Below, in pieces: positions 1 through 64,000 of a DNA stretch of 64,000 bases. The notes under the pieces were generated by a model, which saw only the letters and a program-made list of their open reading frames with translations, did not search any database and had not been told where the DNA came from. Source of the DNA: Streptomyces ambofaciens ATCC 23877 (GTDB taxonomy: Bacteria > Actinomycetota > Actinomycetes > Streptomycetales > Streptomycetaceae); the NCBI RefSeq assembly GCF_001267885.1, contig NZ_CP012382.1, positions 5,133,001 to 5,197,000 on the forward strand, written 5' to 3'. The translations under genes and the position numbers were made by a program. How positions within the stretch are numbered: the first letter of the stretch is position 1; every line of letters begins with the position of its first letter.

Positions 1-143
1 AGCTTGCGCAGCGCCTCGGGCTCCACCTTGAGGAAGGTCCGCCCGTCGGCCTCGAAGGTGGAGACGCCCTCGGAGGTCACCAGCCGGTACGGAGTGGTGT
101 CCTCTCCCTGGGGGAGCAGATCGGTGTACGCGAACTCAGGCAT
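1..143 (-). CDS. Fumarate hydratase class I, N-terminal 47 residues (cut by window edge)
   Basis: Only the 5' end of the gene is in the window. The visible N-terminus begins [11 protein letters not shown] and continues with the [16 protein letters not shown] segment that I recognise from actinobacterial class I (iron-sulfur, oxygen-labile) fumarases, which interconvert fumarate and malate in the TCA cycle. The catalytic cysteines lie outside the window. I chose the ATG at 143 because a GTGAGGA ribosome site lies 9 nt upstream of it; the in-frame ATG at 152 sits directly on that site and cannot use it. The gene is divergent from the DUF1707 gene at 398. Confidence 0.8.
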
Positions 144-365
144 CTCGCCCATTCCTCACTCGGCAGACACGCGGCTGGATTCCACAGCACGACGGCTGGC
201 CTCCATCGGCAGCGTCCACCAGCGTAAAACCTGCCGTCGGCGGCGAGCTTGTGAGGTAAGGCTCAGTAGGCCCGCGAGCTCCCCGCCTGCTCCCCGCGCG
301 CGAGCCCGAGCGGAGCGCGCGGGCCGTCGGGAACGCGCCGCGACAAGGTTGTCCACAGGTCTGGT

Positions 366-379
366 CGCGATCTATCGCG
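366..379. promoter_or_regulatory. Perfect inverted repeat CGCGAT-CT-ATCGCG in promoter region
   Basis: Six-base arms flank a two-base spacer. The repeat ends 7 nt upstream of the proposed -10 element of the DUF1707 gene, so it would overlap RNA polymerase. It is operator-like by position and symmetry; no protein can be assigned from the sequence alone. Confidence 0.35.
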
Positions 380-385
380 TTTCGG

Positions 386-391
386 TACGCT
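386..391 (+). promoter_or_regulatory. Candidate -10 element (TACGCT) for a leaderless transcript of the DUF1707 gene
   Basis: TACGCT matches the actinobacterial TANNNT -10 consensus and ends 6 nt before the GTG at 398, with no Shine-Dalgarno sequence between. This spacing places transcription initiation at or next to the start codon, which supports the GTG at 398 as the true start. Confidence 0.4.
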
Positions 392-397
392 GCTGCC

Positions 398-1138
398 GTG
401 GACCTTCAGAAGCACGACCGACCGCAGGCGGCGGCACCGCGCGACACGTCACCCCGCGACACGTCACCCCGAGACACCGCACCGCGCGTCTCCGAGCTGC
501 GTGCCTCGGACGCCGACCGTGACCGCATCGCCGACATGCTGCGCGAGGCCCTCGCCGAGGGGCGGCTCGACGCCCATGAGCACGCCGAGCGCGTCGAGGG
601 GGTGCTGGCCGCCAAGACGGTCGGCGAGCTGGACGTCTTCGTGCGGGACCTGCCCGCCGCGCACGCCGGGCGGCACACCGCCCCCGCCCCGGCCGCACCC
701 CGCCGCCCGGCCGCCGGCTCCCTCCCGGCCGAACCCGACGAGAACGTGGTGGCGGTCTTCAGCAGCGCCGTCCGCAAGGGCCGCTGGCGGGCGAGCCGCC
801 GTATCCACGCGTACGCGGTCTTCGGCAGTGTCGAGATCGACCTCAGCGAGGCCGTCTTCGAGCACCAGCAGGTCGTGATCAAGGCGTTCTCCGTCTTCGG
901 CAGCGTCGAGGTGCGCGTCCCGGAGAACGTCTCGCTGCGCGGCGCGGGCGGCGGCGTGCTCGGCAGCTTCGAGGTGGACACCCTCGACGCGGACGACGCC
1001 GACGCTCCCGTCGTCCACGTGGACGGCTGGGCGGTGCTGGGCTCGATCGAGGCTCGACCGAGGCGTGGCAAGCTCGTCGCGGACCTCCTGGACCGGGTGC
1101 ACCGCAAGGTCGACAAGGGTGTGCGCAAGCACGGGTAG
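398..1138 (+). CDS. DUF1707 / LiaF-like C-terminal domain protein
   Basis: 246 residues. The N-terminus is a low-complexity stretch with a triplicated SPRDT-type repeat (about residues 14-29). A DUF1707 (SHOCT-like) helical domain follows at about residues 33-85, with the typical ELRASDADRDRIADMLREAL start and a GRLDAHEHAERVEGVLAAKT segment. After a Pro/Ala linker, residues about 115-230 form repeated VFGSVEI/VLGSFEV strands typical of the DUF2154/LiaF-type beta-helical domain, which is associated with cell-envelope stress proteins. No membrane segment is visible. A leaderless GTG start is supported by the -10 element at 386. The exact role is unknown; the family is common in actinobacteria. 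Confidence 0.8.
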   Translation: MDLQKHDRPQAAAPRDTSPRDTSPRDTAPRVSELRASDADRDRIADMLREALAEGRLDAHEHAERVEGVLAAKTVGELDVFVRDLPAAHAGRHTAPAPAAPRRPAAGSLPAEPDENVVAVFSSAVRKGRWRASRRIHAYAVFGSVEIDLSEAVFEHQQVVIKAFSVFGSVEVRVPENVSLRGAGGGVLGSFEVDTLDADDADAPVVHVDGWAVLGSIEARPRRGKLVADLLDRVHRKVDKGVRKHG

Positions 1139-1241
1139 CGCCGCGCCGCCCGCGGTGGGAAACCCAGTGCATAGGCGCGCGCACAGCGGGTAAGCCTGAC
1201 GCATCGTCTCTCGCTCGCGAAGCCGTCGTCAGGAGTAGACC

Positions 1242-1622
1242 GTGCTGCAACCGCCGCATTCGTCCCTGCAGGTAGCTGCTGTTCCGGCCCAGCGGGTGCC
1301 CGTGCGGGACAGGGACCAAGACGCTCCCTGGCACACCGAGGCGGTGTGCCGGCGCGACGAGGCCGGACTGTTCTTCGCACCGTCCAAGGAACCCACCGCC
1401 GCCCGGCTCTCCCGTGAGGAGGCGGCCAAGCGCGTCTGCGCGCGCTGCCCGGTCATGGTCGAGTGCCGTGAGCACGCCCTCCTGCAGCCCGAGCCGTACG
1501 GCGTCTGGGGCGGTCTGACCGCCGCCGAACGCCGGGTGGTCCTGGCCAGGCGCCGTCGCCGCGACCTCGAACTGAAGAAGACGGCCCGCACCGCGGCGGA
1601 CCGCATAGCCGCGGCGGGCTAG
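1242..1622 (+). CDS. WhiB-like iron-sulfur transcription factor
   Basis: 126 residues. Four cysteines, C36, C66, C69 and C75 (C-X29-C-X2-C-X5-C), are the ligands of the WhiB-family [4Fe-4S] cluster. They are followed by the family turn GVWGG (residues 87-91) and a basic RRRRRDLELKK tail expected to touch DNA. These proteins are actinobacterial regulators that bind sigma factor region 4. Position suggests the orthologue of the S. coelicolor gene I remember as wblI, but I am not certain of the letter. The GTG start at 1242 has an AGGAG site at 1231-1235. A strong hairpin terminator follows immediately. Confidence 0.85.
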   Translation: MLQPPHSSLQVAAVPAQRVPVRDRDQDAPWHTEAVCRRDEAGLFFAPSKEPTAARLSREEAAKRVCARCPVMVECREHALLQPEPYGVWGGLTAAERRVVLARRRRRDLELKKTARTAADRIAAAG

Positions 1623-1630
1623 CGACCCAC

Positions 1631-1678
1631 GTACGCGAGAAGGCACCCTCTCCGCACAGAGGGTGCCTTCTCACGTAC
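1631..1678. terminator. Strong bidirectional hairpin terminator after the WhiB-like gene
   Basis: A perfect 15-bp stem (1637-1651 with 1658-1672) around the loop CCGCAC is extended by an outer GTACG/CGTAC pairing at 1631-1635 and 1674-1678 with one mismatch between. It begins 9 nt after the stop codon at 1622. Confidence 0.75.
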
Positions 1679-1702
1679 GCCGGAACCGACCGGCCGGTCC
1701 AA

Positions 1703-1919
1703 GGGGCACGGGGAACTGCGCGCCCAGCCACGACGCACCCGCACCCGCCCTCCGACAGATACCCCCCGCCTCAGCAGGCGCCCCGCCCGACCCGCACGTC
1801 ACGACGCCGAGCGCCGCTCCCGCCCTGGGGGTGCGGGGAACTGCGCGCCCAGCCACGACGCACCCGCACCCGCCAACACGGCACGCACCCCCACCTCAGC
1901 AGGCGCCCCGCCGGACCGA
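1703..1919. repeat. Two tandem copies of a dispersed Streptomyces intergenic repeat
   Basis: The block GGGGAACTGCGCGCCCAGCC starts at 1710 and again at 1835, and the trailing block CCTCAGCAGGCGCCCCGCC starts at 1769 and 1894. Both recur with a 125-bp period, so a unit of about 90 conserved bases with a variable middle is duplicated. The GGGGAACTGCGCG-CCAGCC-CGACGCACCCGC core is one I recall seeing in many Streptomyces intergenic regions. It fills the gap between the terminator at 1631 and the end of glpX. Confidence 0.65.
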
Positions 1920-1924
1920 CGGAG

Positions 1925-2956
1925 TCACTTCGCCCGGTCGAAGTCCACCGCGCTGTAGGCCCGCAGCTTGCTCAGCCGGTGCTCGGAGTCGATCCGGCGC
2001 ACCGTGCCCGACTTGGACCGCATCACGATGGAGTCGGTCGTGGCCGTCTCGGACCGGTAGCGCACCCCGCGCAGCAGCTCGCCGTCGGTGATGCCGGTCG
2101 CGACGAAGAAGACGTTGTCCCCGGAGACCAGGTCGTCGGTGGTCAGCACCCGGTCCAGGTCGTGGCCGGCGTCGACCGCGCGCTGCCGCTCCTCGTCGTC
2201 CTTGGGCCACAGCTTGCCCTGGATGGTGCCGCCCAGGCACTTCACCGCACAGGCCGAGATGATGCCCTCCGGGGTGCCGCCGACCCCGAGCAGCAGATCG
2301 ATGCCGGTGCCCTCGCGCAGCGCCAGGATGGAGCCGGCCACGTCGCCGTCGGAGATCAGCTTGATGCGGGCGCCGGTCTCCCGGACCTCCTTGATGAGCC
2401 CCTGGTGCCGGGGCCGGTCGAGGAGGACGACGGTGACGTCCTCGGGCGTGCGCCGCTTGGCCTTGGCGATCCGGCGGATGTTCACGGACACGGGGGCGTT
2501 GATGTCGACGAAGTCGGCGGCCTCCGGCCCGGTGACCAGCTTGTCCATGTAGAAGACGGCCGACGGGTCGAACATGGAATCCCGCTCGGCGGCGGCCAGC
2601 ACCGCGATGGCGTTGGTCATGCCGTTGGCGGTCAGCGTGGTGCCGTCGATCGGGTCGACGGCGATGTCGACCTCGGCCCCGGTGCCGTCCCCGACCCGCT
2701 CTCCGTTGAAGAGCATCGGGGCCTCGTCCTTCTCGCCCTCACCGATGACGACGACGCCGTTCATCGAGACGGTGGAGACGAGGGTGCGCATGGCGCGCAC
2801 CGCGGCACCGTCGGCGCCGTTCTTGTCACCGCGCCCGACCCAGCGGCCGGCGGCCATCGCCGCGGCCTCGGTGACCCGGACGAGCTCCAGGGCGAGGTTG
2901 CGGTCGGGGGCCTCTGAGGGGACGTCCAGTTCGGACGGCAGATGATGCTCGGTCAT
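1925..2956 (-). CDS. glpX: Class II fructose-1,6-bisphosphatase
   Basis: 343 residues. It hydrolyses fructose 1,6-bisphosphate to fructose 6-phosphate in gluconeogenesis. Metal- and phosphate-binding signatures are clear: GEGEKDEAP at residues 72-80 and DPIDGTT at 101-107, followed by SDGDVAGS and a GVGGTPEGI loop. The length is normal for GlpX. The ATG at 2956 is preceded by GAAAGGTG with 7-nt spacing. An upstream in-frame extension is possible but has no homology. It is divergent from the DUF4245 gene at 3083. Confidence 0.95.
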
Positions 2957-3082
2957 CGGAGCGCACCTTTCTGATACGACGACGGCCGGATGAGGGTATG
3001 GCCATGACTCTATCGTCAGTCCGACAAAATGAGCAGGGGACCCCACGTATGAGCAGTCCAGGCACCTGCGACGATAGGGGGC

Positions 3083-3616
3083 GTGGCAGGAATGAGTGGC
3101 AAGCAGAAGACGGCCCGGGACATGATCCTCTCCCTCGGGCTCATCGTGCTCGCGGCGGGCGTCATCTGGATCTTCATCCCGCACGAGGACGGCGAACCTC
3201 CGGTCAAGCGGGTCGACTACCGGGTCGAGCTGCTGACCGCGCAGCGCGCCGCGTCGTACCCGGTGGCCGCGCCGCAGGGCCTCTCCGAGGACTGGAAGGC
3301 GACCTCCGTGCGCTTCAAGGGTGACGACTTCGACGCCTGGCACCTGGGCTTCAGGGCCCCCGACGGCGAGTACGTGGCGATCGAGCAGTCCACGAAGAAG
3401 GCGGCCACCTTCATCGAGGACGCCAGTCAGGGCGCGCGGGCGACCGAGCGGACCGAGGAGATCGGCGGCCGGACCTGGACCCGGTACACGGGCGGCCGGT
3501 ACGACGCGCTGGTGCTGCGGGGGGCGGACGACATGAAGGGCGCGACCACCGTCGTGGCCGGTACGGGGTCGTTCGACCAGCTCTCCAAGATGGCGGCGGC
3601 GCTGAAGCTGGCCTGA
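3083..3616 (+). CDS. DUF4245 membrane-anchored protein
   Basis: 177 residues. One N-terminal membrane anchor at about residues 15-32 ([19 protein letters not shown]) is followed by an extracytoplasmic domain with the DUF4245 pattern ([18 protein letters not shown], then GGRTWTRY). It is an actinobacterial family of unknown function that typically sits next to glpX. Start choice is ambiguous between GTG 3083 and ATG 3092; AGGGGG precedes both. It converges on the nitroreductase and shares its terminator at 3644. Confidence 0.8.
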
Positions 3617-3643
3617 GCCGCCCCCCCCGTTCCAGAACGCACG

Positions 3644-3679
3644 ACGAAGCCCCCCGGTGGTGCACCCGGGGGGCTTCGT
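3644..3679. terminator. Bidirectional terminator between convergent genes
   Basis: A 14-bp stem ACGAAGCCCCCCGG (3644-3657) pairs with CCGGGGGGCTTCGT (3666-3679) around an 8-nt loop. It lies between the stop codons of the DUF4245 gene (3616) and the nitroreductase (3697) and can serve both strands. Confidence 0.75.
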
Positions 3680-3696
3680 GTGTCGCGGGGCCGGTC

Positions 3697-4287
3697 TCAG
3701 ACCGTGGTGACGACCTGGTCGTACGCCAGGCGCGGCGAGCGCGGGAACCAGGCGTCCGGGCCCGGGCGGCCGATGTTCACGACCATCAGCGGGGTGTGGT
3801 CGTCGTCCAGGAACTCCTTGCGGACGCCCTCGAAGTCCAGGCCGGTCATCGGCCCGGCGGCCAGACCCGCGGCGCGCACGCCGACGATGAAGTACGCGGC
3901 CTGCAGGGCGGCGTTCAGCAGGGCGGCACCCTCACGCGCCGGGCGCTCGCTGAAGAAGGCGTCCTTGGCCTGCGGGAAGTGCGGGAAGAGCTGCGGCAGC
4001 TCCTCGTGGAACTCGTTGTCGGCCGAGAGGATCGCCACCAGCGGGGCGGCGGCCGTCTTGGGCCGGTTGCCCTCGGCCATGTGCTGGACGAGACGCTCGC
4101 GGGCCTCGGGGGAGCGGACCAGGGTGATGCGCAGCGGCGACTGGTTGAAGGCGGTCGGGCCGTACTTGACCAGGTCGTAGATCGCCTGGACCTGCTCGTC
4201 GGTCACCGGCTCGTCGGTGAAGGTGTTCGCGGTGCGGGCCTCGCGGAACAGCAGGTCCTGGGCGGCGGGGTCAAGAACGAGAGACAT
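3697..4287 (-). CDS. Nitroreductase, malonic semialdehyde reductase (RutE/HadB) type
   Basis: 196 residues, the normal length for this FMN-dependent NAD(P)H oxidoreductase subfamily. The sequence has the N-terminal segment [23 protein letters not shown], the [13 protein letters not shown] flavin-site motif, and the C-terminal [14 protein letters not shown] segment. Members reduce malonic semialdehyde or nitroaromatics; the substrate here cannot be told. The ATG at 4287 has GAGGAA about 9 nt upstream; the frame remains open further upstream but without homology. A promoter-like TTGAAG-N17-TAGCGT reads toward it from about 4385 to 4357. Confidence 0.85.
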
Positions 4288-4426
4288 GGCTGATCTTCCT
4301 CGGGGTGTGCGTCGGCGCTCCCGCGCGGAGCGGTGGGGAGCCGTTGACGGGGACGACGCTACGGGAAAGAAGTTCAAGCTTCAACCAAAAGCGGCGTGTG
4401 GTGATCCGCTTCACACCGCCGCCGGG

Positions 4427-5173
4427 GTGAAGCGGGCGGGCGGTCCGCGCGGGGCGGACACCTTCCGGGCCCTGCTGCGCGACCACTACACGGCCACGCT
4501 CACCAACAGCGCCGACCGGCCGCTGCCCCCGGGCCCGCGTTCGGCCGCGGCCGGAAAGGTCCAGCGCCTGGAGGTCCTGCGGGACACCACCCCCGCGGCC
4601 CTGCTGCGCGAGATCGCCCGCTGGACCCCCGTGCGGCCCGCCGACGTCCGGCGTCCGCTGTCCGGTCCCGGGCACTGGCGCGTGTCGGACGGCCCGGTGC
4701 GTACCGGGCTGGGCGTGCTCACCGGCACGCACCGTCCCGCGGCGGACGTCCGCTACGTCTCCGCCGCCTACCGTCCGATCGCCACCGCCGACTGGACCAC
4801 GTACCGCCTGAGCCTCACCGCCGCGCGCCTGGGAGCGAGCGCCGGCGTCGGCGTCACCGTGCGGGCCGACAGCGAGCACCCCGCGACCCTCTGGGTGGGC
4901 CGCAACATGGCCCATCTCACCGCGCGCGGGCCGGGGGGCAGCCGTACGGGCCCGGCCCGCCGGCTCGAACCGTCCGCCACCCACCGCGTGGAGGTGACCG
5001 TGACGCCGGAGGCGGTCCGTGTCGTCGTCGACGGCCGGCAGCGACTGACCCTGCCCGCGACCTGGCGCGATCCGGCCCGGGGCGCGGGCGGCTTCGCCCT
5101 CAGCACCGGCCTGCCCGAGAGCGCCGGGCCGGAGGTGCCCTGGCCCCGCTTCACCGCCCTGGAGGTGAGGTGA
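4427..5173 (+). CDS. Hypothetical protein with a jelly-roll carbohydrate-binding-like C-terminus, possibly a truncated glycan deacetylase
   Basis: About 248 residues from GTG 4427; the same frame stays open back to ATG 4286, which overlaps the nitroreductase start and is unlikely. No signal peptide is visible. The C-terminal half (WTTYRLSLTAARLG, SEHPATLWVGRN, THRVEVTVTPEAVRVVVDG) has alternating strands like LamG/DUF1080-type sandwich domains. The N-terminal half resembles the end of Streptomyces polysaccharide deacetylases as I recall them, which would make this a 5'-truncated gene. No convincing ribosome site is seen at any start. Function not assigned. Confidence 0.5.
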   Translation: MKRAGGPRGADTFRALLRDHYTATLTNSADRPLPPGPRSAAAGKVQRLEVLRDTTPAALLREIARWTPVRPADVRRPLSGPGHWRVSDGPVRTGLGVLTGTHRPAADVRYVSAAYRPIATADWTTYRLSLTAARLGASAGVGVTVRADSEHPATLWVGRNMAHLTARGPGGSRTGPARRLEPSATHRVEVTVTPEAVRVVVDGRQRLTLPATWRDPARGAGGFALSTGLPESAGPEVPWPRFTALEVR

Positions 5174-5272
5174 CGCAGATCACGTGGGCGGACGGATGAG
5201 TTCTCCCGTCCCCGCGGGTCTCACAGGGCATCGGACCGCCTCGCACACTCGCACCCTGGGGAGCACATCGAC

Positions 5273-5485
5273 ATGACCGCCGCCGTGAAGGGCCCCGCCT
5301 CCTACTTCCCGTCGATCGAGAAGAAGTACGGACGCCCGATCGCGGAGTGGAAGGAACTGATCCGCTCCTCTCCGCTCGGCAAGCACGGGGAACTCGTCAC
5401 CTGGCTCAAGACCGAGCACGGCCTCGGCCACGGGCACGCCAACGCGCTCGTGGCGCACACCCTGGCCGAGGACACGGCGAAGTAG
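5273..5485 (+). CDS. Small DUF4287-family protein
   Basis: 70 residues. The whole protein is one DUF4287 unit: SYFPSIEKKYGRPIAEWK, HGELVTWLKTEHGLGHGHANALVAH. The family is thought to be small helical proteins, often annotated as DUF4287 or DUF5655-associated; the function is unknown. The ATG at 5273 is preceded by GGGGAG with 6-nt spacing. It is followed by short repeats. Confidence 0.85.
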   Translation: MTAAVKGPASYFPSIEKKYGRPIAEWKELIRSSPLGKHGELVTWLKTEHGLGHGHANALVAHTLAEDTAK

Positions 5486-5520
5486 GGACCGGCCGAGCAA
5501 GGACCCGGCGAGGCGGCGGC

Positions 5521-5615
5521 ACCGGCACGTGGCCAGGCAGGGACACCGGTGAGCGGACACCGGTGAGCGGCCAGGCAGGGACACCGGCACGTGGCCAGGC
5601 AGGGACACCGGTGAG
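5521..5615. repeat. Short direct repeats (CCAGGCAGGGACACCGG)
   Basis: The segment GGCCAGGCAGGGACACCGG occurs three times (about 5531, 5569 and 5593). The longer form GCACGTGGCCAGGCAGGGACACCGGTGAG, described here by its ends, occurs twice, with GAGCGGACACCGGTGAGCGG in between. It is noncoding and lies between the convergent DUF4287 and xseB genes. Confidence 0.6.
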
Positions 5616-5651
5616 GGGCACGGCGCAACAGGCCGCGCGCCCTCGCCGGGG

Positions 5652-5903
5652 TCAGCGGTCGGCGTCCTCGTCGTCCGCCCCGGCCTCCTCGGCGAGCGCC
5701 GCGTCGAGGCGGGCCCGGGCGCCGTCCAGCCAGCGGCGGCAGACCTTCGCCAGCTCCTCGCCCCGCTCCCACAGGGCCAGGGACTCCTCCAGCGTCGTAC
5801 CGCCGGCCTCCAGCCGCCGTACGACCTCGATCAGCTCGTCCCGCGCCTGCTCGTACCCGAGCGCCTCGGCCACGGCCGCCGGCTGCTCCACCTCGCTGGT
5901 CAT
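5652..5903 (-). CDS. xseB: Exodeoxyribonuclease VII small subunit
   Basis: 83 residues. The family signature [36 protein letters not shown] runs from about residue 16 to 50, followed by the [15 protein letters not shown] helix. It forms the multimeric accessory part of exonuclease VII, which degrades single-stranded DNA. It starts 9 nt downstream of the xseA stop, so the two are one operon. The acidic tail [11 protein letters not shown] is typical for actinobacteria. Confidence 0.93.
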
Positions 5904-5912
5904 CCACCCACC

Positions 5913-7121
5913 CTATGCGTCGACTCGTACGGAGAAATCGCCCTCGGAGACGCGGGCGCGCAGCGTCTCGCCCGGCTCCACCTCGCCGGGGTCACGGACG
6001 GCATGGCCGTCGGCCCGCTGCAGCACCGCATAGCCGCGCTTCAGGGTCGCGGCGGGGGAGAGGGCCACCACGCGGGCGTGCGTGTGCGTCAGCTCCGAGC
6101 GGGCCCGGTCGAGCTGGTGGCCGAGGGAGCGGCGGCCCCGCTCCAGCAGGGCCGTCACCTGGTCGGCCCGCTCGTCGATCATCCGGTGCGGGTCCTGTAT
6201 CGACGGCCGGGCCAGGGCGTGGGCCAGGCCCCGCTCCTCACGGTCGACGTACGCCGCCACGCAGCGCCGGGCGCGGTCCCGGAGCTGGCGCACCCGCTCG
6301 TACTCCTCGCCGACGTCCGGCACGACCTTCTTCGCGGCGTCGGTCGGCGTGGAGGCGCGCAGGTCGGCGACGTGGTCCAGCAGCGGATTGTCCGGCTCGT
6401 GGCCGATCGCCGAGACGACCGGCGTACGGCAGGCGGCGACCGCCCGCACCAGCTGCTCGTCGGAGAACGGCAGCAGATCCTCCACGCTGCCGCCGCCCCG
6501 CGCGACGACGATCACATCGACGTCGTCCATCGCGTCCAGCTCCTTCACCGCCTGCGTCACCTGCGGCACGGCGTGCACGCCCTGCACGGGGACGTTGCGC
6601 ACCTCGAAGCGGACGGCCGGCCAGCGGTGCCGGGCGTTCTCCAGGACGTCCCGCTCGGCCGCCGAGGCCCGACCGCAGACCAGGCCGATGAGCTGGGGCA
6701 GGAACGGCAGCGACTTCTTCCGCTCCGGCGCGAAGAGCCCCTCCCGCGCGAGGGCCTTCTTCAGCTGCTCCAGACGCGCCAGCAGCTCCCCGACGCCCAC
6801 CGGCTTGATCTCGGCGGCCCGCAGCGACAGCTGCCCACGCGGCGCGTACCACTCCGGCTTCGCCTGTACGACGACCCGCGCGCCCTCACCGACCACGTCC
6901 GCCACGGCGTCGAACACCTGCCGGTAGCAGGTGACGCTCACGGAGACGTCGTACGACGGGTCGCGCAGCGTCAGGAACACGACCCCGGCGCCGGGCCGCC
7001 GCGACAACTGCGTGATCTGCCCCTCGACCCACACCGCGCCGAGCCGGTCGATCCAGCCCCCGATCAGCCGCGACACCTCGCCGACGGGCAGGGGGCTTTC
7101 GGGAGTCGAGTGAACAGCCAT
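5913..7121 (-). CDS. xseA: Exodeoxyribonuclease VII large subunit
   Basis: 402 residues from ATG 7121. An N-terminal OB fold ([30 protein letters not shown]) precedes the catalytic exonuclease VII large-subunit domain ([52 protein letters not shown] motif) and a C-terminal helical region. It removes nucleotides from single-stranded DNA with XseB. No Shine-Dalgarno site precedes 7121; instead TACGCT lies 7 nt upstream on the minus strand, suggesting a leaderless transcript. A GTG/ATG further upstream at 7151 is possible. Upstream lies a hexanucleotide microsatellite. Confidence 0.93.
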
Positions 7122-7128
7122 GCGCCCG

Positions 7129-7134
7129 AGCGTA
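7129..7134 (-). promoter_or_regulatory. Candidate -10 (TACGCT) for leaderless xseAB transcript
   Basis: TACGCT on the minus strand ends 7 nt before the xseA ATG (7121), the same spacing as at ispH, the Nudix gene and the short ORF at 35467. No ribosome-binding site lies between. Confidence 0.4.
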
Positions 7135-7206
7135 GCGGCCGGGTCCGACAATCCGGCCCGGCGGCGGCGGCAGGGTTGCCGCCCGTCGGTGTGCGGGACG
7201 GTCGCC

Positions 7207-7266
7207 TTGCGGTTGCGGTTGCGGTTGCGGTTGCGGTTGCGGTTGCGGTTGCCGTTGGGGTTGCGG
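7207..7266. repeat. Hexanucleotide microsatellite (TTGCGG)n
   Basis: Seven perfect TTGCGG units (7207-7248) are followed by TTGCCG, TTGGGG and TTGCGG. The array is noncoding, lying between the xseA start (7121) and the stop of the APC permease (7333), that is 86 nt upstream of xseA. Confidence 0.85.
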
Positions 7267-7332
7267 TCGCAGCCGCCGTCGCCCGGTGGACGGCCCCGGT
7301 GGCCGGCCGGGCGCGCGGTTACCCCCGCCCGC

Positions 7333-8724
7333 TCACGTCCCCGCCGGGTGCCTGCGCCGGGCCTGGGCCGCCAGCACCACCAGGCCCACCGCCAGCCAGA
7401 CCGCCCCGACCACCTGCGCGGTGTGCGAGGCCTCCACGATCACCGCCACGGTGATCGCCGCGCCGAGCACCGGCACCAGCACATGGCGCCACCAGCTCAC
7501 CGGCCCTCCGCGGCGCCGGACCGCGAACCAGCCCACCACGCTCGCGTGCAGCAGCGTGAACGCGGTCAGCGCGCCGACGTCGACCACCGAGACCAGGTGG
7601 TCGAGGCCGTCGTCCCGCCGGGCCGCCCACACCGCCGCCACCATCGTGATCACGGCGGAGACCAGCAGCGCCACGCGCGGCACGCCGGAATCCGTGCGGG
7701 ACAACACCTTCGGCAGCCGCCGGTCGCGGCCCATCGCGAAGATCAGCCGCCCGGCCGCCGCCTGCCCGGCCAGCGCCGCGAAGGCCGCGCCGATCGCCTT
7801 GCTCACCGCCACCAGGTCGTGCAGCCACGTGCCGACCGAGGAGTCCACGGCGTCGTAGAAGGCCGACCCCTGCCGTTCCGGCTCCGCCGCCAGCTGCGCC
7901 GACGACACCGGTTCCAGCAGCGCCACCAGGTACGTCTGGCCCACGAACAGCACGCCCGCCAGCGCCAGGCAGAACAGCAGCGCCCGTGCGACCTTCGCCG
8001 ACCCGCCGGTGACCTCCTCCGCGAAGGTCGCGATCGCGTCGAAGCCCAGGTACGACAGCACCGCCACCGACACCGCGCCGACCACCGCCGACAGCGCGAA
8101 CGCCCCCTGCGTGCCGTCCCCGGACAGCGGCGACAGCCAGCCCCGCTCGGCACCGTCACGAGCCAGGACCACGATCGCCGCCGCCACGAACACCAGCAGG
8201 ACCACGATCTCCATGGCGAGCACCAGGAAGCCCACCCGGGCCGCCGCGCGCACCCCCCACAGGTTCAGCGCCGTCGTGACGACCACCGCGATCGCCGTCC
8301 ACACCCAGCGAGACACCTCCGGGACCAGCGCCTCCATCGCGATGCCGGAGAACAGGTACGCCACCGCCGGGATGAGGACGTAGTCCAGCATCGCCATCCA
8401 GCCCGCGACGAAACCGGCCCCGTTCCCGAGCCCCGCGCGCGCGTACGCGAACACCGACCCCGCCTGGGGGACGACCCGCACCATCTGGGCGTAGCTGAAC
8501 GCGGTGAACGCCATCGCGACCGTGGCGACCACGTAGACGAGCGCCACCGCGCCGTGCGACTTGGCGTCCAGCGTTCCGAAGACCCCGACCGGCGCCATGG
8601 GCGCGATGAACAGCAGTCCGTAGACGACCAGGTCCCTGAAGCCCAGACTGCGCTTCAGCTGGTGCTCCTGGTGCTCCTGGTGTTCGCCACCGGCCCCGTG
8701 GGCCGCCGTACCGGTCTCCGACAT
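7333..8724 (-). CDS. APC-superfamily amino acid permease
   Basis: 463 residues with about 12 hydrophobic segments. The first-helix region [22 protein letters not shown] is typical of the APC family, and a GVSTFLGFDA-like motif ([17 protein letters not shown]) is present. Probable substrate: an amino acid or polyamine, driven by proton symport; specificity cannot be read. The cytoplasmic N-terminus carries a short HQEHQEHQ repeat encoded by CTGGTGCTC repeats. The ATG is at 8724. It is divergent from ispH, 126 bp away. Confidence 0.85.
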
Positions 8725-8837
8725 CGTGCCTCCGCCAGCGCCTCGGAACCCTGCTTCGGAACGTCCCCCTCCACATTCCCGTCAGTCTCCCCGGCAACGC
8801 CGCACCCACGCGATCTCTGACCCGCCGAACGCGGCCT

Positions 8838-8843
8838 TACGAT
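8838..8843 (+). promoter_or_regulatory. Candidate -10 (TACGAT) for leaderless ispH transcript
   Basis: TACGAT ends 7 nt before ATG 8851, with no ribosome site in the spacer GGGTGCC. This favours the start at 8851 over the in-frame ATG at 8842, which would lie within the -10 element. Confidence 0.45.
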
Positions 8844-8850
8844 GGGTGCC

Positions 8851-9858
8851 ATGACTGCTTCGCCTGGCCGCCGTGTCCTGCTCGCCGCCCCCCGTGGCTA
8901 CTGCGCGGGTGTGGACCGCGCCGTGATCGCCGTCGAGAAAGCCCTGGAGCAGTACGGCGCTCCCGTCTACGTCCGGCACGAGATCGTCCACAACAAGTAC
9001 GTCGTCCAGACCCTGGAGAAGAAGGGCGCCGTCTTCGTCGAGCGGACGGAGGAGGTCCCCCCGGGGAACATCGTCATGTTCTCCGCGCACGGCGTGGCCC
9101 CCGTCGTCCACGAGGAGGCCGAGCGCGGCCGTCTCGCCACCATCGACGCCACCTGTCCGCTCGTCACCAAGGTGCACAAGGAAGCCGTCCGCTTCGCGAA
9201 CGACGACTACGACATCCTCCTGATCGGCCACGAGGGCCACGAGGAGGTCATCGGCACCTCCGGCGAGGCACCCGACCACATCCAGCTGGTCGACGGACCC
9301 GAGGACGTCGCCAAGGTCGAGGTCCGGGACCCGTCCAAGGTCGTCTGGCTCTCCCAGACCACCCTCTCCGTGGACGAGACCATGGAGACCGTCGACGCGC
9401 TCAAGGACAAGTTCCCGCAGCTCATCTCCCCGCCGAGCGACGACATCTGCTACGCCACGCAGAACCGCCAGCTCGCCGTGAAGCAGATGGGCGCCGAGGC
9501 CGACCTGGTGATCGTCGTCGGCTCCCGCAACTCGTCCAACTCCAAGCGGCTCGTCGAGGTCGCCAAGCAGGCGGGCGCGCGCGACGCGTACCTCGTGGAC
9601 TTCGCCGACGAGATCGACGCGGCCTGGCTGGAGGGCGTCACCACGGTGGGCGTCACCTCCGGAGCGTCCGTTCCGGAGGTGCTGGTCGAGCAGGTCCTGG
9701 AGTGGCTGTCGCAGCGCGGTTTCGAGGACGTGGAGATCGTCAAGGCGGCCGAGGAGTCGATCATCTTCTCGCTGCCGAAGGAGCTCCGCCGCGACCTGCG
9801 CGAGGAGGCGGCGTCCCTGGTGGCGGAGCGAGGCGGCTCCGGTACGGCCGGGGCGTGA
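8851..9858 (+). CDS. ispH: 4-hydroxy-3-methylbut-2-enyl diphosphate reductase
   Basis: 335 residues. It performs the last step of the MEP isoprenoid pathway, reducing HMBPP to IPP and DMAPP with a [4Fe-4S] cluster. The three conserved cysteines are visible in [25 protein letters not shown] and [12 protein letters not shown]. The substrate-binding motifs SAHGVAP, GHEGHEE and VGSRNSSNS are intact. Start chosen at 8851 on the basis of the leaderless -10 element. 29 bp separate it from ppgK, but that gene has its own leaderless-type signal. Confidence 0.96.
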
Positions 9859-9887
9859 CCGTCAGTCGTCCGTCGTAACGTGGAGCC

Positions 9888-10652
9888 ATGCAGATCTTCG
9901 GCGTGGACATCGGCGGATCCGGGATCAAGGGCGCCCCTGTGGACCTCGACAGGGGCGACCTGGCCCAGGAGCGCCACAAGGTACTGACCCCGCACCCGGC
10001 GACCCCCGACGGCGTGGCCGACGGGGTCAAGCAGGTCGTCGAGCACTTCGGCTGGACCGGCCCGGTCGGGCTGACCTTCCCGGGGGTGGTCACGGGCGGC
10101 GCCACGGTCCGCACCGCGGCCAACGTGGACAGGAACTGGATCGACACGGACGCACGGGCCCTGTTCAGCGAGCGGCTGGGCGGGCTGGACGTGACCGTCG
10201 TCAACGACGCCGACGCGGCGGGCGTCGCCGAGATGCGCTTCGGCGCCGGCCGGGACCGCAAGGGCACGGTCATCCTCCTCACCTTCGGCACCGGCATCGG
10301 CAGCGCCGTCTTCACCGACGGCGTCCTCGTGCCCAACAGCGAGCTGGGTCACCTGGAGCTGGACGGCCACGACGCGGAGAAGCGCGCCTCCAGCAAGGCC
10401 AAGGAGGACCACGACATGTCGTGGGAGCACTGGGCCCACCGCGTGCAGAAGTACCTCGCCCACGTCGAGATGCTGTTCTCACCCGAGCTGTTCGTCATCG
10501 GCGGCGGCGTCAGCCGCAAGGCGCACAAGTTCCTGCCCCACATCGAGGGCATCAAGGCGGAGATCGTCCCCGCCCAGCTCCAGAACAACGCGGGCATCGT
10601 GGGGGCGGCGATGCACGCGGCCGACCGCGCGAGCGGGACCAGCCTCGGCTGA
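9888..10652 (+). CDS. ppgK: Polyphosphate glucokinase
   Basis: 254 residues, ROK-family fold. The phosphate-binding motif [16 protein letters not shown], the catalytic [16 protein letters not shown], and [13 protein letters not shown] are present. The [11 protein letters not shown] segment and the [16 protein letters not shown] block are characteristic of actinobacterial polyphosphate-dependent glucokinases, which phosphorylate glucose with inorganic polyphosphate. A TAACGT box 6 nt before ATG 9888 suggests leaderless expression. The stop codon lies inside the first unit of an 8-bp tandem array. Confidence 0.94.
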
Positions 10653-10718
10653 CCGGCTGACCGGCTGACCGGCTGACCGGCTGACCGGCTGACCGGCTGA
10701 CCGGCTGACCGGCTGGCC
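10647..10718. repeat. Tandem 8-bp array (GGCTGACC)x8 plus one variant, overlapping the ppgK stop
   Basis: Eight perfect GGCTGACC units run from 10647 to 10710, then a ninth GGCTGGCC. The ppgK TGA (10650-10652) lies in unit one. Beyond it, 10719-10830 is degenerate low-complexity sequence built of GTGCCGG/CATGCAGGTC-like words. The 185-bp gap to the next gene holds nothing else I can identify. Confidence 0.9.
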
Positions 10719-10837
10719 ATGCAGGTGTGCCGGCCAGGTCGTGCCGGCCATGCAGTTCGTGCCGGTGGTGCAGGTCGTGCCGGCGGTGCTGCCCGTGCAG
10801 GCCGTGCCCGCCGTGCCGGCCGTGGCCGACCCGTCCG

Positions 10838-11476
10838 TCACACCGGCTGACGCTTCCGCGCGGCGGCCCGCCGACGCAGCAGCCGGATCCGGCGGACGAT
10901 CACGGTCGCCCCCGCGACCAGCGTCCCGCCGTACAGCCAGCCCGCCTCCGTGGCCAGGGCGGTCACGAGCCCCATCAGCCGCCCGCCGAGCCCCTGGCCG
11001 CCCTCGGCGACGGTCACCAGGCCCACGGCGAAGGCGATCGGTACGACCACGGGGGCGGTCAGCAGGTCGCCCCGGCGCACCCACACCGCGGTGAGCAGGC
11101 ACACCGGCAGGAACAGCACGCCGTACACCGTGAGGGACGCGCCGAACAGCAACCGGTCGAGGAAGCCGAGCACGAGCATCACCGCCGCGCAGAACAGGCC
11201 GCTGCCCAGCCCGGTCAGCCGGGGATCGGGCATCTGGCGCAGGGCACGCAGCGCCCGCGCCACCGGCGGACCGGACCGCGGCGCGGGGGCCGGCCGCACC
11301 GGCGCCGGCCGGGCCGTGGCCGGTCTGCGCGAGGCGCCGCCCGCATCCGGCCCGCCGCCGGGCCGGACGGCGGCCCGCCCGGCCGCGGCGCCGCCCGCTC
11401 CCCGCCCCTGCGGGGGCAGCGGCGCCCGACCCCGTCGCGGTCCGTACTGCGCAGGTCGCGTCCTGTGTTGCTCCAC
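10838..11476 (-). CDS. DUF6542-like membrane protein
   Basis: 212 residues. The N-terminal 80 residues are basic and Pro/Ala/Arg-rich, presumably disordered and cytoplasmic. Four hydrophobic segments follow (about residues 90-110, 115-130, 143-160 and 172-192). It ends with a basic RRIRLLRRRAAARKR tail. The family sits beside ychF in Streptomyces and has no known function. The GTG start at 11476 lacks an obvious ribosome site. It is divergent from ychF. Confidence 0.7.
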   Translation of the reverse strand: MEQHRTRPAQYGPRRGRAPLPPQGRGAGGAAAGRAAVRPGGGPDAGGASRRPATARPAPVRPAPAPRSGPPVARALRALRQMPDPRLTGLGSGLFCAAVMLVLGFLDRLLFGASLTVYGVLFLPVCLLTAVWVRRGDLLTAPVVVPIAFAVGLVTVAEGGQGLGGRLMGLVTALATEAGWLYGGTLVAGATVIVRRIRLLRRRAAARKRQPV

Positions 11477-11651
11477 TGGACCAACTTAGGTCTGTTTATG
11501 TGCCGAATAGGCCGACAGACACGCCGTCGGGCAGAGCTGGCCGAGCGTTCGACGCCACGCGGGGGCGGCAGCGGCCACCCCGTAGACTGGTGGATCGGCC
11601 CTGCCTGGCCCACCCCACTCCTCCGCATCCTCACGTACGGGAAGTCGCAAC

Positions 11652-12728
<1,077 letters not shown>

Positions 12729-12740
<12 letters not shown>

Positions 12741-12816
12741 CGGCTGACAGACCACCGCGTCGCTGGTCTGGCAAACATGCAGGTCAGAGAGGGTCCGACT
12801 CTTCGGAGTCGGGCCC
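12729..12816 (+). repeat. Direct repeat copy A: ychF 3' end plus terminator (left flank of island)
   Basis: 88 bp, matching 16035-16122 without gaps at about 71 positions. The first 15 bases TTCAACGTGTAGCGG, which include the ychF stop codon, are identical in both copies. Candidate attachment-site remnant. Confidence 0.75.
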
Positions 12817-12826
12817 TTGGTTTTTC
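12791..12826 (+). terminator. Intrinsic terminator of ychF
   Basis: GGGTCCGACTC-TTCG-GAGTCGGGCCC forms a stem of 11 pairs including one G-T, with a stable TTCG tetraloop, and is followed by TTGGTTTTTC. The second copy at 16097-16122 keeps the stem with compensating changes. Confidence 0.8.
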
Positions 12827-12944
12827 CCGTGCTGAGATGGGATCGGGAGGCCCGTGCTGGGATGTGTGCGAGCGGGGCGTTGACCGAGCTGTGAAGGTAG
12901 TGCGGACGTGGCGCTTTTCCTACTCGTTTGACACAATCGGGGGC

Positions 12945-13229
12945 ATGGCTGAGGCGACGTACAGCATCGGGGAGGGGCCAGCGACGCGGGTGAGCCTGTC
13001 GCTGCCGGAGGGGACCGCGGAGGCGATCCGGGCGCGGGTGGGCAAGCGGGAGTTCTCCGCGTTCATCGCCGAGGCGGTCGAGCGTGAGCTGCGCGGGCAG
13101 GTCCTGGACGAGTACCTGGCGGACTACGAGAGCCGCAAGGGGCCGGTCTCCGAGCAGGCTCGTCAGCGGGCGCGGCAGGTCTTCGACGGGGTGTTCGCCG
13201 AGGAGGCCGAGTGGCCCGCCGCAGGCTGA
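12945..13229 (+). CDS. VapB-like antitoxin
   Basis: 94 residues. A ribbon-helix-helix DNA-binding segment is visible at about residues 14-50 (TRVSLSLPEGTAEAIRARVG, then FSAFIAEAVERELRG). The C-terminal region EYLADYESRKGPVSEQARQRARQVFDGVF would wrap the toxin. RHH antitoxins usually autorepress. The ATG at 12945 sits just after CGGGGGC; a CACAAT box lies 7 nt upstream, so the message may be leaderless. It overlaps the toxin gene by 19 nt. Confidence 0.8.
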   Translation: MAEATYSIGEGPATRVSLSLPEGTAEAIRARVGKREFSAFIAEAVERELRGQVLDEYLADYESRKGPVSEQARQRARQVFDGVFAEEAEWPAAG

Positions 13230-13624
13230 GTCACGAGGGGACGCTCGTCCTCGACAGCGAGGGACTCTCGCAGCTGCTCGCCGACGACGAGCAGGTGGTG
13301 GCTCTGATCGCTGAGGCGCGCTCGCGGGGCATGGAGGTCGTGATCAGTGCACTCGCCATCATCGAAGCCGTCCACGCCCGTACGAACAAGTCCCGCCTGA
13401 ACTGGGTGCTTTCCGGGCTGCGGGTCGTTCCCGTCGGCGACGAGGAGGCAAGGGCTGCCTCGAAGCTGCTGATGAATGCCGGATTGCACGGACACAAGTA
13501 CGCGATCGATGCGGCCATCGCCGAGGCCGCGCTGCGACAGCACCGCCCCGTGGTCATGCTGACTTCCGATATTGACGACATGGCCAAGCTGTGCGGTGGG
13601 CGGGTCCGGCTCGTGGCGGTGTGA
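13211..13624 (+). CDS. PIN-domain ribonuclease toxin (VapC-like)
   Basis: 137 residues. PIN-domain acidic residues are visible: D15 (LVLDSEGLS), E52 (IIEAVHAR), D100 (KYAIDAAIAEAAL) and D120/D122 (LTSDIDDM). These bind Mg2+ for RNA cleavage, typically of tRNA or mRNA. The GTG start at 13211 lies inside the antitoxin gene, giving translational coupling. With the RHH partner it forms a type II toxin-antitoxin module, commonly found on mobile islands. Confidence 0.82.
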   Translation: MARRRLSHEGTLVLDSEGLSQLLADDEQVVALIAEARSRGMEVVISALAIIEAVHARTNKSRLNWVLSGLRVVPVGDEEARAASKLLMNAGLHGHKYAIDAAIAEAALRQHRPVVMLTSDIDDMAKLCGGRVRLVAV

Positions 13625-13640
13625 TTTCCCTTGGTCCGGC

Positions 13641-13800
13641 TCAGTAGGACCGGGGTCCGTAGGGGCTCCAGTGACCGAGGAAGGGCTTGAGGTCGTCGCC
13701 GCTGGGTTTCGGCGGCGTGGGTTTCCTGCATGGCGGCTTCCCAGCGCTTTTGCTGTACCTCTCTGGCTTGCTGGTTGTTCTTCCAGAGGCCGGTCGGGGA
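13641..13800 (-). pseudogene. Frameshifted 3' remnant of an unidentified gene
   Basis: On the minus strand one frame reads ISPTGLWKNNQQAREVQQKRWEAAMQETHAA and an adjacent frame reads PPKPSGDDLKPFLGHWSPYGPRSY before a stop at 13641. The two pieces look like one coding sequence broken by a frameshift, with no start. Not identified; the short helical, glutamine-rich part is non-diagnostic. Confidence 0.35.
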
Positions 13801-13809
13801 GATCTGCCC

Positions 13810-14088
13810 ATTCGCTTGCACGGTGCGGGCTGCCGCACGCCCGCGCCTACGCGGCCGTCGACGAGCACCCCTTGGCCGCGCGCCCTGCTCGCCGCCGAAG
13901 ACGCCCTCCTCCCGGAGGACGGTCCCCAGCCCAGCTACTCCCGTGTGAGCGGCCCGGCCGCCGGCACCGTGGCCAGCCACACCGCCCGCACCCTGACCGA
14001 CCTCGCCGACCACATCGGCACCGAACAGCAGCACCGAGACGCCCTCACCCGCTGGGACCCCGGAAAGTACAAGCGCCGCAGTCGGGCG
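13810..14088 (+). pseudogene. Internal fragment of a Streptomyces helical-repeat regulator (probable)
   Basis: The plus strand encodes HARAYAAVDEHPLAA in one frame and then RALLAAEDALLPEDGP and GPAAGTVASHTARTLTDLADHIGTEQQHRDALTRWDP in another, with strong GC3 bias throughout. This resembles the C-terminal tetratricopeptide-like region of Streptomyces XRE-type regulators. No start codon is present and it stops abruptly at the 3' end of the DUF6000 gene at about 14090. It is a broken piece created by recombination. Confidence 0.4.
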
Positions 14089-14095
14089 ACTGCGG

Positions 14096-14728
14096 CTACG
14101 GCTGGGTCCAGCCGTGGGCGAAGCCGCACTGGAGGTCGGTCCAGCGGTGTCGTTCGGCGGGAATGTATTCGGGGGAGTCCTGGAGGTGCGCAAGGGCCTG
14201 GACCCACCCGTCCCAGAGGCCGTTGGGCTGGGTGAAGCGGTCGGCGTGGTGGGTGCCGAGGTGGGCGTCGAGGCGGAGGAGGGCACCGAGGGCTGCGGGC
14301 TGGTCGTAGCGGAGGTCGGTGCGGGGGAGGTAGCGGTCGAGGTAGGCGGTGAGGATCTCGGCGTCCGCGTGGGTGCCGAAGCGGGCCAGGGCGAAGCAGT
14401 AGGCGCCGCCGGAGAAGCAGAACTCGCTGGCGAGGAGCAGGTCGCCGATGCGTTTGCGGAACGTGGCGCGTCGGCCTACGCCGATCAACCAGCCGGCGGT
14501 GAGGCGTGAGCGCCACTCGTAGCCGAGGAGGGCCTCCAGCTCGGCGTCGGTGATCGTGGCCGCGTCGTCGATGAGGTGACGGGTGAAGCGTTCGGTGTGT
14601 GGCCACCCAGGCCGCAGGATGCGACCGCTCTTCAGGTCGAAGTAGCGCGCGCGGCCTGAGTCCTTCCTCGTCACGTAGCGCTCGATCACGTAGCCGTAGC
14701 CGATCTCCTCGGGGTGCTGGAACGGCAT
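14096..14728 (-). CDS. DUF6000-family protein
   Basis: 210 residues, no signal peptide or membrane segment. The pattern YVIERYVTRKDSGRARYFDL, IGVGRRATFRKRIGDLLLASEFCFSGGAYCFALARFGTHADAEIL matches the DUF6000 family as I recall it, a helical-repeat-like protein with PBS/HEAT character. Function unknown. It begins 3 nt after the stop of the HEAT-like gene, so it is the third gene of a tight minus-strand operon 15840-14096. Confidence 0.65.
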   Translation of the reverse strand: MPFQHPEEIGYGYVIERYVTRKDSGRARYFDLKSGRILRPGWPHTERFTRHLIDDAATITDAELEALLGYEWRSRLTAGWLIGVGRRATFRKRIGDLLLASEFCFSGGAYCFALARFGTHADAEILTAYLDRYLPRTDLRYDQPAALGALLRLDAHLGTHHADRFTQPNGLWDGWVQALAHLQDSPEYIPAERHRWTDLQCGFAHGWTQP

Positions 14729-14731
14729 CGG

Positions 14732-15463
14732 TCACCTCTCCGGGTACAGGTCGGCACGGTCGATCCAGGTGGGGGCGACGAAGATGTTCCTGTCGGTGGG
14801 GGCTTCGGACGCTTCCAGTAGGGACCAGGTGCGGGACTCCTCGACCAGGTGCTCCCAGGGCGCGGTCCAGTCGAGTTCCCAGTCCAGGCCAGTGTCGGAG
14901 ATGCCGTACATGCGGTCGGCGTCCACCCGCCAGAACTGGGAGTAGAGGATCACCTGGGCGTGGTCGGCCAAGTCGTTGATGATCTCCGCGAAGTGGGCCG
15001 AGGGCCAGCCCGGGGCGTCGTCCGCAGCGGTGGTTCGCAGGTGCGCGGTGAGCGGCGGGACAACGGGGGCGCGTGCGCCGAGTTCGGTCAGGGCCCAGCG
15101 GATGCCTTCCGGCTCGCTCCAGTCCGGTGGCGTCGCCCGTTCCAGGCAGGCGCGAAAGGCGCGGCGCACAGGCTCGACCGCGCCGTCGATCTCCAGGCTC
15201 GCCAGGGCCATCGCCGCCCATTCCCGGACGGTGGAGTCGTCGCTGCGCAGGAAGGCCACCAGAGCGGGGCCGCAGCGTGGGTCCGCCACCTCTTCGAAGA
15301 CCTCGATGGCGGTCAGCTGCCCGAAGCCGCCGAGGGAGGGCAGTCCGTCGATGATGGCGGGGATGGCGTCGGAGCCGATGCCGATCAGTTCTGCGCGGGC
15401 GTCGTACGACGGGCCGGTCGAGTCGTCGAGCTGCTGGATGAGTCTCTCGATGCGGGTCGTCAT
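14732..15463 (-). CDS. HEAT-repeat-like protein
   Basis: 243 residues. Repeated helical pairs are visible (IPAIIDGLPSLGGFGQLTAIEVFEEVADPRCGPALVAFL, then STVREWAAMALASLEIDGAVEPVRRAFRACLE), typical of HEAT/PBS-lyase repeats used as protein-binding scaffolds. The C-terminal third is different and acidic (TGLDWELDWTAPWEHLVEES). The ATG at 15463 overlaps the stop of the CPCC gene in an ATGA, so the genes are translationally coupled. Such small proteins are often immunity proteins of polymorphic toxins; no toxin is present here. Confidence 0.65.
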   Translation of the reverse strand: MTTRIERLIQQLDDSTGPSYDARAELIGIGSDAIPAIIDGLPSLGGFGQLTAIEVFEEVADPRCGPALVAFLRSDDSTVREWAAMALASLEIDGAVEPVRRAFRACLERATPPDWSEPEGIRWALTELGARAPVVPPLTAHLRTTAADDAPGWPSAHFAEIINDLADHAQVILYSQFWRVDADRMYGISDTGLDWELDWTAPWEHLVEESRTWSLLEASEAPTDRNIFVAPTWIDRADLYPER

Positions 15464-15840
15464 GGGCGGTCCCGGCGCCAGAAAGCGGGCAGCCACCAGC
15501 AGAGCACCGAGCTGTCGTCGGGCCACGGGACGCGGTCCTCGGCCTCCCAGTCCTCGAAGGAGTCGCGTGTCAGATCGATGGGGCGCCAGGCGGGGTCGAG
15601 CGGCTCGTCCTCGGCAGGCGGGCGGACGAACCGCCGACCGTGCTCGTCGCAGGCGCCGAAGTCCTGGTAGTTCCGCTGGGCCTCGATCAGGGAGACCTTA
15701 TTCGCCCCGCCTGCCATGGTTGGCCAGCGGAACTGGACCCCGTCATCCTCCCAGAAGCAGACGGGGCAGATCTCGTACGAGCCGGGCATCGCGTCCAGCA
15801 CGCGGTGTCCGCAGCACGGGCAGGGGTAGGAGTCGCTCAC
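15460..15840 (-). CDS. CPCC-family cysteine-rich protein
   Basis: 126 residues. The N-terminal zinc-ribbon-like motif YPCPCCGHRVLD...YEICPVCFWEDDGVQ (residues about 5-35) defines the CPCC domain. Then comes a NKVSLIEAQRNYQDFGACDE segment and an acidic, tryptophan-rich tail. The function is unknown; the domain is frequent beside polymorphic toxin and immunity genes. GTG 15840 is preceded by GGAG at 9 nt. First gene of the three-gene minus operon. Confidence 0.75.
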   Translation of the reverse strand: MSDSYPCPCCGHRVLDAMPGSYEICPVCFWEDDGVQFRWPTMAGGANKVSLIEAQRNYQDFGACDEHGRRFVRPPAEDEPLDPAWRPIDLTRDSFEDWEAEDRVPWPDDSSVLCWWLPAFWRRDRP

Positions 15841-17306
15841 CTGCGCAGTCTCCTTGGAGGTCCCGCCGGTGTGCCATGCATTTCTCTGCCTGGGGTGCCC
15901 GGCCAGTCCGCAGCCAGTCCGCAGGACACCAGTGAATGGCCGTTGGGAGCCAACGCGTGCCAACCAGGAAGGCCCAGGTCAGAGCTATAGATGGGGCTCC
16001 GCCGCAGGTCAGAACCAGTCCGCACACATCGGGCTTCAACGTGTAGCGGGTCACTTGGCACCGCTTCGCTGATCCGGCAAACGTGCAGTTCGGCGAGGGC
16101 CCGACTCTTCAGAGCCGGGCCTCCTGGCGGAGGCCCGCGCCCTGGTCGGCTCGGCCCTGCGGACCGGCGCGTCCGCCGACGCGCTGCGCCTGCGACCAGC
16201 GTCGCCGCCGGGTGCCGCCGCGCGGGCCGCAGCAGGGCGGCGAAGAACCGCCCGGTCTCGGCCCGTTCGGCGCGCGGCGCCTTCCCCTTCCGCGCCCGCC
16301 GCGCGGCCCGGCGCTCGGTGCGCCGGCCGAGCTTCACCAGCAGCGCCGGCAGCACGGTCAGCGAGCCCGCCACCGCCACGGCGACGACCAGGACGGTGCC
16401 CGTGGCGAGCGAGGAGAAGATCACGTCGGTGGCGAGATAGAGGGTGGCCGTGGACGCGATCACCGCGAGTCCGGAGATCACGATCGACCGCCCGGCCGTC
16501 GCCGCCGCCAGCTCCACGAGCGCCTCCGACGTGAGCCGCCCGCCCGCGCGTGCCCGCTCCTCCCGCTCCCGCTTGAGGTAGAAGAGCGTGTAGTCGACGC
16601 CGACCGCCAGGCCGATCAGGAGGATCAGGTTCGTGCCCACGCCCGCGTCCGGGATCAGGTGCGAGGCCAGCATGTTGAGACCCATCGCCGCGGCGATCGA
16701 GGTCAGCGCCAGCAGCAGCGGCACCCCGGCCATCACCGCCGAGCCGAAGACGACCAGCAGCGTGATCAGCGTGACCGGCAGCGAGATCCGCTCCGAGAGG
16801 GCGAGGTCCTCGTCGCGCTGGTCGTTGACGCCCTTGCTGATCGCGGGGGAGTCGGTCTCCTCGATCTTCAGACCAGGGTGGGCCCTCGCCACCTTCTCGG
16901 TCTCCGCCAGCAGCGGGACGACGTTCTTCTTGCCCTCCAGCTCGGGGCCCTTGAGGGTCACCGACACGCGGACGGTGTCGCCGTCGCGCGAGCGCACCGG
17001 ATCGGCGACGCTCGCGACCTCCGGCAGTTTCGCCATCCGCGCGGCGACGTCCCGGGCCGCGGCCTCCGCGCCGTCGCCACCGCGGATCGTGACGTGCTCG
17101 ACCGGCTTGCGCTGAAGCCCGGCCTCGGTCGCCAGCTGCTCGGCCCGGCCGGCCTCGCCGACCCAGAAGTCCTCGGTGGTCGCTTGGTGGCTTCCGGCCG
17201 TCATCCCTGCGCTGAGGCACAGCACTACGAAGACGAGCCAGCCGATGATCGCCCGCCAGGGGTGGAGGGCGCTCCAGCGCGCCATCCTTACGGAGATGTT
17301 GGTCAT
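15837..17306 (-). pseudogene. MMPL-family transporter, truncated at its C-terminal half
   Basis: From ATG 17306 about 367 residues match RND/MMPL exporters: N-terminal helix (HPWRAIIGWLVFVVLCLSAGM), a periplasmic loop, then membrane segments with the GVGTNLILLIGLAVGVDYTLFYLKREREERA signature. Homology ends at about 16195 (HPAATL); the frame then runs through unrelated sequence and the direct repeat to a stop at 15837. Full-length family members have a second loop and six more helices, so the product should be non-functional. The break coincides with the right edge of the accessory island. Confidence 0.7.
16035..16122 (+). repeat. Direct repeat copy B: displaced ychF 3' end and terminator (right flank of island)
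   Basis: Ungapped partner of 12729-12816. It carries the same stop-codon sequence TTCAACGTGTAGCGG and a diverged form of the terminator hairpin, but there is no ychF coding sequence upstream of it. The stretch 15841-16034 before it holds no recognisable gene. Confidence 0.75.
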
Positions 17307-17573
17307 GACATCGATGCTGGCCGCGAGGCCCGGGGTGGCATCAGGACCGGCAGGTCGAACCTCGTGTCCACCGACCGGTGGACACGGGCCGGGGGTTTCC
17401 CCCACGCATGGCCCGCCGCGGCCACCGCCGGCGTGGCCTCACGGCCACCACAAGCGGCAGAGTCCCCGGGGTGCGGGGGGAGCGGAAGGGCCGCCGGTTT
17501 GCCGACACGAGGACACCTCGCCGCCTCGGAGCCCCCGGCCGGACCGCGGCCAGTCCGTCCGCCCCGGCCCGCG

Positions 17574-17693
17574 GCCTCCCGCTCGTCCGCGCCTCCCGCT
17601 CGTCCGCGCCTCCCGCTCGTCCGCGCCTCCCGCTCGTCCGCGGCCTCCCGCTCGTCCGCGCCTCCCGCTCGTCCGCGGCCTCCCGCTCGTCCG
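17574..17693. repeat. Seven tandem copies of a 17-bp repeat (GCCTCCCGCTCGTCCGC)
   Basis: Units start at 17574, 17591, 17608, 17625, 17643, 17660 and 17678, two of them separated by one extra G. The array lies in the 412-bp gap between the truncated MMPL start and the end of the sugar permease gene. The rest of the gap (17307-17573) shows no gene. Confidence 0.85.
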
Positions 17694-17718
17694 GGGCGTG
17701 CGTCCCGTCCGGCGTCCG

Positions 17719-18582
17719 CTACTTCGTGGCCCCCTGCGCGAACCCGTTGTAGATGTAGCGCTGGAGGAACAGGAAGATCACCAGGGTCGGCACGATCACG
17801 AGGATGGCTCCGGCGGAGATGTTCTCCCAGTGCGCCCCGAAGGGCCCCTTGAAGCGGAACAGGGCCGTCGACATCGTTCCGAGTTCCTCGGAGGGCATGT
17901 AGAGGAACGGGATGTAGAAGTCGTTGTACGTGGTGATGCCCTTGATGATGACCACGGTCGCGACCGCCGGCTTGAGCAGCGGAAAGATGATCTTCCGGTA
18001 GATCGTGAAGGAGTTGGCGCCGTCGAGCCGTGCCGCCTCGTCGAGGGATTTGGGGATGCCGCGGATGAACTGCAGGAAGATGTAGATCGACACGATGTCG
18101 GTGCCCATGTACAGCAGGATCGGCGCCCAGCGGGTGTCGAACAGGCCGAAGCTGTTGACGACCTGGAAGGTGGCGACCTGCGTGGTCACGCCGGGGACCA
18201 GGGTGGCGATCAGGAACAGGGCCATGACGAGGCCCTTGAAGCGGAAGTCGAAGCGGTCGATGGCGTACGCCGTCATGGAGCCGATGAGTACGGTGCCGGT
18301 GATGGAGAACAGCAGGATGAAGGCGGTGTTGCCGAAGGCCGTCAGCAGGTGGCCGTCGGTGAACGCCGTGGCGTAGTTGGAGAAGTTCAGCCAGTCGTCC
18401 GGCAGGGCCAGGGCGCCCTGTCCGTCGGAGATCTCGTCGTAGGACTTCAGCGAGGTCAGGAACACCACGAGGAGGGGGACGAGGACGACGAGGGAGGCGA
18501 TGACCAGCGACAGATAGGTGAGCGCGGTGCCGACGCGGGGGCGTCGGCGGGAGGGGTCCCGGTCGGGGACGGCGACGGTCAT
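17719..18582 (-). CDS. Sugar ABC transporter permease (MalG/CUT1 type)
   Basis: 287 residues with six hydrophobic segments. The EAA loop DEAARLDGANSFTIYRKIIFPLLKPA contacts the ATPase. It forms the inner-membrane channel with the upstream MalF-type permease. The ATG at 18582 overlaps the TGA of that gene (ATGA). No ATPase gene is nearby; Streptomyces CUT1 importers usually borrow the shared MsiK ATPase. The locus indicates beta-mannooligosaccharides as the likely substrate. Confidence 0.88.
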   Translation of the reverse strand: MTVAVPDRDPSRRRPRVGTALTYLSLVIASLVVLVPLLVVFLTSLKSYDEISDGQGALALPDDWLNFSNYATAFTDGHLLTAFGNTAFILLFSITGTVLIGSMTAYAIDRFDFRFKGLVMALFLIATLVPGVTTQVATFQVVNSFGLFDTRWAPILLYMGTDIVSIYIFLQFIRGIPKSLDEAARLDGANSFTIYRKIIFPLLKPAVATVVIIKGITTYNDFYIPFLYMPSEELGTMSTALFRFKGPFGAHWENISAGAILVIVPTLVIFLFLQRYIYNGFAQGATK

Positions 18583-19571
18583 ACGAGGTCCACCCTCTCG
18601 TCGGGCACGATGCGGCGCTGGATCCAGGTGATCAGCAGGATGAGAGCCAGCAGCACCACCGCACAGGCGGAGGCCAGACCGGTCTTGTTGAACTGGAAGG
18701 CGAACTTCACCGTCTGGATGACGAACGTCGAGGTCTCGGTCGCGCCGCCGGTCATGATGTACGGGATCTCGAAGACGGACAGCGAGCCGGAGATCGCCAG
18801 GATGACGCTCAGGCTCAGCACGGGCCGGATGCCCGGCGCGATGATGTGCCGGAACTGCTGCCACCGACTGGCGCCGTCGAGCTGGGCGGCCTCGTAGAGC
18901 TCCCCGGGGATGGACTGGATCGCGCCGAGGAACAGGACGAAGTTGAGGCCGGTGAAGCGCCACACGGACACGCCGGCCAGTGAGGTGTTGGCGGACTCCG
19001 GGCTGCCGAGCCAGGCGTGGTCGCCGTCCGCGCCGAACCAGGACAGCACGGAGTCGAGGGTGCCGCCGTCCTGGAAGAAGTAGAGGAAGACGAAGCCGAT
19101 CGCGACCCCGTTGATCAGGTACGGGAAGAACAGGATGCCCTTGAACAGGTTCCTGAAGCGCAGGTCGAAGCTGAGGACGGTGGCGAAGTACAGGGCGACG
19201 GTGATCTGCACGACGGACGCCGTGAGGTAGTAGAGGCTGACCGCGAAGACCTTGAAGAGTTCGGGCCGGGTGAACAGCTCGGTGTAGTTGTCGCCGCCGA
19301 CGAAGTTCCGGTCGGGGCTGACGCCGTCCCAGTCGGTGAAGCTGTAGAAGATCATGTTGCCCACCGGCACGTAGGTGAACGTGACCAGCAGGGCGAGCGG
19401 GGCCAGGAGGAACAGCCACGGGGTGACACGGCGCAACGGCCGGTCGTGCCACGAGGCGCCGCCCGGTGCACGGTGGCGGGACCGCCGCCCGGCGGTCCCG
19501 TGCTTCTCGGCGGCCGTGCCGGCCGCGCCGGCCGCCACGGGCGGGGACGCGGTGGAGGGGGTACGGGTCAT
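18579..19571 (-). CDS. Sugar ABC transporter permease (MalF/CUT1 type)
   Basis: 330 residues. A long basic, Ala-rich cytoplasmic N-terminus of about 48 residues is followed by six membrane segments starting at TPWLFLLAPLALLVTFTYVPV. The EAA motif ELYEAAQLDGASRWQQFRHIIAPGIRPV is intact. It pairs with the MalG-type subunit. It lies 88 bp downstream of the binding-protein gene in the same operon. Confidence 0.88.
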   Translation of the reverse strand: MTRTPSTASPPVAAGAAGTAAEKHGTAGRRSRHRAPGGASWHDRPLRRVTPWLFLLAPLALLVTFTYVPVGNMIFYSFTDWDGVSPDRNFVGGDNYTELFTRPELFKVFAVSLYYLTASVVQITVALYFATVLSFDLRFRNLFKGILFFPYLINGVAIGFVFLYFFQDGGTLDSVLSWFGADGDHAWLGSPESANTSLAGVSVWRFTGLNFVLFLGAIQSIPGELYEAAQLDGASRWQQFRHIIAPGIRPVLSLSVILAISGSLSVFEIPYIMTGGATETSTFVIQTVKFAFQFNKTGLASACAVVLLALILLITWIQRRIVPDERVDLV

Positions 19572-19659
19572 AGCGGGGCCAGGGCCTTTCGTCGTCCGCT
19601 GAGGGGAACGGGGCGCGGAGTCCCTCCCGTCCGGGGGAGGGACCCGGCTGGGCGACGGT

Positions 19660-20982
19660 TCAGGAGCCGACCGTCCGCCTGGCCTGCGACCAGCGCTCGT
19701 CCAGTTCGTCGAAGTAGCCGTCGAGCGTCCCGTCCACGGCGCCGCGCGCGATGTCGATCAGCTTCTGGCGGTAGTCGGGCTTGGCCAAGCCGATCTCGGA
19801 GGCGTTGTCGATGGCGTTGACCTCGGACGTCCGTGCCTCGGACCGCTCCACGATCTTGACATCGTTGTCTACGTATTCCTGAAGGGTGTCCGGCATCCCC
19901 TCGGACTTCAGGGCGGAGACCGCGCCCTCCTTCGCCGCGTAACCCGACTTCTCGGTGAACCAGTCGATCCAGGCCCGGGCCGCGCTCTTGTGGTCGGAGT
20001 GGACGTTCACGGCCTGCTGGTAGTCGGAGACCAGGGTGGCGCAGAACCTGCCGCCCTCCTGGGCCGGGACGGGCATGAAGCCGATGTCGTCGGGGTTCTC
20101 GCCGGCCTTCTCGGCCGCGTCCCGCATCTGGTTGATCGCCCAGGAGCCGAGCATCATGCTGCCCACCTCGCCCTTGGCCAGCAGGGTCTTCGAGCTCTCC
20201 CAGTTGGTGGTGGCCGGGTCCTTCTCCGAGAGCTTCTCGTGGACGATGTCGTGGAGCAGGGTGTCGAGCGCGTGGAGGTCCGTGCCCTCCTCCCAGGGCT
20301 TGTCCATCTCGGCCAGCTTGTCCGACGCCTGGCTGTCGCAGCTGACCGAGCCGACGCTGTTGGTCCAGGTGCCGCTGAGCGGCCAGCCGTCCTTGAAGTT
20401 GGTGTAGTACGGCGTGGCGCCGGTCTTCCGCTCGACGGCCCTGAGGTCGTCCAGGAACTGCCGCGTCGTGGTGGGCCACTCGGAGATACCGGCCTGCTTC
20501 CACAGCGCCTTGTTGTAGACGAAGCCGTTGGCGGTGCCGAAGGTGGCGATCCCGTAGGTCCTGCCGTCGACGTCGGTCTTGTCGGTGAAGCGGTACGTGC
20601 TCTTCATCGTCGAGGTGTCGCCGAGCGGCGCGAAGAACTTGGGGTAGTCGCCCTTGGCGATCACCCCGGGGATGAGCAGGACGTCGCCGTAGTCCTCGGT
20701 GTTCATGCGGATCTTCACCTCACCCTCGTAGTCGGTGAGGCCCTCGAAGCCGACCTTCACCTCGGGGTAGGTCTTGTTGAACTCGGCGGCGTACTTCTTC
20801 ATCGTGCCGTCCTGGATCAGGTCGGTGCGATTGGTCAGGACGGTGATGTCCCCCGAGACGCCGTCCGGGTTGACCGGCGCGGCGGCTGTCTCGTCGGCGT
20901 TCGGGCTCCCGCCCCCGCTGCACCCCGCGACGGTCAGCATCGCGGTGGTGAGCAGAGCGACGCCCAGCGTCTTCTTCCCCAT
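19660..20982 (-). CDS. Sugar-binding lipoprotein of CUT1 ABC importer (probable mannooligosaccharide)
   Basis: 440 residues. Signal sequence MGKKTLGVALLTTAMLTVAGC ends in the lipobox VAGC (C21), so the mature protein is a lipid-anchored extracellular solute-binding protein of family 1. The sequence has typical features: DYGDVLLIPG, TANGFVYNKALWKQAGI and a GSMMLGSWAINQM hinge-side motif. RBS GGAAGGAG is upstream of ATG 20982. It is first gene of the operon and divergent from the beta-mannosidase; an operator-like palindrome lies at 21051. Confidence 0.88.
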   Translation of the reverse strand: MGKKTLGVALLTTAMLTVAGCSGGGSPNADETAAAPVNPDGVSGDITVLTNRTDLIQDGTMKKYAAEFNKTYPEVKVGFEGLTDYEGEVKIRMNTEDYGDVLLIPGVIAKGDYPKFFAPLGDTSTMKSTYRFTDKTDVDGRTYGIATFGTANGFVYNKALWKQAGISEWPTTTRQFLDDLRAVERKTGATPYYTNFKDGWPLSGTWTNSVGSVSCDSQASDKLAEMDKPWEEGTDLHALDTLLHDIVHEKLSEKDPATTNWESSKTLLAKGEVGSMMLGSWAINQMRDAAEKAGENPDDIGFMPVPAQEGGRFCATLVSDYQQAVNVHSDHKSAARAWIDWFTEKSGYAAKEGAVSALKSEGMPDTLQEYVDNDVKIVERSEARTSEVNAIDNASEIGLAKPDYRQKLIDIARGAVDGTLDGYFDELDERWSQARRTVGS

Positions 20983-21050
20983 GTGCCCAGCTCCTTCCAG
21001 GGACTACGGCTCGGGCTCCGGTGGTTGTCGGCGACTATGGCAGGCAGGCG

Positions 21051-21062
21051 TGAACCGGTAAA
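21051..21062. promoter_or_regulatory. Candidate LacI operator, site 1 (TGAACCGGTAAA)
   Basis: Left half of the inferred palindrome TGAACCGGTTCA is perfect. It lies 69 bp upstream of the binding-protein start, in the divergent promoter region shared with the beta-mannosidase. Confidence 0.5.
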
Positions 21063-21171
21063 GCTGAAGACTTGACCGCGATATCCAATCGTTACCTGTC
21101 CGAGGTGGTGGTGCGGGAAATCGGTTGTCGTAGCTGGGCGGTTACTGACGGACGAGCTGTCGGGAGAGGGC

Positions 21172-21183
21172 TAGACCGGTTCA
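21172..21183. promoter_or_regulatory. Candidate LacI operator, site 2 (TAGACCGGTTCA)
   Basis: Right half of TGAACCGGTTCA is perfect. It lies 67 bp upstream of the beta-mannosidase start. Sites 1 and 2 are 121 bp apart in the same intergenic region, a layout allowing looping or independent control of the two divergent transcripts. Confidence 0.5.
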
Positions 21184-21250
21184 CTGGCGGAGGGTTAAGT
21201 TGAGCCGCACCGCACATGAATCCGGGCCCGTCCCGCCTAAGGAGCCGCAC

Positions 21251-23758
21251 ATGAAGGAAGTCGTCCAGCTCGCCGAGGGCTGGAGCCTCTGCCACAGCGA
21301 CGGTCCGCTGCCCGCCCGGGTCCCCGGCTGTGTCCACACCGATCTGCTCGCCGCCGGTCTGATCCCGGACCCCTTCCTCGGCGCCAACGAGCCGGAGGTG
21401 GCCTGGGTCGGGCGGCGTTCCTGGAGCTACGTCCGGGATCTGGCCGCCTCCGACACCGCCGGGACGGGGCACGAGCGGACCGACCTCGTCTTCGACGGGC
21501 TGGACACGGCCGCGACCGTCACGCTGGACGGGCGGGAGCTCGGGCGCACCCGCAACATGCACCGCCGTCACCGCTTCGACGTCACCGGTCACCACGGGCG
21601 GCTGACGGTGGACTTCGCCTCCGCATACGACGAGGCCGCGTCGGTGCGAGCGCTGACGGGGGAGCGGCCCAACGTCTATCCCGAGCCGTTCCAGTACATC
21701 CGCAAGATGGCGTGCAGTTTCGGCTGGGACTGGGGCCCGACGCTGGTGACCGCCGGCATCTGGCGTCCGGTCCGGCTGGAGCGCTGGTCGACGGCGCGAC
21801 TGGCCGGGGTGCGTCCGCTGGTGACCGTCCAGGACGGCACCGGGCGGGTCGAGGTGCGGGTCGAGGTCGAGCGCACCGCGCAGGGTGCGGCCCGTCGCCT
21901 CGCCGTGCGCGCCGCCGTCGCGGGCGCCGAGGCCCATGCCGCCGTCGACGGAACGCAGGCCGTGCTGACGCTCGACGTACCCGACGTCTCCCTGTGGTGG
22001 CCGCGCGGCTACGGCGCACAACCGCTCTACGAGCTGGAGGTCGAACTGACCGAGGGCGGTGCCGAGGGCGGGACCGCGGACGGGACCGCGAGCGGGGCCG
22101 GGAACGGGACGGGCTACGGGACCGCGAACGGCGCCGGGAACCGGACCACGGGCCGGCGGCTGGACTCCTGGCGCCGCCGGATCGGTTTCCGCAGCGTGGA
22201 ACTCGACCGCTCCCCGGACGAGCACGGCACCGGGTTCACCCTGGTCGTCAACGGCGTACCCGTCTTCGCGCGCGGCGTGAACTGGATCCCCGACGACGTC
22301 TTCCCCTCCCGGATCACGCCCGAGCGCTACCGCACCCGGCTGCGTCAGACGGCCGACGCCGGAGTGGACCTGGTGCGGATCTGGGGCGGCGGCATCTACG
22401 AGGACGACGCCTTCTACGACGTCTGCGACGAGCTGGGCCTCATGGTCTGGCAGGACTTCCTCTTCGCCTGCGCCGCCTATCCCGAGGAGCAGCCGTTGCG
22501 CGGCGAGGTGGAGGCCGAGGCCCGGGACAACGTTGTCCGGCTGATGCCGCACCCGAGCCTCGTGCTGTGGAACGGCAACAACGAGAACCTGTGGGGCTTC
22601 AGGGACTGGGACTGGGAGCCCGCGCTCGCCGGTGACTCCTGGGGCGGCGGCTACTACCTGGACCTGCTGCCCCGCGTCGTCGCCGAGCTCGATCCGACCC
22701 GGCCCTACACCGCGGGCAGCCCCTGGTCCGGATCGTGGGACCACCACCCCAACGACCCGGCCCACGGGACGCACCACTCCTGGGAGGTCTGGAACCGCCG
22801 GGACTACGCCGAGTACCGCGACTCCGTCCCCCGCTTCGTGTCGGAGTTCGGCTGGCAGGCGCCGCCCGCCATGGCGACCCTGCGGCGCGCGCTGCCGGGG
22901 GAGCGGCTCGCCCCCGACTCGCCCGGCATGCTGCACCACCAGAAGGCCGAGGACGGCAACGGCAAACTGAACCGGGGCGTCGAACGCCACTTCGACCTGC
23001 CGACGGACGACTTCGACCGCTGGCACTACCTCACCCAGGTCGTCCAGGCCCGTGCCGTCGCCGCCGGCATCGAACACTGGCGTGCGCACTGGCCGGTCTG
23101 CGCGGGCACCGTCGTGTGGCAGATCAACGACTGCTGGCCGGTGAGCTCCTGGGCCGCCATCGACGGCGACGGCAGGCCCAAGCCCCTGTACCACGAGCTG
23201 CGCCGGGTCTACGCGGACCGGCTCCTCACGCTCCAGCCGGGCACCGACGGCCCGGTCCTCGCCGTCGTCAACCAGGCCGCGGAGCCGTGGCAGGCCCCGG
23301 TGACCCTGCGCAGGCTGCGGGCGGACGGTACCGAGGTGGCGCACCTGGTCGTCGACGTGACCGTCGCCCCCCGCTCGGTGCACCGGCAGGAGGTGCCGCG
23401 GGAACTGGCGCCGGACGAGCGGTCGGGCAAGGAACTCCTCGTCGCCGACTGCCGCGAGCTGCGGGCGCTGCATGTGCCGGTACCGGACAAGGACTTCGCG
23501 TATCCGGCCCCCCGCTACGACGTCGCCGTCGAGTCTCCGGTCGGTGGTGGTGCGGGTAGTGTCGAGGTCGTGGTGACAGCACACACTCTCGTACGTGACC
23601 TTCTCCTGCAGGCCGACCGGCTCGGCCCGGACGCGGTCTGCGACACCGGACTGCGCACCCTGCTTCCCGGAGAACGGGCCCGGCTGCGGGTCGTGGGCGC
23701 GACCGAGGCCGGCGCCAACGCCGTACGCGCCGCCCTGTACTGCGTGGCACCGGCGTGA
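21251..23758 (+). CDS. Beta-mannosidase, glycoside hydrolase family 2
   Basis: 835 residues, cytoplasmic (no signal peptide). N-terminal sugar-binding domain (LPARVPGCVHTDLLAAGLIPDPF..NE), immunoglobulin-like domain, then the catalytic barrel with FARGVNWIPDDVFPSRI, acid/base E445 in WNGNNENLWGF and nucleophile E532 in FVSEFGWQAPP. It hydrolyses terminal beta-mannosyl residues of imported oligosaccharides. An unusual Gly/Thr/Ala/Asn-rich insertion lies at about residues 272-300, between the Ig-like domain strands. ATG 21251 has AAGGAG 6 nt upstream. It overlaps the LacI gene (GTGA), so they are co-translated. Confidence 0.92.
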   Translation: MKEVVQLAEGWSLCHSDGPLPARVPGCVHTDLLAAGLIPDPFLGANEPEVAWVGRRSWSYVRDLAASDTAGTGHERTDLVFDGLDTAATVTLDGRELGRTRNMHRRHRFDVTGHHGRLTVDFASAYDEAASVRALTGERPNVYPEPFQYIRKMACSFGWDWGPTLVTAGIWRPVRLERWSTARLAGVRPLVTVQDGTGRVEVRVEVERTAQGAARRLAVRAAVAGAEAHAAVDGTQAVLTLDVPDVSLWWPRGYGAQPLYELEVELTEGGAEGGTADGTASGAGNGTGYGTANGAGNRTTGRRLDSWRRRIGFRSVELDRSPDEHGTGFTLVVNGVPVFARGVNWIPDDVFPSRITPERYRTRLRQTADAGVDLVRIWGGGIYEDDAFYDVCDELGLMVWQDFLFACAAYPEEQPLRGEVEAEARDNVVRLMPHPSLVLWNGNNENLWGFRDWDWEPALAGDSWGGGYYLDLLPRVVAELDPTRPYTAGSPWSGSWDHHPNDPAHGTHHSWEVWNRRDYAEYRDSVPRFVSEFGWQAPPAMATLRRALPGERLAPDSPGMLHHQKAEDGNGKLNRGVERHFDLPTDDFDRWHYLTQVVQARAVAAGIEHWRAHWPVCAGTVVWQINDCWPVSSWAAIDGDGRPKPLYHELRRVYADRLLTLQPGTDGPVLAVVNQAAEPWQAPVTLRRLRADGTEVAHLVVDVTVAPRSVHRQEVPRELAPDERSGKELLVADCRELRALHVPVPDKDFAYPAPRYDVAVESPVGGGAGSVEVVVTAHTLVRDLLLQADRLGPDAVCDTGLRTLLPGERARLRVVGATEAGANAVRAALYCVAPA

Positions 23759-24783
23759 GCGCACCCTCCGAGCGCGTCACCATCAAGGACGTGGCCGCCG
23801 CCGCGGGCGTGTCGAAGGGTGCCGTGTCGCTGGCGTTCAACCACAAGCCGGGCGTCTCGGAGGCCACCCGGGAGCGGATCTTCGCGGCGGCCCGGCAGCT
23901 GGGCTGGGCGCCCAACTCCTCGGCCCGCAGCCTGTCGCGCCAGTCGGTCGACACCGTCGGGCTGGCGATCTGCCGGCCGGCCCGGCTGCTCGGCCTGGAG
24001 CCGTTCTACATGGAGTTCGTCTCCGGCATCGAGAGCGTGCTGGCCGAGCGGGACTGCTCGCTGCTGCTACGGCTGGTCGACTCGCTGGAGGAGGAGATCG
24101 GTCTCCAGGAGCGCTGGTGGAGGGAGCGGCAGGTCGGGGGCTCGATCCTGGTCGACTTCCATCGGGAGGACCCGCGGGTCGAACCGCTGCGGCGACTCGG
24201 ACTGCCCGCCGTCGCCGTCGGGCACCCTTCCCTGACCGGGGGTTTCCCCTCCGTATGGACCGACGACGCCGCCGCCGTCGCCGAGGCGGTGCGCTACCTG
24301 GCGGCGCTGGGCCACCGGCGCATCGCGCACGTGGGCGGCCCCCGCGGCCTGGGGCACAGCGCCATCCGGACGACCGCGTTCGAACAGACCATGGCCGAAC
24401 TCGGCCTGCGGGGCGGCCTGCACGCGGAGACGGGTTTCTCGGGCGACGAGGGGGCACGCGCGACGCGCTCCCTGCTGCTCACCCCGGAACGGCCCACGGC
24501 GATCCTCTACGACAACGACATCATGGCGGTCGCCGGACTCGGTGTGGCGGCCGAGATGGGCATCTCGGTGCCGGACGACCTGTCGCTGCTGGCCTGGGAC
24601 GACTCCCAGCTGTGCCGGCTGACCCATCCGACGCTGTCCGCGATGAGCCACGACGTGCACGGTTTCGGGGCGCAGGTCACGCGCGTGCTGTTCGAGGTGC
24701 TCGACGGCCGGCAGGTCGCCTCCCGGCCGGTGGCGACACCGTCCCTCGTACCGCGTGCCTCGACCGCGTCACCTCGTTCCTAG
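23755..24783 (+). CDS. LacI-family repressor of the mannan locus
   Basis: 342 residues. N-terminal helix-turn-helix VTIKDVAAAAGVSKGAVSLAFNHKPGVSEATRERI with the hinge helix region NSSARSLSRQ, then a periplasmic-binding-like effector domain. GTG 23755 overlaps the beta-mannosidase stop. The context predicts that it represses the ABC importer, the mannosidase and the GH5 mannanase, and is released by a manno-oligosaccharide; four related palindromes at the locus are candidate sites. The effector is inferred, not shown. Confidence 0.88.
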   Translation: MSAPSERVTIKDVAAAAGVSKGAVSLAFNHKPGVSEATRERIFAAARQLGWAPNSSARSLSRQSVDTVGLAICRPARLLGLEPFYMEFVSGIESVLAERDCSLLLRLVDSLEEEIGLQERWWRERQVGGSILVDFHREDPRVEPLRRLGLPAVAVGHPSLTGGFPSVWTDDAAAVAEAVRYLAALGHRRIAHVGGPRGLGHSAIRTTAFEQTMAELGLRGGLHAETGFSGDEGARATRSLLLTPERPTAILYDNDIMAVAGLGVAAEMGISVPDDLSLLAWDDSQLCRLTHPTLSAMSHDVHGFGAQVTRVLFEVLDGRQVASRPVATPSLVPRASTASPRS

Positions 24784-24836
24784 AGCGGGCACGCACGGGT
24801 GTGGAGCGGGGCGTCCGTCGCGCTCCACACCGGACA

Positions 24837-24848
24837 TGTACCGGTTCA
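24837..24848. promoter_or_regulatory. Candidate LacI operator, site 3 (TGTACCGGTTCA)
   Basis: Matches TGAACCGGTTCA in 11 of 12 positions. It sits 53 bp after the repressor gene, in the 435-bp region before the mannanase gene. No gene is visible in that region; the open frames there lack homology. Confidence 0.5.
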
Positions 24849-25097
24849 CCGACCAGGAACGTAGAGCCGCGTTGGGCGGCTGTCAATGAGTCCCGCAGCG
24901 GCTTCATGGGCTGGTGAGCGCCCGTTCTGCGGCACGTGCACATGCTGGTCAGCGCGTTTAGCGGTTTAGTTCGGGAGGCCTCGGCGGGCCCGGTGAACGG
25001 ATCGCGCCTCGACTATTGACATGAGCGGAACAGCCGGTGCCTCATGGTGGGGCGACGAGCCGTCCGCGGCCCGGCCCGGCCCGAGCCGTCGCGCACC

Positions 25098-25109
25098 GGA
25101 ACCGGTTGC
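25098..25109. promoter_or_regulatory. Candidate LacI operator, site 4 (GGAACCGGTTGC)
   Basis: Contains the perfect inner palindrome AACCGGTT. It lies 110 bp upstream of the mannanase start, a suitable place to block its transcription. Confidence 0.4.
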
Positions 25110-25218
25110 CCGGTGCTCACTCCGCTCCACCCCCGAGGCGCCCGCGAGGCGCACGTCAGGCGTGCCCGCGGTCGACCGACATCGTTGTCATCGGGCGCTC
25201 AGCGACATGAGGAGAGAC

Positions 25219-26373
25219 ATGCGAAAACCACGTAGAGCCCTGTTCTCGACGGCGGGGGCGGCGTTCGCCGCCGTCCTCGGCCTGGTGGTCTCGCTGGCCG
25301 GACCCACCACGGGCACGGCGGAGGCGGCACCCACCGGTATCCGCGTCAGCGGCGGCCGGGTGGTCGAGGCCGACGGGAGCGACTTCGTCATGCGCGGGGT
25401 CAACCACGCCCACGCGTGGTACCCCGACCGCACGGGTTCCCTCGCCGACATCGCGGCCGAGGGGGCCAACACCGTCCGCGTCGTGCTCAGCAGCGGCGAC
25501 CGCTGGACCCGGACGAGTGCCGCCGAGGTCTCCTCCGTCATCGGCCGGTGCAAGGCAGCCAAGGTCATCTGCGTGCTGGAGGTGCACGACACCACCGGCT
25601 ACGGGGAGGACGGCGCCGCGACCTCCCTGGACAGGGCGGCGAACTACTGGATCGGCGTGCGGAGCGCGTTGGAGGGCCAGGAGGACTACGTCGTCGTCAA
25701 CATCGGCAACGAGCCGTTCGGCAACACCGGCTACAGCGCGTGGACCGGCGCGACGAAGGCGGCGATCGGCAAGCTGCGCGGTGCGGGCATCGACCACGCC
25801 CTGATGGTCGACGCCCCCAACTGGGGCCAGGACTGGTCCGGCACGATGAGGAACAACGCCGCGTCCGTCCTCGCCTCCGACCCCGACCGCAACACCATCT
25901 TCTCGATCCACATGTACGGGGTCTACGACACCGCCGCCGAGGTACGGGACTACCTGCACGCCTTCACCGACAACGGACTGCCCATCGTGGTGGGCGAGTT
26001 CGGTGACCGGCACAGCGACGGCAACCCCGACGAGGACGCCATCATGGCCACCGCGCGGACCCTGGGCGTCGGCTACATCGGCTGGTCGTGGAGCGGCAAC
26101 GGCAGCGGCGTCGAGTACCTCGACATGGTCAACGGCTTCGACGCGAACTCACTGACCGGCTGGGGCAACCGCATCCTCAACGGCAGCGACGGCATCGCCG
26201 CCACGTCCAGGACCGCCCGCGTCTACGGCGGCGGGGGCGGCACGGGCGGCGGCACCGCGCCCAACGGATACCCGTACTGCGTGGACGGCGGCTCGTCCGA
26301 CCCGGACGGGGACGGCTGGGGCTGGGAGAACAACCGCTCCTGCGTCGTCCGCGGCAGCGCCGCCGACCGCTGA
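25219..26373 (+). CDS. Secreted beta-mannanase, GH5 (GH5_8-like) with a short CBM10-like tail
   Basis: 384 residues. Sec signal peptide (MRKPRRALFS... cleavage near AEA-AP at 36/37). The catalytic domain has MRGVNHAHAWYPD, acid/base E165 in NIGNEPFG, and nucleophile E260 in VVGEFGDRHSD, as in Streptomyces mannanases. A Gly-rich linker (about 337-346) leads to a compact NGYPYCVDGG...DGWGWENNRSCVV motif (349-376) like CBM10, with C354 and C375 able to form a disulfide. It cleaves mannan outside the cell for the adjacent importer. ATG 25219 has GAGGAG upstream; ATG 25207 is the alternative. Confidence 0.9.
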   Translation: MRKPRRALFSTAGAAFAAVLGLVVSLAGPTTGTAEAAPTGIRVSGGRVVEADGSDFVMRGVNHAHAWYPDRTGSLADIAAEGANTVRVVLSSGDRWTRTSAAEVSSVIGRCKAAKVICVLEVHDTTGYGEDGAATSLDRAANYWIGVRSALEGQEDYVVVNIGNEPFGNTGYSAWTGATKAAIGKLRGAGIDHALMVDAPNWGQDWSGTMRNNAASVLASDPDRNTIFSIHMYGVYDTAAEVRDYLHAFTDNGLPIVVGEFGDRHSDGNPDEDAIMATARTLGVGYIGWSWSGNGSGVEYLDMVNGFDANSLTGWGNRILNGSDGIAATSRTARVYGGGGGTGGGTAPNGYPYCVDGGSSDPDGDGWGWENNRSCVVRGSAADR

Positions 26374-26401
26374 CGCCGCTCGCCCGTCCACGGGGCTGTC
26401 C

Positions 26402-26439
26402 GGCCGTCCTCCCGCCCACGGGGAGGCGGGAGGACGGCC
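26402..26439. terminator. Hairpin terminator after the mannanase
   Basis: A perfect 15-bp stem (26402-26416 with 26425-26439) around an 8-nt loop, beginning 28 bp after the stop codon. It lacks a U-tract, as is common in Streptomyces. Confidence 0.7.
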
Positions 26440-26463
26440 CCCTGGCGCGTCGCCCGCCCGGTG

Positions 26464-26530
26464 TCACCGGCCCCTCGTGCCGTCGATCAGTTCCCGCAGG
26501 ATGTTCGCGTGGCCGGCAGTTCGACACGTC
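26464..26530 (-). pseudogene. 3' remnant of a DinB/DUF664 gene
   Basis: The minus strand ends TAGHANILRELIDGTRGR-stop, which is the characteristic C-terminus of DinB/DUF664 proteins (GHADILREQIDG). Upstream of it the frame loses homology immediately, so only about 20 codons remain. The remainder of the 26374-26680 gap holds the terminator above and no recognisable gene. Confidence 0.5.
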
Positions 26531-26680
26531 GCTGCCGCACGGGCTGGGCGGCGCCGACGGAGGCGCGGTCGAACGTCTCGTACTCTTCGGCCTGCAAGGG
26601 GTGCGTGCGCACGTGCGCGGCGGCTGAGCGGCGGGGCCGGGGGGCCGGTTCCCGGCGGCCGGGAGGGAGTGCGGTACGGG

Positions 26681-29041
26681 ATGGGGCGCGGTGAGCGGGA
26701 GGCGGTCGCGCGCGGGGCGCGGCTGCGGGAGGCGGCGCGGTCGCTGGCGGAGGACCACGAGCGGGCCGTCGCGGCGGTCCGGGCGGCGCTGAAGCCGCTC
26801 CACGACGCGGCGGTGGCGCAGGCCCTGGACACCATCCCGGTGGCCCGGTTGCAGGACGTCACCGGCGGGCGGCTGCGACTGGGGGCGGTCGAGAAGAGCG
26901 GTCTCGACACGGTCCGGGCCGTACTCGACGCCGGTCCCTACCGGCTGCGGCAGATCCCCGGCGTCGGGCAGCGGACCGTGGACCAGATCGTCGCCGCCGC
27001 ACGGCAGCTGGCGGAGGCCGCCGAGGAGAGCGCCGCCGTGCACCTGGACGTGGACCGGCCCGAGCCGCGCACGACCGCGCTGGTCGGGGCGCTGCACGTG
27101 CTGGTCGGGGCGGGCCCGCAGGCGCGGCGCGCGGTCGACGCGGCGGCGGGGCTGACCCGGCGGCTCGACCCGCTGCTGGCCGACGCCCGGCCGGCCGCCG
27201 GACGGATCGGGTTGCTGCTGGCCGGACGGGAGAGGAAGAACCGCGCGCTGGAGGCCGTCGCGGCGATCCGGTCCCTCACCGAGGAGGCGGACCGGGAAGG
27301 CACTTACGAACTGCTCGCGCAGGCGTCGGTCGACCTGCTGCGCGGACCGCCGGGCGACCTCGCGGCCTGGACCGACTTCGAGCTCCGCTCCGCCGAGTAC
27401 TACGGCCTGCTCGGCGAGATAGCCGGACGCGCTCCCGACACGGCCGCCGCCGAGGGCTTCCTGCCCGACGAGATCGCCGAGCGGGTGCGGGGCCTGCGGC
27501 TCGACGACTCCCACCGCCGGGTGTCGCTGCGCGGGTACCAGGCGTTCGGCGCGCGGTTCGCCCTGGCGCGGCGCCGGGTGATCCTCGGGGACGAGATGGG
27601 CCTCGGCAAGACCATCCAGGCCATCGCGGCGCTGGCCCACCTGGCCGCGGGCGGCCGGACCCACTTCATGGTCGTGTGCCCGGCGAGCGTCCTGGTCAAC
27701 TGGACGCGGGAGATCGACTCCCGCAGCACGCTGCGCGCCCTGCCCCTGCACGGCCCGGACCGGCAGGACGCGTTCGCCGACTGGCGGGAGCGGGGCGGGG
27801 TCGCCGTGACCACCTTCGAAGCCCTGCGGGGTTTCCCGGCCTCGGCCGCGGACGAGCTCGGGATGCTGGTCGTCGACGAGGCGCACTCCGTGAAGAACCC
27901 GCAGGCCCTGCGGTCGCAGGCGGTCGACCGGTGGGCCGGGCGGTGCGAGCACGTCCTGCTCATGACGGGTACGCCGATGGAGAACCGGGTGGCCGAGTTC
28001 CGCAACCTGGTCAGGATGCTCGACGCCGATGTGGCGGACCGTCTGGAGGACGGCGCGGGGCTGGCCGGCTCGGTGGCCTTCCGCAAGGCGGTCGCACCCG
28101 TCTACCTGCGCCGCAACCAGGCGGACGTCCTGACCGAACTGCCCAGTCTCCAGCACACGGACGAGTGGGAGGAGCTGAGCGCGGCCGACCAGGACGCCTA
28201 CCGGGAGGCCGTGCGGGACGGCAACTTCATGGCGATGCGCAGGGCGGCGTACGCGCGCCCGGAGAAGTCCGCCAAGCTCGGCCGGCTCCGGGAGATCGTC
28301 CGGGAGGCCGGGGAGAACGGGCTCAAGGTCATCGTCTTCTCCCACTTCCGCGACGTCCTGGACGCGGTGCGGGCGGCCCTCGCCGCCGAGGCTCCCGACT
28401 CCGCCGACGCCTCCGCTGCCGCATCGGCCACGGCCCCCGGCACCGGCACGGGCACCGCCCCCGATGCCGACACCGCCTCCGCCCCCGATACCGACGCCGA
28501 AGCCGTCACTGCCACTGTCCCCACCCCCACCCCCACCCCCGCCTCCGGCGAACCCGCCCCGTCCGCCCCTCCCGGCCCGCACGGGCCCGTGTTCGGTCCG
28601 CTCACCGGCTCCGTGCCGCCCGCCCGACGGCAACTGCTCGTCGACGAGTTCACCGCCGTGTCCGGCCCGGCGGTACTGCTGGCGCAGATCCAGGCGGCGG
28701 GGGTCGGGCTCAACCTCCAGGCCGCGTCCGTGGTGATCATCTGCGAGCCCCAGATCAAGCCCACCATCGAGCACCAGGCGGTCGCCCGGGCCCACCGCAT
28801 GGGCCAGGTCAGGCCGGTCCGTGTGCACCGGCTCCTCGCCACCGGCGGGGTCGACGAACGGATGGTGCGGATGCTGGAGAGGAAGGCCCGACTCTTCGAC
28901 GCCTATGCCCGGCGCAGCGAGGTGGCCGAGGCGACGCCGGACGCCGTGGACGTGTCGGACACGGATCTGGCGCGGCGGATCGTCGAGGAGGAGCAGGCCC
29001 GGCTCGGCGTGGGTGACGGGCAGCCGGCCCCGGCGCCCTGA
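26681..29041 (+). CDS. SNF2-type DEAH helicase with N-terminal helix-hairpin-helix
   Basis: 786 residues. A helical N-terminus contains a helix-hairpin-helix DNA-binding element (about 72-108, YRLRQIPGVGQRTVDQIVAAA). The SNF2 ATPase core follows: Walker A LGDEMGLGKTIQ (about 302-313), DEAH at 399-402 and TGTPMENR. The C-terminal helicase half (KVIVFSHFRDVLD, LAQIQAAGVGLNLQAAS, ARAHRMGQ) is split by a roughly 70-residue Ala/Pro/Thr/Asp-rich linker. It is probably a DNA translocase acting on nucleoprotein or repair. ATG 26681 was chosen; GTG 26669 is possible. It lacks accompanying defence genes. It ends 7 bp from the convergent LysR gene. Confidence 0.85.
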   Translation: MGRGEREAVARGARLREAARSLAEDHERAVAAVRAALKPLHDAAVAQALDTIPVARLQDVTGGRLRLGAVEKSGLDTVRAVLDAGPYRLRQIPGVGQRTVDQIVAAARQLAEAAEESAAVHLDVDRPEPRTTALVGALHVLVGAGPQARRAVDAAAGLTRRLDPLLADARPAAGRIGLLLAGRERKNRALEAVAAIRSLTEEADREGTYELLAQASVDLLRGPPGDLAAWTDFELRSAEYYGLLGEIAGRAPDTAAAEGFLPDEIAERVRGLRLDDSHRRVSLRGYQAFGARFALARRRVILGDEMGLGKTIQAIAALAHLAAGGRTHFMVVCPASVLVNWTREIDSRSTLRALPLHGPDRQDAFADWRERGGVAVTTFEALRGFPASAADELGMLVVDEAHSVKNPQALRSQAVDRWAGRCEHVLLMTGTPMENRVAEFRNLVRMLDADVADRLEDGAGLAGSVAFRKAVAPVYLRRNQADVLTELPSLQHTDEWEELSAADQDAYREAVRDGNFMAMRRAAYARPEKSAKLGRLREIVREAGENGLKVIVFSHFRDVLDAVRAALAAEAPDSADASAAASATAPGTGTGTAPDADTASAPDTDAEAVTATVPTPTPTPASGEPAPSAPPGPHGPVFGPLTGSVPPARRQLLVDEFTAVSGPAVLLAQIQAAGVGLNLQAASVVIICEPQIKPTIEHQAVARAHRMGQVRPVRVHRLLATGGVDERMVRMLERKARLFDAYARRSEVAEATPDAVDVSDTDLARRIVEEEQARLGVGDGQPAPAP

Positions 29042-29048
29042 GGGGCCG

Positions 29049-29972
29049 TCACCCCCGCTCGACGACCCGCCGGCACGCGTCCACGTACCCCCGCACCAGC
29101 GCCCGTCCCTCGTCCTCCCGGCGCCGGGCGAGGGCGTAGCGGCTGGGCGACAGCCCGCGGACGGGCCGGGTGGTCACACCGCCCAGGGTGATCAGCGGGG
29201 CGTTGCCCGCCGCCACGAGGCAGACGCCGAGGCCGGCGACGAGCGCCTCGTAGGTCTCCTCGGTGCCGGCGATCTCCGCGCCGACGCGCACTGGGCGGGC
29301 GGCGTCCCCGCCCAGTGCGCGCCGTTCCTCCAGCGCCAGCCAGAAGTCGCGCAGGACGCCCGCCTCCGGCGGCAGGGCGAGGAACGGTTCGCCGGTCAGC
29401 TCGGCGAAGTCGACCTCGGGACGGGCGGCGAGGGGGTGGGTGTCCGGGAGGGCGACCAGCCGGGGTTCCTCGGCGATCACGGTCCAGGCGTAGCGGTCGG
29501 CGTCGGGCAGCGGCAGCCACACGTAGGCGACGTCGGCCGTGCCGTCGGCCAGGCCGGCGGTCGGGTCCTCCCAGCTCATCTGCCGCAGCCGTACGTGCGC
29601 GTCCGGGTGGGCCGCCGTGAAGCGGGAGCGGATCGCCGGCAGCAGTCCGCCGCGACCGGGGCTGGTGCTCATGCCGACCACCAGGGTGCCGCGCCGCGCG
29701 GCCCGGGCCGCCTCCACCGCGGCCGCCCCCTCGGCCCAGCCGGCCAGCACCCGCCGGGCGTGCGGCAGCAGCGCGGTGCCCGCCTCGGTGAGCGTCACCC
29801 CCCGCGGCTCGCGCCGGAACAGCTCCGTCCGCAACTGCCGCTCCAGTGCGCGGATCTGCTTGCTGAGCGCGGGCTGGGACACGTAGAGGCGCTCGGCCGC
29901 CCGGGTGAAGTGCAGTTCCTCGGCCACGGTCACGAAGTAGCGCAGCTCCCGCACATGTACGTCCGTCGTCAT
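29049..29972 (-). CDS. LysR-family transcriptional regulator
   Basis: 307 residues. N-terminal winged HTH (LRYFVTVAEELHFTRAAERLYVSQPALSKQIRALERQL) and a substrate-binding domain (GTLVVGMSTSPGRGGLLPAIRSRF). LysR regulators usually control the divergent neighbour, here the SDR gene 94 bp away, and themselves. Ligand unknown. ATG at 29972. Confidence 0.88.
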   Translation of the reverse strand: MTTDVHVRELRYFVTVAEELHFTRAAERLYVSQPALSKQIRALERQLRTELFRREPRGVTLTEAGTALLPHARRVLAGWAEGAAAVEAARAARRGTLVVGMSTSPGRGGLLPAIRSRFTAAHPDAHVRLRQMSWEDPTAGLADGTADVAYVWLPLPDADRYAWTVIAEEPRLVALPDTHPLAARPEVDFAELTGEPFLALPPEAGVLRDFWLALEERRALGGDAARPVRVGAEIAGTEETYEALVAGLGVCLVAAGNAPLITLGGVTTRPVRGLSPSRYALARRREDEGRALVRGYVDACRRVVERG

Positions 29973-30066
29973 GCCCGTTGGCTATCACCGCGGGTCTTGG
30001 ACGGGCAACAGGCTTGTGGCGCACAGTGGTTGGCAGTTGCAGGGTACGAGTGACGAGGGAGTCGGC

Positions 30067-30897
30067 ATGAACAAGGTGTGGCTGATCACCGGTGCGAGCA
30101 GCGGGTTCGGGCGGGCGATCGCCGAGGCGGCCCTGGCCGACGGCGACGTGGTCGTCGGCGCGGCCCGGCGGCCCGGCGGCCTCGACGACCTGGTGGCCGC
30201 CCACCCGGACCAGATGGAGGCGCTGCGCCTGGACGTCGCCGACACGGCCGCCGCCGGGGACGCCGTACGGGACGTGGTGGCGCGGCACGGACGGATCGAC
30301 GTCCTGGTCAACAACGCGGGCCGCACGCACGTCGGTGCCTTCGAGGAGACGAGCGAGGAAGAGCTGCGCGCCCTCTTCGAGGTGCACGTCTTCGGGCCGG
30401 CCGCGCTGACGCGGGCGGTGCTGCCGCACATGAGGGAGCGTCGCTCGGGCGCGATCGTGCAGATGAGCAGCATGGGCGGGCAGATGTCCGTGGCGGGCTT
30501 CTCGGCGTACAGCGGCACGAAGTTCGCGCTGGAGGGGATGTCCGAGGGGCTCGCGGACGAGGTGCGCGAGTTCGGCATCAAGGTCCTGATCGTCGAGCCG
30601 GGCGCCTTCCGTACCGGCCTGTTCGCGGCCGGCAGCGCCGGCGTCAGCGCCGACAGCGGCCTGTACGCCAAGGTCGGCGAGACCCGCGGGTTCGTCTCCG
30701 GCGGCGACGGGAGCCAGCCCGGCGACCCCGCCAAGGCGGCGGCGCTGATCCTCGACGCCCTGGCGGCCGAGCGCACCCCGCTGCGCCTGCCGCTCGGCGA
30801 CGACGGCGTCGGCGCCGTGCTCGGCCACCTCGACCAGGTCCGCGAGGACGTCGAGGCCTGGGAGAAGCGCGCCCGGGCCACCGCCTTCGACAGCTGA
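30067..30897 (+). CDS. Short-chain dehydrogenase/reductase
   Basis: 276 residues, classical SDR. Cofactor motif TGASSGFG at residues 8-15, NNAG, catalytic S (MSSMGGQMSV) and YSGTK with the YxxxK pair, then VEPGAFRTGLF. The set is complete, so an active NAD(P)H oxidoreductase is expected; the substrate is unknown. RBS GAGGGAG lies 5 nt upstream of ATG 30067. It is likely regulated by the divergent LysR protein and followed by a terminator. Confidence 0.88.
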   Translation: MNKVWLITGASSGFGRAIAEAALADGDVVVGAARRPGGLDDLVAAHPDQMEALRLDVADTAAAGDAVRDVVARHGRIDVLVNNAGRTHVGAFEETSEEELRALFEVHVFGPAALTRAVLPHMRERRSGAIVQMSSMGGQMSVAGFSAYSGTKFALEGMSEGLADEVREFGIKVLIVEPGAFRTGLFAAGSAGVSADSGLYAKVGETRGFVSGGDGSQPGDPAKAAALILDALAAERTPLRLPLGDDGVGAVLGHLDQVREDVEAWEKRARATAFDS

Positions 30898-30948
30898 CCG
30901 ACCGGTCAGGAGGCGGAGTCCGGAAGCGGTCCGCTCAAACGGCATGGG

Positions 30949-30973
30949 GCCCCGCACATCCGTGCGGGGCTCT
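30949..30973 (+). terminator. Intrinsic terminator after the SDR gene
   Basis: GCCCCGCAC-ATCC-GTGCGGGGC, a perfect 9-bp stem with a 4-nt loop followed by TCTTGT. Confidence 0.75.
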
Positions 30974-31123
30974 TGTGCAATTCCTCTGGAAGCCTCAATC
31001 TTTCGGCTGACGCACCAAAGCCGCCTCGCAATTGGCATGACCATGACCAATCGGTCGCCGGGGGCGGCCTGCTCGGCGTGCACGAACCCCACCACGCACC
31101 ACCGACTGAGGAGGACCCCTCAC

Positions 31124-32719
31124 ATGGCAGTGCTGCGTCACCACCCCCACCGCACCACCCGGCGAAGACTGGCCGCCGCCGGCGCCGTGGCCACCGCGGC
31201 CCTCGCCGCGAGCCTCGTCACCGCGCTCCCCGCGGGCGCCGCCCCGGCCGCCGCGGAGGGCCGCATCCAGTACCAGGACGCGGCGAACGCGGTCGCCGGC
31301 AGCTACATCGTGACCCTGAAGGCGGACGAGGCCAGGTCCGGTTCCGCCGAGGGCCGCGCCCTGGCGAAGAAGTACGGCGCCGACATCGAGCGCACCTACA
31401 CCAAGGCCCTCAACGGCTACGCGGTCGAGGCCTCCGAGGCGGAGGCCAAGCGACTCGCGGCCGACCCGGCCGTCGCCTCCGTCGTCCAGGACCGCACCTT
31501 CCACATCACGGGCACCCAGCCCAGCCCGCCCTCCTGGGGCCTGGACCGCATCGACCAGCGCAACCTCCCGCTGAACGGCTCGTACACCTACCCGGACAGC
31601 GCCGGGCAGGGCGTGACGGCCTACGTCATCGACACGGGCGTGCGCATCACCCACTCCGACTTCGGCGGCCGCGCCTCCAACGGCTACGACGCCATCGACA
31701 ACGACAACACCGCCCAGGACGGCCACGGCCACGGCACCCACGTCGCCGGCACCGTCGCGGGCACCGCGTACGGCGTGGCCAAGAAGGCCAAGGTCGTCGG
31801 CGTCCGGGTGCTCGACAACTCCGGCTCCGGCACCACCGCCCAGGTCGTCGCCGGCATCGACTGGGTGGCCCGCAACGCCGTCAAGCCGGCCGTCGCCAAC
31901 ATGTCCCTGGGCGGCGGCGCGGACAGCGCCCTCGACACGGCCGTCCGCAACGCCGTCGCCTCCGGCGTCACCTTCGTCGTCGCGGCCGGCAACGAGTCCA
32001 CCAACGCCTCCACCAAGTCCCCGGCCCGGGTGACGGAGGCGATCACGGTCGGCGCCACCACGTCGAGCGACGCCCGCGCGAGCTACTCCAACTACGGCGC
32101 GGTGCTGGACGTCTTCGCGCCCGGCTCGTCCATCACCTCGGCCTGGAACAGCGGCGACTCGGCCACCAACACCATATCCGGCACGTCCATGGCGAGCCCG
32201 CACGTCGCCGGGGCCGCCGCCCTCCACCTGGCGGACAACCCCGCGGCCACCCCCGTCCAGGTCGCCTCCGCACTGACGTCCGCCGCCACCACCGGCGTCG
32301 TCACCAACCCCGGCACCGGTTCGCCCAACCGGCTGCTGTACGTCGGCGACGGCGGCACCACGCCCCCGCCCACCGGCGACCGCTTCGAGAACACCGGTGA
32401 CTACACCGTCCGGGACAACGCCACCGTCGAGTCCCCGGTGACCGTCTCCGGAGTCACGGGCAACGCGCCGTCGTCCCTGGCCGTCGAGGTGAAGATCGTC
32501 CACAGCTACATCGGCGACCTCCAGGTCCAGCTGGTCGCCCCGGACGGCACCGCGTACACCCTGAAGTCGTACGGCACCGGCGGCAGTGCCGACAACATCG
32601 ACACCACGTACACCGTGAACGCCTCCTCCGAGACCGCGAACGGCACGTGGAAGCTGCGGGTCAGCGACAACGCGTCGTTCGACACCGGGCGCATCGACGC
32701 CTGGGCCCTGCAGTTCTGA
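31124..32719 (+). CDS. Secreted subtilisin-like serine protease (S8) with P/Homo B domain
   Basis: 531 residues. Signal peptide (basic RTTRRR start, cleavage near AGA-AP), an inhibitor I9 propeptide ([34 protein letters not shown]), and the S8 catalytic domain with D170 ([12 protein letters not shown]), H203 ([10 protein letters not shown]) and S355 (SGTSMASPH). The C-terminal part, about residues 425-531 after a short Pro linker, is a P/proprotein-convertase domain ([24 protein letters not shown]). It is an extracellular protease that self-processes. RBS GAGGAGGA precedes ATG 31124. Confidence 0.93.
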
Positions 32720-33077
32720 CGCCCCCTCAGTAGCACCCTCGTCCTCGCGGTACGGCTCCGGGTCGGTGACCCGGCCCGCCGCGAGGACGAGGCGCGTGTG
32801 CCGGTGCGCGGCGAGCGGGCCGAAGGGCCGGTCGACGGCGGCCCGGACGGTCGTCCGCGGCCGGCGCGGTGCGGGCACCCGTGCCCCCGACGGAGGCGGC
32901 CCGGCGTGCCGTGAGCCCGTTCACCGCTCCGACCGCCGCGCTCGTGACCCGCATGCCGTCCCCGTCCTCCGCGCGCTTACCATGCGCTCAGTGATCGGCC
33001 GGCCACCTCGCGGGCGGCCCGGCACGCCAGCCCCGCGGCGCCTTCGCGTCACCGCCCGAAACAGGAGCACGGCCCAC
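32720..33077. other. Gap without a confident gene
   Basis: The minus strand at 32735-32880 has strongly GC3-biased codons reading TVRAAVDRPFGPLAAHRHTRLVLAAGRV without a start or stop of its own. It may be the relic of a degraded gene. Nothing else is recognisable apart from the promoter region of the next gene. Confidence 0.3.
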
Positions 33078-34262
33078 GTGTCCATACCGCCGCCGCCCGG
33101 CCCCCAGGGGCCCTGGCCCCCGGGGCAGTACCCGCAGCCGCAGCAGTACCCCCAGGGACCCCACCCGCAGCCGCAGTACCCGGGCGGCGCCTGGGGGCAG
33201 CCCTACATGGCGTACCCCCGGCAGCCGCCCGTCAGCGGCCTCGCCGTCGCCGCGTTCGTGCTCGGCGTCCTGTGCTTCGTGCCCGGCGTGGGGCTCGTGC
33301 TGGGCCTGATCGCGCTGGGCCGGATCAGGAGGCGGGGCGAGCGGGGCAAGGGCTTCGCGGTGGCCGGTTCCGTACTGTCCTGCGTGGGTCTGGCCCTGTG
33401 GGCGGCGTCGCTCACCACGGGCGCCGCGGGCGACTTCTGGGACGGCTTCCGGGAGGCCGCGCGGGGCGAGGGCACCGCTTACGCGCTCGAGGAGGGACAG
33501 TGCTTCACCACGCCCAGCGGTTCCCTTCAGGGAGTCACGTACGACGTCGAGCGGGTGCCCTGCCAGGAGGAGCACGACGGCGAGGTGTTCGCCTCCTTCG
33601 ACCTGCCGGGAGGTGCCTTCCCCGGTGACGAGGACCTCACCCGCACGGCCGACGAGCGGTGCTACACCCTCCAGGACACCTACGCCATGGACCGGTGGGC
33701 CCTGCCCGCCGACGTCGACGTCTACTACCTGACCCCGACCGCCGAGAGCTGGCGCACGGGCGACCGGGAGATCACCTGCCTGTTCGGCAACACCGACGAG
33801 CGGGGCACGCTGACCGGTTCGCTGCGCAACGACGGAACCGGCCTCGACCCGGACCAGCACACCTACCTGGTGGCCGAGGGCTTCCTCAACCGGGCCATGG
33901 ACGGGATCCCCGCGGCGGAGGCCGTCGAGGACGACCTGGCGGGATACAGGTTCTGGGCCGGACGGGTGGCGGAGGCCCTCACCCAGGAGACCTCGACCCT
34001 CCGCGGGCACGGCTGGTCCGCCGGTGCCGAGGAGCCGGTCGCCGGCCTGGTCCGCGACCTGGAGGCGGCGCGGGAGGAATGGGTCCTGGCGTCCGAGGCC
34101 ACCGACGCCGACACGTACTACGAGCACCTCGACAAGGCCTACGGGCTCATCGAGTCCGACACCACGGTCACCGCCCGCAAGGCTCTGGCCCTGGACGCCA
34201 CGCCGCCCGTCTACGAGGAGGAGGGCGGCGGCGGGGGAGAGAGCCCCGGAAAGGAGGTGTGA
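33078..34262 (+). CDS. DUF4190 membrane protein with septum-formation-like extracellular domain
   Basis: 394 residues. A cytoplasmic Pro/Gln/Tyr-rich tail (PPPPGPQGPWPPGQYPQPQQ..., about 1-50) is followed by two membrane helices of the DUF4190 type (VSGLAVAAFVLGVLCFVPGVGLVLGLIAL and GFAVAGSVLSCVGLALWAAS). The outer domain has paired cysteines (GQCFTT, VPCQEEHDGEVF, ERCYTL, EITCLF), like the septum formation/DUF family of actinobacteria. Function unknown; location at the membrane. GTG 33078 has AGGAG 10 nt upstream. Confidence 0.7.
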   Translation: MSIPPPPGPQGPWPPGQYPQPQQYPQGPHPQPQYPGGAWGQPYMAYPRQPPVSGLAVAAFVLGVLCFVPGVGLVLGLIALGRIRRRGERGKGFAVAGSVLSCVGLALWAASLTTGAAGDFWDGFREAARGEGTAYALEEGQCFTTPSGSLQGVTYDVERVPCQEEHDGEVFASFDLPGGAFPGDEDLTRTADERCYTLQDTYAMDRWALPADVDVYYLTPTAESWRTGDREITCLFGNTDERGTLTGSLRNDGTGLDPDQHTYLVAEGFLNRAMDGIPAAEAVEDDLAGYRFWAGRVAEALTQETSTLRGHGWSAGAEEPVAGLVRDLEAAREEWVLASEATDADTYYEHLDKAYGLIESDTTVTARKALALDATPPVYEEEGGGGGESPGKEV

Positions 34263-34317
34263 CGGCCGCCATAGCGGGGAGAAAGTGCCTGCGTGAAGCC
34301 CTCCGCACACACAAGTC

Positions 34318-34332
34318 ATCACATCGAGTGAT
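34318..34332. promoter_or_regulatory. Short inverted repeat ATCAC-N5-GTGAT upstream of the GntR gene
   Basis: Five-base arms around ATCGA, 78 bp upstream of the GntR start. A second symmetric element GTTG-N9-CAAC lies at 34377-34393. Either could be an autoregulatory site; the evidence is positional only. Confidence 0.3.
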
Positions 34333-34409
34333 TCTCTGGCCTTTGCTTGCCTGGGCGAACCCACGGTTGCCACGCTGTTGCTGTCTGTACAACCTGATGG
34401 GAGCGGCCA

Positions 34410-35162
34410 GTGACATTCGGTGAGCAGCCGGCGTATCTGCGTGTCGCGGGTGATCTCCGCAAGAAGATCGCCGACGGCCTGCTGCCGCCCCACACCCGCC
34501 TCCCCTCCCAGGCCCGGATCCGCGAGGAGTACGGCGTCTCGGACACCGTCGCCCTGGAGGCGCGCAAGGTGCTGATGGCCGAAGGCCTGGTCGAGGGGCG
34601 TTCCGGTTCCGGGACGTACGTGCGCGAGGTGCCGGTGCCGCGGCGCGTCGCCCGCTCCGGGTTCCGCCCGGCCGGCGGTGCCACCCCCTTCCGGCAGGAG
34701 CAGGCCGACGGAGAGGCGCGCGGTACGTGGGAGTCGCGCAGCGAGCAGGCCGAGGCGAGCGGCGCCGTCGCCGAGCGGCTCGGGATCAAGCCCGGCGACC
34801 GGGTGATGTGCACGCGGTACGTCTTCCGGGAGGCGGGCGAGGCCATGATGCTCTCCACCTCCTGGGAGCCGCTGGACCTCACCGGCCGGACGCCGGTGAT
34901 GCTGCCCGAGGAGGGGCCGCTGGGCGGTATGGGCGTCGTCGAGCGGATGGCCGCCATCGACGTCGTCGTGGACAACGTCACCGAGGAGGTCGGCGCCCGC
35001 CCCGGCCTCGCGGAGGAGCTGCTCGCCCTGGGCGGCGTCCCGGGGCACGTCGTCCTCGTCGTCCAGCGCACGTTCTACGCCTCCGGCCGCGCGGTGGAGA
35101 CGGCCGACGTGGTCGTCCCGGCCGACCGGTACCGGGTGGCGTACCACCTGCCCGTCAAGTAG
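34410..35162 (+). CDS. GntR/HutC-family regulator with UTRA domain
   Basis: 250 residues. The N-terminal winged HTH (AYLRVAGDLRKKIADGLLPPHTRLPSQARIREEYGVSDTVALEARKVL) is followed by a UTRA ligand-binding domain (GDRVMCTRYVFREAGEAMMLSTSWEPL to RTFYASGRAVETADVVVPADRYRVAYHL). HutC-type regulators respond to small metabolites, often sugars. No obvious target gene is adjacent. GTG 34410 has GGGAG 7 nt upstream. Confidence 0.87.
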   Translation: MTFGEQPAYLRVAGDLRKKIADGLLPPHTRLPSQARIREEYGVSDTVALEARKVLMAEGLVEGRSGSGTYVREVPVPRRVARSGFRPAGGATPFRQEQADGEARGTWESRSEQAEASGAVAERLGIKPGDRVMCTRYVFREAGEAMMLSTSWEPLDLTGRTPVMLPEEGPLGGMGVVERMAAIDVVVDNVTEEVGARPGLAEELLALGGVPGHVVLVVQRTFYASGRAVETADVVVPADRYRVAYHLPVK

Positions 35163-35453
35163 CGGCGCCGCCGGGGGAGTTCGCGCGCGTGCCGGGAGTG
35201 TGAGATGGCGCACGCCTCCCGTGCGCCTCCCGCGCCCCTTCTCCTGGTCCGCGCCGATCCCCGAGCCCCCGCGTCGCCCGTGCGTGGCGCCGGGATCCGG
35301 TCGTTCCCGCAGGTCGCCCCTGCCCTCTTCGGTATGCCTCCGACGGGGGCCGGCAGGCGCGGGGCGGCGCGTTCCGTATCGTGCGCCCCCTGCGTTCTGG
35401 CTGGTTGCGTACCTCTTTGTGCAAAGCCGTATTCGCTGCGTGAAGGTTAGGCG

Positions 35454-35459
35454 TAGGGT
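35454..35459 (+). promoter_or_regulatory. Candidate -10 (TAGGGT) for leaderless short ORF / SPOR-like gene
   Basis: TAGGGT ends 7 nt before ATG 35467, the same geometry as at ispH and xseA. The 35163-35453 stretch upstream contains no recognisable gene. Confidence 0.35.
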
Positions 35460-35466
35460 CGGGCAT

Positions 35467-35538
35467 ATGCGGAACGGGGTTTCGTTGGCGGGCGGGGCGC
35501 GGTGCGTGCCGTGGACGGGAAGTGGAGGGACGCGATGA
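35467..35538 (+). CDS. 23-codon upstream ORF overlapping the SPOR-like gene start
   Basis: ATG 35467 encodes MRNGVSLAGGARCVPWTGSG plus GTR and ends with TGA at 35536-35538, overlapping the next ATG (35535) as ATGA. It has no ribosome site and would be translated from a leaderless message, coupling translation to the downstream gene, which also has its own GGAGGGA. It may instead be a fortuitous frame. Confidence 0.35.
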   Translation: MRNGVSLAGGARCVPWTGSGGTR

Positions 35539-35726
35539 ACGACGGCACGGTCACTCTTCCCTGGCTGGTCTTCCGGCAGGACGGCAACGGCAACCGCTAC
35601 CGGGTGGGCCGGTACGCGACCCGGGCCGAGGCCCAGAAGATCGCGGACACCCTCGACGACCGCGGACACGAACAGCTCTACTGGGTCGAGAAGCTCGGCG
35701 TGAACGGCGCGGGCGCGGCCGACTGA
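35535..35726 (+). CDS. Small SPOR-like protein
   Basis: 63 residues. The protein (LPWLVFRQDGNGNRYRVGRYATRAEAQKIADTLDDRGHEQLYWVEKL) has the R-x-x-YRVG..-x-A-E-A-Q-K..A-x-x-L pattern of SPOR-type peptidoglycan-binding domains and is conserved in streptomycetes. No signal peptide is present, so a peptidoglycan role is doubtful. RBS GGAGGGA lies 4-5 nt before ATG 35535. Confidence 0.75.
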   Translation: MNDGTVTLPWLVFRQDGNGNRYRVGRYATRAEAQKIADTLDDRGHEQLYWVEKLGVNGAGAAD

Positions 35727-35775
35727 CCGCGCCGGGGCACAGGCCGCCCGCGGGACGCGCCGTAGGCTCCGGCGT

Positions 35776-36207
35776 ATGACGGAACGCACGGAACGGATCG
35801 TGGTGGGCGCCGCCCTCGTCGACGACGGACGTCTGCTGGCCGCACGCCGCAGCGCGCCGGCCGAGCTGGCCGGACGGTGGGAGCTGCCCGGTGGAAAGGT
35901 GGAGGCGGGCGAGACGCCGGAGGCGGCCCTCGTGCGCGAACTGCGTGAGGAACTGGGCGTGACGGCCGAGCCCGGTGAGCGGGTTCCGGGCCAGTGGCCC
36001 CTCCGTCCCCCTCTCGTCCTGCAGGTGTGGACGGCGCGGCTGCTTCCCGGTTCCGCCGCCCCGGAGCCCCTGGAGGACCACGACGACCTCCGCTGGCTCA
36101 CCCCCGCCGAGGTCTGGGACGTGCCCTGGCTCGACCAGGACGTACCGGCCGTCGAGCGGGCGCTCGCGCACCTGGGGCTGGCGGCCACCGACGCGCGGGG
36201 TGCGTGA
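35776..36207 (+). CDS. Nudix hydrolase (MutT-like)
   Basis: 143 residues. Intact Nudix box GGKVEAGETPEAALVRELREELG at about residues 38-60 (G-x5-E-x7-REUxEExGU), preceded by AARRSAPAELAGRWELP, as in 8-oxo-dGTP pyrophosphohydrolases that sanitise the nucleotide pool. A TAGGCT box 7 nt upstream of ATG 35776 indicates a leaderless transcript. Confidence 0.87.
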   Translation: MTERTERIVVGAALVDDGRLLAARRSAPAELAGRWELPGGKVEAGETPEAALVRELREELGVTAEPGERVPGQWPLRPPLVLQVWTARLLPGSAAPEPLEDHDDLRWLTPAEVWDVPWLDQDVPAVERALAHLGLAATDARGA

Positions 36208-36356
36208 ACGGGCCCGGTCGAGCGCCTCCCGCGCCGGCGGTGCCACAGCGCGCCCTCCTGAGCGGTACCGGGGCCCGAATACCGGGTATGTGCCCATTAA
36301 CCCCGTGAAATCGGACATGGGTGCGGAGGCGGGTGCCGGCCGAGGAAGTGATCGGC

Positions 36357-36773
36357 GTGAGGGACAGCGACGGCGGATGTGCCGAATGGGTCTTCCCCGC
36401 GGCACCGGACGCCGTACGGACCGCTCGCGCCCTCGTCCGCCGCACGCTGCACGGCTGGGGTCTGGACAGCGCGGGCGACATCGCCGCCCTGCTGGTCAGC
36501 GAGCTGGTCACCAACGCGCTCCGGCACGCCACCGGACCCATCGGCGTCCGCCTGGAGCACCGTCCCGCCGGATCGGTCGGCGTCCTGCTGGTGGAGGTCT
36601 CCGACCCGCTTCCGGACCTGCCCCGCAAGCGCGTCGCCCACCCCGGGGACGAGGACGGCCGGGGCCTGCAACTGGTGGCCTCCTCCGCCCGGCGCTGGGG
36701 AACCCGGCCCGGCGAGGTGGGCAAGACGGTGTGGTTCGAACTCGCGGTTCCCGAGGAGCGGGGAACCGGGTGA
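36357..36773 (+). CDS. Anti-sigma/RsbW-like ATP-binding protein
   Basis: 138 residues. A single GHKL ATPase fold of the RsbW/SpoIIAB type: N-box LLVSELVTNALRHATG, G1 DEDGRGLQLVASSARRWGTR and the terminal KTVWFEL strand. Stand-alone Streptomyces copies are presumed serine kinases acting on anti-sigma-antagonists. GTG 36357 has GAGGAAG 8 nt upstream. It lies 225 bp before the PP2C-type phosphatase with an ATPase domain of the same type, so they may work together. Confidence 0.82.
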   Translation: MRDSDGGCAEWVFPAAPDAVRTARALVRRTLHGWGLDSAGDIAALLVSELVTNALRHATGPIGVRLEHRPAGSVGVLLVEVSDPLPDLPRKRVAHPGDEDGRGLQLVASSARRWGTRPGEVGKTVWFELAVPEERGTG

Positions 36774-36998
36774 CGCGGCGTTTCCCGGACGGGCCGACGG
36801 CAGTTGTCGAACTGCGTGATTCGATGTCGTGTCCGCTGGTTAGAAGACTGGAAGTGTTGTCACGGTCCGGACCGAAAAGCATCGGGACCGTGCTGTGATC
36901 GTGAACACCGTGTCGTGCGGCGCCGTAGTGCTGGATACTGCGGGCAGCCGCCCCCGGTGACCGGTGCCGGACGCGGTGAGCTGGAGGGGACGGTTCGC

Positions 36999-39578
36999 GT
37001 GAGCGAGATACCAGCGAGGGCCACGGAGTCCGAGGGCCCGTCGGACGGTGCGCCGTTCGGTGACGCGGTGTGGCAGAGCAGCCCGCCCGGCTCCATCTAC
37101 GACTACATCAAGGTCGCCTCCTTCTCCATCGGCCCCGACGGGCTCGTCGACCAGTGGAGCCTGCGCGCGGAGCAACTGCTCGGCATCCCGGCCGAGCACG
37201 CCGTGGGCACCGACCCCATCGAGGCCTTCATCGACCCCGACCTGCGGGAGCGGGGCCAGCGCAAGATGGCCGAGATCCTCGACGGGCGGGAGTGGACCGG
37301 CGTGGTCCCCTTCCGGGCGCCGGACACCGGTACCGAGGGCGAGCGACGGGGCCGGCGCGGCCTCGCCGAGGTGTACGTCATGCCGACGCGGACCGAGGAC
37401 GGTGAGAAGGCGGCCGTCTGCATCGTCGTCGACGTCCGCGTCCTGCGCAGCATCGAGACCGACCTCGCCGCCTCGCAGGCCATATTCGGCCAGTCTCCGT
37501 TCGGCTTCCTGCTGATCGACCCCGACCTACGGGTGCGCCGTGCCAACCAGCGGTTCGCCTCCGTCTTCGGCGGAACGCCCGACGAGCACCGGGGCAAGGG
37601 CGTCCACGACTACCTGCCGCGCGCCGAGGCCGAGCGGGTCTCGGCGACGCTGCGCCGGGTGCTGGAGACGGGCGACTCCATCACCGACATGCACGTCACC
37701 GGCTTCTCGCCGGGGTCCGACGAACGGCGGCACTGGTCCGTCAACCTGTACCGCGTGCACAGCGGTTCCGGCCGGCCCATCGGCGTCGCCTGGCTGGGAA
37801 CCGACATCACCGCCCGGCGCGAGGCCGCCCGCGAGGCCGCCGCGGCCCGGCGCAACCTCGCCCTCCTCAACGAGGCGGGCGCCCGCATCGGCAACTCCCT
37901 CGACCTGGAGACCACCGCCCGCGAACTGCTCGACGTCGTCGTCCCCGGCTTCTGCGACCTGGCCACCGTCGACCTCTACCAGGGCCTGCTGGCCGGTGAC
38001 GAGACCCCGCCCGGCCTCGCCGACGGCGGCGGGGAGCTGCGCCGCGTGGCCTTCTCCAGCGCCGTCTCCGACGCCCCGTTCCAGGGCGCCGGCGAACGGG
38101 TCAGGCTCGGCGCCGTCCACCACTACCCCTTCACCTCGCCCTGCGCGGACGCGCTGCGCACGGCCCGCCCGCGCATCGTCCCCGCCGAGGACGGCAGCCT
38201 CGTGCAGTCCACGCTGGCCGTGCCGATGGTCGCCCACGACACCGTGGTGGGGCTGGCGCAGTTCGCCCGGACCAAGGGCAGCGAGCCCTTCGGGGACCGC
38301 GACCGCGACCTGGCCGTGGAACTGGCCGCGCGCGCCGCCGTCTGCATCGACAACGCCCGCCTCTACCGGCGCGAGCACGAGCGCGCGCTGATACTGCAAC
38401 GCTCCCTGCTCCCGCCCGGCGACCCGGAGGCGTCCGGCCTCGACATCGCCTGCCGCTACCTGCCCGGCAACGCCGCGACCGGCCGGCCCAGCGAGGTGGG
38501 CGGCGACTGGTTCGACGTCATCGAACTCCCCGGGCACCGCACCGCGTTGGTCGTCGGCGACGTCATGGGCCGGGGACTGCGCGCCGCCGTCGCGATGGGT
38601 GAACTCCGCACCGCCGTCCGTACCCTGGCCCAGCTCGACCTCGAACCGGCCGAGGTGCTCTCCCAGCTCGACGAGATCGCGCGCGGCCTCGGCGCCCCGG
38701 GCGGCGTCCAGCAGGCGACCCGGGCCGCCCGCCGCCCCCGCGAGGCCGACCTCTCCGAGGTGTACCTGGCGACCTGCGTCTACGCCGTCTACGACTCGGT
38801 GACCCGGCGCTGCACCTTCGCCAACGCGGGCCACCTGCCGCCCGTCCTGGTCGAGCCCGGCGAGTCCGCGCTGATGCTCGACGTGCCGCCGGGCCTGCCG
38901 CTCGGCGTCGGCGGGGAGCCCTTCGAGGAGGTGGAGGTGGAACTGCCCGAGGGCGCCCTGCTCGCGCTCTACACGGACGGCCTGGTCGAAAGCCGCGACC
39001 ACCCCCTCGACGAGGGCCTCCAGGCCTTCGTGGGGGCCCTCACCGACCCCACGCTCCCGCTGGAGGACGTCTGCGACCAGGTCCTCAACACCCTCGGCAG
39101 CCACCACGGCGAGGACGACATCGCCCTGCTCATGGCCCGCGTCCAGGGCCTGCCCAGCGAGTCCGTCGGCGACTGGACCCTGCCGCGCGAGCCGCGCAGC
39201 GTCGGCCGGGCCCGTGAGTACGCCCGGGCCCAGCTGCTCGCCTGGGACCTGGAGCCCCTGGTCGACACGACGGAACTGCTCGTCAGCGAGCTGGTCACCA
39301 ACGCCCTGAGGTACGGGGAGGGCGAGATCAGACTCCGCCTGCTCCTCGACCGCACCCTGGTCTGCGAGGTCTGGGACTCCGGTCTGGTCCAGCCCCGCAG
39401 GCGCCGTGCCCGCGACACCGACGAGGGCGGCCGGGGCCTGCAACTGGTCGGTCTGCTCAGCGCGGCCTGGGGCTCCCGCCGTACGCCGCGCGGCAAGACG
39501 GTGTGGTTCGAACTGCCCCTGCCGGGCGGGGACACCCGGCTGACCGATCCGGCGGAGGCCTTGCTGAGCCTGTTCTGA
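36999..39578 (+). CDS. PAS-PAS-GAF-PP2C phosphatase with C-terminal RsbW-like ATPase
   Basis: 859 residues. Two PAS domains (about 25-145 and 150-275; SPFGFLLIDPDLRVRRANQRFASVFGG), a GAF domain (about 285-455), a SpoIIE/PP2C phosphatase (ILQRSLLPPG, GGDWFDVIELPGHRTALVVGDVMGRGLRAA, FANAGHLPPVL, LYTDGLVESR) and a GHKL ATPase (LLVSELVTNALRYGEGEIRLRLL, GGRGLQLVG). Phosphatase and kinase-like modules in one chain suggest both arms of a partner-switching system controlling a sigma factor. Cytoplasmic, no membrane segments. GTG 36999 has GGAGGGGA 8 nt upstream. Confidence 0.9.
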   Translation: MSEIPARATESEGPSDGAPFGDAVWQSSPPGSIYDYIKVASFSIGPDGLVDQWSLRAEQLLGIPAEHAVGTDPIEAFIDPDLRERGQRKMAEILDGREWTGVVPFRAPDTGTEGERRGRRGLAEVYVMPTRTEDGEKAAVCIVVDVRVLRSIETDLAASQAIFGQSPFGFLLIDPDLRVRRANQRFASVFGGTPDEHRGKGVHDYLPRAEAERVSATLRRVLETGDSITDMHVTGFSPGSDERRHWSVNLYRVHSGSGRPIGVAWLGTDITARREAAREAAAARRNLALLNEAGARIGNSLDLETTARELLDVVVPGFCDLATVDLYQGLLAGDETPPGLADGGGELRRVAFSSAVSDAPFQGAGERVRLGAVHHYPFTSPCADALRTARPRIVPAEDGSLVQSTLAVPMVAHDTVVGLAQFARTKGSEPFGDRDRDLAVELAARAAVCIDNARLYRREHERALILQRSLLPPGDPEASGLDIACRYLPGNAATGRPSEVGGDWFDVIELPGHRTALVVGDVMGRGLRAAVAMGELRTAVRTLAQLDLEPAEVLSQLDEIARGLGAPGGVQQATRAARRPREADLSEVYLATCVYAVYDSVTRRCTFANAGHLPPVLVEPGESALMLDVPPGLPLGVGGEPFEEVEVELPEGALLALYTDGLVESRDHPLDEGLQAFVGALTDPTLPLEDVCDQVLNTLGSHHGEDDIALLMARVQGLPSESVGDWTLPREPRSVGRAREYARAQLLAWDLEPLVDTTELLVSELVTNALRYGEGEIRLRLLLDRTLVCEVWDSGLVQPRRRRARDTDEGGRGLQLVGLLSAAWGSRRTPRGKTVWFELPLPGGDTRLTDPAEALLSLF

Positions 39579-39856
39579 CCCGGCCGGGTGTCGTACGCGT
39601 CCGGGCCCGCCGGGTACGGCGCACGCGTCCGCAGCCGGCCAGGAGCAGGGCCGCCCCGGCCGTGACCAGGGGCGGCACGAGGTCGGCGGAGATCACCGCG
39701 GTACGCCCCCCACCGCAACCGGAACATCGGTTCGAGTCGTCCACGCTGGCAACACCAGCCACGACCGGTCGCACCTGACGAATGGCGTCACCTTCGGAGC
39801 GTACGAGGACGAACGGGCCGTCGCGACCGGGGGCGGGCGACAGGGAGGGGAAGCCC

Positions 39857-40945
39857 GTGGACCACACGGAGACGAGTACCGGGCAGAGCACCGCCGAACC
39901 GGAGGACGCGGGCGGCGAGGCCACCCGCACGAGAAGGGCGAGACGGCTCCGCCGCACGCGCCGGACCGTCCTCGCCGTGCTCGTGGTCCTGATCCTGCCG
40001 CTCCTCACCGCGGAGGCGGCCCTGCGCGTCAACTACCTGGGCGATCCCGCCGACGGCACCTACACCAGGAACCGCGACGCGATGTGGCTCGGCCACGCCT
40101 GGGTCGACGGCCGCAAGGACGACGCGGACCTCGCCGCGCTCGCCCGCCGCCTGAAGAGCACCGGCATCCGGGACCTGTACGTCCACACCGGACCGATGGA
40201 GCACGACGGCACCCTGCCCGAGGCGCGCTACCCGAGGGCCGCCTGGCTGATCGACGCCGTGCACCGGGAGCTGCCCGGCGTCCGCGTCCAGGCCTTCCTC
40301 GGTGACGTCCTCGCCACCGAGGGACCCGACGGCATGCGCCTGGCCGAGGCCGCCACCCGCGCCGCCGTCGTCGGCTCCGCCCGCCAGGTCCTGGACGCCG
40401 GGTACGACGGGGTCCACCTCGACCTGGAGCCACTGCACTCGGGGGACCGGGACTACCTCTCCCTCCTGGACGACGTCCGCGCCGTCACCCGGGCCCGGGA
40501 CGCGCGGCTCTCCGTCGCCGCCCACCAGATCGATCCGCTCCCCGCCCTGCACACCGTCTTCGGCGTCTTCACCGAGCACCCCAAGTGGTGGTCGCAGGAG
40601 TTCTTCGGCCAGGTCGCCCGCCGCGTCGACCAGATCGCCGTGATGAGCTACGACACCGCCCAGCCGCTGGAGGGCACCTACGGCGGCTACGTCGCCCAGC
40701 AGACCTCGCTGGCCCTGGAGGTCACCCCGCCCACGACCCACCTGCTGATCGGCCTGCCCTTCTACCACGAGAGCAACTTCGACCACTGGGGTCACGCGGA
40801 GACGGTCGCCGCCGCCGTCCGGGGCGCCCGCCTCGGCCTGTCCCGGACGGACGCCGACCGCGAGCTCTTCGGCGTCGCCCCGTACATCGACTTCGCCGCG
40901 ACGGAGACGAACTGGCAGGAGTACCGCGAGGGGTGGGTCCGCTAG
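39857..40945 (+). CDS. Membrane-anchored GH18-like glycosidase
   Basis: 362 residues. A basic cytoplasmic stretch (RTRRARRLRRTRR) leads to one membrane anchor at about residues 40-58 (VLAVLVVLILPLLTAEAAL). The outer domain has the TIM-barrel motif GYDGVHLDLEPLHSGDRDYL, a DxxxDxE-like arrangement, and WSQEFFGQVARRVDQIAVMSYDT, as in GH18 chitinase-like proteins. The substrate is unknown. GTG 39857 has AGGGGA 5 nt upstream; the longer ATG 39782 version lacks a ribosome site. Its TAG shares the palindrome CTAG with the stop of the convergent sdhB. The preceding gap (39579-39856) holds no convincing gene. Confidence 0.78.
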   Translation: MDHTETSTGQSTAEPEDAGGEATRTRRARRLRRTRRTVLAVLVVLILPLLTAEAALRVNYLGDPADGTYTRNRDAMWLGHAWVDGRKDDADLAALARRLKSTGIRDLYVHTGPMEHDGTLPEARYPRAAWLIDAVHRELPGVRVQAFLGDVLATEGPDGMRLAEAATRAAVVGSARQVLDAGYDGVHLDLEPLHSGDRDYLSLLDDVRAVTRARDARLSVAAHQIDPLPALHTVFGVFTEHPKWWSQEFFGQVARRVDQIAVMSYDTAQPLEGTYGGYVAQQTSLALEVTPPTTHLLIGLPFYHESNFDHWGHAETVAAAVRGARLGLSRTDADRELFGVAPYIDFAATETNWQEYREGWVR

Positions 40946-41709
40946 GTCCGGCGCCTGATCTTCGCCCCCAGCCAGACGAGCGGGTCGTACTTGCGGTCCA
41001 CGGCCCGCTCCTTCAACGGGATCAGCGCGTTGTCCGTGATCCTGATGCCCTCGGGGCAGACCTCCGTGCAGCACTTGGTGATGTTGCAGTAACCGAGGCC
41101 GTGCTCGTCCTGGGCCGTCCGCCCGCGGTCCAGGCCGGTGTCGTCGGCGGCGTCCAGCGGGTGCATGTCCAGCTCGGCGACGCGCATGAGGAAGCGCGGG
41201 CCCGCGAAGGCCGGCTTGTTCTCCTCGTGGTCGCGGACGACATGGCAGGTGTCCTGGCACAGGAAGCACTCGATGCACTTGCGGAACTCCTGCGAGCGGT
41301 CCACGTCCTCCTGCATCATCCGGTACTCGCCCGGCCCGAGGTCCGCGGGCGGGACGAAGGACGGGACCTCGCGGGCCTTGGTGTAGTTGAAGCCGACGTC
41401 CGTGACCAGGTCGCGGACGACGGGGAAGGCGCGCAGGGGCGTGACGGTGATCGTCTCCTCGCGGGTGAAGACGGACATGCGGGTCATGCAGAGCAGCCGC
41501 GGACGCCCGTTGATCTCCGCCGAGCAGGAACCGCACTTGCCCGCCTTGCAGTTCCAGCGCACGGCGAGGTCGGGGGCCTGGGTGGCCTGGAGGCGGTGGA
41601 TGATGTCGAGGACCACCTCGCCGTCGTTCACCTCGACCCGGAAGTCCTCCAGTCCGCCGCCCTCGACGTCACCGCGCCACACCTTGAAGCGGGCCTCGTA
41701 GCCGCTCAT
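40942..41709 (-). CDS. sdhB: Succinate dehydrogenase iron-sulfur subunit
   Basis: 255 residues. [2Fe-2S] ligands in RWNCKAGKCGSCSAEING...LLC, then ferredoxin-type ligands CIECFLCQDTC and NITKCCTEVCPEGI for the [4Fe-4S]/[3Fe-4S] clusters. It transfers electrons from SdhA flavin to quinone. ATG 41709 overlaps the sdhA stop (ATGA). The sequence type matches the second, non-classical actinobacterial complex (mycobacterial Sdh1). Confidence 0.93.
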   Translation of the reverse strand: MSGYEARFKVWRGDVEGGGLEDFRVEVNDGEVVLDIIHRLQATQAPDLAVRWNCKAGKCGSCSAEINGRPRLLCMTRMSVFTREETITVTPLRAFPVVRDLVTDVGFNYTKAREVPSFVPPADLGPGEYRMMQEDVDRSQEFRKCIECFLCQDTCHVVRDHEENKPAFAGPRFLMRVAELDMHPLDAADDTGLDRGRTAQDEHGLGYCNITKCCTEVCPEGIRITDNALIPLKERAVDRKYDPLVWLGAKIRRRT

Positions 41710-43643
41710 TCGGACAGCTCCTCCTCGGCGAGGTACTTCACCAGCTCCTCCTTCTCGAAGAGGGCGAGCAGGTCGGGCCGGATCGGTTCGGTGGTCTGCC
41801 GTTCCAGACTGATCTGGCCGCGCTCCGGGTCCGTCGCCGCCAGACCGCCCGTCGGGTCGGCCGGCGCGCACAGCAGGTTGACCGGGCGCCACCTGGCGTC
41901 CATCGCGGGGTGGTCCTCCCGGGTGTGCCCGCCGCGCGACTCGGTGCGTTCCAGCGCGGCCCGCGCCACGCACTCGCTGACCAGCAGCATGTTGCGCAGG
42001 TCCAGGGCGAGGTGCCAGCCGGGATTGAACTGCCGGTGCCCCTCCACGCCGGCCCGGCGGGCCCGCACCCGCAGCTCGGCGAGCTTCTCCAGGGCCTGTT
42101 TCATCTCCGGCTCGCGGCGGATGATGCCGACCAGGTCGTTCATCGTCTGCTGGAGCTCCTGGTGGAGGGTGTACGGGTTCTCCGGCGGGCCGTCGCCCGG
42201 CTCACCCGTCTCGGCGGAGAACGGCCGCAGCGCCTCCGCGGCCGCTGCGTCGACCTGCCCGTCGTCCACCCGGGGCCGCGCCCCCTCCTCCCGCCCCGCC
42301 GCGTACTCGGCCGCGTGCCAGCCCGCCCGGCGCCCGAACACCAGCAGGTCGGAGAGGGAGTTGCCGCCGAGCCGGTTGGAGCCGTGCATGCCGCCGGCCA
42401 CCTCACCGGCCGCGAACAGCCCCGGCACCCCGCGCGCGGCGGCCGTGTCGGAGTCGACGGCGATGCCGCCCATCACGTAGTGGCAGGTGGGGCCGACCTC
42501 CATCGCCTCGGCGGTGATGTCGACGTCGGCGAGCTCCTTGAACTGGTGGTACATGGAGGGCAGCCGGCGCCGGATCACCTCGGCCGGCATCCGGGTCGAG
42601 ACGTCGAGGAAGACACCTCCGTGCGGGGAGCCCCGGCCCTCCTTCACCTCGGCGTTGATGGCCCGCGCGACCTCGTCGCGGGGGAGGAGTTCGGGCGGGC
42701 GCCGGTGGTGGTCCGGGTCGTCGTACCAGCGGTCGGCCTCCTCCTCCGTCACGGCGTACTTGTCCTTGAAGACGTCGGGGACGTAGTCGAACATGAACCG
42801 CTTGCCGTCCGAGTTCCTCAGCACCCCGCCGTCGCCGCGCACCGACTCGGTGACGAGGATGCCCTTGACGGACGGCGGCCAGACCATGCCCGTCGGGTGG
42901 AACTGCACGAACTCCATGTTCAGCAGGGGCGCCCCGGCCAGCAGCGCCAGGGCGTGACCGTCCCCGGTGTACTCCCACGAGTTCGACGTCACCTTGAAGG
43001 ACTTGCCGATGCCGCCCGTGGCGAGCACCACCGAGGGCGCCTCCAGCACGAAGAAGCGGCCGGTCTCCCGCGCGTAGCCGAAGACACCGGAGACCTGGCC
43101 GCCGTCCTTGAGGACGCGGGTGACCGTGCACTCCTGGAAGACCTTGAGGCGGGACTCGTAGTCGCCGGTCTCGCGGTGGTCCTCCTGCTGGAGCGAGACG
43201 ATCTTCTGCTGGAGGGTGCGGATCAGCTCCAGGCCGGTACGGTCGCCGACGTGGGCGAGGCGCGGGTACTCGTGGCCGCCGAAGTTGCGCTGCGAGATCC
43301 GGCCGTCCCGCGTGCGGTCGAACAGGGCGCCCCAGGTCTCCAGCTCCCACACCCGCTGCGGGGCCTCCTGGGCGTGCAGTTCGGCCATCCGCCACTGGTT
43401 GAGGAACTTGCCGCCGCGCAGGGTGTCGCGGAAGTGCACCTGCCAGTTGTCCCCGGCGTTGGCGTTGCCCATCGCCGCGGCGATGCCGCCCTCGGCCATC
43501 ACCGTGTGCGCCTTGCCGAACAGGGACTTGCAGATCACGGCCGTACGGGCGCCCCGTTCGCGGGCCTCGATGGCGGCGCGCAGTCCCGCGCCGCCCGCCC
43601 CCACCACGACGACGTCCCACTCCTGCCGGTCGACCACGGACAT
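41706..43643 (-). CDS. sdhA: Succinate dehydrogenase flavoprotein subunit
   Basis: 645 residues. FAD-binding motif VVVVGAGGAGLRAAIEA at the N-terminus, KAHTVMAEGGIAAAMGN, active-site region EFVQFHPTGMV, GGIAVDSDTAAARGVPGLFAAGEVAGG and the GSNRLGGNSLSDLLVFGRRAG flavin motif. It oxidises succinate to fumarate. ATG 43643 overlaps the cytochrome-type anchor gene by one base (TGATG), so the order sdhC-A-B is translationally coupled. Confidence 0.95.
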   Translation of the reverse strand: MSVVDRQEWDVVVVGAGGAGLRAAIEARERGARTAVICKSLFGKAHTVMAEGGIAAAMGNANAGDNWQVHFRDTLRGGKFLNQWRMAELHAQEAPQRVWELETWGALFDRTRDGRISQRNFGGHEYPRLAHVGDRTGLELIRTLQQKIVSLQQEDHRETGDYESRLKVFQECTVTRVLKDGGQVSGVFGYARETGRFFVLEAPSVVLATGGIGKSFKVTSNSWEYTGDGHALALLAGAPLLNMEFVQFHPTGMVWPPSVKGILVTESVRGDGGVLRNSDGKRFMFDYVPDVFKDKYAVTEEEADRWYDDPDHHRRPPELLPRDEVARAINAEVKEGRGSPHGGVFLDVSTRMPAEVIRRRLPSMYHQFKELADVDITAEAMEVGPTCHYVMGGIAVDSDTAAARGVPGLFAAGEVAGGMHGSNRLGGNSLSDLLVFGRRAGWHAAEYAAGREEGARPRVDDGQVDAAAAEALRPFSAETGEPGDGPPENPYTLHQELQQTMNDLVGIIRREPEMKQALEKLAELRVRARRAGVEGHRQFNPGWHLALDLRNMLLVSECVARAALERTESRGGHTREDHPAMDARWRPVNLLCAPADPTGGLAATDPERGQISLERQTTEPIRPDLLALFEKEELVKYLAEEELSE

Positions 43644-44479
43644 CAGAACAACCTCGGATCGTCGAAGGCACCGGACGCGACGAGATACACGTAGAAGTCG
43701 GCGAGCGCCACGCTCACCAGCGACGCCCAGGCCAGCAGCATGTGGCGGGCGTTGAGCCGCCCGACCAGCCGCCAGGCGCGGTAGCGCACGGGGTGCCGGG
43801 AGAAGTGCTTGAGCTTTCCGCCGACGATGTGCCGGCAGGAGTGGCAGGAGAGGGTGTAGGCCCAGATCAGCACGATGTTGACGAGGAACACCAGGGTGCC
43901 CACGCCCATGTGGCCCCACGCGTAGTGCTCGTCGCGGAAGGCGAGCACCGTGTCGTAGGTGAGGATGCCCGCGACCGCGAGCGCCGCGTAGAAGAAGTAC
44001 CGGTGGACGTTCTGCAGGATCAGCGGGAAGCGGGTCTCGCCGGTGTACTTCTTGTGCGGCTCGGCCACCGCGCAGGCCGGCGGGGACGCCCAGAAGCCCC
44101 GGTAGTAGGCCTTGCGGTAGTAGTAGCAGGTCAGGCGGAAGCCGAGCGGGAAGACCAGGATGAGGATCGCGGGGGAGAGGCCCCACCAGCTGCCGAAGAT
44201 CTCCCAGTTGGGCCCGGAGCGCATCGGCTCGCAGTTCTCCGCCAGGCAGGGGGAGTAGAAGGGCGAGACGTACGGGGCCGCGTAGTAGTCCGTGCCCGCG
44301 AAGGCCCGCCAGGTCGAGTAGACGACGAAGGCCAGCAGTCCGGCGGCGGTGGCGGCCGGCGCCAGCCACCAGCGGTCGGTGCGCAGGTGCGGGGCGCGGA
44401 TGGCGGCGCGCGTCGGGGTGTGGACGCCACCGCCCCGGGGATGCGGGTCGGTGTCGGGGGGTTCCGTACCAGTGGCCAC
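43643..44479 (-). CDS. sdhC: Succinate dehydrogenase membrane anchor, Sdh1 type, with CHSCRH motif
   Basis: 278 residues, five hydrophobic segments (about 40-58, 100-118, 160-178, 190-208 and 235-255). It anchors the flavoprotein and iron-sulfur subunits and carries the quinone site. The motif C212-H-S-C215-R-H217 at the end of a helix, along with C118, is notable: the mycobacterial Sdh1 anchor is reported to hold a Rieske-type [2Fe-2S] cluster instead of haem, and such residues could be ligands. GTG 44479 is the likely start. Confidence 0.85.
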   Translation of the reverse strand: MATGTEPPDTDPHPRGGGVHTPTRAAIRAPHLRTDRWWLAPAATAAGLLAFVVYSTWRAFAGTDYYAAPYVSPFYSPCLAENCEPMRSGPNWEIFGSWWGLSPAILILVFPLGFRLTCYYYRKAYYRGFWASPPACAVAEPHKKYTGETRFPLILQNVHRYFFYAALAVAGILTYDTVLAFRDEHYAWGHMGVGTLVFLVNIVLIWAYTLSCHSCRHIVGGKLKHFSRHPVRYRAWRLVGRLNARHMLLAWASLVSVALADFYVYLVASGAFDDPRLF

Positions 44480-44507
44480 GGGGCGACTCCGGTCGGTCGG
44501 GTCGGGT

Positions 44508-44798
44508 TCAGGGGGCGCGGCGGTCGCGGGCGCCGAGGCCCTCGTCGTCCGAGTCCGTCCACAGCGAACCGTCGTACGGCGTGTCGGGGATCGGGACGAG
44601 GTCCGGTCGCCTCGGCGCGTCGGGTGCGGCCGCCGCCGCGCGCAGCAGGGCGACGCTCTCGCGCAGGTGGTCGGCGTCGGTACGGACGCGGCGGACCTCG
44701 AGGCCGCCGGCGCCCAGCAGCTGTTCCAGCCGGGTCACCGAACGGGACAGGTCGTCGAGGCTGCGCTGTATGGATGACAGGTCGTCGTGCACGGACAT
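44508..44798 (-). CDS. Small coiled-coil protein upstream of sdh operon
   Basis: 96 residues. The N-terminal half (DDLSSIQRSLDDLSRSVTRLEQLLGAGG..RVRTDADHLRESVALL) has heptad-like hydrophobic spacing; the C-terminus is acidic. No homology recognised beyond streptomycete conservation. ATG 44798 has GAGG 7 nt upstream. It is 28 bp from sdhC and probably co-transcribed. The 335-bp upstream gap (44799-45133) holds a GTGACG/CGTCAC-ended dyad at 44848-44882 in its promoter region and no gene. Confidence 0.65.
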   Translation of the reverse strand: MSVHDDLSSIQRSLDDLSRSVTRLEQLLGAGGLEVRRVRTDADHLRESVALLRAAAAAPDAPRRPDLVPIPDTPYDGSLWTDSDDEGLGARDRRAP

Positions 44799-45133
44799 GA
44801 CGTGACCTCGCTTCCGCCCGACACTCGGCACGGGCCGGCCCTGGGTGGTGACGTTCACGCGCCTGAGAGTGTCGCGCGTCACACCGGCCGATGGGAAGGG
44901 ACGTGCCGGGATTGGCCGGGGCGCGTCGGTGCGTCGGGGGTGGCGTTGCGCCGCACGGGTGGGCTTGCGCACCGTCGCCGCCGTGTCTCCCGGCGTCGCC
45001 GAACCGTTTCCTCTTCAGTGGCCGCATCCCCGTCCGGATACAAATGATCAACTCCAAATACCGCATATCGCGCCTGTAACGCATATGCCGTCTGGGCGAT
45101 CACCGCGCCCGCGGCCTTCCGGAGGTAGCAGAG

Positions 45134-47461
45134 ATGTCTCACGTCGGCGTCGGTCCGCGCGCGGTCACGCGCTCGGTCGCCTTCCTCACCGCGAGCGTGC
45201 TCGCGGTCCCCGCGCTGGCCGGCTGCAGCTCCGAGGACCCGTCGGGCAAGCCGCTCGCCGAACAGGACGTCGCCTCCGCGGCCCGCGCCCGGATCGCCGA
45301 CGGCGGCACCCTGCGCTGGGCCGTGGACTCCGTGCCGGACACCCTCAACACCTTCCAGTCGGACGCCGACGCCACCACGGCCCGCGTCGCGCAGGCCGTG
45401 CTGCCCTCGATGTACCGGATGGACGAGACCGGCCGCCCGGTGCGCAACCCCGAGTACCTGGAGTCGGCGAAGGTCGTCGGGACCGAGCCCAAGCAGGTCG
45501 TCGTGTACAAGCTCAACCAGCAGGCCGTGTGGAGCGACGGCAGGGAGATCGGCGCCGCCGACTTCGTCGCCCAGTGGCGCGCGCTGTCCGGCAAGGACAG
45601 CGCCTACTGGACCGCCCGCAACGCCGGCTACGACCGCATCGAGAAGATTGAGCGCGGCGCCGGCGACCTGGAGGTCAAGGTCACCTTCAGCAGGCCCTAC
45701 GCCGACTGGAAGTCGCTGTTCACGCCGCTGTACCCGAAGGACGTCATGGGCACCCCGGACGCCTTCAACGACGGCGCGCGTCGCAAGCTCAAGGTCACCG
45801 CGGGCCCCTTCGCCCTCAAGAAGGTCGACACCCAGGCCGACGAGGTCGTCCTCACCGGCAATCCGCGCTGGTGGGGGGAGCCGGCCAAGCTGGACGAGAT
45901 CGTGCTGCGCGCCGTACCGCGCGACGAGCGGGTCTCCGAGCTGGTCGCCGGGAAGCTCGACCTGGCCGAGGTCGACCCGGACACCGCCGACCAGGTCGGC
46001 CTGGCCGCCGCCCCCGGGGACGCCGCCACCGGCACCCCCCTCATGGGCCCGGACGGCACGCCGGCCGCGGGCTCGGACGCGTCGCCGCACGCGGGGCCGC
46101 AGGGCAGGTCCGCCGCGGCCGCCCTGCGCTCGTGGGCGGTCGCCAACGGCTCCGACGAGGAGGCCGCCGAGGAGGAGGTCCTCGCCCGCGAGAAACGGCG
46201 CACGGCCCAGGCGAAGCGGGAGCGCCGGCGGCAGGCCCTGAGCGGCTTCGAGATCCGCAAGTCGCTGGAGCCCGCCTACACGCAGCTCGCCCTCAACGGC
46301 GCCGACGGCCCCCTCGCCGACGAACGCGTCCGCCGGGCCGTCGCCCGCGCCCTGGACCGCGGTGCGCTCGCCAAGGCGGTGCTGAAGCCGCTGGGCCTGC
46401 CCGCCGAGCCGGTCGGCAGCCACCTCGCCCTGTCCGGCCAGGCCGCCTACGCCGACGGCAGCGGCGCCCTCGGCGAGCAGAACGCCAAGGAGGCCCGGGC
46501 GCTCCTCGCGGACGCCGGATGGGAGCCCGGCGGGCCGGTGAAGGAGAGCGAGGCCGGCGAGAAGGCGGCCGGCGCCGAGAAGTCCGGGACCGGTGGTGAC
46601 GGCGACGGCGACGGCGGCAAGAAGGGCGGCGGCGGGGGCGGCGAGACGTCCGACGGCGGCGACGACGGGACCTACATCGTCGGCGAGGACGGCAGGAACG
46701 GCGACGGCGGGAACGGCGACGGCGGGAACGGCGACGGCGGGAACGGCGACGGCGGTACCGACGACGGCGGGAACGACCAGGAGAGCGGCGAGAAGCACAG
46801 CAGCGGCAAGAACACCGCCCAGGGAGGCGCCCCCGGCGCCTACGCGCCCAAGGGCACCGCCGCCCCGGCCGGCTCCGCGGTGGCGCCGCTCGCCAAGGAC
46901 GGCAAGGCGCTCACCCTGCGCTTCGTGCTGCCCTCCGGCCCCGGTTCCGAGGCGCTGCGCACCGTCGCCGACCGCATCTCGGACATGCTGGAGAAGATCG
47001 GCATCGGCGTCGAGATCACCAAGGTCCCGGACGAGAACTACTTCAAGGACCACGTCGCCTCCGGCGAGTACGACCTGGCGCTCTACTCCTGGCCTGCCTC
47101 GGCCTATCCCGCCACCGACGCCCGCCCCGTCTACGCCAAGCCCGTCCCGGCCGCCGACGGTTCGCTGAACGTCGCGCAGAACTACACCCGGGTCGGCACC
47201 GACCAGGTCGACCAGCTCTTCGACCAGGCCATGGCCACGCTGGACGAGAAGGAGGCCCGCGGCCTGCTCCGCAAGGCCGACTCCCGGATCTGGGCGGCGG
47301 CCGGCTCCATCCCCCTGTACCAGCGCCCCCAGCTGGTGGCGGCCCGCAAGAACCTCGCCAACGCGGGCGCCTTCGGCTTCGAGACCCCCGTCCACGAGGA
47401 CATGGGTTTCCTGAAGAAGGGGACCGGTGGCGCCGAGGCCTCGGTGAGCCCGTCGTCGTGA
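45134..47461 (+). CDS. Oligopeptide-binding lipoprotein, orphan, with long low-complexity inserts
   Basis: 775 residues against about 540-600 for the family (SBP_bac_5). Lipobox VPALAGC at about residues 24-30. The binding domain has TLRWAVDSVPDTLNTFQSD and later YLESAKVVG and WSDGREIGAADFVAQWRAL. Two inserts break it: an Ala/Glu/Arg-rich one (about 295-375) and a Gly/Asp/Asn/Lys-rich one (about 475-590) containing four NGDGG repeats. No permease or ATPase gene adjoins; it may feed another peptide importer. RBS GGAGGT precedes ATG 45134. Confidence 0.87.
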   Translation: MSHVGVGPRAVTRSVAFLTASVLAVPALAGCSSEDPSGKPLAEQDVASAARARIADGGTLRWAVDSVPDTLNTFQSDADATTARVAQAVLPSMYRMDETGRPVRNPEYLESAKVVGTEPKQVVVYKLNQQAVWSDGREIGAADFVAQWRALSGKDSAYWTARNAGYDRIEKIERGAGDLEVKVTFSRPYADWKSLFTPLYPKDVMGTPDAFNDGARRKLKVTAGPFALKKVDTQADEVVLTGNPRWWGEPAKLDEIVLRAVPRDERVSELVAGKLDLAEVDPDTADQVGLAAAPGDAATGTPLMGPDGTPAAGSDASPHAGPQGRSAAAALRSWAVANGSDEEAAEEEVLAREKRRTAQAKRERRRQALSGFEIRKSLEPAYTQLALNGADGPLADERVRRAVARALDRGALAKAVLKPLGLPAEPVGSHLALSGQAAYADGSGALGEQNAKEARALLADAGWEPGGPVKESEAGEKAAGAEKSGTGGDGDGDGGKKGGGGGGETSDGGDDGTYIVGEDGRNGDGGNGDGGNGDGGNGDGGTDDGGNDQESGEKHSSGKNTAQGGAPGAYAPKGTAAPAGSAVAPLAKDGKALTLRFVLPSGPGSEALRTVADRISDMLEKIGIGVEITKVPDENYFKDHVASGEYDLALYSWPASAYPATDARPVYAKPVPAADGSLNVAQNYTRVGTDQVDQLFDQAMATLDEKEARGLLRKADSRIWAAAGSIPLYQRPQLVAARKNLANAGAFGFETPVHEDMGFLKKGTGGAEASVSPSS
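46695..46754 (+). repeat. In-frame 15-bp tandem repeat x4 in the lipoprotein gene
   Basis: GAACGGCGACGGCGG is repeated perfectly at 46695, 46710, 46725 and 46740, encoding NGDGG units. The period is a multiple of three, so length changes would keep the frame. Confidence 0.85.
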
Positions 47462-47617
47462 CCTGGCGCCCCGGGCCGGTGCGCCCCCGCCCCGGCAAGC
47501 CGCAGCCCTCGGGGCCCCGTACCATGGGGTGAGGCCGTGGCATGTACCGCCCGGCAGGCCCGCGTGACACGGACGTACGCAAGGGCCGTCCTCACATCTC
47601 CGGGAGTACGCCTCAAT

Positions 47618-49525
47618 ATGGCCACGCGCCACGACATCCGCAACGTCGCCATCGTCGCCCACGTCGACCACGGCAAGACCACCATCGTCGACGGAATGCT
47701 CAAGCAGGCCGGTGCCTTCGCCGCGCACCAGCTCGACTCCGTCGACGACCGCATGATGGACTCGAACGACCTGGAGCGTGAGAAGGGCATCACGATCCTG
47801 GCCAAGAACACGGCGGTGAAGTACCACCCGAAGGATGGCGGCGACGTCATCACCATCAACATCATCGACACCCCCGGCCACGCCGACTTCGGTGGCGAGG
47901 TCGAGCGCGGTCTGTCGATGGTCGACGGCGTCGTCCTGCTCGTGGACGCCTCCGAGGGCCCGCTGCCGCAGACCCGCTTCGTGCTGCGCAAGGCGCTCCA
48001 GCAGCGGCTGCCGATCATCCTGTGCATCAACAAGACGGACCGTCCGGACTCCCGGATCGACGAGGTCGTCAACGAGACCTACGACCTCTTCCTCGACCTG
48101 GACGCCGACGAGGAGCAGATCGAGTTCCCGATCGTCTACGCCTGCGGCCGGGACGGCGTCGCCTCCCTCACCAAGCCCGAGGACGGCACGGTCCCGTCGG
48201 ACTCCACCAGCCTGGAGCCGTTCTTCTCGACGATCCTGGACTACATCCCCGCCCCGACCTACGACGAGGACGCCCCGCTCCAGGCGCACGTGACCAACCT
48301 GGACGCCGACAACTTCCTCGGCCGTATCGCCCTGCTGCGCGTCCACCAGGGCGAGCTGAAGAAGGGCCAGACGGTCGCCTGGATGAAGCGCGACGGGACC
48401 GTCAGCAACGTGCGCATCTCCGAGCTGATGATGACCGAGGCGCTCACCCGCAAGCCCGCCGAGAAGGCCGGCCCCGGTGACATCTGCGCGGTCGCCGGTA
48501 TCCCGGACATCATGATCGGCGAGACGCTGGCCGACCAGGAGAACCCGGTCCCGCTGCCGCTGATCACGGTGGACGAGCCCGCGATCTCCATGACCATCGG
48601 CACCAACACCTCGCCGCTGGTCGGCCGCGGCGCCACCGGCAAGGGCGCGGACAACAAGGCGGTCGTCAAGGACCGCAAGGTCACCGCCCGCCAGGTCAAG
48701 GACCGCCTCGACCGCGAGCTCATCGGCAACGTCTCGCTCCGCGTCCTGGACACCGAGCGCCCCGACGCCTGGGAGGTGCAGGGCCGCGGTGAGCTGGCGC
48801 TGGCCATCCTGGTCGAGCAGATGCGCCGCGAGGGCTTCGAGCTGACCATCGGCAAGCCGCAGGTCGTCACCCGCGAGATCGACGGCAAGGTCCACGAGCC
48901 GGTCGAGCGCATGACGATCGACGTGCCCGAGGAGCACATGGGCGCGGTCACGCAGCTCATGGGCGTGCGCAAGGGCCGGATGGACAACATGTCCAACCAC
49001 GGCTCGGGCTGGGTCCGCATGGAGTTCGTCGTGCCGTCCCGCGGTCTGATCGGTTTCCGTACCGAGTTCCTGACCCAGACCCGCGGCACCGGTATCGCCC
49101 ACTCCATCCACGAGGGCCACGAGCCCTGGTTCGGCACCCTCACGACCCGTAACAACGGCTCGCTGGTCGCCGACCGCTCCGGTGCCGTCACCGCGTTCGC
49201 GATGACGAACCTCCAGGAGCGCGGCGTGCTCTTCACGGAGCCCGGCACCGAGGTGTACGAGGGCATGATCGTCGGCGAGAACTCCCGCTCCGACGACATG
49301 GACGTCAACATCACCAAGGAGAAGAAGCTCACGAACATGCGGTCGTCCTCGGCCGACTCGTTCGAGGCGATCGTCCCGCCGCGCAAGCTCTCGCTGGAGC
49401 AGTCGCTGGAGTTCTGCCGCGACGACGAGTGCGTCGAGGTGACCCCGGAGGCCGTTCGCATCCGCAAGGTGAACCTGGACGCCCGCGAGCGCGCCCGCGC
49501 CGCGAGCCGCGCCAAGCACGGCTGA
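47618..49525 (+). CDS. typA: GTP-binding protein TypA/BipA
   Basis: 635 residues. Ribosome-associated translational GTPase: G1 AHVDHGKTT at residues 14-22, G2/G3 REKGITI and DTPGHADF, G4 NKTD, then the elongation factor domains (MSNHGSGWVRMEFVVPSRGLIGFRTEFLTQTRG is the TypA hallmark). It aids ribosome assembly and stress adaptation. ATG 47618 has GGGAG 11 nt upstream. It ends in a strong terminator. Confidence 0.96.
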   Translation: MATRHDIRNVAIVAHVDHGKTTIVDGMLKQAGAFAAHQLDSVDDRMMDSNDLEREKGITILAKNTAVKYHPKDGGDVITINIIDTPGHADFGGEVERGLSMVDGVVLLVDASEGPLPQTRFVLRKALQQRLPIILCINKTDRPDSRIDEVVNETYDLFLDLDADEEQIEFPIVYACGRDGVASLTKPEDGTVPSDSTSLEPFFSTILDYIPAPTYDEDAPLQAHVTNLDADNFLGRIALLRVHQGELKKGQTVAWMKRDGTVSNVRISELMMTEALTRKPAEKAGPGDICAVAGIPDIMIGETLADQENPVPLPLITVDEPAISMTIGTNTSPLVGRGATGKGADNKAVVKDRKVTARQVKDRLDRELIGNVSLRVLDTERPDAWEVQGRGELALAILVEQMRREGFELTIGKPQVVTREIDGKVHEPVERMTIDVPEEHMGAVTQLMGVRKGRMDNMSNHGSGWVRMEFVVPSRGLIGFRTEFLTQTRGTGIAHSIHEGHEPWFGTLTTRNNGSLVADRSGAVTAFAMTNLQERGVLFTEPGTEVYEGMIVGENSRSDDMDVNITKEKKLTNMRSSSADSFEAIVPPRKLSLEQSLEFCRDDECVEVTPEAVRIRKVNLDARERARAASRAKHG

Positions 49526-49560
49526 TCCACCCGCCGCCGGGCGCACGTTCGGCACCGCGG

Positions 49561-49602
49561 AAAGCCCGGGCACCCCCATCACGGGGGTGCCCGGGCTTTT
49601 TT
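49561..49602 (+). terminator. Strong intrinsic terminator of typA
   Basis: AAAGCCCGGGCACCCCC pairs perfectly with GGGGGTGCCCGGGCTTT around a short loop, followed by TTTTC. One of the clearest terminators in the window. Confidence 0.92.
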
Positions 49603-49734
49603 CAAGCGGTTTTCCGGGGCCGGGACGCTTCCCGGAGGCCCTCTGAGCGCTCTCCGGTGTCCGAAACACGGAGATCGACGCCCGATAGCCATGTAACACG
49701 TCCGTTTCGCGGCCTTCTCGTCCCGAACAGTTTG

Positions 49735-49787
49735 TCCAGATTTTGGAAGATCTACCTGTCAGCTGTGACTGAATTGAGATTTAAAGA
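49735..49787 (+). promoter_or_regulatory. AT-rich upstream region of the bldK-like operon with blocks shared with the second operon
   Basis: TCCAGATTTT at 49735-49744 and GAATTGAGATTTAAAGA at 49771-49787 stand out in a GC-rich genome. The sense strand upstream of the second operon has the identical TCCAGATTTT (62903-62894, minus) and the similar GAATTGCGTTGAAAAAG (62880-62864, minus). Likely promoter or regulator-binding blocks. The rest of 49603-49976 holds no gene. Confidence 0.4.
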
Positions 49788-49851
49788 CGGTGGTCGGTCC
49801 TTCTGCTCATGGCAGATAGTTAGCCGCGTAGCGCTCGGGTCAATGGGTCAC

Positions 49852-49869
49852 GTGCTGTGGGGACAGCAC
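49852..49869. promoter_or_regulatory. Perfect inverted repeat GTGCTGT-GGGG-ACAGCAC
   Basis: Seven-base perfect arms 108 bp upstream of the short ORF at 49977. A second, smaller hairpin CTTCCG-N10-CGGAAG lies at 49900-49921. Either an operator or 5'-UTR structure. Confidence 0.4.
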
Positions 49870-49976
49870 TCGACTCACGAGCACCAGGGGGTGTCTGAAC
49901 TTCCGTCAGGGGTGTCGGAAGACAGACGTGTGCCCCCTCCTGTCGGTGAACACGTGGAGTCATGAGGAGGAGCCCC

Positions 49977-50057
49977 ATGCGCGGTGTCACGCACACCAGG
50001 TGGGTCACTTGGTCCGTCGCCCCCAACTTCGCCCCGTCGGACGGCGATCGACTCTGA
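49977..50057 (+). pseudogene. 26-codon ORF resembling the start of a peptide-binding lipoprotein (remnant or leader)
   Basis: It encodes MRGVTHTRWVTWSVAPNFAP and six more residues. The first nine (MRGVTHTRW) match MRGATHARW of the binding protein at 63282, with TGAGGAGGAG ahead of the ATG here and ACGAGGAGG there; the upstream DNA is also similar. No lipobox or binding domain follows. It could be the stump of a deleted binding-protein gene or a functional leader of the bldK-like operon. 168 bp separate it from the permease gene and contain no other gene. Confidence 0.6.
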
Positions 50058-50225
50058 GAAGCGGGCCGGCCGCTGACGTCCGGGCTTCCGGCTACGCGCG
50101 TCCGGCTGCGGGTTTCCCTCGTTCCCCGGGATCCCCCGACGCTTCTTCATGATCCGTTCCGCGATCGCGCACATCCCGCGCCGGTCGTCGGTCCGGCACA
50201 CCCACACCTGTGAAATGGGCGAACT

Positions 50226-51272
50226 GTGACAAGTCCAATCGACATCGAGGGCGGCGGAACGCCGGCCGCCGTCGGCGGCGCACCGGAGCCGACGGAGAAG
50301 AAGGCCGAGGCCGAGCGCCTCGAAGGCCGCTCTCCCGGGCAGTTGATGTGGCTGCGCTTCAAGCGCGACCGGACCGGTGTCATCTGCGCCTGGGTCGTGA
50401 TCGGCTACTTCCTGATCGCCGCGCTGGCACCGGTGATCGCCAAGCTGTACGGAAAGAACCCGTACACCCTGTACGGCCAGGACCCCGAGTACATGACCGA
50501 CAACCCCGTCCTGGACGACTTCGGGCTGCCGCTCGGCTACTTCGGCGGCGTGTCCGGGGACCACTGGTTCGGCGTCGAGCCGCAGTTCGGCCGCGACGTC
50601 TTCACCATGCTCCTGTACGGCATGCGCACCTCGCTGTTCATGGCGCTGGGCGTGACGACGCTGCTCATGCTGACCGGTGTCCTCATCGGCCTGGTCGGCG
50701 GCTACTTCGGCGGCCGGACCGACTACTTCCTCGGCCGGTTCACCGACTTCTTCCTCTCCTTCCCGCAACAGCTCTTCTTCATCGCCTTCATGCCGGTGGT
50801 GACCTCGTTCTTCGTGGACCCGCGGGACGAGACGCCCACGTACTTCCGGGCGCTGGCCATCCTGATCGTGCTGTGGCTGCTGGGCTGGATGGGCATGTCC
50901 CGTCTGGTGCGGTCGACCGTGCTGTCCCTGCGGGAGCGGGAGTTCGTCGAGGCGGCGAAGGTCGCCGGCGCCTCGCCCTGGCGGATCATCAGCAAGGAGA
51001 TCCTGCCCAACGTGGTCTCCCCGATCCTGATCCAGTTCACGTACCTGCTCCCCAGCACCATTCTCAGCATCGCGTTCCTGTCCTTCGCCGGCGTCGGCTT
51101 CGTCGAGCCGACGCCCGACTGGGGACGGATGTTCGCCACCGGTGCCAAGGTCGCCGAACAGGACCCGGCGTTCATGTTCTTCCCGGGCGTGGCGCTGGTG
51201 ATCTTCGTCCTGTGTTTCAACCTCCTCGGCGATTCCGTTCGGGACGCCCTCGACCCCAAGTCAGGACGGTAA
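50226..51272 (+). CDS. bldKA: BldKA-like oligopeptide ABC permease (DppC/OppC type)
   Basis: 348 residues. A cytoplasmic N-terminus with an acidic stretch, then six membrane segments; the first is GVICAWVVIGYFLIAALAPVI. The EAA loop REREFVEAAKVAGASPWRIISKEILPN and the C-terminal LLGDSVRDALDPKSGR are typical of DppC. It forms the peptide channel with the DppB-type subunit. It is first of five genes in the bldK order. The symbol rests on position after typA and on gene order as I recall it from S. coelicolor. GTG 50226 has only a weak ribosome site. Confidence 0.85.
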   Translation: MTSPIDIEGGGTPAAVGGAPEPTEKKAEAERLEGRSPGQLMWLRFKRDRTGVICAWVVIGYFLIAALAPVIAKLYGKNPYTLYGQDPEYMTDNPVLDDFGLPLGYFGGVSGDHWFGVEPQFGRDVFTMLLYGMRTSLFMALGVTTLLMLTGVLIGLVGGYFGGRTDYFLGRFTDFFLSFPQQLFFIAFMPVVTSFFVDPRDETPTYFRALAILIVLWLLGWMGMSRLVRSTVLSLREREFVEAAKVAGASPWRIISKEILPNVVSPILIQFTYLLPSTILSIAFLSFAGVGFVEPTPDWGRMFATGAKVAEQDPAFMFFPGVALVIFVLCFNLLGDSVRDALDPKSGR

Positions 51273-51384
51273 GAGGGGTCCATTGGTGGGGGGACTGCCG
51301 CCCCTGCGCAGGCCGTCGGCCGCGTCAGGCAGTGCACAGCAGTGCTCAGTGGATAACAAACCCGACAGGCAGGTGCATCACCAC

Positions 51385-53178
51385 ATGAAGTCGTTCAACT
51401 CTCGCACCGCGCGCGCCGCGATGGTCGCGCTCGCTGCAGGCTCGCTGGTCCTCACCGGATGCTCGGAGAACAAGGGCGGGGACTCCGGCAAGGACTCCAA
51501 GAAGGACCAGCAGGAGGCCGAGGTCCAGTCCAAGGCGGTCACCTACGGCGACACCGCGGCCTCGACCGGCCCGGCCAAGGAGGTCCCCGGTGCCAAGCCC
51601 GGCGGCACCATCAACGTCTACGAGGAGGCGGGCCTGTCCCACCTCGACCCGGGCCAGATCTACGTCTCCGACGCGGGCCAGGTCAGCAACCTGATCTTCC
51701 GGGGTCTGACCAACTTCCAGGAGGACGGTAAGGGCAACGTCTCCGTCGTCGGCGACCTCGCCACCGACTCGGGCAAGTCCTCGGACGGCGGCAAGACCTG
51801 GACGTTCACGCTCAAGGACGGCGTCAAGGACCAGAACGGCAACCCGATCACGTCCGCCGACATCCGGCACACCGTCGAGCGCCAGTACGCCAAGTTCATC
51901 TTCGACGGCCCGACCTACCTCCAGACCTGGCTGAGCGGCGCCAAGTACCGTGACGCCCTGCCCGACGGCGGCTTCGGCGACAAGCACCTGCCGGACTCCG
52001 TCCTGGAGACGCCGGACGACAAGACGGTCGTCTTCCACTTCGACACCGCGCGCCCCGACCTGCCGCAGACGCTGGCCATGCCGGGTTACTCGGTCGTGCC
52101 GGAGGAGACCGACACCAAGGAGAAGTACGACAAGGCCCCCGTCTCCACCGGCCCGTACAAGATCGCCGAGTACAAGGTCGGCAAGTCCCTCAAGCTCGTG
52201 AAGAACGAGAACTGGGACCCGAAGACCGACGCCGTGCGCCACCAGTACGTGGACGGCTTCAACTTCGACTTCGGCGTCACCGAGTCGACGCAGACCAAGC
52301 GTCTGATCGCCGACCAGGGCGACGCCAAGAACGCCATCCAGCTCACCCGGGCCGTGGAGGCGACCCAGATCCAGGACGTCGTCAGCGACCCGGCCGTCAA
52401 CAAGCGCACCATCAAGGGCTACCAGCCCTACGTCATGACGCTGACGTTCAACCTCGACCGGGTGAAGAACAAGCAGGTCCGCGACGCCATCACCCACGCG
52501 GTGAACTCCAAGTCGCTCATCGCGGGCGAGGGCGGCGCGTACGGCGGTGACGTCGCACCGAACCTGTTCGCTCCGACCCTCCCGGGCTACGAGGCGGACT
52601 ACGACCCGTACGGCCGACTGAAGGCGCCGTCCGGCAACATCGAGAAGGCCAAGGAACTCCTCAAGGACGTCCCGGCCGCCGAGAAGAAGCTCGTCTTCGC
52701 CTACCGCAACAACGAGGCCGGCCAGAAGCACAAGGTGGCCATCGAGGACGCCCTGAGCAAGGTCGGCATCGAGGTGGTCTCCAAGGAGATCGACGCGGCC
52801 AGCTTCTACGAGCAGATCGGCAAGCTGAAGAACCCGTACGACATGTACATCACGGGTTGGGGCCAGGACTGGCCGTCCCCGGGCACGGTCGTCACGCCGG
52901 TCTACGACGGCGACCAGATCGCCGACGGCTCGCCGAACTACTCGCACATCAACGACCCCAAGGTCCAGGAACTGATCAAGAAGGCGCTCACCCAGGAGCC
53001 GACCGAGGCCGCGGCGACCTGGAAGGAAGTGCACCGCTACATCCTGGAAGAGGTCAACCCGGCCGCCCCGCTCTGGTACACGAAGCAGTTCCAGCTCTAC
53101 GGTTCGAACGTCGGCGGCGCGCGCTACAGCACCGAGTCCAGCTACATCGACGTGAACGGCCTGTTCCTGAAGTCGTGA
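51385..53178 (+). CDS. bldKB: BldKB-like oligopeptide-binding lipoprotein
   Basis: 597 residues. Signal peptide MKSFNSRTARAAMVALAAGS ending in lipobox LTGC (C26), then a Lys/Asp/Glu-rich linker and a SBP_bac_5 domain (YVSDAGQVSNLIFRGLTNF, WTFTLKDGVKDQNGNPITSADIRHTVER, VSTGPYKIAEYKVGKSL). It is the extracellular peptide receptor; in S. coelicolor this importer takes up a signal needed for aerial hyphae. ATG 51385 has AGGTG about 9 nt upstream. A hairpin follows the stop. Confidence 0.88.
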   Translation: MKSFNSRTARAAMVALAAGSLVLTGCSENKGGDSGKDSKKDQQEAEVQSKAVTYGDTAASTGPAKEVPGAKPGGTINVYEEAGLSHLDPGQIYVSDAGQVSNLIFRGLTNFQEDGKGNVSVVGDLATDSGKSSDGGKTWTFTLKDGVKDQNGNPITSADIRHTVERQYAKFIFDGPTYLQTWLSGAKYRDALPDGGFGDKHLPDSVLETPDDKTVVFHFDTARPDLPQTLAMPGYSVVPEETDTKEKYDKAPVSTGPYKIAEYKVGKSLKLVKNENWDPKTDAVRHQYVDGFNFDFGVTESTQTKRLIADQGDAKNAIQLTRAVEATQIQDVVSDPAVNKRTIKGYQPYVMTLTFNLDRVKNKQVRDAITHAVNSKSLIAGEGGAYGGDVAPNLFAPTLPGYEADYDPYGRLKAPSGNIEKAKELLKDVPAAEKKLVFAYRNNEAGQKHKVAIEDALSKVGIEVVSKEIDAASFYEQIGKLKNPYDMYITGWGQDWPSPGTVVTPVYDGDQIADGSPNYSHINDPKVQELIKKALTQEPTEAAATWKEVHRYILEEVNPAAPLWYTKQFQLYGSNVGGARYSTESSYIDVNGLFLKS

Positions 53179-53196
53179 CGCTCTACGGCTGACCGC

Positions 53197-53226
53197 GGGG
53201 GTGCGCACCAGGCGGAGCGCACCCCC
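53197..53226 (+). terminator. Intra-operon hairpin after the binding-protein gene (operon 1)
   Basis: GGGGGTGCGC (53197-53206) pairs perfectly with GCGCACCCCC (53217-53226) around a 10-nt loop. There is no U-tract. By analogy with other importers it may attenuate read-through or protect the upstream mRNA so that binding protein exceeds permease. Confidence 0.65.
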
Positions 53227-53278
53227 AGGGTTCCGGTGAAACTGTCCGACCGCCTCCGCAGAGAGCAGCCCACCCGCC

Positions 53279-54256
53279 ATGCTTCAGTTCATCATCCGGC
53301 GCACGGTCGGTGCCGCCGTCACCCTGTTCCTGATCGGTGCCGCGACGTTCTTCCTCTTCGTCGCCGGCCCGTCCGACTACGCCTCGCTCGCCTGCGGCAA
53401 GGACTGCTCGGCCGCACGGCTCGAGGAGATCCGCGAGGTGCTCGGCCTCAACGAGCCCATCGCCCAGCAGTTCTGGGAATTCATGTCCGGCATCGTCATG
53501 GGGCGTGACTTCCCCACCGGGCACTGCTCCGCACCATGCCTCGGGCAGTCCTTCTACTCGGGTGATCTCGTCTGGGACACCATCATGGACCGCTTCCCGC
53601 TCACGGTGTCGCTGACCATCGGTGCCGCGCTCGTCTTCCTCGTCGTGGGCCTGGGCACGGGCATGATCGCCGCCTTCCGGCGCGGATCGAACGTGGACAA
53701 GGTGGCCACCGGCGCCTCCATGGTGCTCAGCTCCTTCCAGATCTACTTCCTCGGCCCGATCGCCCTGGCGGTCTTCGTCTACAGCACGGGCTGGATGGAG
53801 GACCCCAAGTACGTCCCCTTCACCGACGACCCGGTCGGCTGGCTCGTCGGCCTGTCCATCCCGATGGTCGTGATGGCCACGATCTTCACCGCCCAGTACA
53901 CCCGTATGTCGCGCTCCTCGCTGATCGAGCAGTTGGCGGAGGACCATGTGCGCACCGCCCGCGCCAAGGGCATGTCGCAGAAGTACGTCTTCTTCCGCTA
54001 CGCCTGGCGCGGCTCGCTGATCCCGATCGTCACCATCCTGGGCATCGACCTCTCCAGCCTGCTCGGCGGCGCCGTCGTCACCGAGCTGACCTTCTCGCTC
54101 CAGGGCATCGGCCGGCTCGCGGTGGACGGCGCGGTCAACAAGGACCTGCCGCTGACCATGGGCGTCATGCTGGTCGGGGCCTTCATGATCCTGATCCTGA
54201 ACATCCTCGTCGACATCGCGTACGCCTGGATCGACCCACGCGTCCGGCTTTCCTAG
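53279..54256 (+). CDS. bldKC: BldKC-like oligopeptide ABC permease (DppB/OppB type)
   Basis: 325 residues. Starts MLQFIIRRTVGAAVTLFLIGAATFFLF, the standard DppB N-terminal helix, with six segments overall and the EAA loop EDHVRTARAKGMSQKYVFFRYAWRGSLIPIVTILG. A two-cysteine loop (SLACGKDC and HCSAPC) faces outside, also found in the paralogue at 58848. The TAG at 54254-54256 is 12 nt before the ATPase gene, so the genes are coupled. Confidence 0.88.
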   Translation: MLQFIIRRTVGAAVTLFLIGAATFFLFVAGPSDYASLACGKDCSAARLEEIREVLGLNEPIAQQFWEFMSGIVMGRDFPTGHCSAPCLGQSFYSGDLVWDTIMDRFPLTVSLTIGAALVFLVVGLGTGMIAAFRRGSNVDKVATGASMVLSSFQIYFLGPIALAVFVYSTGWMEDPKYVPFTDDPVGWLVGLSIPMVVMATIFTAQYTRMSRSSLIEQLAEDHVRTARAKGMSQKYVFFRYAWRGSLIPIVTILGIDLSSLLGGAVVTELTFSLQGIGRLAVDGAVNKDLPLTMGVMLVGAFMILILNILVDIAYAWIDPRVRLS

Positions 54257-54268
54257 GAAGAGGACCCC

Positions 54269-55330
54269 GTGACCACACTGACCAAGACCGAGGACGCGCC
54301 GCCCCCCACCGGGCCGGAGGGCTTCCTGTCGGTCCGGGACCTGAGCGTGCGGTTCGCCACGGAGGACGGTGTCGTCAAGGCGGTCGACGGGCTCTCCTTC
54401 GACGTGCAGCGGGGCCGGACCCTGGGCATCGTCGGCGAGTCCGGCTCGGGCAAGTCCGTGACCAACCTGACGATCCTGGGCCTGCACAACCCGCGGACCA
54501 CCACCGTCGACGGCGAGATCGTCTTCGACGGCAAGGAACTCGTCACCGCCACCGAGCGGGAGCTGGAGCGGTTGCGCGGCAACCGGATCGCCATGATCTT
54601 CCAGGACCCGCTGACGGCGATGTCCCCGTACTACACCGTGGGCCGGCAGATCGCCGAGCCGTTCCGCAAGCACACCGGTTGCTCCAAGCAGGAGGCGTGG
54701 AACCGGGCGGTGGAGATGCTCGGCAAGGTCGGCATCCCCAACCCGGCCCAGCGCGCCAAGGACTACCCGCACCAGTTCTCCGGTGGTATGCGCCAGCGCG
54801 CGATGATCGCCATGGCGCTGGTCTGCGACCCCGACCTGCTGATCGCCGACGAGCCGACGACCGCGCTGGACGTGACGGTGCAGGCGCAGATCCTGGACCT
54901 GCTCAAGGACCTCCAGCAGGAGTTCGGCTCGGCGATCGTCTTCATCACCCACGACCTCGGTGTCATCGCCGACATCGCCGACGACATCATGGTGATGTAC
55001 GCGGGCAGCGCGATCGAGCGGGGGAGCACCGAGGAGGTGCTCAGGGCGCCCCGGCACCCGTACACCTGGGGCCTGCTGAACTCGATGCCCCGACTGGACT
55101 CCGACCTCAGCGCCGCGCTCGAGCCGATCCCCGGCACGCCGCCGTCGCTGCTCGGCCCGCCCTCCGGTTGCCGCTTCCACCCCCGCTGCACGTTCCAGGA
55201 CCGGGTCGGCGGCAACCGCTGCGTGACCGAACGACCGCTGCTGGGCGAGGACCGGTCGTCCGCGTGCCACCTGACGGCGGAGCAGAAGCGGACCATCTTC
55301 ATCGAAGAGATCAAGCCCCGACTGGGCTAG
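54269..55330 (+). CDS. bldKD: BldKD-like oligopeptide ABC ATPase (DppD/OppD type)
   Basis: 353 residues. Walker A GESGSGKS at residues 56-63, the ABC signature [15 protein letters not shown], Walker [14 protein letters not shown]-loop ITHDLG and the oligopeptide/dipeptide C-terminal cysteine motif ([19 protein letters not shown]...CHL), which can bind an Fe-S cluster in related proteins. It powers peptide import with the partner ATPase. GTG 54269 is preceded by GGAAGAGGA. Confidence 0.9.
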
Positions 55331-55382
55331 GGCCCGACCGGCCCACGGGCCGTGACGCCCGCAAGGAGGAGCTGCCCGCCGC

Positions 55383-55400
55383 ATGAAAGAGGAATCATGA
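55383..55400 (+). other. Five-codon mini-ORF (MKEES) ahead of the BldKE-like gene
   Basis: AAGGAGGAG at 55362 precedes ATG 55383, which reads MKEES and stops at TGA 55398-55400. That stop overlaps the ATG of the ATPase gene (55397) as ATGA. The stop-start overlap would let ribosomes reinitiate. Confidence 0.35.
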
Positions 55401-56527
55401 AAGAAGACCTCGTCCTCCCCGCCCCGCGCGAGGCCGCGGCCGGCGGGCCGGGGGAGCCGCTGCTGGTGGCGGAGGGCCTGACCAAGCACTTCCCGGTCAA
55501 GGGCGGCTTCCCCATCCGGCGGACCGTGGGCCATGTCCAGGCCGTCGACGGCATCGACCTGACCGTGCACTCCGGCGAGAGCTTCGGCCTGGTCGGTGAG
55601 TCCGGCTGCGGCAAGTCGACCACGGGCCGGCTGATCACCCGCCTGATGGAGCCGACCGGCGGGCGGATCACGTACCGGGGCCAGGACATCTCCCACGCCA
55701 GTCGCAGGGGTCTCGCGCCGATCCGGTCCGAGATCCAGATGATCTTCCAGGACCCGTACTCCTCGCTGAACCCGCGGCAGACGGTCGGCAAGATCATCTC
55801 GGGTCCGATGGAGATCAACGGCATCGACCCGGCCGGCGGCCGGGAGAAGCGCGTCCGGGAGCTGCTGGAGACCGTCGGCCTCAACCCCGAGCACTACAAC
55901 CGGTTCCCGCACGAGTTCTCCGGCGGCCAGCGCCAGCGCATCGGCGTCGCCCGCGCCCTGGCCCTGGAGCCGAAGCTGATCGTGGCCGACGAGCCGGTCT
56001 CCGCGCTCGACGTGTCCATCCAGGCCCAGGTGGTGAACCTGCTCCAGAAGGTGCAGAAGGAACTGGGCATCGCCTTCCTGTTCATCGCCCACGACCTGGC
56101 CGTCGTCCGGCACTTCTCCCAGCGCGTCGCCGTCATGTACCTGGGCAAGGTGATCGAGGTCGGGGACCGGGACTCCATCTACACCCGGCCGCGGCACCCC
56201 TACACCCACGCCCTGTTGTCCGCCGTGCCCGAGGTGAACCTCGCGGACGGCGAGACCGGCCGGCGCGAGCGCATCCGCCTGGCCGGCGACGTGCCGTCCC
56301 CGATCAACCCGCCCTCGGGCTGCCGCTTCCGCACCCGGTGCTGGAAGGCCCAGGACAAGTGCGCGAGCGAGGTGCCGCCGCTGGTGCGCATCGAGGGCAA
56401 CCGCGAGGGTCACCTGACGGCCTGCCACTTCCCGGAGGAGCCGACGATCGCGGCCCGCGAGGAGGACATCGTCCTGGACCCGGCGCTGGCCGCGCTGGAG
56501 GAGGCGGACAAGGACCGGTCCGCCTGA
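55397..56527 (+). CDS. bldKE: BldKE-like oligopeptide ABC ATPase (DppF/OppF type)
   Basis: 376 residues. Walker A GESGCGKS at 67-74, signature [15 protein letters not shown], Walker [14 protein letters not shown]-loop IAHDLA, and a C-terminal cysteine motif [15 protein letters not shown]. Its central 300 bp (55767-56066) differs at only three bases from the inverted paralogue at 57087-57386. A longer frame back to GTG 55352 exists, but 55397 is the sensible start. It shares a terminator with the convergent paralogue. Confidence 0.9.
   Translation: MKEDLVLPAPREAAAGGPGEPLLVAEGLTKHFPVKGGFPIRRTVGHVQAVDGIDLTVHSGESFGLVGESGCGKSTTGRLITRLMEPTGGRITYRGQDISHASRRGLAPIRSEIQMIFQDPYSSLNPRQTVGKIISGPMEINGIDPAGGREKRVRELLETVGLNPEHYNRFPHEFSGGQRQRIGVARALALEPKLIVADEPVSALDVSIQAQVVNLLQKVQKELGIAFLFIAHDLAVVRHFSQRVAVMYLGKVIEVGDRDSIYTRPRHPYTHALLSAVPEVNLADGETGRRERIRLAGDVPSPINPPSGCRFRTRCWKAQDKCASEVPPLVRIEGNREGHLTACHFPEEPTIAAREEDIVLDPALAALEEADKDRSA
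55767..56066. repeat. Inverted repeat arm 1 (near-identical ATPase tract)
   Basis: About 300 bp that match the reverse complement of 57087-57386 with three silent mismatches. Homology falls off sharply on both sides, as expected for a gene-conversion tract. Arms lie symmetrically about 56.58 kb. Confidence 0.85.
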
Positions 56528-56548
56528 CCCGCCGGTGCCCGTGAACGG

Positions 56549-56590
56549 ACCGAGGGCCCGCGCCTGGGGAGGCGCGGGCCCTCGGTTTCC
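56549..56590. terminator. Bidirectional terminator between the two peptide-transport operons
   Basis: ACCGAGGGCCCGCGCC (56549-56564) pairs perfectly with GGCGCGGGCCCTCGGT (56571-56586) around TGGGGA, followed by TTCC. It serves the plus-strand operon directly and lies 80 bp past the end of the minus-strand operon. Confidence 0.9.
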
Positions 56591-56670
56591 CTGGAGCGGA
56601 CGTTCCGGGCTCGGGTCAATGGGCCGAGGAGGTCCGTTCCGCGGGCGGTGCCGACAGAAAAGGGGTGTTG

Positions 56671-57711
56671 TCAGGCGGCCGCCCGGGGGCTCTTGGTGAG
56701 ACGGGGCGAGGGTACGTCATCCGTCTCCGGGTAGTGGCACGCGGTCAGGTGTCCGGGCTTGTTGCCCTCCACCTGCACCAGCGGCGGCACCTCGGACGCG
56801 CACTTCTCCGTCGCCTTCCAGCACCGGGTGCGGAAGCGGCAGCCCGAGGGCGGGTTGATCGGGGACGGCACGTCACCCACGAGCCGGATGCGCTCGCGGG
56901 GCGTGTCGTCCACGGTGGCCTCGGGTACGGCGGACAGCAGGGCGCGCGTGTAGGGGTGCCGCGGGTTGTCGTACAGGTCGTCGCGGTCGGCTATCTCCAT
57001 GATCTTACCGAGGTACATGACCGCGACGCGCTGGGAGAAGTGCCGCACGATGGCCAGGTCGTGGGCGATGAACACGAACGCGATGCCCAGTTCCTTCTGC
57101 ACCTTCTGGAGCAGGTTCACCACCTGGGCCTGGATGGACACGTCGAGCGCGGAGACCGGCTCGTCGGCCACGATCAGCTTCGGTTCCAGGGCCAGGGCGC
57201 GGGCGACGCCGATGCGCTGGCGCTGGCCGCCGGAGAACTCGTGCGGGAACCGGTTGTAGTGCTCGGGGTTGAGACCGACGGTCTCCAGCAGCTCCCGGAC
57301 GCGCTTCTCCCGACCGCCGGCCGGGTCGATGCCGTTGATCTCCATCGGACCCGAGATGATCTTGCCGACCGTCTGCCGCGGGTTGAGGGACGCGTACGGG
57401 TCCTGGAAGATCATCTGGATCTCGGACCGGATCGGCGCGAGTGCCCGGCGCCCGGCGTGCGTGATGTCCTGGCCCCGGTAGGTGACCTTGCCGCCCGTGG
57501 GCTCCATCAGGCGGGTGATCAGCCGGCCGGTCGTCGACTTGCCGCAGCCGGACTCACCGACCAGGCCGAGGCTCTCGCCCTCGCGCACCGTGAAGTCCAG
57601 GCCGTCCACCGCCCGGACCGCACCGACGGTCCGCGGGATCGGGAAGCCGCCCTTGATCGGGAAGTGCTTGGTCAGACCGCTGACGTCCAGGAGCGTTTCC
57701 GCGTTGCTCAT
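56671..57711 (-). CDS. Oligopeptide ABC ATPase (DppF type), second operon
   Basis: 346 residues. Walker A GESGCGKS, signature [15 protein letters not shown], Walker [14 protein letters not shown]-loop IAHDLA and [15 protein letters not shown] near the end. Very close paralogue of the BldKE-like protein; residues about 110-210 are encoded by the near-identical tract. ATG 57711 follows the partner ATPase gene by 26 bp. Last gene of operon 2. Confidence 0.9.
57087..57386. repeat. Inverted repeat arm 2 (near-identical ATPase tract)
   Basis: Reverse-complement partner of 55767-56066, with three mismatches in 300 bp, all at third codon positions. Confidence 0.85.
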
Positions 57712-57737
57712 GATGGTGAAGTCCTGTCTCTTGTACG

Positions 57738-58775
57738 TCAGTTGTGCCGGGTACCGGCGAAGTCGGCGAACAGCTCCTGGCGCTGTTCCGGGGGCAGGTG
57801 GCAGGCGGACCCCCGGCCCTTCTCCACCTGGAGCAGGGGCTGCTCCGAGGAGCACAGCCCGCCGGGGACCTTCTCGACGAAGGCGCAGCGCGGGTGGAAC
57901 CGGCAGCCGGTGGGCGGGTTCAGCAGCGAGGGCGGCGAACCGGGGATCGGCTCCAGCGGCACGTCGACCGGACCGTCGAGGCTCGGCATGGAGCTCATCA
58001 GGCCCAGCGTGTACGGGTGCTGCGGGTCGCGCAGCACCTCGTGCTTGGTACCGCGCTCCACGCACCGGCCGCCGTACATCACCAGCACGTCGTCCGCGAT
58101 GTCCGCGATGACACCGAGGTCGTGGGTGATGAAGATGATGGCCGTGCCGAACTCCTGCTGGAGGTCCTTGAGCAGGTCCATGATCTGCGCCTGGACCGTC
58201 ACGTCCAGGGCCGTGGTCGGCTCGTCCGCGATGAGCAGCTCGGGGTCGCAGACCAGCGCCATGGCGATCATCGCGCGCTGGCGCATACCGCCGGAGAACT
58301 GGTGCGGGTAGTCGTCGACCCGGACCTCCGGCTGCGGGATGCCCACCCGGCGCAGCATCTCGATCGCCCGCTCCCGGGCCTCCTTCTTGGAGGCGCCGGT
58401 GTGCTTGCGGTAGGTCTCGCTGATCTGCTTGCCGATGGTGTGGTACGGCGACAGCGAGGCCAGCGCGTCCTGGAAGATCATCGCCATCTTGTTGCCGCGC
58501 AGCCGCTCCAGCTCGCGCTCGGTGGCGGTGAGCAGGTCCTTGCCGTCGAGGACGATCTCGCCGTCGATCGCGGTGCGGTCCCGGTCGTGCAGGCCCAGGA
58601 TCGTCAGGTTGGTGACCGACTTGCCGGAGCCCGACTCGCCGACGATGCCGAGCGTCTTGCCCTTGGCGAGGTCGAAGGAGAGCCCGTCGACGGCCTTGAC
58701 GATGCCGTCCTCGGTGGAGAAGTGGACCTTCAGGTCCCTGACGGAGAGGAAGGGCTGCTGTTCGGTGCTCGTCAC
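57738..58775 (-). CDS. Oligopeptide ABC ATPase (DppD type), second operon
   Basis: 345 residues. Walker A GESGSGKS, signature [15 protein letters not shown], Walker [14 protein letters not shown]-loop ITHDLG and C-terminal motif [19 protein letters not shown]. Paralogous to the BldKD-like protein but less similar than the DppF-type pair. GTG 58775 is the start; 72 bp separate it from the permease gene. Confidence 0.9.
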
Positions 58776-58847
58776 GGGGACGCTCCAGGAGGTGATGCGG
58801 GGGGTAGCCGGGTGGGGCGGTGGGAGGGGCGACTACGGCGGCGGAGG

Positions 58848-59828
58848 TCAGGCGAGCCGGATCCGCGGGTCGATGAGGGCGTAGACCGCGTCGACGATGA
58901 TGTTGAAGAACACGATCGCGCCGGCCGCGAGCACGGTGACACCGAGCTGCATGGGCAGGTCGCTCTGGTTCACGGCCTGCACCGCGAGCCGCCCGATGCC
59001 CGGGAGGGAGAACACCGACTCGGTGATGATGGCGCCGCCGATCAGAGTGCCCAGGTCGATGCCGAAGAGGGTGACGATCGGGCCCATCGCGCCGCGCCAG
59101 GCGAACCGGAAGAAGACGTTGGCCCGGGACAGGCCCTTGGCGCGGGCGGTGCGGACGTAGTCCTCGCTGAGCTGCTCCACCATCTGGGAGCGCGTCATAC
59201 GGGTGTAGTTGGCGGTGAAGATGATCGACAGCACCAGCCAGGGCAGCAGCAGACCGGAGAGCCAGGCGGCCGGGTTCTCGGAGAACGGCGTCCACGAGGG
59301 CTGGCTGAAGATGCCGAGCTCCGAGACCAGGAAGAACATGGCGACGTAGCCGACGAAGTAGATCTGGAGCGAGGAGCCGAGCAGCGACACCGAACTGGCG
59401 AACTTGTCCAGGAACTTGCCCTGCTTGAGCGCGGCGAGCATGCCCGCGCCGACACCGATGATCAGGAAGAAGAACGCCGCGCCGAAGGCGAGTGAGAGGG
59501 TCATCGGCAGGCGGTCCATGATCGTGCCGAACACGGGCTCGTTGTTGGCGAACGAGTAACCGAGGCAGGGCGCGTCGCAGTAGCCGTACCCGCCGTAGTC
59601 GCGTCCGGAGAACACGCCCACGAGCCAGTGCCAGAACTGCATGACGATCGACTCGTCGATGCCCATGTTCTGCCGGATCTTCTCCAGGGCCTCCGGCGTG
59701 CAGTTCTTTCCGCAGGACATCATCGCGGGGTCACGCGGGATCGCGTAGAAGAGCCAGAAGGTGACGGCACTGATGATCAGCAGGATGACCATCGCACCGA
59801 TGACTCGGCGGACTAGGAAGCGGAGCAT
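58848..59828 (-). CDS. Oligopeptide ABC permease (DppB type), second operon
   Basis: 326 residues. Begins MLRFLVRRVIGAMVILLIISAVTFWLF; six membrane segments; EAA loop EDYVRTARAKGLSRANVFFRFAWRGAMGPIVTLFG. It has the same outer cysteine pattern as its operon 1 paralogue (MMSCGKNC, YCDAPC). It acts with the DppC-type permease at 61773. ATG 59828 is followed upstream by an intercistronic hairpin. Confidence 0.88.
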   Translation of the reverse strand: MLRFLVRRVIGAMVILLIISAVTFWLFYAIPRDPAMMSCGKNCTPEALEKIRQNMGIDESIVMQFWHWLVGVFSGRDYGGYGYCDAPCLGYSFANNEPVFGTIMDRLPMTLSLAFGAAFFFLIIGVGAGMLAALKQGKFLDKFASSVSLLGSSLQIYFVGYVAMFFLVSELGIFSQPSWTPFSENPAAWLSGLLLPWLVLSIIFTANYTRMTRSQMVEQLSEDYVRTARAKGLSRANVFFRFAWRGAMGPIVTLFGIDLGTLIGGAIITESVFSLPGIGRLAVQAVNQSDLPMQLGVTVLAAGAIVFFNIIVDAVYALIDPRIRLA

Positions 59829-59882
59829 GGGGCGTGACTTTCCGGACGGGGCGCCGTCGCCGGGGGCGTGGAGGGGGGTGGG

Positions 59883-59923
59883 CCCCAAGGGGCGGTCGCG
59901 TGGATGGTGACCGCCCCTCGGGG
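59883..59923 (-). terminator. Intra-operon hairpin after the binding-protein gene (operon 2)
   Basis: GGGGCGGTC (59889-59897) pairs perfectly with GACCGCCCC (59909-59917), extended by CCCC/GGGG outer pairing across a small internal loop. It lies 12 bp beyond the binding-protein stop, the same place as the hairpin in operon 1. Confidence 0.65.
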
Positions 59924-59934
59924 TTCGTTCGCGC

Positions 59935-61692
59935 TTACTTCTTGGCGTAGAGCTTGCAGAGCGCGATGCAGTTGTTGCCGCCGTCGTAGACGACGTTGCC
60001 GACCTTGGATCCGTACATCCAGTTGCGGATCTTGTGGTAGTCCGGGACGACCGGCGCGAGTTCCATGATCTGGCGGTCGATGGCGCCCCAGGCCTTGTTG
60101 GCCTCGTCCGGGTCGGTGATCTTCGCGGCGGCGTCGATCGCCTTGTTCACACCGGTGTCGTTCAGCTGGGCGTAGTTGTTGCGGCCGTCGCCGATGTTCT
60201 CGCCGTGCCAGCAGGGGTAGAAGACCGAGTAGCCGTTCGGCCAGTCGGGGCTCCAGCCGGCGCCGAACAGGTCGTACTCGTTGTCGATCTTGCCGATCTG
60301 GGTGTAGAAGGTCGACTTGTCGACCTGCTTGTTCACGACCTCGAAGCCGGCCGCCTCCAGGGCGTTCTTGACCGCGACGGCGACCTTCACCTGCGTGTCC
60401 GACTGCTGGTAGGCGATGACGAGCTTCTGGCCGAGCTTGCCGGCCTCCTTCAGCAGCGCCTTGGCCTTGGCCGGGTCGCCGCCGGGCTTCTTCGTCGTGC
60501 CGTAGAGGTCGAACTTCTGGTAGCCGGGGGTGACCGGGCTGAGGATGGTGGTGGCGATCTCGGTGCTGTAGGCACCGCCGCTGATGGTCTGGAGCTGCTG
60601 GTGCGGCCACGCCCAGTTGATCGCCTGGCGGACCTTGAGGTCCGTGATGCGGGTGGTGTTGATCGGCCAGTAGTAGGTGACCGTGTCGACCCGGGTGAGG
60701 ACCCGCTTCTTGTACTCGGCGTTGGTGAGCACCTGCGCGATGCGCTCGGGGGCGATCTCATTGAAGATCGACATCGTGTACTGGTCGTTGCCCTTGTCCG
60801 CGATGTAGCGGTCGGTCGAGGCGACCAGCTCGAAGCCGAACTGGAAGTGGTAGCCGTCCGGGTAGGCGTTGCGGATCGGGTCCGTCTTCGGGTCCCAGTG
60901 CTCGTTGCGCACGAAGGTCATGGACTTGCCGACGCTACGGCTCTTGATCTTGTACGGGCCGCAGGAGACCGGCTTCTTGTCGTACTTCTCCTTGGTGTCG
61001 AGCTTCTTGGGCACCAGGGAGTAACCACGCATGGCGACCGTGAAGTTGAAGTCGCTGCGCGCCTCGTTGAGGCGGAAGGTGATGGTGTTGCCGTCGATCT
61101 CGATGGAGTCGAGGTGCTTGCCCTCGTAGGGGCCCTTGTACTTGTCGCCGCCCTCGAGCCAGCTCTGGACGAAGATCGGCCCCTCGGTGATGAACGGGGC
61201 GAAGATGCGCTCGAAGGTGTGGCGGACGTCCTCGACGGTGACGTCCGAGCCGTCCTCCCACTTCAGGCCGTCCTTCAGGGTGAAGGACCAGGTCCGGCCG
61301 CCGTCCTTCATGGTGCCGGCGTCCGTGGCGGCGTCGCCGACCAGGGTGGTGACGCCCTTGTCGTCGATCTTGTAGCCGGTCAGACCGCGCATGATCGGCA
61401 CGGTGATGGCGGCCTCGGTCGAGACGTAGATCTGCGCCGGGTCCATGTGGTCCATGTCGAACTGGTCCAGCGAGTAGATCGTCCCGCCCTTGACCGCGCC
61501 CTTGACCTCGGGCGCCGGGCCGGCCGAGTCGGCCTTGGAGCCGACCGCGATCTCGATGGTCTCGCTGCCGCTGACCTTGGGGCCGTCGTGCTTCGCGGAG
61601 GAGCCACCGTCCCCGCCGCATGCGGTCAGCACCGTGGACGAAGCCGCGACCACACCGGTGGCTATGAGGAAGTTTCTACGGGAGAAAGACAT
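59935..61692 (-). CDS. Oligopeptide-binding lipoprotein with Tat-type signal, second operon
   Basis: 585 residues. The signal sequence MSFSRRNFLIATGVVAASST has a twin-arginine motif (SRRNFLIA, R5-R6) and ends in lipobox LTAC (C25), indicating export by the Tat pathway and lipidation. SBP_bac_5 domain: YSLDQFDMDHMDPAQIYVSTEAAI, WSFTLKDGLKWEDGSDVTVEDVRHTFERI, VSCGPYKIKSRSVGKSM. RBS AGGTG lies 5 nt from ATG 61692. It is equivalent in operon position to BldKB but only moderately similar. Confidence 0.88.
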   Translation of the reverse strand: MSFSRRNFLIATGVVAASSTVLTACGGDGGSSAKHDGPKVSGSETIEIAVGSKADSAGPAPEVKGAVKGGTIYSLDQFDMDHMDPAQIYVSTEAAITVPIMRGLTGYKIDDKGVTTLVGDAATDAGTMKDGGRTWSFTLKDGLKWEDGSDVTVEDVRHTFERIFAPFITEGPIFVQSWLEGGDKYKGPYEGKHLDSIEIDGNTITFRLNEARSDFNFTVAMRGYSLVPKKLDTKEKYDKKPVSCGPYKIKSRSVGKSMTFVRNEHWDPKTDPIRNAYPDGYHFQFGFELVASTDRYIADKGNDQYTMSIFNEIAPERIAQVLTNAEYKKRVLTRVDTVTYYWPINTTRITDLKVRQAINWAWPHQQLQTISGGAYSTEIATTILSPVTPGYQKFDLYGTTKKPGGDPAKAKALLKEAGKLGQKLVIAYQQSDTQVKVAVAVKNALEAAGFEVVNKQVDKSTFYTQIGKIDNEYDLFGAGWSPDWPNGYSVFYPCWHGENIGDGRNNYAQLNDTGVNKAIDAAAKITDPDEANKAWGAIDRQIMELAPVVPDYHKIRNWMYGSKVGNVVYDGGNNCIALCKLYAKK

Positions 61693-61772
61693 GAGGCACC
61701 TGCCAGAGGAGGACGAACGGGACGGGACGGCCGGCCGGACGGCGTTGAACGAGCCGGGGCGGAACGGAGGGG

Positions 61773-62798
61773 TCAGCGCTTGGACTTCGGGTCGAGCGCG
61801 TCGCGCACCGAGTCGCCGAGGAGGTTGAAGGCGAGGACGAAGAGCACCATCGACACGCCCGGGAAGAGCATGAAGGTGAGGTCCTCGGTGTAGAACTGGG
61901 CGCCGCGCTGGATCATGACGCCCCAGTCCGGGGTCGGGTCGATGATGCCGACGCCGAGGAAGGCCAGCCCCGCCTCGGCGGTGACGAACGCCGGGAGCAT
62001 GAGGGTGGACTGGATGATGATCGGCGTCCACAGGTTGGGCAGCAGTTCCTTGAAGACGATCCGGAACGGGGACGCGCCCGTGACCTTGGCCGCCTCGACG
62101 AACTCCCGCTCGCGCAGGCCGAGGACCTGGCCGCGCAGCAACCGGGCGAGGGACGCCCAGCCGAAGGCCGACAGCACGAGGATCAGCGAGACGGCGCGCA
62201 GTGAGGTCGGGATGTTCTCGTCGCTCGCGACGAACAGGCCGTAGACCACCGGCATGAAGGCGATGAAGAAGAGCGTGGACGGGAACGAGAGCAGGATGTC
62301 GATGACCCGGCTGACGAAGTAGTCGGTCTTGCCGCCGAGGTAGCCCGCTGTGATGCCCACGACCACGCCGACGATCGCGGTGAGCAGGGTGGCGGCCACC
62401 GCGATGCCCAGCGACGTGCGGATGCCGTAGAGCAGGAACGTGAACACGTCCCGGCCGAGCTGCGGCTCGATGCCGAACCAGAACTCACCGCTCATCCCGC
62501 CGTTGGGACCGGCCGGGTAGGAGAAGGGGTCCAGCAGTTCGGGGCGCTCACTGGCGTAGGTCGTGTACGGGTTCTTGCCGTAGAGCTTGGCTATGAGTGG
62601 AGCCGCGAGCGCGATCACGAAGAAGAAGATCACGATGCACGCGGATATGACGCCCGTCTTGTCGCGCTTGAAGCGGGTCCAGGCCAGGCGCCCGGGGGAA
62701 CGGCTCTCGCTGCCCCGCGGGGAGGGCGTCGGCGACGTGACGACGCTGTCGTCGGTCACCTCGAGCGGGGCAGCCGCTGATGGAGTTGGGGGGGTCAT
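61773..62798 (-). CDS. Oligopeptide ABC permease (DppC type), second operon
   Basis: 341 residues. Six membrane segments; first helix GVISACIVIFFFVIALAAPLIAKLYGKNPY; EAA loop REREFVEAAKVTGASPFRIVFKELLPN; ends LLGDSVRDALDPKSKR. It is paralogous to the BldKA-like protein across its length, including the IAKLYGKNPYT segment. First gene of operon 2, with upstream blocks shared with operon 1. Confidence 0.88.
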   Translation of the reverse strand: MTPPTPSAAAPLEVTDDSVVTSPTPSPRGSESRSPGRLAWTRFKRDKTGVISACIVIFFFVIALAAPLIAKLYGKNPYTTYASERPELLDPFSYPAGPNGGMSGEFWFGIEPQLGRDVFTFLLYGIRTSLGIAVAATLLTAIVGVVVGITAGYLGGKTDYFVSRVIDILLSFPSTLFFIAFMPVVYGLFVASDENIPTSLRAVSLILVLSAFGWASLARLLRGQVLGLREREFVEAAKVTGASPFRIVFKELLPNLWTPIIIQSTLMLPAFVTAEAGLAFLGVGIIDPTPDWGVMIQRGAQFYTEDLTFMLFPGVSMVLFVLAFNLLGDSVRDALDPKSKR

Positions 62799-63281
62799 GG
62801 TGCTCCTGGCCCAAGGGAGGGTCTGATGACTCCGCAGGGCGTCCCCCTACGGGCTACGCCGGACTTTTTCAACGCAATTCGTTCAAGGTCAATAAAATCT
62901 GGAGCGGCTTGGCTTTCTCTTTACCTTCTTTACCCTTTCTTGGGTGAACCGTAGCTACGCGTGTAGTGTGCCGTGATCGATCCGTGCCCTACATCGGGCC
63001 AACTGGACTAATCAGGCAAGGCGTTCGTTATGCGGACGCGAGATCGTCGAAATGTGTACACCGAGCGTTCTGAATCCAACGGTTCGGCATCGGATGGTGA
63101 AGATCCGTTGCGCTCCATGTTCAAGATCCTTTGCGGCGGGTTATAGCACTCCGCCCCGACGCACCGTCAGGCGGGGGCGGTGTGATGTTGGGTTCCTCCA
63201 AAGGGAGGTATGCGTGTGCGGTGTGCACCTTTTGCCCTGATGCTGGCCGGTAATGGACCAGAGGGCACGAGGAGGCACTCC
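62799..63281. promoter_or_regulatory. 483-bp divergent AT-rich intergenic region
   Basis: Unusually AT-rich for this genome, especially 62865-62945. It holds the TCCAGATTTT and GAATTGCG blocks for operon 2 (62903-62864, minus), a GGTGTGCACC palindrome at 63220-63229 near the binding-protein gene, and GAGGAGG ahead of its ATG. No gene is recognisable inside. Confidence 0.5.
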
Positions 63282-64000
63282 ATGCGCGGAGCGACGCACG
63301 CCAGATGGGCCGCATGCGCTGCGGCGGCAGCTCTCGCGGCGACGGCCTGCGGAGGCGGGGGCGGGAGTGGCGGGGACACCGGCGCGGTGCTCAGCTCCTC
63401 CTGGGGTGACCCGCAGAACCCGCTGGAGCCCGCCAACACCAACGAGGTGCAGGGCGGCAAGGTCCTCGACATGATCTTCCGGGGCCTGAAGAAGTACGAC
63501 CCGAAGACCGGCGAGGCGCAGGACATGCTCGCCGAGAAGATCGAGACCTCCGACTCGCAGAACTTCACCGTCACCGTCAAGGACGGCTGGACCTTCAGCA
63601 ACGGCGAGAAGGTCACCGCCCAGTCCTTCGTGGACGCCTGGAACTACGGCGCCAGCCTGAAGAACAACCAGCGCAACGCCTACTTCTTCAGCTACATCGA
63701 CGGCTACGACAAGGCCCACCCCGAGGACGGGGGCGAGCAGAGCGCCGACACCCTGTCCGGGCTCAAGGTCACCGGGCCCCGCACCTTCACCGTCAGGCTC
63801 AGCCAGAAGTTCTCGACGTTCCCCGACACCCTCGGCTACCCGGCCTTCGCGCCGCTGCCCAGGGCGTTCTTCGACGACCACGACGCCTGGGTGAAGAAGC
63901 CGGTCGGCAACGGCCCGTACCAGGTCGACAACTACACCCGCGGCTCCCAGATGTCCCTGCGGAAGTGGGAGGAGTACCCGGGCGACGACAAGGCGCAGAA
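63282..64000 (+). CDS. Oligopeptide-binding lipoprotein, third copy (cut by window edge)
   Basis: 239 complete codons visible. Signal peptide MRGATHARWAACAAAAALAA ends in lipobox ATAC (C23) followed by a Gly-rich stretch. SBP_bac_5 start: SSWGDPQNPLEPANTNEVQGGKVLDMIFRGLKKYDPKTGEA, FTVTVKDGWTFSNGEKVTAQSFVDAWNYGA, KKPVGNGPYQVDNYTRG. It is a peptide receptor of a third transporter, whose permease genes probably follow beyond the edge. Its N-terminus matches the short ORF at 49977. RBS GAGGAGG at 63270. Confidence 0.88.
   Translation, partial: MRGATHARWAACAAAAALAATACGGGGGSGGDTGAVLSSSWGDPQNPLEPANTNEVQGGKVLDMIFRGLKKYDPKTGEAQDMLAEKIETSDSQNFTVTVKDGWTFSNGEKVTAQSFVDAWNYGASLKNNQRNAYFFSYIDGYDKAHPEDGGEQSADTLSGLKVTGPRTFTVRLSQKFSTFPDTLGYPAFAPLPRAFFDDHDAWVKKPVGNGPYQVDNYTRGSQMSLRKWEEYPGDDKAQ

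Follow-up and report, generated by a model that had tools for sequence, protein, structure and literature searches.

The analysed stretch, hereafter the window, comprises 64,000 nucleotides from Streptomyces ambofaciens ATCC 23877. It contains the gene for the GTPase YchF (positions 11652–12740, forward strand; PF06071, E = 2.4e-39), the target gene considered here, whose final codons, TTC AAC GTG TAG, constitute the attachment core. This core at the ychF stop (12729–12743, forward strand; TTCAACGTGTAGCGG) opens copy A (12729–12815) of a direct repeat, whose copy B lies at 16035–16121. Both copies align without gaps at 82% identity over 87 nt (repeat family D5), with the initial 15 nt identical. 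Searching the organism's own 8.39-Mb genome with positions 12600–12830 recovered copy B at E = 2.5e-17, and TTCAACGTGTAGCGG, allowing at most one mismatch, occurred at only two sites in the whole genome, namely copies A and B, while the reversed control pattern gave none. The original observation of a ychF end directly repeated at two places was thus borne out, and that of a shared attachment core around TTCAACGT and the stop codon was supported. Core A, together with the upstream TTCCGG and the downstream TAGCGG, forms an imperfect inverted repeat, which was spotted by eye; its upstream half, TTCCGC, is degenerate at copy B, and this counts against the explanation favoured below. Copy B as a whole (16035–16121, forward strand) combines the core at 16035–16049 with an older alpha-like terminator module, 79–82% identical to the post-ychF modules of genomes G065, G115 and G135. 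The window holds no tRNA gene, and a tRNA target was discarded.

The two cores delimit a 3.3-kb island with genes of two kinds, labelled alpha and beta. Directly behind ychF, an alpha-type left end with its terminator module (12741–12840, forward strand) was 92% identical to G135 and 89% to G065 and G116. It is followed on the same strand by two genes of an alpha cassette, which encode a VapB-like antitoxin (12945–13229) and a VapC-like PIN-domain toxin (13211–13624). The former matched no family in profile searches, and its homologues are paired with a VapC-like gene in segments of nine genomes, including that of the window; the latter had weak family matches to PF01850 (E = 7.6e-05; 23.7 bits, barely above the cut-off of 23.6) and NF047959 (20 bits against a cut-off of 80). 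A reverse-strand remnant of the cassette's 473-aa gene (13625–13836) carries two internal deletions, according to its alignment with G116 and G093; the intact copy of this gene (L157:1382-2800) likewise matched no family in profile searches. The forward-strand fragment at 13836–14076 derives from a 455-aa gene of the beta-element interior and corresponds to 12282–12524 nt behind ychF in G024. Three reverse-strand genes of the beta element complete the island, coding for a DUF6000 protein (14096–14728; PF19463, E = 1.4e-75), a HEAT-repeat protein (14732–15463; PF13646, E = 2.3e-06) and a CPCC cysteine-rich protein (15460–15843; PF14206, E = 1.9e-35). This content agrees with the VapBC-like pair, two gene pieces and three small genes described previously. 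The beta right end (15905–16034, forward strand) contains short repeated motifs, with AGTCCGCAG at 15905 and 15916, CAGGTCAG at 15975 and 16005, and GTCCGCA at 16018. In G024, the element's right end likewise has both copies of CAGGTCAG and a single unaltered GTCCGCA, with changes in the other two, and its left end has two GTCCGCA; these motifs are putative integrase-binding arm sites.

Adjoining copy B, an apparently truncated MMPL transporter gene (16123–17306, reverse strand) covers positions 45–331 of the 333 of PF03176 and only 149–395 of the 733 of TIGR00921; its family matches were confined to the first half. The conserved right flank of the ychF locus runs from about 26660 to 32000, the start being approximate and the end being the limit of the tested stretch; in G043 it starts 362 nt past the ychF stop, and in G093, 482 nt past the distal attachment copy. 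Approximately 10.5 kb of accessory DNA separates copy B from this flank. No additional attachment copy was found at 16,130–26,700, where the best match to an 18-nt core has five mismatches, so the mechanism proposed below leaves part of the accessory stretch unexplained.

The ychF locus was compared across genomes, one per species. The ychF 3' part had a match in all 131 Streptomyces genomes searched, and further FNV-stop attachment copies within 20 kb of ychF were found in 32 of 101 loci, 38 of them on the ychF strand and none on the opposite one, at the distal ends of islands differing in content. Relatives do therefore carry insertions at this position. For beta integrases of at least 74% identity, the distance between integrase end and attachment copy was 95–177 nt in 44 of 50 loci, and ychF lay within the retrieved stretch in 43. 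Among the six loci without a nearby copy, L202, L224 and L232 have ychF and an attachment copy 1.9–7.5 kb away, L208 and L239 stop at contig ends, and L207 has a copy only 9.4 kb on the other side. Neither a nearby copy nor ychF was present in any of 11 loci with distant beta relatives (at most 53% identity). For a second tyrosine integrase family, gamma, all nine matches of at least 51% identity lay 9–28 kb behind ychF (the two pieces in G088 counted as one), compared with none of seven at 40–48%. Only 12 of the 101 loci, and nine of the 32 with further copies, yielded an integrase, which weighs against the explanation favoured below. The proposal that tyrosine integrases use the ychF 3' end for attachment was supported by integrase-bearing islands that start there, both beta and gamma. 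Jointly with the fused-remnant explanation developed below, we have high confidence that this end serves as attB for several tyrosine integrase families in Streptomycetaceae, their site specificity being evident from alignment. The sequence past the ychF stop, stop codon included, varies independently of ychF relatedness: 8 of 99 genomes shared the 60 nt after the stop with their closest relative by ychF, a rate no higher than the 7.9% among all pairs. As a result of this decoupling, neither copy A nor copy B could be assigned as the native end.

Alignment likewise traced both halves of the island to their sources and placed their joints. Positions 12828–13721 were 96% identical to G093 and 12829–13721 were 94% identical to G116, both from alpha cassettes, while 13836–14076 (91%) and 14103–16049 (88%) matched an element of G024 (S. 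rhizosphaerihabitans), the latter span being its right end; the alpha- and beta-source matches join at 13836. The G024 element encodes a PF00589 integrase, a DUF3631 protein and a PF03432 relaxase, and has attachment copies both at the end of ychF and 17,784 nt further downstream; with integrase, relaxase and both ends present, it would by sequence rank as an integrative and mobilizable element (IME). In G295, an alpha island of 18.1 kb and a beta element of 16.4 kb stand unfused in tandem, with the integrase 109 nt past the inner attachment copy. Of the 19 segments with an alpha right end, 18 also had an alpha left end, and 7 of the 10 with a beta right end had a beta left end, although the end-type references were drawn from the same segment set (15 of 16 and 3 of 6, respectively, without the reference segments) and the classes were chosen post hoc. 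Gamma right ends pair with mixed left types. The combination of an alpha left with a beta right end was seen in the window and G108, two of the ten beta-ended segments. At third codon positions, identity between the window and G116 was higher for vapB (0.92) and vapC (0.88) than for ychF (0.776); with G093, the excess was small for vapC (0.90 versus 0.887 for ychF), so the case for separate movement of the alpha cassette rests mainly on G116. This case is weakened by G135 and G013, whose VapBC stretches are just 89–90% identical to that of the window.

As predicted, no integrase is left in the island, and neither HMMs nor motif searches detected one in the 20 kb that follow the window's ychF. 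Neither the beta nor the gamma integrase had a match in the organism's own genome (thresholds 1e-70 and 1e-60), and the five island genes had no relaxase or transfer-family match in Pfam or NCBIfam. The island thus lacks the integrase and relaxase of its own that an IME would have, and displays three traits of a cis-mobilizable element (CIME), with integration and transfer genes lost and attachment cores at both borders (12729 and 16035), which appear to come from two elements.

We consider it very probable that the island is a decayed, CIME-like composite of two tandem elements fused by deletion at the ychF attB. Each insertion would leave ychF intact, because the incoming element would supply its own FNV codons, stop and terminator, and the older end would be displaced to the far side. 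An integrase-less alpha cassette with VapBC and the 473-aa gene, and a beta IME with integrase, DUF3631 protein and relaxase, as well as the DUF6000, HEAT and CPCC genes at its right end, would once have stood in tandem behind ychF. A deletion jointed at 13836 would then have taken the right half of the alpha cassette and the left part of the beta element, including integrase, relaxase and the middle attachment site, and a second one, at 14076/14103, would have taken more of the beta interior. Recombination at the TTCAACGT core, the former presence here of the lost genes and the order of these events are what we infer from the above comparisons.

The original prediction had regarded A and B as the two ends of one element. 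Such a single integrative element, with its integrase lost by internal decay, is disfavoured and appears improbable. It would account for the 15-nt core and the similar terminator modules shared by A and B, and for the absence of an integrase behind the window's ychF; however, the halves match two different elements, joined at 13836, that have their own attachment copies in other genomes, G295 shows both kinds unfused, and the end types agree, given the scarcity of alpha–beta combinations.

A second alternative, which we regard as still less probable, concerns the alpha islands in particular. These measure 0.9–36 kb, have matched left and right ends, and in many cases carry toxin–antitoxin or restriction–modification genes; in 18 islands both ends were alpha and no integrase was detected. 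Scanning open frames of at least 120 aa with HMMs and motifs revealed no alpha-class integrase, an exact alpha-end pattern had no matches in viral contigs, and a crude serine-recombinase motif gave two matches over 101 loci, neither credible by eye. Islands might instead be swapped by homologous recombination between ychF and the terminator modules without any site-specific recombinase, the repeats marking a preferred joint. Such exchange would be in line with the lack of PF00589 matches inside the alpha islands of seven whole genomes, and with the 20–24 nt or so of ychF-like sequence at several alpha-island right ends. It conflicts with the high site specificity of the beta and gamma integrases, with a cassette more alike than the adjoining ychF in the comparison with G116, and with the change of stop codon and post-stop sequence without ychF. 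A local or chance duplication of the ychF end, with no role in attachment, would be conceivable for one copy in one genome, but as an explanation of copy B it is contradicted by distal copies in 32 of 101 loci, in one orientation, bounding islands of varied content and adjoined by integrase genes, and is hardly credible. Alongside the fused composite favoured for the island, we tentatively suggest that alpha islands may be non-autonomous cassettes captured and shuffled at one chromosomal site by a trans-acting recombinase, in effect an integron-like capture system for toxin–antitoxin and defence genes in Streptomycetaceae.

In integron gene-cassette arrays, small cassettes, each bounded by one copy of a recombination site, stand in tandem at one place. 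The ychF islands resemble them in including small cassettes, some with toxin–antitoxin or restriction genes, in tandem at a single site, but differ in that the core is part of the end of a gene, two or more integrase families are involved, and elements reach up to 36 kb. The island also resembles CIMEs in being decayed, without integration and transfer genes, and in having attachment copies at its borders and a tandem arrangement at a gene 3' end; it differs in that its borders appear to come from two elements fused by deletion, and in its site, ychF, and would be a candidate for cis mobilization. The likeness to IMEs applies to the G024 source element, with its tyrosine integrase, MobA-type relaxase and preserved target gene 3' end, whereas the island has neither enzyme. 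CIMEs and site-specific accretion are defined in PMC5704250, with reference to ICESt1-related elements and Streptomyces pathogenicity islands.

Viral sequences provided a further link to the site. Beside its own tyrosine integrase, the satellite phage Mulchroom (OQ784832) has a 41-nt stretch of the ychF end (95% identity), and it presumably uses the ychF 3' end too; in four IMG/VR contigs, the core adjoins a tyrosine integrase. Several streptomycete mobile-element families and some phages thus appear to use this end. Mulchroom is like the island in that the element carries the ychF end, but it is a satellite of phages that encodes capsid and terminase proteins, its integrase and flanking repeats are different, and it was rejected as the source of the island. 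Viral contigs contained a single distant (46%) relative of the beta integrase and none of the gamma integrase, so both look non-viral. The available portion of the Mulchroom paper (PMC10690885) leaves the site unnamed and has neither ychF nor attB, and that of PMC12924846 has nothing on a ychF site. No paper was found that joins ychF with Streptomyces, integrase and attB, nor any that joins the product name YchF with Streptomyces and integrase; the sole literature match for a ychF integration site and genomic island was a satellite prophage of pneumococcus, situated upstream of ychF. The literature searched thus returned no description of a ychF-end hotspot in Streptomyces.

Taken together, the results point to an integration hotspot at the end of a universal gene, ychF, that serves two or more families of integrative elements and, apparently, satellite phages as well. 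The alpha islands without a detected integrase raise the question of trans-mobilization, and the beta and gamma integrases are candidate tools for vectors that would integrate at a conserved site without disrupting it. The island illustrates a route to a composite structure, through fusion and deletion, and the gene kinds met at the hotspot, comprising BREX, type I restriction, TIR, YefM-YoeB and VapBC, make it a place to seek defence and toxin–antitoxin systems.

Self-comparison of the window confirmed the direct repeat of the original prediction, with 82% ungapped identity between the ychF 3' end (copy A, 12729–12815) and 16035–16121 (copy B). A search of the same genome with copy A as the query retrieved copy B at E = 2.5e-17, and the 15-nt core occurred in only two places in the 8.39-Mb genome, namely copies A and B, with up to one mismatch allowed. 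The predicted gene content was likewise upheld, as a VapBC-like pair, two gene pieces and three small genes, encoding DUF6000, HEAT and CPCC proteins, lie between the copies. The VapBC name was assigned from a PIN match barely above the cut-off, a VapC model below its cut-off, and the gene pairing, which was found in segments of nine genomes, including that of the window.

Alignment to other Streptomyces genomes (G numbers) revealed two sources for the island. Its left end (12741–12840) is of the alpha type, which comprises VapBC-type cassettes and islands without a detected integrase, and matched G135 at 92%. The VapBC stretch (12828–13721) matched G093 at 96% and G116 at 94%. In these two genomes, a gene of 473 or 474 residues lies behind the VapBC pair, and a remnant of it with two deletions persists in the window at 13703–13836; the G116 cassette spans 2,984 nt and is terminated by its own att copy, i.e., a further ychF-end sequence. 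At 13836, the match switched to the element of S. rhizosphaerihabitans (G024, the beta type), whose interior aligned at 91% with 13836–14076 and whose right end aligned at 88% with 14103–16049. The CAGGTCAG pair at the right end is common to the island and G024, and one of the three GTCCGCA repeats at the island's right end is exact in G024. Given this switch and the G024-like right end, copy A derives from one element and copy B from another; the proposal that both are ends of a single element was therefore replaced by two different source elements meeting at 13836. The island shares the tested features of a cis-mobilizable element but differs in that its two borders stem from two elements.

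An unfused tandem was found in S. kebangsaanensis (G295), in which an 18.1-kb alpha island precedes a 16.4-kb beta element with its integrase 109 nt past the inner att copy. S. echinatus (G016) still has a 66-residue end piece of the integrase, 112 nt from an att copy, together with a match to the DUF6000–HEAT–CPCC region 527–2470 nt behind ychF, and apparently represents the same loss as in the window, caught at another stage. A 72% match to the DUF6000–HEAT–CPCC half was also observed at 693728–696093 of plasmid NZ_CP109486.1 from Streptomyces sp. NBC_01445. To the right of copy B, accessory DNA (16123–26660) separates it from the conserved flank. Between 16,123 and ~26,660, an apparently truncated MMPL gene is joined by genes for sugar ABC transport, a family 2 glycosyl hydrolase and a LacI regulator, and no further att copy was found within this stretch or bounding it. 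Tandem repeats of ~17–18 nt were noted at 17569–17712, and the 8-nt unit CGGCTGAC is tandemly repeated at 10638–10725, upstream of ychF.

End types were classified with classes and thresholds set after the data were seen. An alpha right end was paired with an alpha left end in 18 of 19 segments, and a beta right end with a beta left end in 7 of 10 (15/16 and 3/6, respectively, once reference segments were removed). An alpha left end with a beta right end occurred in the window and G108, and one beta segment had a third left type. These pairings agree with a two-element origin of the island borders, although the after-the-fact classes, the smaller counts without references and the mixed left types at gamma right ends weaken this agreement.

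The site was surveyed in 100 Streptomyces genomes, with as much as 20 kb downstream of ychF taken from each, plus the window (101 loci, at least 19 kb being present in 78). The gene ended in FNV-stop in 98 loci, the exceptions being G144 (FNN-stop) and the deviating G022 and G101, with TGA, TAG and TAA as stop codons in 44, 43 and 14 loci. A search for TTCAAYGTNT followed by AG, GA or AA yielded 38 downstream copies in 32/101 loci, which is a lower bound owing to the strict pattern and early contig ends at some loci, and no match on the opposite strand of the 101 loci. No report of the ychF site was found in the literature searched, which does not equate to absence in print.

HMM and motif searches detected no tyrosine integrase in the 18 segments with alpha types at both ends, which range from 0.9 to 36 kb, and PF00589 searches of seven whole genomes gave no match inside their alpha islands. 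Among 77 open frames picked from 181, with segments holding an integrase and the G065, G115 and G087 alpha islands left aside, the 25 listed Pfam families included restriction-modification, Uma2, Phd/YefM, YoeB, ParE, PIN and TIR and no recombinase, with 13 further single-member families not shown. Third-position identities between the window's genome and G116 were 0.92 (vapB), 0.88 (vapC) and 0.776 (ychF); this cassette is clearly closer than ychF and thus moved separately from it. For G093, the values were 0.97, 0.90 and 0.887, a small excess of vapC over ychF. In G135 and G013, the VapBC stretch matched at only 89–90%. Alpha islands may be moved by a trans-acting integrase or by homologous recombination. 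In G013 (loci L034 and L035), a 26.7-kb island at the site carries a BREX-type BrxC/PglY homologue (first 385 residues tested); behind the island come an att copy and a VapBC cassette resembling the window's. Alpha-ended islands of 30–36 kb without a PF00589 integrase were also seen at ychF in G084, G156 and G244 (L170–L173, L176, L177).

A tyrosine integrase or a piece thereof was detected by HMM in 12/101 loci, and nine of these belong to the 32 loci that have additional FNV-stop copies. In G024, the island opens with a PF00589 tyrosine integrase 109 nt past ychF, and behind this lie an HTH protein scoring under its cut-off, a DUF3631 protein and a relaxase of the MobA type; on the basis of its integrase and relaxase, we read this as an integrative and mobilizable element. 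ychF was found in all 131 genomes searched, six of which had beta integrase matches of at least 81%: at ychF in G024, G145, G080, G096 (a piece) and G062, and in G101 on a contig with a copy of the terminator module behind the ychF stop, without the ychF found in that genome. None of the 13 other matches (41–61%) in the 131 genomes was near ychF. Relatives of ~45% identity lie roughly 230–310 kb from ychF in G065, G068, G073, G007, G015 and G117, which suggests another conserved integration site. A survey of named genome contigs gave 50 loci with a beta relative of at least 74% identity, of which 43 had ychF within the fetched stretch and 44 an att copy 95–177 nt from the integrase end, at exactly 112 nt in 31; these 44 extend to Kitasatospora (L210, L216) and Actinacidiphila (L243). 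None of 11 relatives at ≤53% identity had ychF or a nearby att copy. Fewer than 300 of the 372 integrase residues were matched in 21 of the 50 loci (L239 and L249 at contig ends), so decay of the integrase at this site looks common.

A second, gamma integrase family was searched with a query from G096. All nine matches of at least 51% identity (eight genomes, two pieces in G088 being counted as one) sit 9–28 kb behind ychF, and none of seven matches of 40–48% does. The left types at 19 gamma right ends were gamma (7), alpha (5), a fourth type (4), beta (1) and unclear (2). In the satellite phage Mulchroom, a 41-nt stretch with 95% identity to the ychF end adjoins the integrase. The core pattern was present in 11 IMG/VR contigs, four of which (L251, L253, L259 and L261) have an adjoining tyrosine integrase and are probably phages or satellites using the ychF site; L251 and L253 have identical flanks and may be one element.

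The sequence behind the ychF stop was highly variable among the 101 loci, and the window's own 108-nt module had a match at E ≤ 0.001 in 174 of 392 genomes of a wider draw. The 60 nt behind the stop were common to the nearest ychF relative in 8 of 99 genomes, versus 7.9% of all pairs, and this low sharing fits a ychF gene end that is often overwritten.
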